A DNA stretch of 39,023 bases from a virus. Below the pieces are notes generated by a model that worked only from the letters and a program-made list of their open reading frames with translations, had not been told where the DNA came from and searched no databases. The stretch's first letter is position 1. Each line of letters begins with the position of its first letter. Location of the stretch: IMG/VR virus record IMGVR_UViG_3300042483_000198, positions 1 through 39,023 of that record; one strand, written 5' to 3'. Position numbers and translations under genes: made by a program. Shown here piece after piece: positions 1 through 39,023 of this stretch.

Positions 1-235
1 GTAGAAGTTCAGCAAACTCCCAAGCCCGAAGGTCTTGTCTTTCGTGGCGTTCATCAAGGTCGATGATAGTCAAATCAATGGCCTTGGTCAGCCGCTCGAC
101 CTCGGCCTTGAGGCGGGCGTTCTCGGCCTCTGCTTCCATCAACTTACAGCCAAGGTCTATGTTCTCCTGCTTGAGTCGCTCATACTTGGACTGAGGGACT
201 TCACCAAAGGATGACTCTTGTGATGGGTGTGCCAT
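1..235 (-). CDS. coiled-coil protein, 3' end cut by window edge
   Basis: Partial gene; 78 codons are visible and it runs off the left edge. The start ATG overlaps the stop of the upstream gene as TAATG. After a polar N-terminus (MAHPSQESSFGE) the protein is a charged helix with heptad character and the segment AENARLKAEVERL at about residues 37-49, typical of a coiled coil. Bases 96-127 are identical over 32 bp to 38898-38929 in another cut coiled-coil gene at the right edge, so the two are probably tandem paralogues. No function can be assigned. Confidence 0.7.
   Translation of the reverse strand, partial: MAHPSQESSFGEVPQSKYERLKQENIDLGCKLMEAEAENARLKAEVERLTKAIDLTIIDLDERHERQDLRAWEFAELL
96..127. 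repeat. 32-bp direct repeat, copy 1
   Basis: Identical to 38898-38929 (begins TCGACCTCGGCC, ends GTTCTCGGC). Both copies encode the coiled-coil segment AENARLKAEVE on the minus strand. Confidence 0.9.
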
Positions 236-480
236 TACATTCGGACGGACTCCCAGTCCTTGAGGATGCGACCTACCTGCTCTTTGACGTTGTCGTTGTT
301 AGTCTCTCCGCAGTAACGTCGTAGCCAATTAGCCATCATATCAGCCCTGCATGCTATTTCGTCTAGCGTGTGACGCAGGTGTATGTTGTGCTGATTGACC
401 TTGAGGATTACCTCCTCTAGTGACTTGGTGTATTCGTCATTCGATGCGAATGGACGTTCTGATTCGGGTTCGTTGCTCAT
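235..480 (-). CDS. hypothetical protein, 81 aa
   Basis: Small mostly helical protein. Its start overlaps the end of the DnaC-like gene by four bases (ATGA) and its stop overlaps the next start (TAATG), so it is translationally coupled on both sides. No signal peptide or membrane segment is visible. The first 15 residues are polar, followed by two helix-like stretches (SLEEVILKVNQHNIHLRHTL and a C-terminal KEQVGRILKDW). I do not recognise the family. Its position suggests a replication-module accessory protein, which is inference only. Confidence 0.7.
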   Translation of the reverse strand: MSNEPESERPFASNDEYTKSLEEVILKVNQHNIHLRHTLDEIACRADMMANWLRRYCGETNNDNVKEQVGRILKDWESVRM

Positions 481-1208
481 ATGGATGCGATGGTGTAAAA
501 TTCTCGTAGTCGGGCTACTATGGCCTCGCCTAAGGTACGGTCATTGAACCGTGATGCTATCTCTGTTCCTGTATGCTGGGTCGTTATGATGGTCGTACGC
601 TTGTAGGATACACGTGTGTCGATGACGGCAAAGATGTCTGATGCTACCCGCTTAGTTAGCATCTCCTTGCCTATGTCATCTAGGACTAAGTACGGCACCT
701 TGCACATGCGACTTATGTTCTTGGAGTGACTCCCGCTGGTTATGCCTTCCTCGATGGCACGTTCGAAGTCGAACATCGTCATAAACTCGACCTCTAGTCC
801 GTTGTCTAATGCTAGCCTCTCTGCGATGTAGGCCGCAGTGCGTGACTTGCCAGAACGCGACTTGCCTGTGATGAGGAGGGAGTGCTTTCGTGAATCCTGC
901 AACGGAGTCCAAGTAGAGGCAAAGACCTTAGCGTCGTCGTTGAGTTTCTCGTATGCCGTGTCTCGGTAGATGGGAGGGATACGCTCCACGCAGGATTCAA
1001 TCTTGGCAGTCTGATTCGCCCTACGCTCATCGTTCATAGCACGTCTGAACTTGGCATCGTTCTTGGACAGGCACTCGGATGAGGAACAGCACTCGGGTGC
1101 AGGAAAGTAGAACGGATTGCCGATGCCCATATCTACGAGGAGTCCGATTGTAGCTACTCCGCAGAAGACGCAGTTTCCTTTGGGTGGATTACCAGATGGG
1201 TTTGTCAT
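477..1208 (-). CDS. DnaC-like helicase loader (AAA+ ATPase)
   Basis: 243 aa, usual size for DnaC/IstB-type AAA+ loaders, which deliver the replicative helicase to an origin. Residues 13-46 hold CxxC (C13, C16) and a later Cys cluster (C40, C41, C46), a possible zinc site. The ATPase core has Walker A GKSRSGKS at 115-122, Walker B YLVLDDIG at 173-180 and a sensor-1-like TTIITTQH at 205-212, with a basic C-terminal part (SRFNDRTLGE, VARLREF) that could carry the arginine finger. It lies downstream of a winged-helix initiator-like gene and overlaps it by about 20 bases, the same logic as lambda O/P. No DnaB or polymerase gene was seen, so it probably recruits the host helicase. Confidence 0.88.
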   Translation of the reverse strand: MTNPSGNPPKGNCVFCGVATIGLLVDMGIGNPFYFPAPECCSSSECLSKNDAKFRRAMNDERRANQTAKIESCVERIPPIYRDTAYEKLNDDAKVFASTWTPLQDSRKHSLLITGKSRSGKSRTAAYIAERLALDNGLEVEFMTMFDFERAIEEGITSGSHSKNISRMCKVPYLVLDDIGKEMLTKRVASDIFAVIDTRVSYKRTTIITTQHTGTEIASRFNDRTLGEAIVARLREFYTIASI

Positions 1209-1662
1209 GGCTGGAGCGTGGAGGCTTAGGCTGGGAGGGCAAGCACTTTGTCCTACATTGTCTAACCTTCTCCTTACTAGACTTAGAGAGAGGATTAGAA
1301 GAAGTATTATTAAGTGTTACTCTTTGCTGGGCATTTTGTCTACCCCCTCTGGACATTTTGTCTAGGAGGGTACGGTCAGCGACTCGGAGCACGTTGGTCT
1401 GATGCTGACGCTCCTGCTTGGTGATGTACTTTAACTCGGCTAGATGGTCTACGGAGCGTTGGACGGACTTAGTCGAAACATCGGCTATGAGTGCTATGTA
1501 CTTGGATGATGCGAAGCAGGCTCCGTCAAATCCACCCAAGGCAGAAACGATGGCATAGACTATGCGGTCGGAGGTCTTTAACCTACGGTCACGCAGTAGT
1601 TCGATGGGTATCCAGAGTCCGTGCCAGCCTTTGTGATGCTCAACGACGGATTCGGAGGGCAT
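1189..1662 (-). CDS. winged-helix replication initiator-like protein
   Basis: 157 aa from the ATG at 1660-1662. An upstream in-frame ATG at 1720-1722 would add 20 residues and overlap the previous gene by 83 bases, so the internal start is preferred. Residues about 33-82 form a winged helix of the HTH_36 type (recognition helix near STKSVQRSVDHLAELKYI). The C-terminal third (from about residue 100) is polar, basic and low in complexity, as in phage O/DnaD-like initiators whose tail contacts the helicase loader. Placement directly before the DnaC-like gene supports an origin-binding role; a plain transcription regulator is the alternative. Confidence 0.75.
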   Translation of the reverse strand: MPSESVVEHHKGWHGLWIPIELLRDRRLKTSDRIVYAIVSALGGFDGACFASSKYIALIADVSTKSVQRSVDHLAELKYITKQERQHQTNVLRVADRTLLDKMSRGGRQNAQQRVTLNNTSSNPLSKSSKEKVRQCRTKCLPSQPKPPRSSHDKPIW

Positions 1663-1831
1663 CAGGGATTTCCTTCTTCGACATCTGGTTGAGTCCTGCT
1701 CTGACTGCCCATCGCATCGCATCTGACATAGAGACGCTATACTGCTTGGCTATTCGATTGACCTCAGCGAATTCGTCACCTCCGAGTCGGATAGTGATAT
1801 GACGCTTGTTGTGTTGTTCGGTTGTTTTCAT
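1640..1831 (-). CDS. ribbon-helix-helix DNA-binding protein
   Basis: 63 aa. The N-terminus has a basic region followed by strand-like HITIRL (11-16), then helix DEFAEVNRIAKQYSV (19-33), turn, and helix MSDAMRWAVRAGLNQM (35-50), the pattern of Arc/MetJ/CopG folds that bind DNA as dimers. The start overlaps the end of the RusA-like gene by four bases and the stop lies within the next gene. Likely a small transcription regulator. The short palindrome TTGTA-N-TACAA in two plus-strand promoters is a possible operator for some phage repressor, but nothing links the two directly. Confidence 0.75.
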   Translation of the reverse strand: MKTTEQHNKRHITIRLGGDEFAEVNRIAKQYSVSMSDAMRWAVRAGLNQMSKKEIPDALRIRR

Positions 1832-2337
1832 GGGATAAAAGGTGGAGTGAGTGTTCGGATGACGATATCGATAGAGGGACGGGCATCCCCAGCCTTATGG
1901 ATTGTCTCACGTTTGCAAAGGATAAGTTGTGCAATCTTGCAGTCATCCCAGATGAAGTTGGTGCTGGTTAGTGCGTCGAGGATTACCTTAGCGTGGTTAT
2001 CCAAATCGGGCTTGGTTATCTTCCATCGGTATGACTCCTTTACTCGCATAGGAGCAGGGAAGGTAGAGGTTATCTCTACGCATATAGCCTTGTCCTCGGA
2101 TGGCGTAACCCATCGGGAATGAGTCTTGGTGCATCGCAGTAAGGTCTCAAACGACTTCCTCCATCGGACTAATACGCTATTGGACATCTTGCCTACGAAT
2201 GGCGATCCGTTCTTCCTCCTCAAGATAGTAACTGAGGATTGGTGAGTAGCCCTAGGAGGTTCTATGAATAGCCGATACGCATAGACTCCCTCTACGTCAT
2301 GCAATCGCATGTACGCTTGGTTGTAAGCGTTATCCAT
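1828..2337 (-). CDS. rusA-like: RusA-family Holliday junction resolvase
   Basis: 169 aa from the ATG at 2335-2337, chosen over an upstream start because it gives the 8-base ATGGATAA overlap used repeatedly in this genome. RusA enzymes are dimeric Mg-dependent endonucleases that cut four-way DNA junctions. The family signature is present: KPDLDN at 109-114, Lys117, Asp121 in ILDAL, the DD pair at 131-132 in IWDD, and Lys142. These match the Asp/Lys active-site pattern of RusA. It sits in the replication operon and would resolve recombination or replication intermediates made by the Rad52-like and RecE-like proteins at the other end of the window. Confidence 0.88.
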   Translation of the reverse strand: MDNAYNQAYMRLHDVEGVYAYRLFIEPPRATHQSSVTILRRKNGSPFVGKMSNSVLVRWRKSFETLLRCTKTHSRWVTPSEDKAICVEITSTFPAPMRVKESYRWKITKPDLDNHAKVILDALTSTNFIWDDCKIAQLILCKRETIHKAGDARPSIDIVIRTLTPPFIP

Positions 2338-2611
2338 TGTTCTCCAACTCCTGCTGGATTTCACGGTCACGGTAGGTGTAGTGGAGTGCGTTCTCAGCCA
2401 AGCGGATGGTCGAGTCGTCAATACGCATAAGCGTGATGACTAACTCCCTACCGCTGGCATACGCTAGGTGTTCTAGGACTAACTTGGTTTCCTCTGGAGT
2501 GGGATGCTTGGTAATCATACGCCTCATCGTGGGCAGGCCTAGCCTACGGTCAAGCACATTGTCGCACATAGGAATCCGCCTAGTAGGGTGTGCCTTCTTA
2601 TATAGCCCCAT
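2330..2611 (-). CDS. hypothetical protein, 93 aa, first gene of the leftward operon
   Basis: First leftward gene next to the divergent control region. The start could be the ATG at 2611 or the internal ATG 14 codons later (MCDNVLDRR). The protein is helical and charged, with no recognised motif; the N-terminal 30 residues are Arg-rich. The longer start lies only about nine bases from a candidate minus-strand -10 sequence (2627-2632), so the transcript leader would be very short. Function unknown. Confidence 0.65.
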   Translation of the reverse strand: MGLYKKAHPTRRIPMCDNVLDRRLGLPTMRRMITKHPTPEETKLVLEHLAYASGRELVITLMRIDDSTIRLAENALHYTYRDREIQQELENNG

Positions 2612-2626
2612 TCTATTGGGCTAAGG

Positions 2627-2654
2627 GTTGTATAAAACGCCGGTAGATTTGTAA
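2627..2654 (-). promoter_or_regulatory. candidate leftward promoter / shared control element
   Basis: On the minus strand TTACAA (2649-2654) and TACAAC (2627-2632) are 16 bases apart, a plausible sigma70 promoter for the replication operon. The sequence TTACAAAnCTACC-N6-TTATACAA also occurs, with the same spacing, on the plus strand at 5893-5920 just before another promoter, so it may instead be a regulator binding site. Confidence 0.5.
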
Positions 2655-2673
2655 CGCTGGGGTGAGATAGTTA

Positions 2674-2702
2674 TTGCAATGTGTAGCACGTTGTAGTACA
2701 AT
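2674..2702 (+). promoter_or_regulatory. strong sigma70-like promoter P1
   Basis: TTGCAA at 2674-2679, 17-base spacer, TACAAT at 2697-2702. The spacer end and -10 contain the near-palindrome TTGTA-G-TACAA. The downstream leader shares GGGGTC, CGACACCAACCCA with that of promoter P2 at 5928. It drives the first plus-strand genes from 2745. Confidence 0.8.
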
Positions 2703-2744
2703 TGGGGGTCGGCAACGACACCAACCCACAAACCAAACAACACC

Positions 2745-3092
2745 ATGACCGCCATCACCACCACCACCACCATCAACACGATGAACCTCGGATACGCTCT
2801 GAGGGTCATCACCCGAGCGGGACTCCCGACCACCTTCTCCAAGAAGCGGAAGTCCAAGAAGGTCGAGTCGCTGGACTCCATCAAGGTCCACCTCGACCAG
2901 CACCTGCTCGGATTCGCCAATGGCAACTTCAAGATGAGCGACGAACTCAAGGAGGCCATCAAGTCCTTCCTCCAGTTCAAGGTCGACCTCGCCACCGCCA
3001 ACCTCGAGTCCGCTCGCACCAAGAAGGGTACCCGCAAGTACGAGAAGCGAGTCAACCGCTACAAGTCCCTCCTCACCATCGTCTCCCTCTAA
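2745..3092 (+). CDS. hypothetical early protein, 115 aa, basic
   Basis: First plus-strand gene behind promoter P1. The ATG is preceded by an A/C-rich leader (ACAAACCAAACAACACC) with no Shine-Dalgarno sequence. The N-terminus is Thr-rich; from residue 30 the protein is basic (KKRKSKK) and helical, ending in a Lys/Arg-rich helix. The charge pattern fits a nucleic-acid-binding or host-directed early protein, but no family is recognised. A longer overlapping frame (2702-3424) is rejected in favour of this gene and the next. Confidence 0.7.
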   Translation: MTAITTTTTINTMNLGYALRVITRAGLPTTFSKKRKSKKVESLDSIKVHLDQHLLGFANGNFKMSDELKEAIKSFLQFKVDLATANLESARTKKGTRKYEKRVNRYKSLLTIVSL

Positions 3093-3118
3093 TCCACCAC
3101 CAACCCAGCATCACAACC

Positions 3119-3424
3119 ATGGCTATCATGACGAACAAAGAAATCATCACCACGACCTTCGCACTCAAGGAGATTGGCATCTCCGAGGTCTGTACGACCA
3201 TCACGCCCAAAGGAGCGGTGATGATTTACCAAGTCCACCTCAAGGACGTCAACGCTCACTGTATGGGCAATCACCCTATCATGCAGTGGCTCTATCAGAC
3301 TGGTAAGATTAAGCAGAACCCCGATTGCAATCCCAGCGTCTGGTACAACATCGAGATGACTCCCGAGGAGTTCCGTACGGCTCATCACATCACCGTCACC
3401 GACCCCTACTACAAGAAGAACTAA
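3119..3424 (+). CDS. hypothetical protein, 101 aa
   Basis: Starts at ATG 3119 after the A/C-rich leader CACCAACCCAGCATCACAACC, 26 bases behind the previous stop. The protein (MAIMTNKEIITTTFALKEIG) looks like a small mixed alpha/beta fold with no signal peptide or membrane segment. Three cysteines are present but not as a CxxC pair. No family recognised. Confidence 0.7.
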   Translation: MAIMTNKEIITTTFALKEIGISEVCTTITPKGAVMIYQVHLKDVNAHCMGNHPIMQWLYQTGKIKQNPDCNPSVWYNIEMTPEEFRTAHHITVTDPYYKKN

Positions 3425-3425
3425 C

Positions 3426-3518
3426 ATGGAGTTCACTAACGACACGGCACTCTACTGCACCAGCGTAGCCTGCACCATCTTCTTAATCGTCATCCTTATC
3501 CGCAACTTAATCGACTAA
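3426..3518 (+). CDS. 30-residue single-pass membrane micropeptide
   Basis: ATG one base after the preceding stop (TAACATG). The peptide starts MEFTNDTALYCT and then has about 18 hydrophobic residues (SVACTIFLIVILI) ending RNLID, a single predicted transmembrane helix. A second micropeptide of the same layout lies at 6244-6324. Such early membrane peptides in phages are often host-directed or superinfection factors, but that role is inference. It is shorter than usual gene-calling limits. Confidence 0.5.
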   Translation: MEFTNDTALYCTSVACTIFLIVILIRNLID

Positions 3519-3532
3519 GGACTACCAGCACC

Positions 3533-3561
3533 TTGCGATAATCACTACCATCTGCTATTCT
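3533..3561 (+). promoter_or_regulatory. TATTCT-family promoter M1
   Basis: TTGCGA 3533-3538, 17-base spacer, TATTCT 3556-3561 within ATCTGCTATTCTATCCAC, a block repeated at four other sites in this arm. Drives the DNA ligase gene with a leader of roughly 17 bases. Confidence 0.75.
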
Positions 3562-3584
3562 ATCCACCCAACCCACCACACATC

Positions 3585-4466
3585 ATGAAACCAATGTTAT
3601 GCAAGAAGGCTGACCCAGATAGGGTAGCCGCATTCCCCTCCATCTATGTGGAGTACAAACTCGATGGCATCCGTGTCCTCGCTCACGTCGACCTCCCCAA
3701 TAAGAAGGTCTCATTCACCTCCCGAGGTGGCAACGAGTTCCCTTCCATCCAGCACTTAGCCGAGCCTGTGATGGCATTCGCTGAACATCTGTATGGTAGT
3801 GACGCTTGCCTCGTCCTCGATGGCGAGGTCATCAGCGGCTCGTTCAATGACACCGTATCTCAAGTACGCAAGTTGAGGAAGTCCGCTACGGATGCCGTCT
3901 ATCACATCTTCGACCATCTGACCAAGGCCGAGTGGGATGCAGGACGTAGCGAGGACTACCTAGACGTTCGCCGTCATCACCTAGACGAAGCGTTCTATCG
4001 CTATCGTCAGCATGCTACGGTCAAGCACAAGGATAACATCACCGTCACGCACTGCGGTCAGAACGTCACGCAGGATGCTATCGACGAGATGTATGAGCAC
4101 AGCATCAAGGTAGGCTTAGAAGGACTCATCGTCAAGAACGCCAAGTCGCATTACATCTGCAATAAGCGTAGCAACCATTGGCTCAAGATGAAGGCCGAGG
4201 ATACGCTCGACCTGCCCATCATCGCAGTCATCAAGGGAGGAGGTAAGTACGCTCACTGTATGGGAGCCGTGGTAGTCCTCCACAACAACGTGGAAGTCAA
4301 TGTCGGGACTGGATTCGATGACAAGGATAGGGAGGCTATCTGGAATCTGTATGAGTCTAATCCAGAAGACATCATCGGCAGGCTCATCGAAGTCCGCTAT
4401 CAATACGAGACTCCTGCAGGCTCGCTACGCCATCCGTCCTTCTTCCGATTCCGTGACGACAAGTAA
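3585..4466 (+). CDS. ATP-dependent DNA ligase
   Basis: 293 aa, size of minimal phage ligases (T7-type) with an adenylation domain and an OB fold. Seals nicks using ATP. Motif I is KLDG at 25-28 with Lys25 the adenylated residue; motif III region LDGE at 78-81; motif IV EGLIVK at 179-184; motif V WLKMK at 199-203. The C-terminal 80 residues match the OB domain position. It has its own promoter (M1) and a G-poor leader. It lies in the plus-strand arm with small unknown genes rather than with the replication operon. Confident family call; NAD-dependent ligase is excluded by motif set and size. Confidence 0.93.
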   Translation: MKPMLCKKADPDRVAAFPSIYVEYKLDGIRVLAHVDLPNKKVSFTSRGGNEFPSIQHLAEPVMAFAEHLYGSDACLVLDGEVISGSFNDTVSQVRKLRKSATDAVYHIFDHLTKAEWDAGRSEDYLDVRRHHLDEAFYRYRQHATVKHKDNITVTHCGQNVTQDAIDEMYEHSIKVGLEGLIVKNAKSHYICNKRSNHWLKMKAEDTLDLPIIAVIKGGGKYAHCMGAVVVLHNNVEVNVGTGFDDKDREAIWNLYESNPEDIIGRLIEVRYQYETPAGSLRHPSFFRFRDDK

Positions 4467-4470
4467 CTCT

Positions 4471-4674
4471 ATGAACCCAGACACCACTACATTCACGCTC
4501 ACGAAGTCGCAACTAGTAGCCCTATCCAAACTACAGACCCAAGGCTGGATATTGCATTACTGCGACTTTCAGCATCTAGTAGGCGAGAAGGCGGTAGCCG
4601 TACTAGTCGAGGGTTCTCAGACTGGCATCAAGATGTATATGGTAGTCGAACCAGACGGATACACCCACTCCTAA
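4471..4674 (+). CDS. hypothetical protein, 67 aa
   Basis: Begins four bases after the ligase stop (CTCTATG context, no Shine-Dalgarno). Small alpha/beta-looking protein with TKSQLVALSKLQTQGW near residues 11-26 and a strand-rich second half. Same operon as the ligase. No family recognised. Confidence 0.65.
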   Translation: MNPDTTTFTLTKSQLVALSKLQTQGWILHYCDFQHLVGEKAVAVLVEGSQTGIKMYMVVEPDGYTHS

Positions 4675-4678
4675 TCCT

Positions 4679-4855
4679 ATGACCCTACTAGACGCATACG
4701 CTATGGCTATCGGCATGAGGCACCCGACCCGAGTCGAGGATGCTATGGAAGCCATCAGTATCCTTGAGGCTCATCCCGAGTACCTCACTAACGGAGAAGC
4801 CTGCCGAGGCCTAGACAGACTCCGCAATTTCGTGTATCTTCACGAACAAGAATGA
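4679..4855 (+). CDS. hypothetical protein, 58 aa
   Basis: ATG four bases behind the previous stop (TAATCCTATG). Helical protein with two amphipathic helices (RVEDAMEAISILEAHPEYL and CRGLDRLRNFVYLHEQ). Its stop is immediately followed by the nested inverted repeat at 4863-4920, so it is the last gene before that element. Function unknown. Confidence 0.6.
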   Translation: MTLLDAYAMAIGMRHPTRVEDAMEAISILEAHPEYLTNGEACRGLDRLRNFVYLHEQE

Positions 4856-4862
4856 CCACTCT

Positions 4863-4920
4863 GGGTAGCATGCTTAACGTGATGCAAATCACGGTGATTA
4901 TGGGTTGGAGCATGCTACCC
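4863..4920 (+). other. nested inverted repeat / structured element
   Basis: Perfect 12-bp arms (4863-4874 and 4909-4920, GGGTAGCATGCT with its complement) enclose 34 bases. Inside, CGTGATGCAAATCACG (4878-4893) can form a 6-bp hairpin with a GCAA tetraloop, and also reads as GTGA-N6-TCAC, the half-site spacing of CRP/FNR-type operators. A third GTGAT follows at 4894-4898. Each outer arm contains the palindrome AGCATGCT. It lies between two small genes of one operon, so it may be a cis-acting RNA, an operator, or a mobile hairpin. Confidence 0.7.
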
Positions 4921-4941
4921 TTCACTTTCCCTACCACACCT

Positions 4942-5112
4942 ATGAACAATAACGACAAACCAGAACTCACTCCAGAAGAACTACAAGTGCTGGAAGCCAG
5001 CCGCAGGTTACAGGCATTTACTGACCAAGTCATGCGGGAATGCTTCCCTAGCCTCTTCAATCCGAAGAAGGAATTTGATGCACTACCCAATAAGGAGGAA
5101 GGCACCAAATGA
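4942..5112 (+). CDS. hypothetical acidic protein, 56 aa
   Basis: Start at ATG 4942 (MNNNDKPELTPEEL), preceded by the A/C-rich leader TTCCCTACCACACCT. A start at 4852 would extend translation through the inverted repeat and is rejected. The protein is helical and charged. Its stop overlaps the next start (ATGA), and GGAGGAAGG near its end may serve as a Shine-Dalgarno for that gene. Function unknown. Confidence 0.65.
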   Translation: MNNNDKPELTPEELQVLEASRRLQAFTDQVMRECFPSLFNPKKEFDALPNKEEGTK

Positions 5113-5267
5113 GACTCGACCCAGACGATTACGAACCCGAGTCCGAGGATGACCGTATGAGCCGTGAGGACTACGAGTCCGAGCAGAACTTTACAGGTTA
5201 CTATCGTGACATGCCTATCCGTAACGATGAAGGTGAAATCATCGATACAGGAGGCTGGGGAGTCTGA
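5109..5267 (+). CDS. hypothetical highly acidic protein, 52 aa
   Basis: Overlaps its neighbours on both sides (ATGA at the start, TGATG at the end), indicating coupling. Rich in Asp/Glu (MRLDPDDYEPESEDDRMSRE), tyrosines and glycines. Small acidic phage proteins of this type can mimic DNA or block host factors, but no motif shows that here. Confidence 0.6.
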   Translation: MRLDPDDYEPESEDDRMSREDYESEQNFTGYYRDMPIRNDEGEIIDTGGWGV

Positions 5268-5731
5268 TGCTGTTCTTCGACTACGGAGAGCATCACCATA
5301 CTAGGTTCGGTATGGCACTCAATACGCTCATCAAGCGTTCTTGGACTGCACAGATATACCACTACCGAGTAGTAGATGCCATCTTCCTAGAACGACTCGA
5401 CCTCACGGTAGCAGAGAAGGCGGTCATCCATATGCGTACTACATCATTCGAAGTCGGTAGCCTCATCTCACCTAGCATGCCATTATGGAAGCGTGACGTT
5501 ATCACTCCCAAGGACTTGTTTACGTCCGCATTGGATATGATGACTACATCAAACGAACTCAGCGAGCGTGACAAGAAACTGCTCACCAAGTCCATCATTG
5601 ATGGTCCGAGTACGGTGACGATAGAGCGAGCAAGGCTACTGCCTTCTGACATCATAGATAAGATAATCCAGTGGAAGATGGTCGGATGCGTAGTTCATAA
5701 GGCTCCTACGACCAAACTAGGGGCTTCCTAG
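5267..5731 (+). CDS. hypothetical protein, 154 aa
   Basis: ATG overlaps the previous stop (TGATG), with AGGAGG about 15 bases upstream. Starts MLFFDYGEHHHTRFG (a His cluster at 9-11) and continues as a mostly helical protein (SLISPSMPLWKRD, ELSERDKKLLTKSI). No recognised domain. It ends the operon; the next 260 bases are non-coding and strongly folded. Confidence 0.65.
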   Translation: MLFFDYGEHHHTRFGMALNTLIKRSWTAQIYHYRVVDAIFLERLDLTVAEKAVIHMRTTSFEVGSLISPSMPLWKRDVITPKDLFTSALDMMTTSNELSERDKKLLTKSIIDGPSTVTIERARLLPSDIIDKIIQWKMVGCVVHKAPTTKLGAS

Positions 5732-5747
5732 TATCCCAACGCTAGCG

Positions 5748-5886
5748 GGGCGTAGGGTCGCTTACGGAGTGGGGTGCGGCTCCCGCCCCTCACCCGCATA
5801 GGCATGGGCACTAGGGGCAGGCTAGCCGCCCTAGTCTATGCCGGTGAACGCTTGTTCACCTGTCCGAGCCTCTGCTAGCAGGGGCT
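5748..5886. other. GC-rich folded intergenic cassette A
   Basis: Non-coding stretch between two operons. It contains nested pairings: GCATAG (5796-5801) with CTATGC (5836-5841), CTAGGGGC (5811-5818) with GCCCTAG (5828-5834), and palindrome GGCTAGCC (5820-5827). Two further hairpins follow, GGTGAAC-GCTT-GTTCACC (5843-5860) and AGCCTCTGC/GCAGGGGCT (5867-5886). It shares GGGCGTAGGGTCG with cassette B (9115) and a 21-base near-repeat (5805-5825, 19 of 21) with 11586-11606. It probably ends transcription, though no long U tract is seen. Confidence 0.65.
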
Positions 5887-5892
5887 AGGCTG

Positions 5893-5920
5893 TTACAAAA
5901 CTACCCTCCAGTTATACAAG
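5893..5920 (+). promoter_or_regulatory. control element matching the 2627-2654 site
   Basis: TTACAAAACTACC followed by TTATACAAG, TTACAA to TACAAG spacing 16 bases. Same arrangement as the minus-strand element at 2627-2654. Lies eight bases upstream of promoter P2, so it may be a second promoter or an activator/repressor site. Confidence 0.45.
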
Positions 5921-5927
5921 ATGCCCG

Positions 5928-5956
5928 TTGCGATGTGTGCTACGTTGTACTACAAT
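5928..5956 (+). promoter_or_regulatory. strong sigma70-like promoter P2
   Basis: TTGCGA 5928-5933, 17-base spacer, TACAAT 5951-5956, with palindrome TTGTA-C-TACAA over the -10. The leader shares sequence with that of P1. Drives genes from 5994. Confidence 0.8.
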
Positions 5957-5993
5957 TAGGGGTCAACCACGACACCAACCCAACACACCAAGT

Positions 5994-6239
5994 ATGAAAA
6001 CCAAGACCATCAAGAACTCACTCGATAAGACCATCCTTCGGCTCATCGCCATGAATGGTATTACGAATGTCAACGACCTCATCCCCGCAGTCCGAGAAGA
6101 CGGACTGGAGCACACCCAAGGCTATTGGGGTGACACCATCATCAAGATGGCCATCAGCCGACTCATCTGCCTCGGCTACATCGAAGCGACTGCCAGCCAC
6201 GCTGACACGCTGAAGGTCAACGCAACCGTCACCCTCTAA
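5994..6239 (+). CDS. small winged-helix-like protein, 81 aa
   Basis: First gene behind P2, with a G-free leader ACACCAACCCAACACACCAA just before AGTATG. The pattern LDKTILRLIAMNGITNVNDLIPAV (9-32) followed by GDTIIKMAISRLICLGYIEA (46-65) resembles a winged helix (helix, turn, recognition helix, wing). It may therefore be an early transcription regulator. No named family recognised, and the fold call is from pattern only. Confidence 0.6.
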   Translation: MKTKTIKNSLDKTILRLIAMNGITNVNDLIPAVREDGLEHTQGYWGDTIIKMAISRLICLGYIEATASHADTLKVNATVTL

Positions 6240-6243
6240 TCCG

Positions 6244-6324
6244 ATGACCGACCTCATCCAATCCATCCTCAGCACCATCATCCTATTCAGCACCATCCTC
6301 ACCATCATCTACCAGACCCGATAA
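6244..6324 (+). CDS. 26-residue single-pass membrane micropeptide
   Basis: ATG four bases after the previous stop; its own stop is one base before the next ATG (TAACATG). MTDLIQ is followed by an Ile/Leu/Thr/Ser-rich hydrophobic stretch (SILSTIILFSTILTIIY) and ends QTR. One predicted transmembrane helix. Parallel in layout to the peptide at 3426-3518: both follow the first gene or genes of a P-promoter operon. Function unknown. Confidence 0.5.
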   Translation: MTDLIQSILSTIILFSTILTIIYQTR

Positions 6325-6325
6325 C

Positions 6326-6673
6326 ATGACCCCCACGTTCACCCAACTCAATCAGCAACTCGGCAAACTCTACGAGGCCAAGGACAAGGCTCGTGACAAG
6401 TCGAACAATGCTTGGACTCGCAGGACTGACCTGCTCGAGGCACTCAGCCTCATCCCCACCGAGGAGCGTTACTTCAAGTATTGGAATGACGTCTGCTCCG
6501 AACTTCACGCCATCATGCTCATCAGCAAGTCGCTCGATGAGGAGACGAAAGTCATCAGCAATCAAATCACCGAGGTTCAGCATCAGATGCGTACGCTCTA
6601 CCCGCCTACTCCCATCAAAATCCCGAAGTCCGTAATCAAGCGTTCGAAGGAGTATGATGGAGACGATGCTTAA
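6326..6673 (+). CDS. hypothetical coiled-coil protein, 115 aa
   Basis: Starts one base after the micropeptide stop. Residues 5-30 (QLNQQLGKLYEAKDKARDKS) and 66-90 (SKSLDEETKVISNQITEVQ) look like two antiparallel coiled-coil helices, with a Pro-rich linker (YPPTPIKIPKS) and a charged tail. No enzymatic motif. Same operon as the winged-helix-like gene. Confidence 0.65.
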   Translation: MTPTFTQLNQQLGKLYEAKDKARDKSNNAWTRRTDLLEALSLIPTEERYFKYWNDVCSELHAIMLISKSLDEETKVISNQITEVQHQMRTLYPPTPIKIPKSVIKRSKEYDGDDA

Positions 6674-6688
6674 CCACCTCACTGCACC

Positions 6689-6717
6689 TTCCAATAACCA
6701 TCACAATCTGCTATTCT
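6689..6717 (+). promoter_or_regulatory. TATTCT-family promoter M2
   Basis: TTCCAA 6689-6694, 17-base spacer, TATTCT 6712-6717 in the conserved ATCTGCTATTCTATCCAC block. Leader ACCCAACCAACCAAGAACC lacks a Shine-Dalgarno. Confidence 0.7.
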
Positions 6718-6749
6718 ATCCACCCAACCAACCAAGAACCACAACCACA

Positions 6750-7076
6750 ATGAACGACCCAATCGACCCAGTCATCCTCAATCGCATCGTCAGCGACCTC
6801 GACGTGCTCGCTACGATGAGCAAGCGAATCAAGAAGCGAGCCAAGCAGATTCGCAATCTGCGTAAGGCGGCTCAGAAGGAGCCTCACCTCGCTGAAGGAC
6901 TCAAGACGACCATCGAGACGCTATTCGCTGAGGAAATCGCTACCTTGAGCGAGGCCTGCGTCTCACTCAGTGACCTCGGCATGAACGCTACGGATGATGG
7001 CATCCAGCAGTTCGCTCACTACATCACCTCGCCTCGTAAGCGTAACAAGAAGGAGGCCACCAATGAAGGCAACTAA
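6750..7076 (+). CDS. hypothetical helical protein, 108 aa
   Basis: ATG 6750 follows promoter M2 with the leader ACCACAACCACA. A longer in-frame start at 6654 would place the promoter inside the gene and is rejected. Almost all helix, basic between residues 27-45 (KRIKKRAKQIRNLRKAAQK) and at the C-terminus (SPRKRNKKEA). The end contains AAGGAGG positioned as Shine-Dalgarno for the next gene. Could bind nucleic acid; not recognised. Confidence 0.65.
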   Translation: MNDPIDPVILNRIVSDLDVLATMSKRIKKRAKQIRNLRKAAQKEPHLAEGLKTTIETLFAEEIATLSEACVSLSDLGMNATDDGIQQFAHYITSPRKRNKKEATNEGN

Positions 7077-7314
7077 GACTGACCCGAAGGTGGTCGGAGT
7101 CTACTTCCAGATTATCGGAGAGACCGAGAAGGCTTATCTAGTCAGCCACCAGAGTGGTAACAACTGGATGCCCAAACGCTCATGTCACGGTCTATGGACT
7201 GACGGAGGCATCACCTTCGTATCCTACGTCGACATGTGGGTCATCGCAAAGGGATGCCTATGGGCACAATCAGATAAGAAGGTACGTCACCTCAGCACAA
7301 TCGTATCACGATGA
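7063..7314 (+). CDS. hypothetical protein, 83 aa
   Basis: Start ATG lies 14 bases inside the preceding gene and has a good Shine-Dalgarno (AAGGAGG, 6 bases before ATG), unusual for this phage where leaders lack it. Beta-rich with several Trp (WMPKRS, LWTDGG, MWVIAKGCLW). Looks like a small SH3-like or OB-like fold, but no family is recognised. Its stop overlaps the next start (ATGA). Confidence 0.6.
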   Translation: MKATKTDPKVVGVYFQIIGETEKAYLVSHQSGNNWMPKRSCHGLWTDGGITFVSYVDMWVIAKGCLWAQSDKKVRHLSTIVSR

Positions 7315-7514
7315 GACTCTATCCACGTAGGACTATCTATCCCAAACGAAAGTGCTGTAGCATCTGTCAGAAAAATATCAACATCCAGCAGTTCCCACTA
7401 CTCGGGACAGGTCAACGTCATTCGTACTGCCGACCATGCCTATCCGAATACATGCGACAGCGTTATCACTACCTCAAGAAACGAGCCGTAACTACGTTGA
7501 AAGAACTCATGTAA
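7311..7514 (+). CDS. small zinc-ribbon protein, 67 aa
   Basis: Two Cys pairs, C16/C19 (CSIC, preceded by C15) and C40/C43 (CRPC), separated by 20 residues, make a four-Cys zinc ribbon, followed by a basic Tyr/Arg-rich helix (RQRYHYLKKR). The layout resembles zinc-binding ends of HNH-type or recombination endonuclease VII-like proteins, but no HNH catalytic residues follow. Probably a DNA- or protein-binding zinc protein. Promoter M3 overlaps its last codons. Confidence 0.65.
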   Translation: MRLYPRRTIYPKRKCCSICQKNINIQQFPLLGTGQRHSYCRPCLSEYMRQRYHYLKKRAVTTLKELM

Positions 7515-7525
7515 TCTGCTATTCT
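7497..7525 (+). promoter_or_regulatory. TATTCT-family promoter M3
   Basis: TTGAAA 7497-7502, 17-base spacer, TATTCT 7520-7525. The -35 lies in the end of the upstream zinc-ribbon gene. Leader ATCCACGCAACCCACAACCC before the 7548 gene has one G. Confidence 0.75.
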
Positions 7526-7547
7526 ATCCACGCAACCCACAACCCAA

Positions 7548-7976
7548 ATGATTAAAATCCCCATCACGCACGTCACCTCCGAGTTCGAAGACCGAATGAA
7601 CGAGATGGCTACGAGCCTCAAGTCGCCAGCGGTAGTCCACGTCACTGGCATCTCCGTCAAGTACAACAACCACCTCAAGTGCTTCATCACCTACGTCCTC
7701 CTCAAGGTCGACTTCGAAGATGACCGTCACGAAATCGTAGAAATCAGCCGATGCAAGACGACCATGACCGTACACCTATTCGGTGGACCTCTCATCATCC
7801 GCACTGGCATTAGCGACTACGCTGACAACGGAATCGTCCAATTGAGCGACCGCTACATCGACAAGCATACCGAGTGGGAGTTCATGCGAGAATGGGTATC
7901 CCTATTCGGTTCGATGCCTATGATGTGCGACCTCGTCTGCTCCAACATCAAGTACACTGACGTCACCAACACCTAA
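7548..7976 (+). CDS. hypothetical protein, 142 aa
   Basis: First gene behind M3. Beta-rich N-terminal two thirds (SPAVVHVTGISVKYN, CFITYVLLKVDFEDD, EIVEISRCKTTMTVHLFG) and helical C-terminus with Trp-containing EWEFMREWVSLFG. No membrane segment. Not recognised. The strong codon preference for ATC, CTC and AAG matches neighbouring early genes. Confidence 0.65.
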   Translation: MIKIPITHVTSEFEDRMNEMATSLKSPAVVHVTGISVKYNNHLKCFITYVLLKVDFEDDRHEIVEISRCKTTMTVHLFGGPLIIRTGISDYADNGIVQLSDRYIDKHTEWEFMREWVSLFGSMPMMCDLVCSNIKYTDVTNT

Positions 7977-7990
7977 TTTCCACCACAACC

Positions 7991-8236
7991 ATGAAACCCA
8001 CCATCAAAACACAACCAGACGGCAACGTCTTTGTCATCATCGGAGTCGTCAGTAAGACTCTACGTCGAGCAGGCCTCGCTACCGAGCAGGCCGCATTCGA
8101 TAAGGAAATCAGCGAATACACCAAGCGTAAGGATGCTACCTATCACGGCATCCTCGCCATCACCCACAAGTATGTCGATTGGGATACTTCCGCTTGGGAC
8201 GAGGACGAAGAAGATGACGAGGAGGAATCCGAATGA
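7991..8236 (+). CDS. hypothetical protein with acidic tail, 81 aa
   Basis: Leader TTTCCACCACAACC before ATG. The N-terminal 60 residues may form a small alpha/beta unit (NVFVIIGVVSKTLRRAG); residues 70-81 are almost all Asp/Glu (DEDEEDDEEESE). The stop overlaps the next start by four bases, and GAGGAGG at its end can act as a Shine-Dalgarno. Acidic tails of this kind suggest DNA mimicry or protein binding. Function unknown. Confidence 0.6.
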   Translation: MKPTIKTQPDGNVFVIIGVVSKTLRRAGLATEQAAFDKEISEYTKRKDATYHGILAITHKYVDWDTSAWDEDEEDDEEESE

Positions 8237-8424
8237 ACATCCGTAAAGATGACGGCACCTGCGGATGCGGTAGCGGTCAGCATCCCGATTGGGAGAATGA
8301 CGGCTACGGAATCCCTCTCTTCCTAGCATGCCCTAAGTGCTGGGACAAACAGCGTAAGAAGTATCGAGTAGATGTATTCGAACGATATGAATGTGACGAA
8401 CCCATCGAACCAGACGAATACTAA
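8233..8424 (+). CDS. small zinc-binding-like protein, 63 aa
   Basis: ATGA overlap with the previous gene. C10 and C12 (CGC) and C33/C36 (CPKC) give a possible four-Cys zinc site, followed by DKQRKKYRVDVFERYECDE. Gly-rich N-terminus. Second small zinc-like protein of this arm besides 7311-7514, not obviously its paralogue. Confidence 0.6.
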   Translation: MNIRKDDGTCGCGSGQHPDWENDGYGIPLFLACPKCWDKQRKKYRVDVFERYECDEPIEPDEY

Positions 8425-8429
8425 ACCTT

Positions 8430-8783
8430 ATGACCAAATCAAAGAAAGAACGTTATCCCAAGGATGGCATCATCGAGACCATCAACTGGCTCAGTGACTT
8501 CATCGAAGGATTAGAATACGAAGTAAGAGTGCTAGGACTACGACGTGACGCTGATTACTTCAGCAGGAGTTACCTGTATCTCATACGACAGAAGCACCGA
8601 ATGAAAAAAGAGTTAGTAGTATTGGATGAACAGTACGTCAAGGACTTCGATGCGAAGTTCAAGGAGTACCATCTGATGCGTCAACCGTTCGACCAAGGAG
8701 GCAAGCACGTCCTTGATTGCCTTATCGAAATCACCAAGCGTGAGCGTAACATGCTCCGTCAGCAACTGAGCCAATTCCTATGA
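8430..8783 (+). CDS. hypothetical helical protein, 117 aa
   Basis: Long helices throughout (TINWLSDFIEGLEYEVRVLGLRR split by charged residues; LYLIRQKHRMKKELVVLDEQ; CLIEITKRERNMLRQQLSQFL), likely a helical hairpin or coiled coil. Basic overall. Overlaps the next gene by four bases (ATGA). No family recognised. Confidence 0.65.
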   Translation: MTKSKKERYPKDGIIETINWLSDFIEGLEYEVRVLGLRRDADYFSRSYLYLIRQKHRMKKELVVLDEQYVKDFDAKFKEYHLMRQPFDQGGKHVLDCLIEITKRERNMLRQQLSQFL

Positions 8784-9094
8784 ACCGAGAATGGGAATTC
8801 GAAGAAGTCGAAGTCCGTATTGATGACCACAGTTACTCCACCGAGGGCACTTACGATGCCGACTGGGTAGATAACGGTATCGGTGGTTATGAGTATTGGG
8901 GTGCTCGAGGTACGCATCATCAATGGGAATGGGAACTGCAGAACATAGCGTTCACTGCCTATGATGAGAACGGCAACGAAGTGCAGGACGAAGTCATCCG
9001 CAGGAAGATAGAGTCCTATTTGGATGGTCACCTATCCGACTTACTCTCTGATAAGGAAGCCCCCGAGAAGGAGTCTGACGATTACGAGGAGTAA
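8780..9094 (+). CDS. hypothetical acidic protein, 104 aa
   Basis: Coupled to the previous gene (ATGA). Strand-like N-terminus (NREWEFEEVEVRIDDHSY), a Gly/Trp/Tyr-rich centre (GGYEYWGARGTHHQWEW), and an acidic C-terminus (KEAPEKESDDYEE). Strongly acidic overall. Last gene before intergenic cassette B. Confidence 0.65.
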   Translation: MNREWEFEEVEVRIDDHSYSTEGTYDADWVDNGIGGYEYWGARGTHHQWEWELQNIAFTAYDENGNEVQDEVIRRKIESYLDGHLSDLLSDKEAPEKESDDYEE

Positions 9095-9113
9095 GCATTA
9101 GCGGTCACGCATT

Positions 9114-9196
9114 CGGGCGTAGGGTCGGTTGCACTTCGGGTCGGTGTCCCAGCACCCGCCAGAGGAGCATCGACGCTACGCCCGCCTAGTGCGACC
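9114..9196. other. GC-rich folded intergenic cassette B
   Basis: CGGGCGTAG (9114-9122) pairs with CTACGCCCG (9176-9184) over 9 bp. GGTCGGTTGCAC (9123-9134) can pair with GTGCGACC (9189-9196) outside that stem, so a pseudoknot-like or switching fold is possible. Inside, GGTGTCCCAGCACC (9143-9156) forms a small hairpin whose loop recurs in cassettes C and D. Lies between the operon ending at 9094 and promoter P3. Confidence 0.6.
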
Positions 9197-9207
9197 AAAC
9201 TACCCCG

Positions 9208-9236
9208 TTGACAAATGTAGTTAGATGTGCTACAAT
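9208..9236 (+). promoter_or_regulatory. strong sigma70-like promoter P3
   Basis: Consensus TTGACA 9208-9213, 17-base spacer, TACAAT 9231-9236. AAACTACCCC directly upstream resembles the control element before P2. The leader is A/C-rich (ACCCAAACCCGAACCCACC). Confidence 0.85.
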
Positions 9237-9268
9237 GTAAGCGTAACCCAAACCCGAACCCACCACAA

Positions 9269-9487
9269 ATGATAGCATCAGCCAAATGGAAACTGACCCT
9301 CAACGGTCATCACCGCAATCCACTAAGAGAGTGCCTCCGCAAGTTAGACAACCGAGAACTCTACGCAGAGTATCGCAAGTCACTGGAGAACAACCTCAAG
9401 CATCCAGTCCACAAAGCCTACTCCGACTTCCTCTGGGTGCTATGCGAAGCCCGAGGAATCATCACCACCAAATCCATCTCCCTATGA
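9269..9487 (+). CDS. hypothetical protein, 72 aa
   Basis: ATG 9269 follows the P3 leader; an in-frame start at 9227 would begin inside the promoter and is rejected. Basic helical protein (WKLTLNGHHRNPLRECLRKLDNREL, split), with LYAEYRKSLENNLKHPVHKAYSDFL in the second half, broken here for length. Overlaps the next start (ATGA). Not recognised. Confidence 0.65.
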   Translation: MIASAKWKLTLNGHHRNPLRECLRKLDNRELYAEYRKSLENNLKHPVHKAYSDFLWVLCEARGIITTKSISL

Positions 9488-9927
9488 CCATCGACGACTG
9501 CATCCTATCCAGCCAGCGACTGCTGGAACGACTCAACATCATCCCCGACTGCGACCCATCCCACGAAGTATGGGGAAGGCACTTCGACAACTGGGATGAG
9601 GAGACATTCGCTGAGGACCACGGACTCACCGATGACAACCTAGACCACCAGATACTAGAGTGGATGCTCCAGAAGGCTGACGACTATTACCACGATGAGT
9701 TCCGTGAGCCTAAGCCGAATGCGGTAGCAAAGAAGTTCATCAAGGCCATCTGGACTGCAGGACTCCACAAGGGCACTTACGATGAGCACACCATCGAAGA
9801 GTATCCGTTCATCAAGAAGGAAGTCGCTAAGACGCTACCCGAAGGCACTAGGACGATGACCTTCAACAGCAGGACTGGACGCACCACTCACCGAGTCATC
9901 AAAGGAGGCAAGTGGGTACGAGGTTAA
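9484..9927 (+). CDS. hypothetical protein, 147 aa
   Basis: ATG 9484 overlaps the previous stop. A longer overlapping frame from 9286 would run across the preceding gene and is rejected. Acidic N-terminal half (WDEETFAEDHGLTDDNLD), helical centre, and a C-terminus (TRTMTFNSRTGRTTHRVIKG) that is basic and strand-like. No recognised domain. Confidence 0.65.
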   Translation: MTIDDCILSSQRLLERLNIIPDCDPSHEVWGRHFDNWDEETFAEDHGLTDDNLDHQILEWMLQKADDYYHDEFREPKPNAVAKKFIKAIWTAGLHKGTYDEHTIEEYPFIKKEVAKTLPEGTRTMTFNSRTGRTTHRVIKGGKWVRG

Positions 9928-9943
9928 CCGACTCGTCACCATC

Positions 9944-9972
9944 TGTACAATCCAACTTACATCTGTTATTCT
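9944..9972 (+). promoter_or_regulatory. TATTCT-family promoter M4
   Basis: TGTACA 9944-9949, 17-base spacer, TATTCT 9967-9972, then ATCCACCCAACCCACAAC. Upstream ACTCGTCACCA is repeated before M5. Confidence 0.65.
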
Positions 9973-9995
9973 ATCCACCCAACCCACAACACAAC

Positions 9996-10235
9996 ATGCT
10001 AAACCAACGCCAACTCAAGAAAGTCACCGAGTTCGAACTCGACGGAGTCCGCATCGTACAGAGTTACCACTACGAGAACAACTTTGGTAACACTCAAATC
10101 TGGGTCGACCTCAAGTCGGGCTACAACTTTGACGGATGCAGTTCATGCGTCTCGGATAACGAGGAGGGCAATCGTGAGATGTACCGACTCCTCATGTCCG
10201 ACCTCGAGCAAGTAGTCAAAGGTGACTGCTACTAG
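9996..10235 (+). CDS. hypothetical protein, 79 aa
   Basis: Single-gene unit between promoters M4 and M5. Mixed alpha/beta: KVTEFELDGVRIVQSYHYEN looks like strands, NREMYRLLMSDLEQVV a C-terminal helix. Three cysteines near the middle and end (CSSC at about 48-51). Resembles size and layout of small phage proteins of unknown function. Confidence 0.65.
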   Translation: MLNQRQLKKVTEFELDGVRIVQSYHYENNFGNTQIWVDLKSGYNFDGCSSCVSDNEEGNREMYRLLMSDLEQVVKGDCY

Positions 10236-10252
10236 AACCACTCGTCACCACC

Positions 10253-10281
10253 TAGACAATCCAACTCGCATCTGTTATCCT
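10253..10281 (+). promoter_or_regulatory. TATTCT-family promoter M5
   Basis: TAGACA 10253-10258, 17-base spacer, TATCCT 10276-10281 in ATCTGTTATCCTATCAAC, a diverged copy of the M-promoter block. The leader is long and nearly G-free. Confidence 0.65.
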
Positions 10282-10316
10282 ATCAACGCCAACCACAACC
10301 CAACCAAATAACCACC

Positions 10317-10526
10317 ATGATGTATCCACCTCACTTCAACAACGAGCAGAAACTCAATGCTCATCACGCTATCCAGAAATGGGTAAGCAAGGACACGCAG
10401 AAATGGATGCGACGTTCTGTCCGTCCGAGCGACCAGTATTACCGAGCCGAGTCACTTCACAAGGAAGTCATCAAACTCGCATCGATGCTCGAGGAACTCG
10501 CCACCGCCATCAAGGAGAACGCCTAA
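10317..10526 (+). CDS. hypothetical helical protein, 69 aa
   Basis: Starts MMYPPHFNNEQKLNAHHAIQ; mostly helical with basic middle (KWMRRSVRP) and a C-terminal leucine-rich helix (LHKEVIKLASMLEELATAI). One base separates its stop from the next ATG. No family recognised. Confidence 0.65.
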   Translation: MMYPPHFNNEQKLNAHHAIQKWVSKDTQKWMRRSVRPSDQYYRAESLHKEVIKLASMLEELATAIKENA

Positions 10527-10527
10527 G

Positions 10528-11157
10528 ATGGAGAACGAACACGAATTCGCAGGAGCCAAGTTCAAAATCGTCAACGGCATCATCCAACTCAACAATCAAT
10601 CTCCCACCAACAACACCAACATGAGCACCAACGAAACCAAGAAAGAAACCAAGAAGGATAAGAAGGCCACCCCGACCATCAAGGTCGCCAAGCCAGTCAA
10701 GTCCACCAAGTCCGTCCCCATCAAGCCGACCAAGAAGGCCATCAAGCAGGAGGAAGTCGCTGACGACAACGTGACCGCTACGGCGGTGCAGGAAGTCGAG
10801 GCGGCTCCCACCCCCGCAGATGACGCAACCGACGCTGAGGGCAAGCAGGAAGCCCCGAATGACCAGCCCAGCACGAAGCCGAAGTCCAAGCGTGAGCGTA
10901 AGACGGATATCATCCGTACCATCAAGGCTCCGTTCGACCCGATGGCTGAAGGATGGAAGCCGACCTGCAAGTTCGGTACGGCTATGAAGCGAGCCAAGAA
11001 GTGGCTCACCCGATGGAAGGGTAGCAAGGACGATGAGAAGAAGGCTCGCTATTACCGAGCCGCCATCGGATTCGTCACCCGAGCCATCGAGAAGGCGAGC
11101 AACGAAGTCGAGACCAACGAAGCCAAGGAACTCAACGAGGCCATCACCAATGCCTAA
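10528..11157 (+). CDS. Lys-rich low-complexity protein, 209 aa
   Basis: A disordered N-terminal half rich in Lys, Thr, Pro and Ala (repeated KPVKSTK, KPTKKA type runs at about 45-75), an acidic Ala/Pro-rich stretch (80-115), then a helical basic C-terminal domain with KFGTAMKRAKKWLTRWKG near 147-164. Composition resembles histone-H1-like or DNA-compacting proteins. An internal ATG at 10621 (MSTNETKK) has the typical A/C-rich leader CCACCAACAACACCAAC and may be the true or a second start. Likely DNA or RNA binding, inferred from charge only. Confidence 0.65.
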   Translation: MENEHEFAGAKFKIVNGIIQLNNQSPTNNTNMSTNETKKETKKDKKATPTIKVAKPVKSTKSVPIKPTKKAIKQEEVADDNVTATAVQEVEAAPTPADDATDAEGKQEAPNDQPSTKPKSKRERKTDIIRTIKAPFDPMAEGWKPTCKFGTAMKRAKKWLTRWKGSKDDEKKARYYRAAIGFVTRAIEKASNEVETNEAKELNEAITNA

Positions 11158-11476
11158 GGCTCACAGGGCAATCCTCATCGACGCCCATACGATGACCATC
11201 CGAGAAGTCCGAGTCAGCGGATTGGAGGATTACTATCGGGAGATGAAGGTCGAGCGAATCGAGCATGCTATCTGGCTCGATGCAGAGACGCTCATCTACG
11301 TCGACGAAGAAGGACTCATCAACGGCACTACGGTAGGCTTCACGATGAACAACGGTCAGTGGGCAGGTAGCGGACTCGTCACCGCCATCAACCGTAAGAC
11401 TGGTTCATCCAAGGACCTCAAGGAGAAGTGGACTGCAGAAGGGCTGATGAGGAAGGTGCAGTTCTATTCCATCTGA
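11150..11476 (+). CDS. hypothetical protein, 108 aa (DUF3846-like pattern)
   Basis: ATG 11150 overlaps the end of the previous gene by eight bases. The order of a strand (RAILIDAHTMTIREVRV), a helix (LEDYYREM), then IEHAIWLDAETLIYVDEEGLING (split here) followed by a Gly-rich part resembles the DUF3846 family of phage proteins, whose function is unknown. The match is by pattern only and weak. Last gene of the plus-strand arm, 5 bases before the convergent terminator stem. Confidence 0.6.
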   Translation: MPKAHRAILIDAHTMTIREVRVSGLEDYYREMKVERIEHAIWLDAETLIYVDEEGLINGTTVGFTMNNGQWAGSGLVTAINRKTGSSKDLKEKWTAEGLMRKVQFYSI

Positions 11477-11481
11477 TAGAC

Positions 11482-11509
11482 CTAAGCCTCGAGTAACATC
11501 GGGGCTTAG
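11482..11509 (+). terminator. convergent terminator hairpin
   Basis: CTAAGCCTCGA (11482-11492) pairs with TCGGGGCTTAG (11499-11509): 11 bp with one G-U pair and loop GTAACA, followed by TTGT. It lies just after the last plus-strand gene and can act in both directions against the converging late transcript. Confidence 0.7.
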
Positions 11510-11532
11510 TTGTAGGCTACTAGGCTAGCCTC

Positions 11533-11606
11533 CCTAGGGTCGGTCTATGCTCGGGCGGGGGCTGGGACACCCCCAGAAGGACAAATGGGCGCTAGGGGCA
11601 CGCTAG
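11533..11606. other. GC-rich intergenic cassette C
   Basis: Convergent gap. GGGGGCTGGGACACCCCC (11557-11574) forms a hairpin whose CTGGGA loop recurs in cassettes B and D. A 21-base near-repeat of cassette A (19 of 21 identical) sits at 11586-11606 and reaches into the stop codon of the spanin-like gene. AGGGTCGGT (11536) also recurs in B. Confidence 0.6.
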
Positions 11607-12379
11607 GGGGCGGTATTTAGGCCTTCTTCTGGCACCCGCACCCTGCATTTGAGGCTGGAGTGGGTATGACGTGCATCCCACATAGCCCAGCCAATCGAGA
11701 TGACTAGTATCCCACCTACCGAGTAGCCGAACCATGAAGCCGTGATTATCGTAGGGATAAGCATAGGTAGCAGGATGACCGAGCCACCTACTAGGATGCA
11801 CAGACCTCCAGCCTTACTAGGCTTACCTATGAGTGAGCCTGCTACTAGGAGTCCTACTCCTGCTAGTAGTACGATAGAGCCTAGCCACTGGCAGGTCTTC
11901 GTTATCGAACTGACCATAGTAGCCATCCTCTCCTCCTCCTTCTCCTGCTTGTGCCTCTGCTCCATCAGTATCATACGCTCCTTCAACTCGGAGTTCTCCT
12001 TGTCCTTTAGTTCTACCTTCTGCCAGATAGCATCCGTATCCGCATTGACCTTGGATGCCTTATCCTTCTCGGCCTGTAGTAACTTCGGGTCTATCTTTGC
12101 TCGGACATACTCATCTACCTTGGCACTCAGCGGAGGCTTCACCCCAGCGAGCCTAGTAATAGTGAGTTCAATCAGAGGACGGTGAGGTGGATCCACTCTG
12201 ACTGCGGCGGTCAATGCGGCTCCTGCATCAGCGACCTCGGACTCTATCTTGTCTATGTACTTATCCTTGTCCTCGTTCTTTACGACTTGGACGACTGGCG
12301 TCGCTTCTTCTTTCGCTTTTTCCTGCGTGGTACTACAGCCGCTAAGACATCCAGCAATAATGAAAGCCCATCTAACCAT
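11603..12379 (-). CDS. u-spanin-like lipoprotein with C-terminal membrane segments
   Basis: 258 aa. Residues 1-15 form a short lipoprotein signal (MVRWAFIIAG) with lipobox LSGC, so Cys15 would be acylated and the N-terminus held in the outer membrane. Residues about 100-155 are a charged coiled coil (KDKENSELKERMILMEQ). Three hydrophobic segments follow at about 166-184, 190-212 and 216-234, and the last 25 residues are polar. Lipobox plus periplasmic coil plus C-terminal membrane anchor is the plan of unimolecular spanins, which fuse outer and inner membranes at lysis; known ones usually have a single anchor. It lies beside the holin candidate. Alternative: a structural membrane lipoprotein. 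Confidence 0.6.
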   Translation of the reverse strand: MVRWAFIIAGCLSGCSTTQEKAKEEATPVVQVVKNEDKDKYIDKIESEVADAGAALTAAVRVDPPHRPLIELTITRLAGVKPPLSAKVDEYVRAKIDPKLLQAEKDKASKVNADTDAIWQKVELKDKENSELKERMILMEQRHKQEKEEERMATMVSSITKTCQWLGSIVLLAGVGLLVAGSLIGKPSKAGGLCILVGGSVILLPMLIPTIITASWFGYSVGGILVISIGWAMWDARHTHSSLKCRVRVPEEGLNTAP

Positions 12380-12400
12380 GAGCGTTCTTTCTTGTTATCT

Positions 12401-12709
12401 TCATCGGGCATTTAGTTTCCCTAGCCTCCCGATGAGGAGTTCTATTAATTCTGGAGCGACAGCACCCGAAGTCGAGCAGATGATAGACTTGTAGAAAGGA
12501 CTCAACTCGCTTCCGTGCGTAGCGAAGAATGCTAATACGCCTACTATCGCACCAGCGATTATACGTCTTATCCATATGACGAGGGACGAGTTCCTGTCGG
12601 TCAGTAGCATCCGAGCCGCCATGCCAGCCGCACCTAGCAATGCGATAAGCCATCCACCTCGCTTGAACTCGGTGAAGGCCGACTGAAGGTCTGACCCTTC
12701 TTGGCTCAC
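12401..12709 (-). CDS. holin-like membrane protein
   Basis: 102 aa from a GTG start that overlaps the previous stop (GTGA). Predicted membrane segments at about 18-35 (GGWLIALLGAAGMAA), 47-64 (IRRIIAGAIVGVLAFF) and a weaker one at 74-94, with short charged ends, similar to three-pass phage holins that trigger lysis by permeabilising the inner membrane. The C-terminus is basic (GRLGKLNAR). Neighbours are a 35-aa membrane peptide and the spanin-like gene, making a lysis cassette at the end of the late operon. The endolysin is not here but at 36998. Confidence 0.65.
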   Translation of the reverse strand: MSQEGSDLQSAFTEFKRGGWLIALLGAAGMAARMLLTDRNSSLVIWIRRIIAGAIVGVLAFFATHGSELSPFYKSIICSTSGAVAPELIELLIGRLGKLNAR

Positions 12710-12813
12710 TTAGTGACTATGGAATACCAGATGGCAGTCAGTTTCTCGCCATAGCGAGCACCGACATAGACACCACCGATGAAGCCGACAGTTATGAGGA
12801 ATAGCGTGAGCAT
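12706..12813 (-). CDS. 35-residue single-pass membrane peptide
   Basis: Starts at ATG 12811-12813 four bases from the fibre gene stop and overlaps the holin start (GTGA). MLTLFLITVGFIGGVYVGA forms one hydrophobic helix, then RYGEKLTAIWYSIVTK. Conserved overlap style indicates a real gene. A holin partner (antiholin or pinholin-like role) is possible by position only. Confidence 0.6.
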   Translation of the reverse strand: MLTLFLITVGFIGGVYVGARYGEKLTAIWYSIVTK

Positions 12814-12816
12814 AAA

Positions 12817-15534
12817 TTAAGCAGGGCGAAGGCTGATACGGTAATTGACTCCACCGATAGTCACAAGGAGGTCAGCCGTATTGGTGCCTCCTGTGTGGGA
12901 TGCCGTTTGGGTAGGATTAAAGACTAAGCCGTTAAATGACATTCCGTTGCCATCAATCTTAATAGCCGCAGTAGCGTCTGGTGCAGTACCGATTCCGACC
13001 TTGCCGTGCTGGTCCACGACGAAGCGAGTTGAGTCTGGGGTAGTGCTATCCTCAACCTCGATGGCGTTGCCAGTTCCTTTTTGGGTCACACGAAGTGCCG
13101 CATTAGTGGTCGTCGTGTCGATAATCTGACTAGAGGAAAATGTATTCGTCAGATTTGAAGTCGCACAGTAAAGGTTAGCCCCTCCAGATTTATAGGACAA
13201 CTTTGGAGAAGTTGCATTAGAAATCCAGATGTCACCGTTTGAGGCTAACGCTGGAGCAGTGTCGCATTGACCCCCAATGTTAATGCAAGGGGTGGCTACA
13301 CCAAGCGTAGCAAAGTTGACCTTGCCCGTAAATGTAGTACCGTATTTCGATGCGAATCCCGAAGCATACTGTGATTCTATGTAGAAGTTCCTAGGTACGT
13401 TAGTGAGTGAACCGTTCGCATCCGTACAGATAATCCGGTCATAATATCCCAACTCCCTTATCTTGTCCGACAAGGTGACGTAAATGCCTTCTTTAACTAC
13501 TAGAGACCTATTTTCTGCAGTAAGTATTCCAGAATGCACACTGCGTCCAGCACCCATAAGCACGTCCGCATTTGCATAAGGACTACCGCTACCTATTAGT
13601 TTCCACCCTCCAGAACTACCACCATGCGAAAGCGTGTTTAATGCATCCTGCATATTCGCATACCCGCTAAGTCCGATATTGACGGAAGTTCCTGCTACAT
13701 TCCAACTACCAGAAGACATAGTACTATCAAACGCTACGGAGTATCCGTTGTAGTCTGCTCCATCAACAGGAGACTGCACCTCAAGGGTTGTAGTTACGTC
13801 CTGTGCAGAAAATCCGTCATAGTAGGTAAATGAAAACTGTCCAGAAGTGGCTGGCTGATTTATGTCTCTAAATGAAGAAGCGGCTATAGCGTTCATCTTC
13901 CAACTACTCCTGCTTTCGTACCCAGCATCGACAAAGCCTTCCGTGGCGTACCCAATTAGGTTACCAGAAGTAAGGTAAGCCTGCGTGGTAACCCACGATT
14001 CCGTAGCGTAGCCAGTAAGGCTAGGAGAAGCGGATTGCTCAGTCCAATAACTAGGATGCGTTATGGGACCATAACCAGCCGCACCTACAGAGGAGTTAAA
14101 CCTGTAAATGCGATTACCCTCAAGTACCAAGTCCCCACCAACATACATCCTAAAGTTGTCGTAGTTAGTAATCTTAGAACCGCTAACCGCAGTACCTACA
14201 AACGTCTCCGTAGCCAGCCCTGCGAGAGCACTTGAATCAATATACCCCTGCGTGGTGACGAAGGATTCCGTAGCCAGCCCGATTAACTGAGAAGACGTGA
14301 CGAACGGATTAGCCGCAGAAGGCGTATCTGAGGATGATATAGCACCCGCTACGTCCGTTCCGAATTTGGTTACTCCAAGATTGAGCCAGATGTTGTTGAG
14401 TTCGGAACCAGTAGGATTCTGAGTAGCATCCCTACGGACAAAGCGAGCATTGGCGGTAGCCTCACCTAGCGGTGCTTCAAGGACCAGAGGCACTAACGTA
14501 GCCGAGTCTATTACATCTGCCCATATAGACACAGGAACCTGCAGGACAGTCTGCTCGCCTTCAGTAGTAAGGACGTTTACTTCTAGTATGCTATCCTTCG
14601 TCTCTTGTCCTGCTAGGAACGTATGAACCTCTGGGGTGTTTAGCGACAGGCTCCCATACACTCCCTTTGCGGATATAATAGACTCCGACATAACCGTCGG
14701 GAATATATTAGCAGAGAAGGTAATGTCCCAAGTAAACTCATCCGTCTTCGTGACTCCTACGACTTCATCTGGATTGGCTAGTTTGCTACGGATTAGGGTT
14801 CTAAGGTCAGCCGCTGATATGGTTACATCCATAGACACCGTCCCGACTATCGGCATTGTCCCGCCAGACTGCCTATATATACCTAGGTTTATGTATCCTC
14901 CAGATGGGTCATTAGAAATCGATATACGCTCTACCTTTGAGCCATCAGCGAATGGGACTATCGTATCTACAACAGAGACTGCGGTAGGCAATTGCGTCCA
15001 AGTATCGCTAAACGCTATGACCGACTGCGTAAGATGGAGGAAGACGGACTGTTCCGTAGCCGAGTCTAGCGGAGTAAGCCTAACAAACGACTTCGGGAAT
15101 AGACCATCCGCATTAGCGGTTATGGCTCCGTGCGTGAGTCCAGAGTTCCATCGGACCATAAAGCCGTCACCAACCGTATTTACCGTCACCCCATCCTCGC
15201 TAGCAACAGAAGCCAGAGCATTTAGTGCCGTCTGTATTTGAGTGTTCGTAGCATTATACGGTATGTCGGATGTCTCCTCCCCAGAGTATCCCAAAGTAAA
15301 CGTACCAGATATGGGATTAAGTTCTCTAGTCCCTATCCCTACCTTTATCGTGCTACCAGAAGGGAAATTCGTCTCAGAGAGTACTCCATCTATACGCTTA
15401 AGGACGTGTATCTCCATCTGTGCCGTATCGCCCTGTATGAATTGCAGGGGCTTAGGCGTAGATTCGCTACCGGGTCCTTGAGTGAGCCGATTGCTTTCCA
15501 AGTCTATCCATAGAGTATAGGGTCTAAACGCCAT
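12817..15534 (-). CDS. tail fibre / receptor-binding protein
   Basis: 905 aa, largest gene of the window. The N-terminal region (to about 370) contains repeated beta domains. The central region holds several copies of an ATES/T-[FW]V motif (ATESFVTTQ, ATETFVGTA, ATESWVTTQ, ATEGFVDAG), a repeat common in trimeric fibre shafts. The C-terminus (KVGIGTAPDATAAIKIDG and on) resembles tips of phage fibres that precede an intramolecular chaperone, but no chaperone Ser-Asn cleavage motif was identified. It is the last tail gene before lysis genes, usual for the host-binding fibre. Its leader contains AGGGACGCTACGCCT, also found before the gene at 20118. Confidence 0.8.
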   Translation of the reverse strand: MAFRPYTLWIDLESNRLTQGPGSESTPKPLQFIQGDTAQMEIHVLKRIDGVLSETNFPSGSTIKVGIGTRELNPISGTFTLGYSGEETSDIPYNATNTQIQTALNALASVASEDGVTVNTVGDGFMVRWNSGLTHGAITANADGLFPKSFVRLTPLDSATEQSVFLHLTQSVIAFSDTWTQLPTAVSVVDTIVPFADGSKVERISISNDPSGGYINLGIYRQSGGTMPIVGTVSMDVTISAADLRTLIRSKLANPDEVVGVTKTDEFTWDITFSANIFPTVMSESIISAKGVYGSLSLNTPEVHTFLAGQETKDSILEVNVLTTEGEQTVLQVPVSIWADVIDSATLVPLVLEAPLGEATANARFVRRDATQNPTGSELNNIWLNLGVTKFGTDVAGAISSSDTPSAANPFVTSSQLIGLATESFVTTQGYIDSSALAGLATETFVGTAVSGSKITNYDNFRMYVGGDLVLEGNRIYRFNSSVGAAGYGPITHPSYWTEQSASPSLTGYATESWVTTQAYLTSGNLIGYATEGFVDAGYESRSSWKMNAIAASSFRDINQPATSGQFSFTYYDGFSAQDVTTTLEVQSPVDGADYNGYSVAFDSTMSSGSWNVAGTSVNIGLSGYANMQDALNTLSHGGSSGGWKLIGSGSPYANADVLMGAGRSVHSGILTAENRSLVVKEGIYVTLSDKIRELGYYDRIICTDANGSLTNVPRNFYIESQYASGFASKYGTTFTGKVNFATLGVATPCINIGGQCDTAPALASNGDIWISNATSPKLSYKSGGANLYCATSNLTNTFSSSQIIDTTTTNAALRVTQKGTGNAIEVEDSTTPDSTRFVVDQHGKVGIGTAPDATAAIKIDGNGMSFNGLVFNPTQTASHTGGTNTADLLVTIGGVNYRISLRPA

Positions 15535-15558
15535 TGGTGTAGGCGTAGCGTCCCTTAT

Positions 15559-16728
15559 TTAACTTACGGACTCAACGTAAAAATCAATCACACGCCTAGC
15601 CTGCATAGCATCTAGTTTGTCTTCGTCCCATTTTATGCCCCCTAGTTTGTACACCTTGAATAGCCCTATTTCACGCTCTAGGTTATCATCGGATAACGAT
15701 GCGGTAACGCTTTCCGTATCCGAGCCGTCCTCAAACGTTATGGTATAGGTTTCCTGTAGTTGGGCATCCGTAGTCTTCGTGCAATTACCCTCCTCATAGG
15801 TTATCTTTATGTCATAGGTCTTACCTTTATACCAGCAATCCGTGCAGGAGTTTACTACGTAGGCATATACGGTTAGGTCTAAATCCTGCCTAAACCATCT
15901 CCTAGTGTATTCGTCCGTCTGTGGACAGAAGGCTAGGAACTCAGTATACGGCTGAGGGTCATCGAAGTACTTTGCTAGGTCAAATGGAGGTACCGAAGAG
16001 TCGTGCTGATTGTCCCTAGCCTTCAGACTTCCTCCTCCGTAGAACTGCGTAGATCCATTCCTAGGCAGGTCAGTAGGCAGTACGTCCATGCCTGTCTCCT
16101 TGTAATACAGTTTAACGTTAGGCTGGCTATTAGGGAATCTATTCCATTCAACGTATCCTTCCGATTCTGGGGTCCAATCTGGGTCCTTTTCTTCAAACTC
16201 CGAACGCAACTCTCGCACTCCTATTAGGGACATAGAGTCTATATACTTAGTCCAGAACTTCTTTTTCCCATCAGAGGACTGCCCTGCGGGCTGATACACC
16301 TCTACCTCATCTACGACTATAAACTCCTTATCGGGAGGGTATGGAGGAGCGGTTCCGATTACGTAATAGGGAGTACGTGCACCCCAATACTCGCCTTGGT
16401 AAGACGGGAAAGCGAATGGGTCATACCATCCTGTACCCCAATACCTACGCCATCCTTTGCATTCAAGTGTGATGTATATGTAAGAGTCTCCTACTGTAGA
16501 TGCTATTCTTACTACTCTAGTTGGATGCGACTCTGGATACCATACCCCATCCGTCTTACGAAATACGGGCAATTCATTGTTGTCGCTACTCATGGAATTG
16601 TACGAAGCCCATTTTAGCCAAGCAGCACTAGTAGCCCCATGCTGTCCTCCGTACAGAGGCTGAGGAATCTTATCCTTATGCGGATGCCAAGGATTAAGGA
16701 TAACGCCCCATGCTCGACGACCACTCAT
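15559..16728 (-). CDS. putative tail/baseplate protein, 389 aa
   Basis: Start at ATG 16726-16728 (MSGRRAWGVILNP), giving an ATGA overlap with the upstream gene; a longer frame to 16770 is rejected. Rich in Trp, Tyr and Pro in the first half; Cys pairs near residues 300-345 (SCTDCWYKGK, NCTKTT) may bind metal or form disulfides. Strand-rich ending. No family recognised; its place between tape measure and fibre suggests a distal tail structure. Confidence 0.65.
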   Translation of the reverse strand: MSGRRAWGVILNPWHPHKDKIPQPLYGGQHGATSAAWLKWASYNSMSSDNNELPVFRKTDGVWYPESHPTRVVRIASTVGDSYIYITLECKGWRRYWGTGWYDPFAFPSYQGEYWGARTPYYVIGTAPPYPPDKEFIVVDEVEVYQPAGQSSDGKKKFWTKYIDSMSLIGVRELRSEFEEKDPDWTPESEGYVEWNRFPNSQPNVKLYYKETGMDVLPTDLPRNGSTQFYGGGSLKARDNQHDSSVPPFDLAKYFDDPQPYTEFLAFCPQTDEYTRRWFRQDLDLTVYAYVVNSCTDCWYKGKTYDIKITYEEGNCTKTTDAQLQETYTITFEDGSDTESVTASLSDDNLEREIGLFKVYKLGGIKWDEDKLDAMQARRVIDFYVESVS

Positions 16729-17432
16729 GTAGCGGCATACCAGAAGTATTGAGCAGGACTCTGTCCACACTTTATACGCTCTACTCCGTTGGATAGCGTA
16801 GCAAATTGAGCCACAGTAATGCTTTCCTCTTGTGCTGGCTCGTCATCGTATTCTCCGTCTACTCCCTCTACTGCCTCCTTCTTCGCCTTGTAATCTATGG
16901 TCGCTATAAGCAGGTATGCTTTGTCGTCATAGTTACCCTTGCTTTCCTGCTGGTCTACTATGATTAGCGGAGTCTCTCCATCCTCCTTAGGGAAAACGTA
17001 CTGCGTCTGGCTACCTTCCCCTTTGACTTCCAGCCACACAGACCATTTGCCTTCAGTTGATACGGTCCTTTTAGGCTTAGGGTTTGAGTTTATCTTCTCG
17101 CCTTGGAACTTAGGAACGTAGTTGTTTACGGTAGCAGGCCAGACTACGTAAGAGTATCCAGTTATCTCATTACCATCTGCATCCGTATTCTTGGTATAGA
17201 CTATCTGCCATGGGTGATATTCTACTACTGCCTTAGCGGAACGACGACGTGGTATGTCTACCTCAATGAGCGTACCGCCAGCAGTCTCTGAAGGACGGAC
17301 CGAGCCAGAGTGAATACCTGTCCTGCTCTGGTCTAGGTATTGCCCAATTTGGTTTAGCCTATTTGCGGATATAGACTGAGAACCGGGTTCGAAAACTCCA
17401 GTCCTACTAGGCCTATCTTTGTGTATACCCAT
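16725..17432 (-). CDS. putative tail structural protein, 235 aa
   Basis: Start overlaps the previous stop as TAATG and its stop overlaps the next start (ATGA). The N-terminus is Ser/Arg/Gly-rich (FEPGSQSISANRLNQIGQYL), then strand-rich segments with a Lys/Glu-rich insertion near 175-200. Such SISANRLN-type N-termini are seen in virion proteins of unknown role. Position implies a tail tip or fibre-adaptor component. Confidence 0.6.
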   Translation of the reverse strand: MGIHKDRPSRTGVFEPGSQSISANRLNQIGQYLDQSRTGIHSGSVRPSETAGGTLIEVDIPRRRSAKAVVEYHPWQIVYTKNTDADGNEITGYSYVVWPATVNNYVPKFQGEKINSNPKPKRTVSTEGKWSVWLEVKGEGSQTQYVFPKEDGETPLIIVDQQESKGNYDDKAYLLIATIDYKAKKEAVEGVDGEYDDEPAQEESITVAQFATLSNGVERIKCGQSPAQYFWYAAT

Positions 17433-18307
17433 TAGTCCTTTTCGCCAGATTTGTAGATGAAACTATTCCATCCAAGTACTCCACCGAGAGTAAGGTCGTA
17501 ACTTATCTTATAGACCTTTCCGTATTCTTCCACGTTTACGCCAGCGACTAACCAGTTTCGAGGCTGGTAGTAACCTTCCTCGCCAGCGTTGTTCATCAAC
17601 CGAGCAACCGTAAATATCGCCCACGTCGGCAGGAGAGGTATGCCCCCTATTTCTCCGCTGACGGTAGTCTTACCTATGGCTCCTACTATCTTATTCGTGA
17701 TTAATGCGGTGCGTGTATACATTACGCCCTTAACGGTAATCGTAGGAGAATAGTAACTCTTAACCCCAGCCATTACGTTCTTCTTCTGCTTGGCTGAAGG
17801 TCCAGTACCTACGGTTGTGAGTAATGAGAACTCTTGAAAGACTCCCTTCTTGTCATCCTTAGTAATCTCCCCACTTACGGCATCTACGAAGATAGCCCCA
17901 TTTAAGGCCGCAGAAGGCTTCCCGCCTATCTTAGTCACGAATTCGTTGTGGGTGTCTATCGGGTCAGTAGTAGAACCGACTGAAATCTGTATCTGTGGCT
18001 CTGTCCTTATGCCAGTCTCTATGCCTACGTAACTTGCATCTATATCTAGCAGTCCTCCCTTTCTGGTAGTGGTTTGAACCTTCCAGCACTTAAGACGCTC
18101 GTCGTGAGGATGCTGGTCCCCTTTGAGTGGTATCTTCCCTGCGTCATCTACGGAGCAGGTAAAGTTTACGGAACCCTCCATTAGCCCGAACCCGTCATTA
18201 GATATAGGCCATTTAGCCTGCGTAGCCATCCCTGCCTTACCCTTTACTATCTTGGCGATAGGGGCGTATGATTGAGCCTTCGTGCTACCAGTGGATGTTT
18301 CGCTCAT
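17432..18307 (-). CDS. putative distal tail protein, 291 aa
   Basis: Immediately downstream of the tape measure and overlapping it by four bases, the usual place of a distal tail or tail-hub protein. Beta-rich with many Gly, Thr and Lys; no membrane or signal segment. LLTTVGTGPSAKQKKNV near the centre and LPTWAIFTVARLMNNAGEEG toward the C-terminus are notable but match no named motif. Function assigned by position only. Confidence 0.6.
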   Translation of the reverse strand: MSETSTGSTKAQSYAPIAKIVKGKAGMATQAKWPISNDGFGLMEGSVNFTCSVDDAGKIPLKGDQHPHDERLKCWKVQTTTRKGGLLDIDASYVGIETGIRTEPQIQISVGSTTDPIDTHNEFVTKIGGKPSAALNGAIFVDAVSGEITKDDKKGVFQEFSLLTTVGTGPSAKQKKNVMAGVKSYYSPTITVKGVMYTRTALITNKIVGAIGKTTVSGEIGGIPLLPTWAIFTVARLMNNAGEEGYYQPRNWLVAGVNVEEYGKVYKISYDLTLGGVLGWNSFIYKSGEKD

Positions 18308-19533
18308 CGGGATAAAGGAGATTTGTTCTTAAGGATGTCTACCTGCTCTTGGGTTAGACGCAACTGTTCCTTGGCTACGTCTAGGCTAGCGGTCGCTACG
18401 GCTAGGCTAGGGTCGTATCCACCGCCTACGAGGCCCCCACCCCCAACGGAAGCCATACCCGACACTCCGAAGGACGCACCGCTACCTCCACCCTTGCCTC
18501 CGACTCCTGCCTCATCGGTTATAGACTCGGTGTCTCTACGAGCGAGAGGTGCAGGCTTGTCGTCCTTTAGGGAACCCATCGTAAACGCATGCCATGATGC
18601 TTGGAATGCGTCCCAAGACTTATCCGCACCCTTCGCACTAGCGATGGCGACTTGTCCAGCGACTCCGCCTACCGTACGAGCCATGCCTGCGGATTTACGA
18701 CCACTTTCTGCAATCCCTCCCATTCCCGGTACGTAGTCAGCCATATCCGAAAGCATATCCAGAAAGTCCGCTAGTTTGTTCATCGCCCACATGACCGTCC
18801 CAGCGATAAACGTTACCATCGTCGTTATCCCAGCCGCCAATGCGGATACTATCATCCCTAACAATCCGACTATTATCATAGCGACTGGCTTAAGCATGCT
18901 GAGTAACCCATCCCACGCATCGCCTAATTCGTCCGATGCTTCTATCTGAGCCTTGCTCATAATGGCGGCTTCACGGAACGAATTGGCAAGTTCCTCGGTG
19001 CTCATGGATAGCATAGCCATTATGTCCATAGACGATTTGCCGAATGCGGCAGTCAGCCTGTGCATAAACTCGGTCTTGTTCCCTGCCTTATCTAATGCTT
19101 CTGATAGTCGTAGAATAGCAGTCTGGGCATCTATGCCACCCGACTTGATTTCTTCCATCGTAAAGCCTAATGCTAGAAGGTCATTGACTGCGGCCTCGTT
19201 CTTAAACGCATCAGCAAACCCTTTCTTAAACGACTTAATGATAGTCGCTATGTTATTCATCTCTAATCCTACTTTCTTGCCAGCCGCCGCCATACGCTGG
19301 AGGGAATCAGAGGATACATCAAAACGCTTCGACATATCAGAAATCGCCTTAGCCTCATCGAACGCTCCCTTGATAAAGCCCATAACCTGCATCGCTATGG
19401 CTATCGGACCTAGAGCCGATAGCATAGAGTTCCGAAGGGACGTGGCAAAGGAACTAGCATAACTAGATGCGGCAGCGGCTCCCGACTTGAACTGCTTGGC
19501 ATCGAGTCCAAGCATAACCATTAGTCTGTTCAT
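18304..19533 (-). CDS. tail tape measure protein
   Basis: 409 aa. The N-terminus (MNRLMVMLGLDAKQFKSGAAA) is a typical tape-measure start. It is followed by Ala/Met/Lys-rich helices, a region resembling phage minor tail helices (ISDMSKRFDVSSDSLQRMA, about 65-83) that recurs in tape measures, and hydrophobic segments at about 216-255. Gly-rich low-complexity near 345-375. By the usual rule of about 0.15 nm per residue, the tail would be near 60 nm, short for a siphovirus. It follows the chaperone candidate and precedes distal tail genes. Confidence 0.85.
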   Translation of the reverse strand: MNRLMVMLGLDAKQFKSGAAAASSYASSFATSLRNSMLSALGPIAIAMQVMGFIKGAFDEAKAISDMSKRFDVSSDSLQRMAAAGKKVGLEMNNIATIIKSFKKGFADAFKNEAAVNDLLALGFTMEEIKSGGIDAQTAILRLSEALDKAGNKTEFMHRLTAAFGKSSMDIMAMLSMSTEELANSFREAAIMSKAQIEASDELGDAWDGLLSMLKPVAMIIVGLLGMIVSALAAGITTMVTFIAGTVMWAMNKLADFLDMLSDMADYVPGMGGIAESGRKSAGMARTVGGVAGQVAIASAKGADKSWDAFQASWHAFTMGSLKDDKPAPLARRDTESITDEAGVGGKGGGSGASFGVSGMASVGGGGLVGGGYDPSLAVATASLDVAKEQLRLTQEQVDILKNKSPLSR

Positions 19534-20117
19534 TTGGCTTCTTCCTCTTGTGGGTGTTTATCTAGGTATTCCTGTATGACCATCCGCTGTAATTCGGCTT
19601 CCAAATCGCTGGACATTATATCCGCTTCGGCACCTTCGGTTATGCCGATGCACACATATACCCAGATTATCTGCCCTTCAGCGGAATGAAGTACTTCCTT
19701 TAGAGGCATCCCGTACTTGACCATCGTAGCCACGACGTTGGCTACCCACGGCACTCCTCTATCTTCTCCGTCCTTTTCGGCTTTCTGTAGTACTTCTGGC
19801 CATGCACAGGACTCCTTTATGTGCTGTCTCAACCCTGCGATAGCGTATGCGTAATAGGTGTTGGATATGCTTAAGAGTCCCCACTTCATTCCATCCAGCA
19901 TAGATGGCTTAGAGCCTACGATTTCGTCCACGCTGTCCGATGACATTACCCTTACGGCTAGCATCAAATCAGATGGGGAGACATTACCTCCGAGGATTAT
20001 AGGAGACTTCATCTCCTCCAGCACTATCCGATGAAATAGGCTAAAAGGGCGAAGCCGCCTACCCAGAAGGTGGCGGCTCCTCATGCCTAGGAAAGCCGTT
20101 GTGAACTTGGAGTCCAC
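19530..20117 (-). CDS. putative tail assembly chaperone
   Basis: 195 aa, directly upstream of the tape measure and overlapping it by four bases, the fixed position of tail assembly chaperones. Helical protein with a hydrophobic core (LLSISNTYYAYAIAGLRQHI) and an acidic, Gln/Glu-rich end (HPQEEEAK). Many such genes have a programmed -1 frameshift to a longer product; no second overlapping frame of that kind is seen here. Identity rests on position. Confidence 0.55.
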   Translation of the reverse strand: MDSKFTTAFLGMRSRHLLGRRLRPFSLFHRIVLEEMKSPIILGGNVSPSDLMLAVRVMSSDSVDEIVGSKPSMLDGMKWGLLSISNTYYAYAIAGLRQHIKESCAWPEVLQKAEKDGEDRGVPWVANVVATMVKYGMPLKEVLHSAEGQIIWVYVCIGITEGAEADIMSSDLEAELQRMVIQEYLDKHPQEEEAK

Positions 20118-20453
20118 TTACGCTATCTGCTCGTACTTAACGCCCTTGAGGGATAGTTTGGTAAAGCCTTTCGCCTCACCACGACGCTCGACTTCCTTGA
20201 TAATCCAAGACACGTTACGGTAAGTAAGCGTATCTCCGATGGCGGGGTCGTAAGAACCACCGACAGGCACGAAGCCCTCTAGCGAGAGTTCCTTAGTCAT
20301 ATCATCCATGTGCATGGCGATAGTACGACCCTGCTCATCGAGGACGACTTCATCGACTCCCGGTTTCTCGGAGACGGAATAGGAGGAGACGGTAATACCA
20401 GCCTTGCCATCGACTCCGAAAACGTGGGCGGTGCCTTTAGTTATAGCGGACAT
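20118..20453 (-). CDS. putative tail tube or tail connector protein, 111 aa
   Basis: Beta-rich small protein (AHVFGVDGKAGITVSSYSVSE and KLSLKGVKYEQI, the first split for length), with a GGSYDPAIGDTLTYRN segment near 66-81. Located between the tail terminator candidate and chaperone, where the tube protein normally lies. At 111 aa it is short for a tube protein, so a connector is possible. Its leader carries AGGGACGCTACGCCT, ten bases before the ATG. Confidence 0.55.
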   Translation of the reverse strand: MSAITKGTAHVFGVDGKAGITVSSYSVSEKPGVDEVVLDEQGRTIAMHMDDMTKELSLEGFVPVGGSYDPAIGDTLTYRNVSWIIKEVERRGEAKGFTKLSLKGVKYEQIA

Positions 20454-20475
20454 AGTTTATGAAGGCGTAGCGTCC

Positions 20476-20895
20476 CTATTCGGGAAGACAGCAGAAGACT
20501 TCGTAGTGCAGTATTACCCCTAATTTCTGCTCGTCTTTGGCCTCCTCTACGCTCTCAAAACATAGAGCATACAGGAAGCCAGAGTCCGATTCCCATGCGG
20601 TCTTAATGAGATTGAACTGCGAAAGGCTGGCCTCTACTAGTTCTGTCATCTCCCGATGAGAGTCTAGGGTGCCTTCGTGGATGTCGGTATAGATGTGGAC
20701 ATCCAATTTGACGGAGTAATTGCCGTAATGGTCTATGCCTAGGTCGGATGCCGTAGCCGATGGTGCGTAGGCGATGACCATGCTATTGTGGTCTTTCTGC
20801 TCTAGTTCCTGCCCGAGTAGCACAGGGTACGTAATGTCTGTCACGGATTGCAGGTATGCCTTAATCTTCTCCTCGGTTATGGTCCGTATGTTCAT
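20476..20895 (-). CDS. putative tail terminator (DUF3168/gpU-like)
   Basis: 139 aa. N-terminal helix (TITEEKIKAYLQSVTDITYP) then alternating strands with VKLDVHIYTDIHEG near 62-75 and a C-terminal strand (GVILHYEVFCCLPE). This order matches tail terminators, ring-forming proteins that end tail tube growth. It overlaps the previous gene by four bases. Assignment by pattern and place. Confidence 0.6.
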   Translation of the reverse strand: MNIRTITEEKIKAYLQSVTDITYPVLLGQELEQKDHNSMVIAYAPSATASDLGIDHYGNYSVKLDVHIYTDIHEGTLDSHREMTELVEASLSQFNLIKTAWESDSGFLYALCFESVEEAKDEQKLGVILHYEVFCCLPE

Positions 20896-21818
20896 TTTGA
20901 GTTCTTGGCTGTTTTAGCGTTAGACGTATTTATCTGCTTCTTGAGCCAGATGGCGAGTTTATATCGTAACTTAGCGGCTCGTATGTTGAAGGCTAATTGG
21001 ACGACATTGAACTTGGCTCCCAATCCATACTTGTTCCCTATGTGATTTACTAGGGTTATGGTAGGGGTGGCATCGGACTTCGTATTGTCCGCACCTCCAG
21101 CCGCCCTCCGTGGCTGTGACGATACCCAAGCAGGCATAGTAGATGGGAACTTACCAGCGACCTGCTTGGCGGCATGTGCCCACTGAGCCTTCATAAGACC
21201 TATGTCCCTCCATGCGGTCTGGGTTACGGATTTGATAGTAGACCTATCACGGACGTAAAAGACCTCGTTATGGTTCTTTACCTTTAGCCTACCTTGGACT
21301 CGTTTGGAGTTACGGAAGGACGGGCTTACGCTCTTTATGATAGTACGCTTTACGTTCCCAGAAGGCGGCTTGTGCTTAAACATCCGCTTGAACTTCTCGT
21401 ACGCTACATCTGGATTCTTGCTCTTTAGTAGTTTGGCTACGGCAGGAGGATACTTCTTAAAGTTCTTGGACTCCTTTAGGGCCATAAAGTCCATAAGGTC
21501 ATCGTTATGGGCTATGGTGCTAAGAGGGATAGTCCACATAGGCTTAAAGACTCTGTCGGTCTCACTCTTAATCGTACGCATGGCTACCTTCTTCGCCTGC
21601 GGAGTAAGGCCACCGCCACCTCCTTTCTTAAATGGAGGGGTGACTATCATTAGGGCTTCAGCCATACCTACTGACTCCTCACGTAGCAGAGCACCCAAAT
21701 CCTGCTTCGCCTCAGGCCACCATTGACGGAGGGCGGCTAGGTATTCCGTAGGGTCGCACTCTACCTCTACGGAGCGGGTACGAGTACCGCCCATCAAGGA
21801 GGTGAGGAACCTACTCAT
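20892..21818 (-). CDS. putative head-tail/minor tail protein (gp10-like), 308 aa
   Basis: Very basic protein. ALLREESVGMAEALMIVTPP near residues 42-61 and the following GGGGGLTPQAKKVAM segment resemble HK97 gp10-type connectors with a P-x-x-x-G-x-L pattern, but it is about twice as long as that family. The C-terminus is Arg/Lys-rich (IRAAKLRYKLAIWLKKQI). Eight-base overlap with the upstream connector gene (ATGAGTAG). Role by position: neck or tail completion. Confidence 0.55.
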   Translation of the reverse strand: MSRFLTSLMGGTRTRSVEVECDPTEYLAALRQWWPEAKQDLGALLREESVGMAEALMIVTPPFKKGGGGGLTPQAKKVAMRTIKSETDRVFKPMWTIPLSTIAHNDDLMDFMALKESKNFKKYPPAVAKLLKSKNPDVAYEKFKRMFKHKPPSGNVKRTIIKSVSPSFRNSKRVQGRLKVKNHNEVFYVRDRSTIKSVTQTAWRDIGLMKAQWAHAAKQVAGKFPSTMPAWVSSQPRRAAGGADNTKSDATPTITLVNHIGNKYGLGAKFNVVQLAFNIRAAKLRYKLAIWLKKQINTSNAKTAKNSK

Positions 21819-22185
21819 TGTTCATTCGGAATACCGCCCAAGGAGAGCCTTCCTTGCAGGTAACCTCTTTGATACGCATTACGCCATCAAAGCCTACGAT
21901 GCTGGCAGGCCTGCCTATCCACGCCTTCACGTCCGTAAAAGGCCGCCATGAGGCAGGCAGAGGGGTAGAACGCAGTACCTTTACTTCGACTACGATGTTG
22001 TCTACGACCCCACCCTCCTCAAGGGACTCGGAAAGCATAGGGTCTCCGATTAGTCCATTCGTTTCTGCGGTGGTGCTGGGGGCCTCGCCCAATGCTGGAA
22101 GCGACCTAAAGGTGACGCTACGCCCGAAGTCTATAAGGAATTCAGCCGCATCAGAGGCCATCTCTTGGCGTAGGTCTTCGTTCAT
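21811..22185 (-). CDS. putative head-tail connector, 124 aa
   Basis: N-terminal helix (MNEDLRQEMASDAAEFLIDFG), then strands; KAWIGRPASIVGFDGVMRIKEV (split) and the last strand EGSPWAVFRMNNE fit small connector/stopper proteins. Located between capsid-side and tail genes. It carries one copy of the GACGCTACGCC motif (22114). Identity is tentative. Confidence 0.5.
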   Translation of the reverse strand: MNEDLRQEMASDAAEFLIDFGRSVTFRSLPALGEAPSTTAETNGLIGDPMLSESLEEGGVVDNIVVEVKVLRSTPLPASWRPFTDVKAWIGRPASIVGFDGVMRIKEVTCKEGSPWAVFRMNNE

Positions 22186-22186
22186 A

Positions 22187-22360
22187 TCATTGGCTGGTCG
22201 TCCACTTATTGCGGGAGAATAGAGAAGTCCAGCGGTCCTTGTCTGCCTGCCTCGTAGCCATGACCTTTAACGCCTCCCATTCGGTCAGTTTCTTACCCGA
22301 TAGGACACTACCAGTCCTACTCCATCCAGCCTTACGTCCTCTTGTCTTGGGCTTATTCAT
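22187..22360 (-). CDS. hypothetical basic protein, 57 aa
   Basis: ATG 22358-22360 overlaps the previous stop by eight bases (ATGAATAA). Highly basic: MNKPKTRGRKAGWSRTG followed by helix KKLTEWEALKVMATRQ and DKDRWTSLFSRNKWTTS. Possibly DNA binding or a small virion protein. Stops one base before the connector start. Confidence 0.55.
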   Translation of the reverse strand: MNKPKTRGRKAGWSRTGSVLSGKKLTEWEALKVMATRQADKDRWTSLFSRNKWTTSQ

Positions 22361-22892
22361 CGGCTTTCTTCTTTAGGAACGCAAGGGTATGCCCTATTCG
22401 GAAGGCATTACAGGCCTTGTCATGGAACATGAACTTGGATGGAGGCAACCCCAAGACGGACTGCAGACGCTTTACCCGCTTGTTGATTGTGGATCTCGGT
22501 ACGCCTAGTTGCCTAGACAATTCACGCTGGGCTGGCGGTTCTCCCAATCCTAGGACGATACGGACTACCTGTGCGTGGAGCATAGCGGAGTCGTTCTTGT
22601 GAGCAGACTCCATCACCTCCATAAAGAAGTGGATAATCCGTATCATCTGGGAGGTCTGTATGTCCTCCTTAAACTCCTTAGCCGATTCCTTTGAGTACTC
22701 TAGGATGGCCTTCTTTATCAGCCCCGCTTGTGAATGCTCATCGGTATCTATCGTCTGCTCGTCTAGTTCCCGATTACCTCCGATAGAGGGGTCACGCATA
22801 GTGCCTAGTCCAGCACCGAGACGCTCCAACTCGGCCTGCACTTTCATTGGCAGACCTTGGAACCACACTCGGAAGCGTGTCTCGTAGTCCAT
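22353..22892 (-). CDS. helix-turn-helix protein, paralogue 1
   Basis: 179 aa from ATG 22892 (MDYETRFRVWFQGLP). A C-terminal HTH at about 119-145 (AQRELSRQLGVPRSTINKRV), followed by a basic end. It is related to the protein at 34346-34888: both have [YF]xxWFxGL near residue 10, a D-x-SIG segment near 35 and the same C-terminal HTH with LQ/MQ and LPA/LPP after it. Located directly after the capsid terminator, in a place where head phages rarely keep regulators. Likely a DNA-binding regulator. Confidence 0.7.
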   Translation of the reverse strand: MDYETRFRVWFQGLPMKVQAELERLGAGLGTMRDPSIGGNRELDEQTIDTDEHSQAGLIKKAILEYSKESAKEFKEDIQTSQMIRIIHFFMEVMESAHKNDSAMLHAQVVRIVLGLGEPPAQRELSRQLGVPRSTINKRVKRLQSVLGLPPSKFMFHDKACNAFRIGHTLAFLKKKADE

Positions 22893-22920
22893 GCAGGTTA
22901 TTATGTGTAAGGGCTGGTTA

Positions 22921-22963
22921 TCGCAAGAAACAAGAAGGGGTGAGGCCAACAAGCCCCACCCCT
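22921..22963 (-). terminator. intrinsic terminator after capsid gene
   Basis: On the minus strand AGGGGTGGGGC and GCCTCACCCCT form an 11-bp stem (one G-U pair) with loop TTGTTG, followed by the U-rich TCTTGTTTCTTG. It stands between the capsid gene and the HTH gene and would lower expression of the downstream tail genes relative to capsid. Confidence 0.8.
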
Positions 22964-22993
22964 AGCACAACACAACACGAACCCGAACCCGAA

Positions 22994-23923
22994 TTAGACG
23001 TCGACGACGACTCGCTTGAGCAACTTCTCATTACCGACAGCCACTCCGTAGAGGAGGGTAGCGGTGATACGATAGAAGCCCAGAGGCATGTAGTAAGAAC
23101 GGAGTTGGATGGACAGACCCGAAGTGCGGTCCTGCACCGTGACGACTTCACCGTAGAAGTTCTGCGGTTCAGCAGGAACTCGAGCGGCGATGATAATCGC
23201 ATCCTTGTGACCAGCGAAACCGACAAGGTTCTTGGAACTAGCGGTGTTCGCAGGGATGGAGTTATAGGTCTGGAGGCCGAGACCGAGCAGTTCGGGAATA
23301 CGACGCTCACGGATAGGCTCCGCACCACCGTAGTTTAACTGCTTCTGGAGGGCATCATTCTTCAGCAGGGCTGCGAAGATAGACGGATTGTGGATGAAGA
23401 AACGCTCCATCGGGCAATTGACGAGGTCCAGAGACTTCTGGAGGTCAATGAGGTGGTCGATGGTAAGGGAGGCTTCATCAGCGATATCGACCTGAGCCGC
23501 ACCAAAGTTGGTAGCGGTAACGAGGCCCATAACGTCATCCATCATAGCCTTGACGATAGAATGACTGACAGGCTGGACGAACAGACGCTGGAGGATGGGC
23601 CAGCCACCCTTGGACAACTGACCGTCATCGAACTCGATGGTCTTCTGCTTGTGCTTATTCAGCGTGATGACTCGCTCGGTCGATTCGACGGCATCGGGGA
23701 GGTAACCACGATTGCCAGAACCTTGGTCGAAGTCCTTAGCCGCAGAAAGGTCCGAGGCGATGCGGGTCGTGACGGTCTCACCACGAGTGGCGATGTCAGC
23801 GGTAAAGTCCCGAGTAAAGGAATTGACGAGAGGGAACTCCAGAAGGAAGTTCTCGAGGGTCTGCTCTGCGAGAGCATGGAGGGTAATGCCTCCGAGGTTG
23901 TTTGAAGATGCGACGTCAGGCAT
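22994..23923 (-). CDS. major capsid protein (HK97 fold)
   Basis: 309 aa. N-terminal LEQTL-type helix (ALAEQTLENFLLEFPLVNSF) followed by an extended loop with RGETVTTRIASDL; the spine-helix and P-loop region ERFFIHNPSIFAALLKNDAL at about 180-200; and the C-terminal strand series (LRSYYMPLGFYRITATLLYG) resemble HK97-fold coats of the small P22/Phi29-like type. It follows the S49 protease and scaffold-like genes, and has its own strong terminator. Its leader CACTAACCTCTACCTAATAC is G-free. No long N-terminal delta domain is present, which fits a separate scaffold. Confidence 0.85.
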   Translation of the reverse strand: MPDVASSNNLGGITLHALAEQTLENFLLEFPLVNSFTRDFTADIATRGETVTTRIASDLSAAKDFDQGSGNRGYLPDAVESTERVITLNKHKQKTIEFDDGQLSKGGWPILQRLFVQPVSHSIVKAMMDDVMGLVTATNFGAAQVDIADEASLTIDHLIDLQKSLDLVNCPMERFFIHNPSIFAALLKNDALQKQLNYGGAEPIRERRIPELLGLGLQTYNSIPANTASSKNLVGFAGHKDAIIIAARVPAEPQNFYGEVVTVQDRTSGLSIQLRSYYMPLGFYRITATLLYGVAVGNEKLLKRVVVDV

Positions 23924-23951
23924 GGTAGTGTATTAGGTAGAGGTTAGTGGA

Positions 23952-24356
23952 TTAGAGCATATTAGAACGGTTGTTCTGATAGAAAGCGTTACGGTCCTTG
24001 AGGTCCTTAATCGCCTTGTACTGAGTCCAGAGTTCGTTGCGAAGGACGGCAGGGTCTTTCGAAGCGACAGGAGTAGCCGAGGTGACGGCGGTAGCCTTGA
24101 CCCCGACAGAGGCGAGAATCTTAGCCGCCTTGCTGGAAGCGGATGCTTCAGCAGACTTGAGCGTAGCGGACTCAGCCTTGACGGATTCCATTTCAGCGGA
24201 AATCTTGGCGAGTTCCTCAGCCTTCTCAGCGAGAGCCTTTTCGGATGCTTCGTGCTTCTCGTTAATGGCGACTATAGCAGTCTCCATCTCTTTGCACTTC
24301 GACTCAAGGGAGGCGATGGACTCGATGGAGGCTTGGAGTTGTTCTTCGATGGTCAT
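23952..24356 (-). CDS. coiled-coil scaffolding-like protein
   Basis: 134 aa. Residues 1-70 are a heptad-rich helix (EEQLQASIESIASLESKCKE, KALAEKAEELAKISAEMES), then an Ala/Ser/Thr-rich linker (ASASSKAAKILASVGVKATA) and a C-terminal polar helix (LWTQYKAIKDLKDRNAFY). It lies between the head protease and the capsid gene, the usual site of a scaffold, which drives prohead assembly and is removed or cleaved. Alternatively a head-decoration protein. Confidence 0.7.
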   Translation of the reverse strand: MTIEEQLQASIESIASLESKCKEMETAIVAINEKHEASEKALAEKAEELAKISAEMESVKAESATLKSAEASASSKAAKILASVGVKATAVTSATPVASKDPAVLRNELWTQYKAIKDLKDRNAFYQNNRSNML

Positions 24357-24372
24357 AGTATTGGGATTGGTA

Positions 24373-25170
24373 TCAAGTAATCTTGCGGATGAGGGCAGTC
24401 TTACTCTTGGTCAGATGCGTGACAAGCCCATTATTGGATGCCGCCTTACCGCTAAAGACCTGCCCTTCCATGGCATCGTCGAGCACCCGCTTGCGTACCC
24501 CAGTGACGGAGGACTTGAATTGAGCGTGGATGCCGTCTATTTCCGATTGGAGATTAGCCCTCTGGTCGGTGGTCATAGCCGTACCAGCCAGCCCAGCCGC
24601 CTTGAACTTGCCAGCCGAAATAACGTCTATGGAGATGCCAGCCTGCTTGTAGGCCTCGGTAAGATTAGGTACTGCCATGTAGACCCCGATAGAGCCTACC
24701 GTAGCGGACGGAGAGGCATGGAATTCGCTGGCTTGTGAGCCAATCCAGTAGGCCGCACTACAGGCTTCCCCATCAGTAAATGCGACAGTCCGCTTCTTGG
24801 ATTCACGGATAGTGCTAGCCAATTCTGGGACTCCAGTGACCGTACCACCGGGTGAGTTGATGTCTAGGAGGATGGACTTTACGTCCTTATCGTCATTGAA
24901 AGCGTCTATTGCCGACTCGACATCCTTGCAATCTACGCCTCCGCAGGCCTTTTCTAGTGGGGATAGGTGCTTCCCTATGACTCCATGGATGGGGACTACG
25001 CCTACGGAACCCTGCTTATAAGGCTTAGGTCGCTCGCCAAATACCATAGTCAGAAGGTCTGGACCAGAGTTCATGTGACGCTCAATTATCTCAGCCATAG
25101 CGGATGCTCGGCTGGGGTCGATGAGGAGAGGCTCTATGCCTCTTAGTGGTTTGTGTAGGAAGTTTATCAT
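24373..25170 (-). CDS. S49-family prohead protease (SppA-like)
   Basis: 265 aa, ClpP/crotonase fold as in phage head-maturation proteases. GVVPIHGVIGKH (57-68) starts the fold, then DINSPGG (103-109), nucleophile region EACSAAYWIGSQ with Ser138, and ISAGKFKAAG with candidate catalytic Lys188 (Ser-Lys dyad of S49 enzymes). ATVGSIGVYMAVPN (157-170) is the conserved structural segment. It cleaves scaffold and capsid/portal ends during maturation. TAATG coupling to the previous gene. Confident family call; which Lys is catalytic is by alignment memory. Confidence 0.88.
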   Translation of the reverse strand: MINFLHKPLRGIEPLLIDPSRASAMAEIIERHMNSGPDLLTMVFGERPKPYKQGSVGVVPIHGVIGKHLSPLEKACGGVDCKDVESAIDAFNDDKDVKSILLDINSPGGTVTGVPELASTIRESKKRTVAFTDGEACSAAYWIGSQASEFHASPSATVGSIGVYMAVPNLTEAYKQAGISIDVISAGKFKAAGLAGTAMTTDQRANLQSEIDGIHAQFKSSVTGVRKRVLDDAMEGQVFSGKAASNNGLVTHLTKSKTALIRKIT

Positions 25171-25742
25171 TAGCCTAAATTGATTTTTGCACCGCCAATA
25201 GTAACCCAGCCAGTCTTGCCATCGGCTTTCATTTCTTTGGCTATCTTTGACACCTCAGCACGACCCTTACCGCCTTGGGACTCCTTCCATTTGCCTTTGC
25301 GTCCAAGTTTAGCGGTCTTGGCTTGGGCATCGGTCTTCTGGGTAGCGTTTTGCTTTTTTTCTATTCGTGCTATCTTCTTATCCTCATCGTCATTTTCCCT
25401 ATCGGAGACGGGTCCATAACGCTCTTGTTTAATCTGGTCTGGCGTCATCTTTTCGTGACGCTTTTTAGCGTCTTTGTTTATACGCTTTATGTCAGCCTTC
25501 GTATTGCGTTGAAGTTGCTGTACTTCTTGAGCATCTAGGTCTTTTCTAAATCCATCAGGACCACGCTGGGCTAGCAGTTTGTCATTGGACATACCCCTAA
25601 TACGCTTATCCTTGTCGTTGGCTAACTTTTCCGCAAATGCAGCCTTGGTCTTATTTTGACTTAGTTTTTCAAATGCGGCTCTAGTGCGTGCTTCCTTTTG
25701 GCCTTTTTCGGCTTCATTAGTCTTTCCGAAAGCGTCTTTCAT
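25170..25742 (-). CDS. highly charged hypothetical protein, 190 aa
   Basis: Composed almost wholly of Lys, Asp, Glu, Gln, Arg and Ala (MKDAFGKTNEAEKGQKEART; KADIKRINKDAKKRHEKM), likely long helices or disordered. Ends WVTIGGAKINLG, a small strand-like tail. Inserted between the PP-loop enzyme and the protease in the head operon. Locally it is lower in GC than its neighbours. Possible internal virion or DNA-associated protein; no family. Confidence 0.6.
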   Translation of the reverse strand: MKDAFGKTNEAEKGQKEARTRAAFEKLSQNKTKAAFAEKLANDKDKRIRGMSNDKLLAQRGPDGFRKDLDAQEVQQLQRNTKADIKRINKDAKKRHEKMTPDQIKQERYGPVSDRENDDEDKKIARIEKKQNATQKTDAQAKTAKLGRKGKWKESQGGKGRAEVSKIAKEMKADGKTGWVTIGGAKINLG

Positions 25743-25754
25743 AGGATTGGGCAG

Positions 25755-26420
25755 TTAATCAAGCATTGAGGGGTTAATCATCGGGTCCATACCTTCGCAC
25801 ATCTTCCAGCATTCGTCAATCGAGTCACCGTAGTGCTTCTTAGAAATTGAGTAGAAAGGTCCATTTCCCTGCACCGCCTTACCCCACGGAGTGTCGTAAA
25901 TCCATGGTCGGATGCCTAATCCTTGTAGGTATTCCCATATATCATCGGTCTTCCACGCTCGTAGCGGGTGGCACTGCCATCCAGCCTCATTCTTGTAAAT
26001 GTCCTTGGGGACGCAGTTTTCTTGGGTTCTACGCCCATAGACCATAAGCCCATACCCATGGCGTTTGGCGTACCCTTTGACCGTAGCCTGCTGACGGACG
26101 GCATACGACCACGCCTTAACCTTACTGTCGTTGGAGAAGATTATGTCCCGATGACGGCGTAGCCAGTCTATGTTTAAGGAGTATCGGTAATCACAATGGA
26201 GTCCTATCTGTGCTCCTATGCCTTGGGTATCAGCGTTCTGCTTGGCGAAATAGAAGGATACCTCGCTTACCGCATCCTTACAGCCCATCGAATAAGCGAT
26301 ATGGGACATGACGATGGCATCCTTCCCACCGCTGTATGCGATGAGAGGACGCTCACCTAGGGCTAACGCCCGACCTAGTATCTCCTTACTTTCGCTTACG
26401 AGGCTGGCTATTCGGCTCAT
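25755..26420 (-). CDS. PAPS-reductase-family PP-loop enzyme (second copy)
   Basis: 221 aa. N-terminal PP-loop SGGKD at 30-34, which binds ATP and adenylates its substrate, then the family pattern HCDYRYSLNIDWLRRH, MVYGRRTQENC near 129-139 and HPLRAWKTDDIWEYL near 151-165. The family covers PAPS reductases and DndC/IbrA-like proteins. It overlaps the portal gene end by 35 bases and so lies inside the head operon, away from the other PP-loop gene at 31487. The core Cys of a true PAPS reductase C-terminal motif is not evident, arguing against simple sulfate reduction. Possible role in nucleic acid modification. Confidence 0.8.
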   Translation of the reverse strand: MSRIASLVSESKEILGRALALGERPLIAYSGGKDAIVMSHIAYSMGCKDAVSEVSFYFAKQNADTQGIGAQIGLHCDYRYSLNIDWLRRHRDIIFSNDSKVKAWSYAVRQQATVKGYAKRHGYGLMVYGRRTQENCVPKDIYKNEAGWQCHPLRAWKTDDIWEYLQGLGIRPWIYDTPWGKAVQGNGPFYSISKKHYGDSIDECWKMCEGMDPMINPSMLD

Positions 26421-28236
26421 CTATGCCACGGTCAGTCTGAATAGGCTCAACGTCAACGTCAGACTTGGAAGGTACGTCTTGGGCTTCTTCTTCGTACTCG
26501 TTCTTTTCCTTTGGCTCATCGCCTACGATTACTTCCTCGCCTTCGACTACCTCCTCGACTTCCTCGCCCTCGACTTCCTCTTCGGATTCGGCTTCGGCTT
26601 CCTCGCCTTCCTCGATTTCCTCGGCTTCTTCGGTTTCTTCCTCGTCCTCTATCGGGAACTGCGGGTTTGGGGTCGGAACGCCAAAAGGCGGCTTATTCTC
26701 GCCCTCTACGTTGCCCGTAGCGTCGGTTTTACCGTTTGCGGGGGCTGGGACACCCGCAGGCATAGCACCGCCAGCAGGGTCAAATGGGTTGGGAGCCATG
26801 GTAGCCTTGATGCCACTAGCCAACTTGTAAATGGAGGTAGGGTCGACTCCGTACTTAGCGGCTATCTCGTTAATCATCTTAGTCTCCTTCGCCTTGCGTT
26901 CAAGTTCGGCTCTCACGTCCATACCTCTAGCCGCATAAGAATCGGCTAGCGTGCCTAGGCCGAATTCGATGTCGCTACGCTCTTGGTCACTCTGACGACC
27001 AGCGTCTACGGTGACTCGACAAGGGGTAGTAAACGTAAACTTGTTCCAGTTATCTACCTCCTCAAGTTCTCCTCGGTTTATAGCATCCGCTATGATGTAG
27101 GTAATCACAGGACGGATAAAACGGTTAATGAGGATGTTCTGCCTATGCTGGAAGATGCGGTCAGCCTTCGCTACGACCAGTCGGACTGAGGCACCGCCAA
27201 TCTTGGAAGGGTCAGCGATAAACTCGTAGGGCATAGCACCCTGCGATGAGTCACGACGGAGGTGCTCAAGGAATCCGGTAAAGGTGCTGTTCGGACGCTT
27301 CGATTCCAGATGCTCAAGTTTCTCGCCTTGGTCGACTACCATGGACTTGCCACCGAAGTTCCGTTTGAACTCCGTCACGTTCGCATCCTCGTAATTGGCT
27401 TCACCCAAATCTGGATAGTCACCAGCGTCCTCGCTCGGATTAGCCTTAACGAAGACACGGGTAATGTCGCTCTGGTCCTTGATGGCCTGCTTCTCCATCG
27501 CTATCAGTTCCATCTCGTCATAGATATGGTTGATGGCGTGTTGCATCGTAGGATAGCCTCGGGTCTGGCTTATCTGCTCTGGGTCAAAGACGTGGATGCA
27601 GGATTGGGCGGGTATATCCCTAAAGGAGCCGTCATCTTCAATGACTCGGTAGGATATAATACGACCAACAGGGTCATACAGGATGCCATCTACCAGCCCA
27701 TCTACATTAGCCGTAGCATTACCGACACGATGAGATTCGATTAACTGTATCTTGCCTCGGCCTTCGTCATCTCTGGTGAATATGATGAAGATTTCGCCGT
27801 CTCGGTCTATGGCCTTACAGACGATAGACTGTACCTCCTCAAAGCAGAACCTGCCCGTGATTTCGCATTGGTAGGACCATTCCTTGATGTATTCCTCTGA
27901 CTCCTTGTTGTACTCTTCATCGTCCGTATTGACTTGGGTGCCGATGCCATTCGATACAGCGTATCCGCACATGGAATGGATAAACTCACGATAGAATCCG
28001 CTGTTCTTCTCAAGATAGCGTGACTTGCGTAGCATCTCGAGGCGGTCACCTACCATCATCTCCTTACGGAAGTCCTGCGGGGCTGGAGTCCAGATATAGC
28101 CACGACGACGGCTCAATTTAGCCGATTCGAACTGCGAAGTTCCCATGCCTCCGTAGAGCGTAGAGGCTTGAGGCTTAGGTGCGGATTCAGCCTTGGGATT
28201 TATGAACCCCTTGATTCTGTCTAGGAAGGATGGCAT
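26386..28236 (-). CDS. portal protein (lambda gpB family)
   Basis: 616 aa. The N-terminal motif (SRRRGYIWTPAPQDFRKE, then MLRKSRYLEKNSGFYREFI) and EVQSIVCKAIDRDGEIFIIF are typical of lambda-type portals, the 12-fold ring through which DNA enters and leaves. The C-terminus has a 59-residue almost pure Glu/acidic stretch at about 530-588 after a Pro/Ala-rich linker, then a polar tail ending RKRK. This tail is unusual for the family. Gene order gpW-like / portal / protease matches lambda. Confidence 0.9.
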   Translation of the reverse strand: MPSFLDRIKGFINPKAESAPKPQASTLYGGMGTSQFESAKLSRRRGYIWTPAPQDFRKEMMVGDRLEMLRKSRYLEKNSGFYREFIHSMCGYAVSNGIGTQVNTDDEEYNKESEEYIKEWSYQCEITGRFCFEEVQSIVCKAIDRDGEIFIIFTRDDEGRGKIQLIESHRVGNATANVDGLVDGILYDPVGRIISYRVIEDDGSFRDIPAQSCIHVFDPEQISQTRGYPTMQHAINHIYDEMELIAMEKQAIKDQSDITRVFVKANPSEDAGDYPDLGEANYEDANVTEFKRNFGGKSMVVDQGEKLEHLESKRPNSTFTGFLEHLRRDSSQGAMPYEFIADPSKIGGASVRLVVAKADRIFQHRQNILINRFIRPVITYIIADAINRGELEEVDNWNKFTFTTPCRVTVDAGRQSDQERSDIEFGLGTLADSYAARGMDVRAELERKAKETKMINEIAAKYGVDPTSIYKLASGIKATMAPNPFDPAGGAMPAGVPAPANGKTDATGNVEGENKPPFGVPTPNPQFPIEDEEETEEAEEIEEGEEAEAESEEEVEGEEVEEVVEGEEVIVGDEPKEKNEYEEEAQDVPSKSDVDVEPIQTDRGIDEPNSQPRKRK

Positions 28237-28520
28237 TAGAAGTGCTTAAACGAACGATAGTCGGAGACAAGAATTCGTTTCTTCTTTGTACTACCGCCAT
28301 TGTAGACGGTCGGATTTATCTTCTTGAGGGCGAACTGACACTCCATGAGCACTTGGTCTATCGGCAAAGTAAACTGTTTTGAGGCCGAAGAACCGCTATC
28401 ACCATAGGACATAGTGACCTTTCCCTGCTTAATGTAGGTTTTCGCCTTGGCTATGATGTCCAAAACGTCCTGCTCGGTAAATCCGATGGCAAAGATACCA
28501 GAAGGTATGAAGGACGGCAT
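28236..28520 (-). CDS. gpW-like head-tail joining protein
   Basis: 94 aa. FTEQDVLDIIAKAKTYIKQG (15-34) and FTLPIDQVLMECQFALKKIN (about 51-70) match the gpW pattern of helix, beta hairpin, helix. In lambda gpW lies between terminase and portal genes, as here. It closes the head after packaging. Small size and conserved place make the call good. Confidence 0.8.
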   Translation of the reverse strand: MPSFIPSGIFAIGFTEQDVLDIIAKAKTYIKQGKVTMSYGDSGSSASKQFTLPIDQVLMECQFALKKINPTVYNGGSTKKKRILVSDYRSFKHF

Positions 28521-28535
28521 AATTGGGGCTTACTA

Positions 28536-30374
28536 TCAAGAATCCGATTCAGTCGTAGACTCCGTCTCCTCCTCGACCTCTGACTTTGCTGCTTCCGATG
28601 CTTCCTTGCCGATGAGCCTCAATCGGAGTGCGGCTAGGATGCTCATGACCTCACAATCCCATAAATGGTTCGCTCGTTTGTTGATTTGCACCCATTCTGG
28701 CTTCCCATTTGTCTTCCTAGAACGGTATTCCGAGGTCATTTGACGGCTATATTCCTCTCCAGCATCGACTGCATAGGTGTGCCTACCCGCCCTACGGAGC
28801 CGAGAAAGGGTGTCTTTTAGGGCTAAATTGGAGAATAAAAACACCTTACAAGTGCCTCCTACGAGCGAAATAGTGCGTGGTACAGACCATGGACGGAGGA
28901 AACTCTTGCTCATACCACCCACTACGGAGGTGTGACGGAACTCGTTTAGGTGCGAACCCTTCGTGGCGTTCCATTTATGCTTAATGCACTGCCGATACAC
29001 ATCATCCGTCTGGTCACCGCTATCCACAAAAACAAATGCTGGGTGGCACCCGCATTTGTCCTGAAAGTCCTTAACCTGCTCCCATGTGTTGACGTAAGCC
29101 CATTTGAAGAGGCGACTGGTACCGTCAATGGACCAAGAACGGACGAGACAGTAGAAACCTTGGCGTTGAACGTCCACAGTCATGACACGGATACGAGCGT
29201 GAGGCGTGACGGTGGTACCATCCTTGTCCTTGGGGAGTTGCCACCTGTAGCCGACCCGCCTGTCGTGATAAACGCCCTCATTATCCCAATCGTCGGTCAT
29301 CTTGTAGCCTCCCGACTGGAGTTCTACGTTGAAATCGTCTGGTTCATCCGACCAAGGGAGGGCTAACTGCTTCTGCTTAAAGATGCGTCTGGCATCCTCG
29401 TCACCATACATGTCGAGGGACTCCCGAGCGTGGAGATAGTCGACTGCCATCTTACCCCAAGACCGACAACATAGGGCATTCCAATGGAAGCCACGTTCCG
29501 TGGGGTCGGCATTGCCGTTCATCGAAACATACTCGCCTGTGGCGTTAAACTCCATCCGAGTCCCATCAGTATCCTCAAATAGGGTATCGCAGGAGATACA
29601 TTTGTACTTCGTCTCCTTGCCTACCTTGTTGTAATTGTAGGTATTCCCGTCCTTGAAATCCGTAGGGAAGATGACCTGCTCCCAGACATAGGGCTGACGG
29701 TAACCGCAGGCAGGACAACAGAATGTCCATTCCGAGCGGTCTGTGGAGTTGAAGGATTCGGTAAAGTCGTCCCCATCGTAGGCTCCCTGCGATAGGAAGA
29801 TACGCTTACCCAGCCACCCGAATGCGGTCACTCGAGCAGAGGCTTCAGCCATGTGACCCTTAGGCCATAGCCAGCACTCATCGCCTATGAGCCATCTGAT
29901 GGATCTCCGCTGGAGGTTCTTGAGATTGTGAGCACCTAGAGTCCACATCGTCATTCTGCGGAATTGGGTGGAGGTCCATTTGCTCTTTTCTGGGGAGATA
30001 ATCCGTTCCTTCGTCTCTGGCGTGTTATCCCATAGAGACTTTACTCGGTTGGTATGCCAGTCACGTGCATTGGCATCCGTATCCTGCAGTAGGAGGGTCG
30101 GACCCGGTGCTATGACTGGGATGTAGCAGGCTAGGGTCTCGGCTATCATGGACTTGCCCGACTGAATGGGAGCAGAGACGACTACGAGTCTGACCTCTGG
30201 ATGGACTGCGGCTCGGAGGACTGGGACTAACCATGGAGTCTCAGTGGCTCTGAAAGGACCGGGCATCGGACTGTATGGGACTGCCTTGATGTTCTGAGCC
30301 ATCCAAGTCACCACATCCTGCCCATCATCTGGGCGTAGGATACTACGGAGGGATGCTTCGAAAGAGTTATCCAC
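28536..30374 (-). CDS. terminase large subunit (GpA family)
   Basis: About 612 aa from the GTG at 30374, which gives the 8-base overlap GTGGATAA with the small subunit stop, the same geometry as other starts here; a TTG at 30389 is the alternative. Walker A APIQSGKS (about 68-75), Walker B RWLIGDE (160-166), and a zinc-binding CxxC pair (CCPACG near 220) with a second CxxC (CISC). Nuclease region includes VMTVDVQRQGFY and FVFVDSGDQTDD. It pumps DNA into the head and cuts concatemers. GpA-family enzymes of lambda type cut at cos sites; none was located. Confidence 0.92.
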   Translation of the reverse strand: MDNSFEASLRSILRPDDGQDVVTWMAQNIKAVPYSPMPGPFRATETPWLVPVLRAAVHPEVRLVVVSAPIQSGKSMIAETLACYIPVIAPGPTLLLQDTDANARDWHTNRVKSLWDNTPETKERIISPEKSKWTSTQFRRMTMWTLGAHNLKNLQRRSIRWLIGDECWLWPKGHMAEASARVTAFGWLGKRIFLSQGAYDGDDFTESFNSTDRSEWTFCCPACGYRQPYVWEQVIFPTDFKDGNTYNYNKVGKETKYKCISCDTLFEDTDGTRMEFNATGEYVSMNGNADPTERGFHWNALCCRSWGKMAVDYLHARESLDMYGDEDARRIFKQKQLALPWSDEPDDFNVELQSGGYKMTDDWDNEGVYHDRRVGYRWQLPKDKDGTTVTPHARIRVMTVDVQRQGFYCLVRSWSIDGTSRLFKWAYVNTWEQVKDFQDKCGCHPAFVFVDSGDQTDDVYRQCIKHKWNATKGSHLNEFRHTSVVGGMSKSFLRPWSVPRTISLVGGTCKVFLFSNLALKDTLSRLRRAGRHTYAVDAGEEYSRQMTSEYRSRKTNGKPEWVQINKRANHLWDCEVMSILAALRLRLIGKEASEAAKSEVEEETESTTESDS

Positions 30375-30984
30375 GAGCCTCGCCCTCAAGGTGCGACCAC
30401 TTCTCCATCATCTTGTTCTTGACCTCACGCCATGCGGATAGGGCTTTGGCTGGGTTAGCGGGGTTGGCTTTGGATGCCAATTCCAACTCCACCTTCTCCA
30501 AATCCTGCCGCATTTCGGCTATGATTTTACCGAATCTTTCTACGGCAAACTCCATCTTGATGAGTTCACGGCTCGTAACCTGCCTCGATAGAGCCTCACG
30601 CTGAAGGGAGATGAGGGTCTTTAGGTTCTTATCGTAGGTCTGGTAGAGGCGTGATTGCTGGGGTGAGCCGTCTTGGACTGCACGTAGGTATTGTGCTCGG
30701 CTGATGCGGACGAGTTGCGTCTGGCGGTTAACTAACTCAGCGAATGGGTCACCTTCGCCGTCTGGCGTGCCCGTAGCGTCGCTTTCAGGGGGTAGGGCGG
30801 CCTCTGCCCCTTCCTGTGGGATAGAGTGACCCCTAGGGGCAATACCGCTAGCCTCATGCCTACGGTTCCTCCACAACTCAGCATCCTCAACAGAAGTCAG
30901 AGGCATCCCAGCCGCCACTAACTGGGATACACGACCCTTACTGATACCCCATCGTTCAGCGAGTTCCTGTTGGCTGATAGACAC
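30367..30984 (-). CDS. terminase small subunit (Nu1-like)
   Basis: 205 aa from a GTG start. N-terminal HTH (SQQELAERWGISKGRVSQLV, residues 4-23) then a Gly/Pro/Ala-rich linker and long helices (YDKNLKTLISLQREALSRQV; RFGKIIAEMRQDLEKVELEL), as in Nu1-type recognition subunits that bind the packaging site. Placement before GpA-type large subunit supports this. The linker DNA contains a copy of GACGCTACG. Confidence 0.85.
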   Translation of the reverse strand: MSISQQELAERWGISKGRVSQLVAAGMPLTSVEDAELWRNRRHEASGIAPRGHSIPQEGAEAALPPESDATGTPDGEGDPFAELVNRQTQLVRISRAQYLRAVQDGSPQQSRLYQTYDKNLKTLISLQREALSRQVTSRELIKMEFAVERFGKIIAEMRQDLEKVELELASKANPANPAKALSAWREVKNKMMEKWSHLEGEARG

Positions 30985-30987
30985 CGA

Positions 30988-31515
30988 TTAGGACGGAGAG
31001 GTGTTCTTATCGTCTGGAATCCAAGACTTACCCCAGCCGACATTCTGGATGAGGTCGGACTTCGGTATGCCTAGGCGATTGGCGAGGCGATAGACTTCTT
31101 CACGCTCCATGCCCAGTCGCTCACAGATTTCCTCTACGGCCATCTTATCCTCAATCATCTTCTGGACGATTTCAGCCATCTTGAGGACTGCGTGAGTGCC
31201 TCTGGCTCGGTTGTGGCGTACGGTAGCCATCATCTGGCTAGCCATATCCTTAGGAGTGAGGAAGACTACAGGCACCAGCCCATCCGTAAGGCTATAGATT
31301 TCCTTGTGACCAGAGACGGTCCAGCGGTGAAAGCCATCCACGATGGTGTTATCCATATTGGCGACAATCGGCTGAGTCCATCCGTCCTCCTGTATCGAGA
31401 CCTTGAGGAGGTCTAGTTCTGGAGGGGCTACTGAGTTAGGATTATAATGATTCGGCTTGAGCGAATCACGATGAACCCAGCGGATGTTATTTAGCGGGTG
31501 GTTTACGTTTGCCAT
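30988..31515 (-). CDS. ibrB-like: IbrB-like ParB/sulfiredoxin-fold protein
   Basis: 175 aa. HYNPN (23-27) and VDGFHRW (59-65) are the hallmark ParB-N nucleotide-binding/nuclease motifs of the IbrB branch, followed by MATVRHNRARGTH and a C-terminal HTH-like part (MAVEEICERLGMEREEVYRLANR, split). In E. coli the IbrB family is paired with IbrA (a PAPS-reductase-like protein) and acts on expression of eib genes. Here it directly follows the IbrA-like gene (29-base overlap) and precedes the small terminase, so the pair is transcribed together. Biochemical activity of the family is unclear. Confidence 0.82.
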   Translation of the reverse strand: MANVNHPLNNIRWVHRDSLKPNHYNPNSVAPPELDLLKVSIQEDGWTQPIVANMDNTIVDGFHRWTVSGHKEIYSLTDGLVPVVFLTPKDMASQMMATVRHNRARGTHAVLKMAEIVQKMIEDKMAVEEICERLGMEREEVYRLANRLGIPKSDLIQNVGWGKSWIPDDKNTSPS

Positions 31516-32785
31516 ATAGAGTTTGTACTTGGGATGCAGTCAGACCCATCTTCTGCCACTTGAGGCGTTGAGTGACGGAGGCGTTAGCCTTGGTGCGGTC
31601 TTTGAGGTCACCCTTCTGGAGTATCTTACAGATGTAACGCCAAGAGTAGCCAGTCCATAAGTTTTCCTTCTCGTCCTCCATCGGGAGGTCGCTGTGTTTC
31701 TTATGGAGGGCTACGAGTTGGTCTATCGTACCGAGCATCTGGTCACGGAGGTCGCCCTCGTAGTAACCTGCGATGATGTATGAGTAATCCTTCCACGTCA
31801 GATGCGGAGGCTTCGTCTTGCTGAAGCGGACTCCATAGAGTTCCGTATTAGCGTAGCGAGCCGCAGTCGACACACCCGGTAGTCGCTTGCACATCTTATG
31901 CCACATCTCTGGGAATGCCTCAGCGTAGATGTGTAGTCCACGGAGCGGCTCCTCACCAAACGGAGGACATACACGCTGTTTAGCGAGTGCTCCACCGAGG
32001 GAATTGGTGGCGTTGTAGATGTCGTAGGTCTTGTTGTAATCGAGTTTCCATTCGTCTACCAACTTCCATACATCACGCTCGCTCCAATCGTAGATAGGGT
32101 AGGCATGCCAATAGCCCCTGCGGAGTTTGGCTATGTAGTTGTCGTTCTTCTTCTGGCAGACGATGCGACGACGGCGTAGGGATTCAGCGGCTCGGATGCC
32201 CTGTACGCAGATGACGTTACCGTATTTCTTATCAAACATCTCTGGTCCGAAGTCGGGTACGCCCATTCCGTCCTTGAATTTAGGGTGGGTAAAGATGCCA
32301 TAAGCGGGAGCCTCACGCACCCACAGATGCTTCTCAGTCGGGTCCCATGTCTTCCACCATGGCTTCTCATTTGAGCAGGCATTGCGGTGCGTAATCGGGA
32401 GGCAGAACCAGTCCAGATTAACGTCCCCTCGCTGGCGTACACGATCCACATACTCGATGGTAGGCGGGTGGATGGCTTCCTCATCAAAGAAGATAGCATG
32501 GACTGGGAGGCGATTCTTCTCAGCGGCTACCTTGAGTGCCAGATGGAGGACTGCCGTAGAGTCTTTGCCTCCGCTAAAGGAGACGACGACGTGGTCGCTG
32601 ATGTCGTAGAGATACCGCATCCGTTCCAATGCGGCGGTCAGCGTATCTACGTCCGTAAACTTCTGCTTACGAGTCTTAGGGATATACACCCTACCCTCGG
32701 CATCTACATGGCCTTCGCTAGTCTCTAGCGTGGTATCATCGGTGCCGACTTCCTCGTCTTCACCTATTTCTTCTGGGTCAATCAC
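31487..32785 (-). CDS. ibrA-like: IbrA-like PAPS-reductase-family PP-loop protein
   Basis: 432 aa from a GTG at 32785 whose last bases overlap the cupin stop (GTGA), as in other genes here; an ATG at 32875 would overlap by 94 bases. PP-loop SGGKDS at 71-76, then FDEEAIHPPTIEYVDRV, a C-rich loop THRNACSNEKPWW, and VICVQGIRAAESLRRRR plus YPIYDWSERDVWKLVDEW, which match IbrA/DUF3440-type proteins. The first 45 residues are acidic and disordered. Member of the ParB-cupin-PP-loop-ParB cassette. The enzyme probably adenylates a substrate; which one is unknown. Confidence 0.85.
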   Translation of the reverse strand: MIDPEEIGEDEEVGTDDTTLETSEGHVDAEGRVYIPKTRKQKFTDVDTLTAALERMRYLYDISDHVVVSFSGGKDSTAVLHLALKVAAEKNRLPVHAIFFDEEAIHPPTIEYVDRVRQRGDVNLDWFCLPITHRNACSNEKPWWKTWDPTEKHLWVREAPAYGIFTHPKFKDGMGVPDFGPEMFDKKYGNVICVQGIRAAESLRRRRIVCQKKNDNYIAKLRRGYWHAYPIYDWSERDVWKLVDEWKLDYNKTYDIYNATNSLGGALAKQRVCPPFGEEPLRGLHIYAEAFPEMWHKMCKRLPGVSTAARYANTELYGVRFSKTKPPHLTWKDYSYIIAGYYEGDLRDQMLGTIDQLVALHKKHSDLPMEDEKENLWTGYSWRYICKILQKGDLKDRTKANASVTQRLKWQKMGLTASQVQTLYGKRKPPAK

Positions 32786-33546
32786 GATAGTGCAGGAGGC
32801 AACCAAGGGTTGATGACATTCTCCTTGGACAGGTGCTTGGCCTCGGTGTTGTCGATAGACTTCCCATCTACCCAAGTACGGTTAATCATCGGATGGACTT
32901 CGTGCGTAGGTCCGAAGTCGGAGTCGGGATGGTAGGCGATAACGTCCATGTGGCTATGCTCCGTAGAGAAGCGGTGAACTCCATCCTTAGGGATGTGGAA
33001 GATAAGTCCCTTGACGAGTTTCGTATCGCCTATCGGAGTCCAGCACCAGCCCTCGCCACCTGCTACTGCACCGAAGCGAGTAGATGGATGAGTGTGCATC
33101 GTCTGCTCAATCTTGTCTGGGAAGTGCAGGTGATTGAAGCAGGGTTCGCCCTTGAGCATCGGAGGGACTAGGAGCGTATCAGAACAGCCATCAATGTAAC
33201 GCATGCGACCCTTCTTCTCGATGGGACCACCGACGTAGGCGTAGCCTAGGTAGCCGTAACGCTGAACCACGAACACGCATCCGAGGATGACTATATGGGC
33301 ACAGCCATTAGGGAGTTGGAAGAACTGCCCAGCACGGACGATTCCGTTCGGAGTCACCGCATGGCCGTGGACAACGTAACCATAACACGAACCACGCTCT
33401 GGGATACTAGCAACTTTCGGCTCATCCGTAATGAAGCCATAAAGAGCAGATGGCTGAGGTTCTTCATCTTCTCGCAGGAGTCCCCACGCCTCTGACCATG
33501 CTGCAAAGTGGGTGGTGTTTATTATCGGATTGCCGTATGTTTTCAT
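32782..33546 (-). CDS. bicupin-like metal-binding protein
   Basis: 254 aa, two beta-barrel-like halves. The first half has YVVHGHAVTPNGIVRAGQFF and HIVILGCVFVVQ. The second has HTHPSTRFGAVAGGEGWCW (151-169) with H151 and H153, a following IPKDGVHRF with H191, and a long DVIAYHPDSDFGPTHEVHP. This is the metal-binding cupin pattern (HxH, then H). It starts by ATGA overlap with the ParB gene and ends overlapping the IbrA-like start. A cupin oxidoreductase or isomerase is possible; the substrate is unknown. Cupin neighbours are unusual for phage ParB/PP-loop genes. Confidence 0.7.
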   Translation of the reverse strand: MKTYGNPIINTTHFAAWSEAWGLLREDEEPQPSALYGFITDEPKVASIPERGSCYGYVVHGHAVTPNGIVRAGQFFQLPNGCAHIVILGCVFVVQRYGYLGYAYVGGPIEKKGRMRYIDGCSDTLLVPPMLKGEPCFNHLHFPDKIEQTMHTHPSTRFGAVAGGEGWCWTPIGDTKLVKGLIFHIPKDGVHRFSTEHSHMDVIAYHPDSDFGPTHEVHPMINRTWVDGKSIDNTEAKHLSKENVINPWLPPALS

Positions 33547-34184
33547 TCTTTATTCGAATTGTAGAACTCACAGAGGAAGACGAGTGCATCTTCCATCTTC
33601 GGGAAGTTCTGAGACGCTTTGATTTCATTGAGCGTAGAGATAACGAGCAGTTTGGTCGTATGCTGACAGACCAAGGAGAAGTCAGAGTATTGGTCATCGG
33701 TGACCCTAGGTCCATGCTCCTTATCGGCACCGCCTGCTCGCTGTTCTGCCTCGGATGCTTCATGGAGGAGTTCATTCAAATACTCCTCAGTAAATCCGGT
33801 AAGGTTGAGTGCTATCTTACCCTCGTCTTTGATGGCCTGCAGTTCCATCCGTAGCATGTCTTCATCCCATCCACCACCGATTTCAGTAAGGCGGTTATCA
33901 GCGATGACGTACGCACGTCTCTTAGCATCATCCAGATGCGAAAGACGGATGCACGGAACCTTATCGAACCCGATACGCTTTGCGGCATCGAGTCGTCCGT
34001 GACCAGCGATGACTCCATTGTCGTCGTCGATAAGGACTGGGTTATTGAAACCGAACTCCTTGATGGAGGATACTATCTTCTCCAACTGCATCTCGCTATG
34101 CTTTCTGGAGTTGTTTTCGTACGGGATTAAGGCCTCGGGAGATATGTATTCTACCGTGAACGACTTCAATGCAGGATGGCTCAT
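33543..34184 (-). CDS. ParB-N domain nuclease-like protein
   Basis: 213 aa. YENNSRKHS (22-30), VIAGHGRLDAAKRIGFD (58-74) and a downstream AYVIADNRLTEIGGGWD are the ParB/Srx motif set typical of phage ParB-like proteins often found with DNA methyltransferases. No methyltransferase motif follows in this protein; the C-terminal third is unrecognised. First gene of the cassette, with a candidate promoter at 34202-34230 upstream. It may bind or nick DNA. Confidence 0.8.
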   Translation of the reverse strand: MSHPALKSFTVEYISPEALIPYENNSRKHSEMQLEKIVSSIKEFGFNNPVLIDDDNGVIAGHGRLDAAKRIGFDKVPCIRLSHLDDAKRRAYVIADNRLTEIGGGWDEDMLRMELQAIKDEGKIALNLTGFTEEYLNELLHEASEAEQRAGGADKEHGPRVTDDQYSDFSLVCQHTTKLLVISTLNEIKASQNFPKMEDALVFLCEFYNSNKE

Positions 34185-34201
34185 TGGTTTAGACCTTAAC
34201 T

Positions 34202-34230
34202 ATCCTAACTAAACTAACAAGGATTTTCGA
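34202..34230 (-). promoter_or_regulatory. weak candidate promoter for the ParB cassette
   Basis: On the minus strand TCGAAA (34225-34230), 17-base spacer, TAGGAT (34202-34207), each 4 of 6 matches to consensus. The sequence between 34185 and 34230 is AT-rich, unlike the neighbours. Confidence 0.35.
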
Positions 34231-34290
34231 CGTGTCGACTACCCCATCGGAGGGGGGTGGTGCCGAAGAGATTCCTTTATGCTCCGTATC

Positions 34291-34350
34291 CCATTGAGTT
34301 AAGGTACTACCATTGAGTACGCTTATGGTGATGACCATCATGGAGTTAAG
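34291..34350. repeat. short direct repeats upstream of the ParB cassette
   Basis: CCATTGAGT occurs at 34291-34299 and 34310-34318, and the related CATGGAGTTAAG at 34339-34350 matches CATTGAGTTAAG (34292-34303) at 11 of 12. They lie upstream of the ParB start and may be an operator or iteron-like set. Rest of this 160-base gap holds only a small hairpin ACCCC/GGGGT (34241-34258). Confidence 0.4.
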
Positions 34351-34888
34351 TGGATGATGGGCGTTGCTTCTTCTTACGCCATGCCATCGTCATACCATCC
34401 GATTGCCTAGCACGATGCTCCTCAGTACGATAGGCTGGTAGGTTGAGTGCCTCCTGCATCTTACGTACTCGCCAGTTGAATGCTGATGGGGTCATCCCTA
34501 TAGTATGGCATAAGGCTGATTGAGGTACCTCGGTGAGGCACAGAGCCGCTTGTACGACGAGGGAGTGGGTGAGCACCTTCTTGTCCTTGGATAGCCCATA
34601 AGCCCCTATGAGGAAGCGGACGTAGGAGATGAACGTGGTCCTCGGGATGGTAGCATCGGCCTCCTCACCTACCCCATCATTCAATAGGGCTGATAGAGCA
34701 GGGTCTTCTGAACGTAGAAGCGGGTCACTATCGGGCTTACCATACTGTTCTACGAGCCTATCTAGGGAGCGGGTCGATCCGATACTAGCATCCCAATGGT
34801 CTGGGTGCAGTCCCTTGGCCTTTAGTTCCTTACGGCGTGATGCCGATAGACCATAGAACCAAGTAGCGTATTGCCTACGCTCGTCCAC
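34346..34888 (-). CDS. helix-turn-helix protein, paralogue 2
   Basis: 180 aa from a GTG immediately after the previous TAA. WFYGLSASRRKELKAKG near 10-26, DASIGSTRSLDRL near 33-45 and a C-terminal HTH (QSALCHTIGMTPSAFNWRV, 123-141) parallel the protein at 22353-22892. The end is basic (AWRKKKQRPSST). Likely DNA-binding regulator of late genes or packaging; relation to the other copy suggests duplication within the phage. Alternative: a small-terminase-like protein. Confidence 0.7.
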   Translation of the reverse strand: MDERRQYATWFYGLSASRRKELKAKGLHPDHWDASIGSTRSLDRLVEQYGKPDSDPLLRSEDPALSALLNDGVGEEADATIPRTTFISYVRFLIGAYGLSKDKKVLTHSLVVQAALCLTEVPQSALCHTIGMTPSAFNWRVRKMQEALNLPAYRTEEHRARQSDGMTMAWRKKKQRPSST

Positions 34889-35143
34889 TTAGCCCGATAT
34901 AGGCAGGTCGGGTTGATTAGGGTCGAAAGCACCTTCTACGGTGACCTTATCCCGCTTGGAGTACGACATGCGGATACCCCATGCCACGATGCCGTTTGGT
35001 TCGAATGCGAGTTTGACTCCGATAGACGTAGAAGCATCGCCTTCATCATTGCAGGTCTCTTGGATAGAGTCCCACTTAGATGCGAGGATTGCGGCTATGT
35101 CCTTGGCTATGGCGTCAGTTACGGTGTTCTTGAGTTTGGGCAT
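34889..35143 (-). CDS. hypothetical protein, 84 aa
   Basis: First gene of the operon after the tRNA terminator. An amphipathic helix (AIAKDIAAILASKWDSIQET) is followed by beta strands (SIGVKLAFEPNGIVAWGIRM). This small alpha/beta pattern is not recognised. A promoter whose predicted start falls on or next to the ATG (35150-35177) suggests a leaderless transcript. Confidence 0.6.
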   Translation of the reverse strand: MPKLKNTVTDAIAKDIAAILASKWDSIQETCNDEGDASTSIGVKLAFEPNGIVAWGIRMSYSKRDKVTVEGAFDPNQPDLPISG

Positions 35144-35149
35144 ACGCTC

Positions 35150-35177
35150 AAGATAGGCGTACTGTCCCTACAGTCAA
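35150..35177 (-). promoter_or_regulatory. candidate promoter, possibly leaderless
   Basis: Minus strand TTGACT (35172-35177), 16-base spacer, TATCTT (35150-35155). The ATG of the downstream gene begins seven bases past the -10, so transcription could start at or next to the start codon. Confidence 0.5.
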
Positions 35178-35186
35178 TGGGAATGA

Positions 35187-35236
35187 GGGCGGGTGCTGGG
35201 ACCCTCTCGGCTGGTATAATCGACGCTGAGGGCAAT
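35187..35236. other. GC-rich cassette D
   Basis: GGGCGGGTGCTGGGACCCTC (35187-35206) forms GGGT/ACCC hairpin with the CTGGGA loop seen in cassettes B and C; CGACGCTGAGGGCAA (35221-35235) recurs in the Lys-rich gene at about 10829. No ORF here. Lies between the terminator after the tRNA and the 35150 promoter. Confidence 0.5.
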
Positions 35237-35247
35237 TGTGGAGGCAC

Positions 35248-35277
35248 AAAAAAGCCCCATCTGGTGAGGATGAGGCT
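35248..35277 (-). terminator. intrinsic terminator after the tRNA
   Basis: Minus strand AGCCTCATC / GATGGGGCT, 9-bp stem with one G-U pair and 7-base loop CTCACCA, followed by TTTTTT. Six bases downstream of the tRNA 3' end; ends the Rad52-exonuclease-tRNA operon. Confidence 0.9.
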
Positions 35278-35282
35278 GAAAG

Positions 35283-35354
35283 TGGGTGCGGATGGACTCG
35301 AACCAGCATTAGCCCGTTATGAGCGGGTCGTTCTAACCTTTGAACTACGCACCC
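35283..35354 (-). tRNA. tRNA with CAU anticodon (Met or Ile2)
   Basis: 72 bases. Acceptor GGGTGCG with CGCACCC (7 bp), D-stem GTTC/GAAC, anticodon loop CTCATAA with anticodon CAU, T-loop TTCGAGT. Two flaws: positions 27-43 are A-C and the T-stem has one C-T mismatch. Discriminator A; CCA is not encoded. Five bases after the exonuclease stop, so co-transcribed with it. CAU may decode Met or, after lysidine modification, AUA Ile; the sequence does not decide. Confidence 0.85.
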
Positions 35355-35359
35355 TTAGT

Positions 35360-36181
35360 TCAGTCGACTATGGTATCCGAGCGGATAGCGAGCGTGGTGA
35401 TGCAGTCGGGTAGTCCCATCCAAACATCGTTCTTAACGCACACCGATAGGAGTTTCATCAGACCTCTATACTCCTTGTACGTCTTTGCTATGTCATCCTT
35501 GTGGATTTCGTAGATGGCGATGGAGTTCGGCTTAGCCTTCTCACAACAGGCGAAGTAGAAGTGACTGATGTTCATACCGTTCTGACGAGCGAGTTCCAAG
35601 TAGATGACGGCCTGCATATCATAACGATACTGCCATACGGTCTTCTTGAACTGACGTGGACTAGGCACATCGCCCATCGACTTGAGGTCGAGGATGAAGT
35701 TGTCTCCGATGAAATCGGGTCTGCCCTTCAATCCCACGTTAGGATACTCTTCATCACGGCCTTCCAATCGGCACTCAATAGCACCTAGCATGGAGTTCGC
35801 CTTACCATTAGGACGAGCGAGTAGCCCCATCAGCATGCTGTTATTGCGAGCCGAAGTAGCCATACGCTGTACGGTATCCCAATCCTCTTGGTCGATAGCG
35901 ACTGCCTTGTCCTGCTGTATCTGCTCCATGAACTTGGCGTACTCTTCTTTGCCTACGTTAGTCCTGCGGTTGATTTCGGGCATCAGCCTCACCTGCTTTA
36001 CGAACTTTTCTGGCTCGAGGATAGCAGTATGGAATGCCGTACCGAGCATCATAGCGGACGTAGTCTCGCTCGGCTCATCTAACCAAGCCTTGTAGTGAGC
36101 AGGGCTATCACCCAATGAGACCAGACCGCCCTTGCTGATGCGATAGACCCCATCATCCGTCTTAGGATTAGAATGGGACAT
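35360..36181 (-). CDS. RecE-like PD-(D/E)XK exonuclease
   Basis: 273 aa. GTAFHTAILEPEKF (47-60) with His51, Glu136, KGRPDFI (152-158) with Asp156, then LDLK (164-167) and QYRYDMQAVIYLEL (184-197) are the lambda-exonuclease/RecE (DUF3799-type) motif set. Digests one strand of linear duplex DNA to make single strands for annealing. Its start is 14 bases inside the Rad52-like gene end; coupling of exonuclease and annealase is the standard phage two-component recombination system. Confidence 0.88.
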   Translation of the reverse strand: MSHSNPKTDDGVYRISKGGLVSLGDSPAHYKAWLDEPSETTSAMMLGTAFHTAILEPEKFVKQVRLMPEINRRTNVGKEEYAKFMEQIQQDKAVAIDQEDWDTVQRMATSARNNSMLMGLLARPNGKANSMLGAIECRLEGRDEEYPNVGLKGRPDFIGDNFILDLKSMGDVPSPRQFKKTVWQYRYDMQAVIYLELARQNGMNISHFYFACCEKAKPNSIAIYEIHKDDIAKTYKEYRGLMKLLSVCVKNDVWMGLPDCITTLAIRSDTIVD

Positions 36182-36977
36182 CGTCAGAAGTCTCCTCCTT
36201 GTTGTTATTGAGCAGGGTCTTAGCGGCTAACTTCAACGCCCTATCCTTATCAGCGAACTTACCTTCCTTGACCTCATAGGTATTCGCTACCCACTCGATA
36301 GCACGCTTGTCGACTTGGAGCACCTCGCCCATCGTCTTACCCTTATGCTTACCGAATGGGTAAGTCATGTTAGTAGCGTCATCGAGGCTCATCGTGCCAG
36401 TCGTCACCGGCTGGGCTGATTGGGTCGCTTTGTAGGCTGGCTTGGGGCTGGGAGCCGCAGGCTGGCTGTAATCGACCATAGGCTCGGCTGGCGTAGCGTC
36501 ATCGAGGCGAGGCGGGTCCCAGCGGAATCGGCTACCGTCCTTCGTCTTACCGAAGTTGGCTCCTCGGTCTGTGACTACTGCCCACGTCTCTGGCATGTCA
36601 TATAGGTAACGCCCGATGCCGAGTAGGACTGCGGCTCGCTTCATCGCACCAGACGCTGCCGTCTTAAAAGGGTCGATGTCGCTTTCCTTATCCAATGGCA
36701 CCTCGCATGAGCCAGTCACCTTGCGGTCACGCTCACCTTCCCATACACGGAGTTGGACTACGCATACGGCCTTATTGCCAATCTGCTGATAGGCTTCCTG
36801 TTGGTCCCAGCCTTCTGGGAATACGCTGTCGAGTCGCTCCATGATAGTGCGATTGTCGACGTAGGCTAATACCCTAGCCCAGATAGTACCGTCTTCCTTC
36901 TTACCGCACGATTGGACACGCCATTCTAGCCTGTCTGCTTCAATCGGGGCTTTTAGTAACTGCAACTTGCTACTCAT
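36168..36977 (-). CDS. Rad52-like single-strand annealing protein with extra domain and SSB-like tip
   Basis: 269 aa. Residues 35-130 fit the Rad52/Sak fold (LAYVDNRTIMERLDSVFP; QLRVWEGERDRKVTGS; GAMKRAAVLLGIGRYLYDMP). A Pro/Ala-rich linker (160-195) follows, then YPFGKHKGKTMGEVLQVDKR (206-225) resembling DUF3820, and the protein ends SDDVPF, like the acidic tip of bacterial SSB that recruits repair proteins. It anneals complementary strands produced by the adjacent exonuclease. The fused second domain and tip are unusual. The linker contains GACGCTACGCC at DNA level. Confidence 0.85.
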   Translation of the reverse strand: MSSKLQLLKAPIEADRLEWRVQSCGKKEDGTIWARVLAYVDNRTIMERLDSVFPEGWDQQEAYQQIGNKAVCVVQLRVWEGERDRKVTGSCEVPLDKESDIDPFKTAASGAMKRAAVLLGIGRYLYDMPETWAVVTDRGANFGKTKDGSRFRWDPPRLDDATPAEPMVDYSQPAAPSPKPAYKATQSAQPVTTGTMSLDDATNMTYPFGKHKGKTMGEVLQVDKRAIEWVANTYEVKEGKFADKDRALKLAAKTLLNNNKEETSDDVPF

Positions 36978-36997
36978 GTTCTGTTGTTCTATGCTCC

Positions 36998-37420
36998 TTA
37001 CTTCGTGGCTGTTAGTCTCTCAAGTGCACGAAGTTTCACTTGAGGTACTTTCTTAGGGTCGAATCCGCATCGTGCGAATCCTTGGAATCCCATTGAAAAT
37101 GAAAGGTAGAGTTGCTCCTCGGTAGGATGTGCAATCCGAGCGTTGTTTAATAGACGCTGTTCCTGTAGGAGGAGGAAGTAGATTGCCATTTGACGTTGGG
37201 CGACAGGCTCGTGCCTTCTGCTCCATGAGATAGAGGGGATTCCTTTTCGCTCAAGGGAATTGTTGGTGTCACGCCAACTTATCTCCCACATCTGCCATGC
37301 ACCTACTGCCCTTCCGTTATCGCCTACTGCATTGTAGTCGTGATTGGATTCTACTTGGGCTACTCGATTGACGAAGTCTGTCGTCACTAGTGAAGTCGCT
37401 AATAGCATCGTGGTCAGCAT
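36998..37420 (-). CDS. lysozyme-like endolysin (SLT fold), possible signal-anchor
   Basis: 140 aa from ATG 37420, which gives a 7-base overlap; a longer frame to 37465 is rejected. N-terminal MLTTMLLATSLVTT is hydrophobic without basic residues, a weak signal or SAR segment. Catalytic Glu24 in VESNHDYNAVGDNGRAVGAW, then a soluble lytic transglycosylase-like core. Cuts peptidoglycan glycan strands. It lies among early/recombination genes, far from the holin and spanin candidates at 11.6-12.8 kb, so it would be expressed from another transcript part. Could alternatively be a virion lysozyme. Confidence 0.72.
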   Translation of the reverse strand: MLTTMLLATSLVTTDFVNRVAQVESNHDYNAVGDNGRAVGAWQMWEISWRDTNNSLERKGIPSISWSRRHEPVAQRQMAIYFLLLQEQRLLNNARIAHPTEEQLYLSFSMGFQGFARCGFDPKKVPQVKLRALERLTATK

Positions 37421-37773
37421 GGATGTGGTAGGGTGAATTCTTCGGTGAGCATATGCGGAGTGCATTCTAAGTCGCTACTGTCTATTTGCAGAGTTGCGTC
37501 ATAGACTCCGTAATACTTACCCTTAGCAAAGATGACGGACTTGTATCGTTCATTGACGATACGCTTCCATTCGGTCGGTATGACGAACACCCTTCCTTCG
37601 CCTAATTGAGTAGACATAGACGTAGCCTCACGACGGCTATCGAATGCGTATACGATAAACAGCCTGTCGGTCATCATGTCGAAGTGAGGTTCTACTCCCC
37701 AGTCATTAGCCTTGGCATTGGAGGATGCCCTAGCCATCTCTCTTAATGCGGTAGTAAATGCCACTTTACGCAT
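37414..37773 (-). CDS. hypothetical protein, 119 aa
   Basis: Start ATG 37771-37773 gives overlap ATGCGTAA with the upstream stop; a start at 37869 is rejected. Mixed: MRKVAFTTALREMARASSN helix, then strand-rich (RLFIVYAFDSRRE; GRVFVIPTEWKRIV; SVIFAKGKYYGVYDA). No recognised motif. Confidence 0.6.
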   Translation of the reverse strand: MRKVAFTTALREMARASSNAKANDWGVEPHFDMMTDRLFIVYAFDSRREATSMSTQLGEGRVFVIPTEWKRIVNERYKSVIFAKGKYYGVYDATLQIDSSDLECTPHMLTEEFTLPHPC

Positions 37774-38041
37774 CTGGTTTGAAATGCTTGGCATCCTCCC
37801 AATCGTTGATGATAGGCGAGTGGGCTTGGTAGTCGACCAGCCATAACGCCCTCGATAGCGTGTTTCCACTACGGCTCATACGCTCTACTCGCTTGCGTAG
37901 TTCCTTGATGGTGCTTTCTAACTCAAGTTGGCGATTGGTGTGGTCATAATAGGCTTTGGTGAGTTTGTCCTGCATTTCACGGACGCACCTAAATGCGGCA
38001 TCACGTTGCTTGGTGACGTGGTCTAGTTGCTCGTCGCTCAT
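37766..38041 (-). CDS. coiled-coil protein, 91 aa
   Basis: ATG 38039-38041 overlaps the upstream stop (ATGA). Helical: CVREMQDKLTKAYYDHTNRQ, LESTIKELRKRVERMSRS with heptads, then ALWLVDYQAHSPII. A longer frame starting at 38119 is not preferred. Function unknown. Confidence 0.6.
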   Translation of the reverse strand: MSDEQLDHVTKQRDAAFRCVREMQDKLTKAYYDHTNRQLELESTIKELRKRVERMSRSGNTLSRALWLVDYQAHSPIINDWEDAKHFKPDA

Positions 38042-38214
38042 CGGTATTGAATCCACTCCTCTGTGGCTTCGTTGACTTCCTCCTTGGTGATGAGCAGACG
38101 GTGGCGTAGGCAATACCATAGGGCATCACCTAATTCACGTAGGTCATCTATCTTCTTTTGCAGTGCCTTGTTATCAGCCTGCAGTTGCTTGATGGTTGGT
38201 TGTGGTTCGGGCAT
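38038..38214 (-). CDS. coiled-coil protein, 58 aa
   Basis: MPEPQPTIKQLQADNKALQK starts a short heptad helix, followed by DDLRELGDALWYCLRHRLL and an acidic end (TKEEVNEATEEWIQYR). Start overlaps the SWIM gene end by 41 bases; stop overlaps the next start (ATGA). Too short for common gene-finding thresholds but coupled. Function unknown. Confidence 0.55.
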   Translation of the reverse strand: MPEPQPTIKQLQADNKALQKKIDDLRELGDALWYCLRHRLLITKEEVNEATEEWIQYR

Positions 38215-38401
38215 GGGAAAGGATGGTTTCGATAAGGTGGAGTTTGCACGATTTGATGTGCTTGCAGTCAGTCTGCTTCTTGAACGTCCAAGCCTCGCAT
38301 GAGCATTCGTTTTCCAGCAGGTCTACTAGATGATGCTGGTCTGGCTTGGAGTTGCTCCTGACTAAGAACCTGTAAGGTGAATCAAACCGTTGGATGTCCA
38401 T
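38174..38401 (-). CDS. SWIM zinc-finger protein, 75 aa
   Basis: Start ATG 38401 (MDIQRFDSPYRFLVRSN) chosen because the longer frame to 38458 would overlap more of the upstream gene. CSCEAWTFKKQTDCKHI is the SWIM pattern C-x-C-xn-C-x-H, which binds DNA or protein with zinc. C-terminal helix CKLHLIETILSHART. Likely a recombination or DNA-binding accessory; neighbours are a nuclease-like and coiled-coil proteins. Confidence 0.65.
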   Translation of the reverse strand: MDIQRFDSPYRFLVRSNSKPDQHHLVDLLENECSCEAWTFKKQTDCKHIKSCKLHLIETILSHARTTTNHQATAG

Positions 38402-38831
38402 TGGTGTATAGAGGCTTAAGTGACGATGACGGGATGTGGATGACAGGCTCGACGTCATCTGGGTCGTTCCTATCAGTTCTGCCTCCGATGGTTATACGCC
38501 ATTGGGGCTGATGTTGTGCGACTATCCAGTAGATGCCATTGGAGTATTGGACTCCGAGTAGCCCCTTGATGCTGGTTCGCTCTGATAGCATAGCGAGTGC
38601 CTGCCACTTGTCTAGGGATAGGATGAGCGAATCGTAGGTATCTTTCGGATGCGACCTGCACTTGACTTCGACTATTGCCTTTACGGTCTTGTCTATCTTG
38701 GCGAGTGCCCAGTCCTGCTTATAGAACTTGGGCAACTTAATAGGGTCTAGTGACCACGCCATCGCCATCGACTCTACGACCAGACGCTCCCTATCGGAGT
38801 CGTACTTGGTTTCGTAGGTCGGGCGGCTCAT
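38382..38831 (-). CDS. PD-(D/E)XK-like nuclease candidate, 149 aa
   Basis: Glu20 in VVESMAMAW, Asp40 in QDWALAK, then AIVEVKCR (E55-V-K57) and LILSLDKWQALAMLSE form the restriction-nuclease core order E...D...ExK with a following helix. Strand GLLGVQYSNGIYWIVAQ after it fits the fold. Overlaps the previous gene by four bases. Could be a Holliday-junction or restriction-like nuclease; activity is inference. Confidence 0.6.
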   Translation of the reverse strand: MSRPTYETKYDSDRERLVVESMAMAWSLDPIKLPKFYKQDWALAKIDKTVKAIVEVKCRSHPKDTYDSLILSLDKWQALAMLSERTSIKGLLGVQYSNGIYWIVAQHQPQWRITIGGRTDRNDPDDVEPVIHIPSSSLKPLYTNGHPTV

Positions 38832-39023
38832 CCCCAGATGTGATTGGCTAGTCCGTCAAGTCCGTCACGCAGTCGCTTTAGTTCTGCGTTAGTGGCTTCG
38901 ACCTCGGCCTTGAGGCGGGCGTTCTCGGCAATAGTATCATCGAACAATGCTCGGTTGAACTGTGCGTGTAGTTCACTCACATCGACACGGAGGCTTGCCA
39001 GACGATACCGCTCGGCTTCGGCC
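38828..39023 (-). CDS. coiled-coil protein, 5' part beyond the right edge
   Basis: C-terminal 65 codons of a gene that enters from outside the window. Heptad helix with TIAENARLKAEVEATNAELK then LRDGLDGLANHIWG. Shares 32 identical bases with the coiled-coil gene at the left edge. Stop overlaps the nuclease-like start (ATGA). Confidence 0.65.
   Translation of the reverse strand, partial: AEAERYRLASLRVDVSELHAQFNRALFDDTIAENARLKAEVEATNAELKRLRDGLDGLANHIWG
38898..38929. repeat. 32-bp direct repeat, copy 2
   Basis: Second copy of the 96-127 sequence, in the gene cut by the right edge. Same strand and frame. Confidence 0.9.

Follow-up and report, generated by a model that had tools for sequence, protein, structure and literature searches.

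To our knowledge, IbrA and IbrB have been known for more than 20 years only as "co-activators" or under the labels of PAPS reductase and ParB. In Escherichia coli ECOR-9, IbrAB activates the prophage eib genes (Sandt 2002, cited in PMC10434257), a role that, in the form in which it is cited there, fits regulation as well as modification. In the mycobacteriophage Rosebush, a member of the same group as Faze9 and Laurie, dPreQ0 replaces 28% of G (PMC6884629), and a C5-methyltransferase/asparagine-synthetase-like pair was reported to make 5-glycylcarboxymethylcytosine, many neighbouring ParBc genes being noted (PMC12783734).

The stretch of DNA analysed here (the window) comprises the 39,023 nucleotides of the IMG/VR virus record IMGVR_UViG_3300042483_000198 and encodes an IbrA/IbrB pair as such pairs are defined, that is, a PAPS_reduct PP-loop protein with DUF3440 followed by an IbrB-type ParB. 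The pair is preceded by genes for a ParB-N protein and a bicupin and followed by the terminase genes (Table 1). The original prediction had described the first four genes as a series with 4- to 29-base overlaps, and this arrangement was confirmed, the overlaps being 4, 4 and 29 bases in the order ParB-N/bicupin/IbrA/IbrB, all on the minus strand. TerS (GTG start, 30984) begins 3 bases past the end of IbrB and overlaps with TerL.

Table 1. Genes of the cassette and the adjoining terminase genes in the window.
Feature	Coordinates	Strand	Remarks
ParB-N domain protein (P0001)	33543..34184	-	213 aa; gene type heading the modification slot
Bicupin (P0002)	32782..33546	-	254 aa
IbrA-type PP-loop protein (P0003), SGGKDS + DUF3440	31487..32785	-	432 aa; GTG start
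IbrB-type ParB-fold protein (P0004), invariant VDGFHRW	30988..31515	-	175 aa
Terminase small subunit TerS	30367..30984	-	PHROG57 3.9e-8
Terminase large subunit TerL, GpA type	28536..30389	-	PF05876 1.3e-30; PF20454 1.3e-19; PHROG15 8.4e-68

The motifs SGGKDS, VDGFHR and HTH...H are all present in the window proteins, and family searches upheld the assignments made earlier for P0001, P0003 and P0004. P0001 matched PF02195 above the cut-off (4.4e-6), PHROG620 (5e-53) and PHROG498 (ParB-DNA methyltransferase, 4e-48), and in addition PADLOC MTase_II over its ParB part (5e-37). P0003 matched PF01507 (1.2e-19) and PF11922/DUF3440 (2.1e-11), both above cut-off, as well as PHROG2302 (6.8e-83), and its model is nearest to FAD synthase and CysD (Z 14-15). 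P0004 was recognized by PHROG2159 (9.4e-66), with weak HTH matches and a Pfam ParB_N score of 21.5 bits, the gathering cut-off for which is 26.3 bits. The SGGKDS motif is strongly conserved in the IbrA alignment, S[GA]GKDS is kept by 63 of 72 IbrA sequences, and VDGFHR is invariant in the alignment of IbrB, which has a mean column identity of 66% over 28 diverse members. Profiles built from the window-type IbrA and IbrB families retrieved the annotated IbrA and IbrB of phage PhiR5_2 at 1e-69 and 9.5e-45, respectively.

For the bicupin, family searches gave no PHROG and just one match, to Cupin_2, that stayed below the threshold, and since PDB profile searches yielded chance-level matches only, its structure was predicted with AlphaFold2 (pLDDT 85.8). 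Residues 6-241 of the model align to two-barrel cupins with Z 14-17.6, the top match being DR1152/DUF861 (Z 17.6) followed by ureidoglycine aminohydrolase, BacB and salicylate dioxygenase, which confirms at the level of the predicted fold that P0002 consists of two cupin barrels in one chain. The C-terminal barrel contains H151 and H153 (HxH) together with H191, invariant across 37 aligned sequences, in agreement with the cupin signature noted originally; these residues, as read from the sequence, would form a three-histidine site for a putative metal. Cupins usually have a Glu ligand at the position that is occupied here by Arg157, which is also invariant.

Neither the window bicupin nor that of L017, used as direct query, gave a match in 50,697 phage records, and no relative came up when IMG/VR was scanned with the single sequences of P0002 or P0003. 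IbrB alone was therefore used as bait in IMG/VR, and loci were counted only where at least 2.3 kb of upstream sequence was present (n = 59). IbrA and the bicupin were found in all 59 and ParB in 57, and in a non-redundant set the bicupin accompanied 28/28 and ParB 27/28. Based on this co-occurrence, there is strong support for the view, already advanced in the original prediction, that ParB-N, bicupin, IbrA and IbrB constitute one functional unit, which is conserved and widespread. The cassette was found again in dozens of diverged contigs, a recurrence far beyond chance, and the first large gene downstream of bicupin loci was terminase-like in every case sampled, across unrelated terminase families. 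The accessory genes that join the cassette encode enzymes, namely second PP-loop proteins, SDR and methyltransferases. A scan of GTDB genomes with a bicupin profile retrieved many cellular relatives, adjoining asparagine synthases or in other contexts; a clear cassette of the phage type is present only in L162, L180, L199 (whose contig stops within IbrA) and L210. In literature searches, no cassette joining cupin, ParB and PAPS reductase was found described. The cassette is lacking in most of the phages whose TerL is related to that of the window, and is thus optional; most of these TerL relatives are without any ParB slot.

The IbrAs associated with the bicupin form one group, and no bicupin was detected in 82 Taranis/XCL-type IbrAB loci. 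In Pseudoalteromonas phage XCL1123 and in L340 and L341, a single-domain Ectoine_synth-type cupin (PF06339, 1.7e-35), unrelated to the bicupin, lies between IbrA and IbrB, and its IbrA belongs to a second group. As the two unrelated cupins go with different IbrA groups, cupins joined IbrAB at least twice, separately.

The strongest clue to the function of the cassette is its place in the genome. The layout of the window, with a P0001-type ParB upstream, coupled genes and the terminase downstream, is homologous in L086 (ParB 57%, TerS 50% and TerL 49% vs the window), where TGT-QueC-GTP cyclohydrolase fill the slot, and in L133 (TerS/TerL 45%), where it holds a Tet_JBP oxygenase. Among cluster-B mycobacteriophages, the interval between ParB and terminase is occupied by IbrA-IbrB in Akoma and by DpdA-QueC-QueD-QueE-FolE in Faze9 and Laurie. 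The argument of exchange rests on L086, L133 and these actinophages, the survey of TerL relatives having given mostly phages without a ParB slot. In other phages the interval between the same type of ParB and the terminase contains DpdA/QueC/FolE, a Tet/JBP oxygenase, or a C5-methyltransferase with asparagine synthetase (L082 shows the order ParB-C5 methyltransferase-Asn_synthase-?-TerL), and further occupants include a glycosyltransferase, Mom-like and ADDT proteins, as well as fusions of ParB with an N6/N4-methyltransferase. Such ParB-methyltransferase fusions accounted for 67 of 80 contigs with a P0001-type ParB, and all 11 contigs with a separate ParB of this type have a DNA-modification-type gene directly downstream. 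It had been proposed that the pre-terminase position could couple the cassette to packaging. This position is both real and general; as modification genes of all kinds share it, however, it points to a slot for modification more than to a role in packaging.

Since the enzymes found in the same place in related phages are proven or recognisable DNA modifiers, the cassette most likely modifies the virus DNA, and we consider it probable that it is a phage DNA hypermodification module, a bicupin variant of IbrA-IbrB in an exchangeable slot between ParB-N and terminase. From the conserved unit, its folds and the alternative occupants of the slot we infer DNA as the substrate, and the order of reactions and the product given here are proposed on the same grounds. 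The ParB-N protein, which elsewhere is found fused to DNA methyltransferases, would on this ground deliver the enzymes to DNA or provide the choice of site. IbrA, by its fold and SGGKDS motif, could spend ATP in adenylating a group on a DNA base, on the backbone or on a donor, with IbrB, given its family and its invariant DGFHR loop, as a proposed NTP-dependent DNA-binding or phosphotransfer partner. The bicupin, through its putative C-terminal three-histidine metal site, may oxidise, rearrange or trim the added group, and the pathway would end in virion DNA that carries a modification and withstands host nucleases. The earlier suggestion of a nucleic acid modification is thus well supported by the slot context, whereas its example of sulfur or backbone chemistry is not, the scores of IbrA lying far below the cut-offs for DndC (TIGR03183, 36.5 vs 290.4) and CysH.

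Some observations count against a modifying role. Guilt by association can mislead on the substrate, the cassette is optional, the exact S[GA]GKDS string is absent from 9 of the 72 IbrAs, and IbrAB pairs occur away from the terminase, those of FCL-2, Pika, AQ113, PhiR5_2 and phiFN37 not being directly upstream of it.

The original prediction named control of host functions as an alternative, which the "co-activator" label of IbrAB may suggest. The activation of eib genes, as cited for ECOR-9, would also agree with a regulatory module in which IbrA-IbrB co-activate (pro)phage genes, with ParB-N and the cupin as sensor and DNA-binding parts that set the timing of late gene or terminase expression. 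Either ParB-type protein can bind DNA, weak HTH matches were obtained for P0004, and the cassette reaches the terminase genes with almost no gap; however, the catalytic-type motif of IbrA and the metal-type residues of the cupin are strongly conserved, additional enzymes join the cassette, and in related phages it is modification enzymes, not regulators, that take its place, which makes regulation unlikely. A factor that marks or processes pac/cos ends with the terminase, any modification being local, is quite unlikely: the terminase-like gene does follow across different terminase families, and in L145 IbrB-IbrA lie between TerS and TerL, but genome-wide systems such as dPreQ0 use the same position, some IbrAB pairs are far from the terminase and terminase relatives manage without the cassette.

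PHROG2302 is annotated as phosphoadenosine phosphosulfate reductase, and viral "cysH" genes have been reported (PMC8725595), so that IbrA could be taken for a CysH that aids host sulfate assimilation. This is very improbable, as its scores against PAPS/APS reductase models are far under the cut-offs (TIGR00434, 23.8 vs 165.1; PRK02090, 36.3 vs 154), the CysH active-site motif ECGLH is absent from all 72 IbrAs, and IbrA is constantly paired with ParB-type genes and terminase, not with sulfur genes. Plasmid-like partition, suggested by the ParB_N domain and the ParB labels, is scarcely credible: P0001 (30.2) and P0004 (13.8) miss the TIGR00180 cut-off of 58.45, no ParA was found by family searches among the neighbour genes scanned, and the co-occurrence with cupin and IbrA in 59/59 loci would be left without reason if these were bystanders.

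IbrA/IbrB lie in a slot whose other occupants are proven or recognisable genes for DNA modification, and this makes their function directly and cheaply testable. It is tentatively proposed, with chances just short of even, that ParB/bicupin/IbrA/IbrB makes an undescribed DNA modification by PP-loop adenylation and a three-histidine metal bicupin, and that many viral cysH genes really belong to such cassettes. If true, a new enzyme set and possibly a new DNA chemistry would be added to phage anti-restriction, and some viral cysH "auxiliary metabolic genes" may have been misread.

Compared with described systems, the window shares both proteins of the IbrA-IbrB pairs (COG3969/DUF3440 + ParB) of Escherichia phage PhiR5_2, Faecalibacterium phage FP_Taranis and mycobacteriophage Akoma, with the A-B order found in most of them and short overlaps, and, as in Akoma and Taranis, ParB lies upstream and terminase downstream; it differs in the bicupin added between ParB and IbrA. 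The XCL1123/L340/L341 cassettes also have a cupin inserted in IbrAB, but theirs is a single-domain Ectoine_synth cupin in the IbrA-IbrB interval with an IbrA of the other group. The dPreQ0 cassette of the Rosebush group (DpdA-QueC-QueD-QueE-FolE) occupies the same ParB-terminase slot and includes a PP-loop enzyme, QueC, while its enzymes are different and its product is known (PMC6884629). In the 5-glycylcarboxymethylcytosine pathway of phage S-B43 (CmoA-CmoX-CmoY), a ParBc gene is often near and an ATP-dependent, AMP-forming ligase acts on a DNA base (PMC12783734); L082, with ParB-C5 methyltransferase-AsnS ahead of TerL, resembles this pathway, whereas the window cassette is without C5-methyltransferase and asparagine synthetase. 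Finally, DndC of DNA phosphorothioation belongs to the same PAPS-reductase-like PP-loop family as IbrA and has a ParB-superfamily partner, DndB (PMC10853773), but the window cassette is without dndB, dndD and dndE genes and its IbrA stays far from the DndC cut-off.

The window is a tailed phage from IMG/VR, 39,023 bases long, whose minus strand encodes terminase, portal, head protease, head and tail proteins according to Pfam and PHROG family searches. The ORFs of the cassette match exactly the coordinates of the original prediction, and the same searches confirmed ParB_N, PAPS_reduct with DUF3440 (IbrA) and the IbrB-type ParB. The minus-strand order is ParB-N, bicupin, IbrA, IbrB, TerS and TerL (small and large terminase subunits), with overlaps of 4, 4, and 29 bases along the cassette, a 3-base gap between IbrB and TerS, and TerS overlapping TerL.

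Co-occurrence was surveyed in IMG/VR with IbrB as sole bait, a choice carrying no bias towards the cupin, taking the best 80 loci (60-90% identity), a sample that covers one part of IbrB diversity. In 59 of these the sequence extended at least 2.3 kb beyond IbrB on the upstream side; all 59 encoded IbrA and the bicupin, and 57 encoded ParB. In a reduced set (85% IbrA identity, 3 kb upstream) the bicupin was present in 28/28 and ParB in 27/28. This neighborhood survey across phages, which had been proposed as a check, strongly supports the view that the four genes form one functional unit. Gene order was constant in nearly all loci, the cupin following IbrB in five exceptions (L025, L031, L032, L059, and L060). 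Additional genes occur in some loci: the cupin may be separated from IbrA by a DNA methyltransferase or by a second PP-loop protein of SGGKDS type, and from ParB by a short-chain dehydrogenase. A protein of ~165 aa without significant Pfam or PHROG match, possibly a further enzyme of the cassette, separates IbrA and IbrB in the two loci tabulated and about 20 others. A first large gene after IbrB was found in 65 loci. By similarity these genes formed one group of 62 and one of 3, and all 28 representatives scanned matched terminase large-subunit families, in agreement with the predicted position just before terminase; as these families are various, the cassette keeps its place before unrelated terminases. 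Several IbrAB pairs were found away from terminase, and the slot between ParB-type and terminase genes is absent in most phages with a terminase similar to that of the window.

The cupin is the new part of the cassette. The bicupin had no PHROG match and only a sub-threshold Pfam match; its predicted cupin identity was substantiated by an AlphaFold2 model built on 37 sequences (pLDDT 85.8), which matched two-barrel cupins (DR1152/DUF861, Z 17.6; ureidoglycine aminohydrolase, 16.7; BacB, 15.5; salicylate dioxygenase, 15.3). A match of this kind informs on fold and says nothing about the reaction. In the alignment, H151, H153, and H191 are invariant, and an invariant arginine, R157, replaces the usual glutamate ligand of cupins. 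In a 56-row IbrA tree (quick, with some long branches) a single branch (SH-aLRT 99) separates all bicupin-linked IbrAs, three from bacterial MAGs among them, from the rest, and the IbrAs of Pseudoalteromonas phage XCL1123 and loci L340 and L341 form a group of their own (SH-aLRT 100). The fewest changes on this tree are two, implying that cupins were recruited to IbrAB at least twice. The bicupin occurred in 0/82 Taranis/XCL-type loci. Cellular bicupin relatives (Methylococcales, Frankia, and Verrucomicrobia; L168, L183, and L221) adjoin asparagine synthase genes, where the cupin is again paired with a PP-loop enzyme.

The 80 loci with the best matches to the window's ParB protein were inspected for the genes that follow. 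In 67 the ParB domain was fused to an N6/N4 DNA methyltransferase, typically with terminase genes next, and 11 had a separate ParB gene. In two of the latter, L086 and L133, TerS and TerL are 45-50% identical to those of the window, so that in them the slot shared with the window is filled by different modification genes. The PHROG6059 label, queuine tRNA-ribosyltransferase, looks doubtful because the L133 member matches Tet_JBP (PF12851) above cut-off (37.7 bits). Actinophages show a like pattern: between ParB gene and terminase, Akoma encodes IbrA-IbrB, Laroye IbrA-IbrB with a methyltransferase, Faze9 and Laurie DpdA-QueC-QueD-QueE-FolE, and Typha DpdA and Que genes; LilMcDreamy has there a gene annotated queuine TRT, ADDT (amino acid:DNA transferase) and Asp/Arg hydroxylase, ChrisnMich a PHROG6059 gene, and Gordonia phage Evaa methyltransferases. 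The membrane protein of Taranis-type loci, annotated as a transporter in FP_Taranis, perhaps takes up a modification precursor.

Features of the window and of loci (L-numbers) fetched from IMG/VR, phage records or GTDB genomes
Locus	Position	Strand	Feature
Window	33543-34184	-	ParB-N
Window	32782-33546	-	Bicupin
Window	31487-32785	-	IbrA
Window	30988-31515	-	IbrB
Window	3585-4466	+	ATP-dependent DNA ligase
Window	35360-36977	-	Exonuclease VIII-like and Erf/Rad52-type annealing pair, upstream of cassette
L052	5493-5990		~165-aa protein
L040	5484-5993		~165-aa protein
L031	4483-4842		SET-domain protein between ParB and IbrA (cupin-last cassette)
L082			After separate ParB: C5 DNA methylase, then asparagine synthase
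L086			After separate ParB: TGT, QueC, GTP cyclohydrolase
L138, L144			After separate ParB: QueC and TGT
L093, L108, L120			After separate ParB: HMC-glucosyltransferase family
L149, L159			After separate ParB: Mom-like DNA modification protein
L133	673-1503		After separate ParB: Tet/JBP-type oxygenase family (Pfam); PHROG6059
L145	676-1524		After separate ParB: Tet/JBP-type oxygenase family (shared PHROG6059)
L145	2462-4822		TerS and TerL separated by IbrB (380 aa) and IbrA; ParB and the PHROG6059 (Tet/JBP-like) gene lie upstream, so this terminase region holds two modification-type modules
L255	785-1753		PHROG6059 member
L390 (also L402, L384, other gut loci)	69-1067		Taranis-type gut phages: ~330-aa membrane protein, second PAPS_reduct-type PP-loop protein, ParB, IbrA, IbrB, TerS-TerL
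L252 (phiFN37, Fusobacterium phage)	3707-10483		IbrA-IbrB, then 3 kb on ParB, queuine TRT, queuosine precursor transporter

Given the modification genes found in the same slot elsewhere, DNA is most likely the substrate of the cassette. The predicted nucleic acid modification is upheld to this extent; a DndC-type (phosphorothioation) identity of IbrA was ruled out by score. CysH is likewise rejected, as IbrA widely missed its cut-offs and lacks ECGLH, and the cassette ParB proteins did not reach the cut-off of the partition family. S[GA]GKDS is present in 63/72 IbrA sequences, and the nearest structures to the IbrA model are FAD synthase and CysD (Z 14-15 over about 170 residues, rmsd about 3 A), two enzymes that transfer the AMP moiety of ATP. 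This makes IbrA a probable adenylating enzyme acting on a DNA group or on a donor. At 66% mean column identity, IbrB is the best conserved cassette protein, which favors catalysis or tight binding over a loosely regulatory function; its DGFHR loop presumably resembles nucleotide-binding loops of the ParB/Srx superfamily. The bicupin may tailor the added group, and the ParB-N protein, which elsewhere occurs as a fusion with methyltransferases, could bind DNA or direct the enzymes.

The cassette is real and widespread, and is best read as a phage DNA hypermodification cassette in a new variant with a bicupin. Among known systems, Rosebush, of the Faze9 group, carries dPreQ0 at about 28% of G (PMC6884629), and 5-glycylcarboxymethylcytosine is made in DNA by a C5-MTase and an asparagine-synthetase-like ligase, near which the authors noted many ParBc genes of unknown role (PMC12783734). 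For Escherichia coli IbrAB an eib-activation phenotype (Sandt 2002) is cited in PMC10434257; DNA modification does not explain this activation, yet does not conflict with it. The XCL1123, L340, and L341 cassettes carry a single-domain cupin of the ectoine-synthase type, whereas that of the window carries a bicupin.
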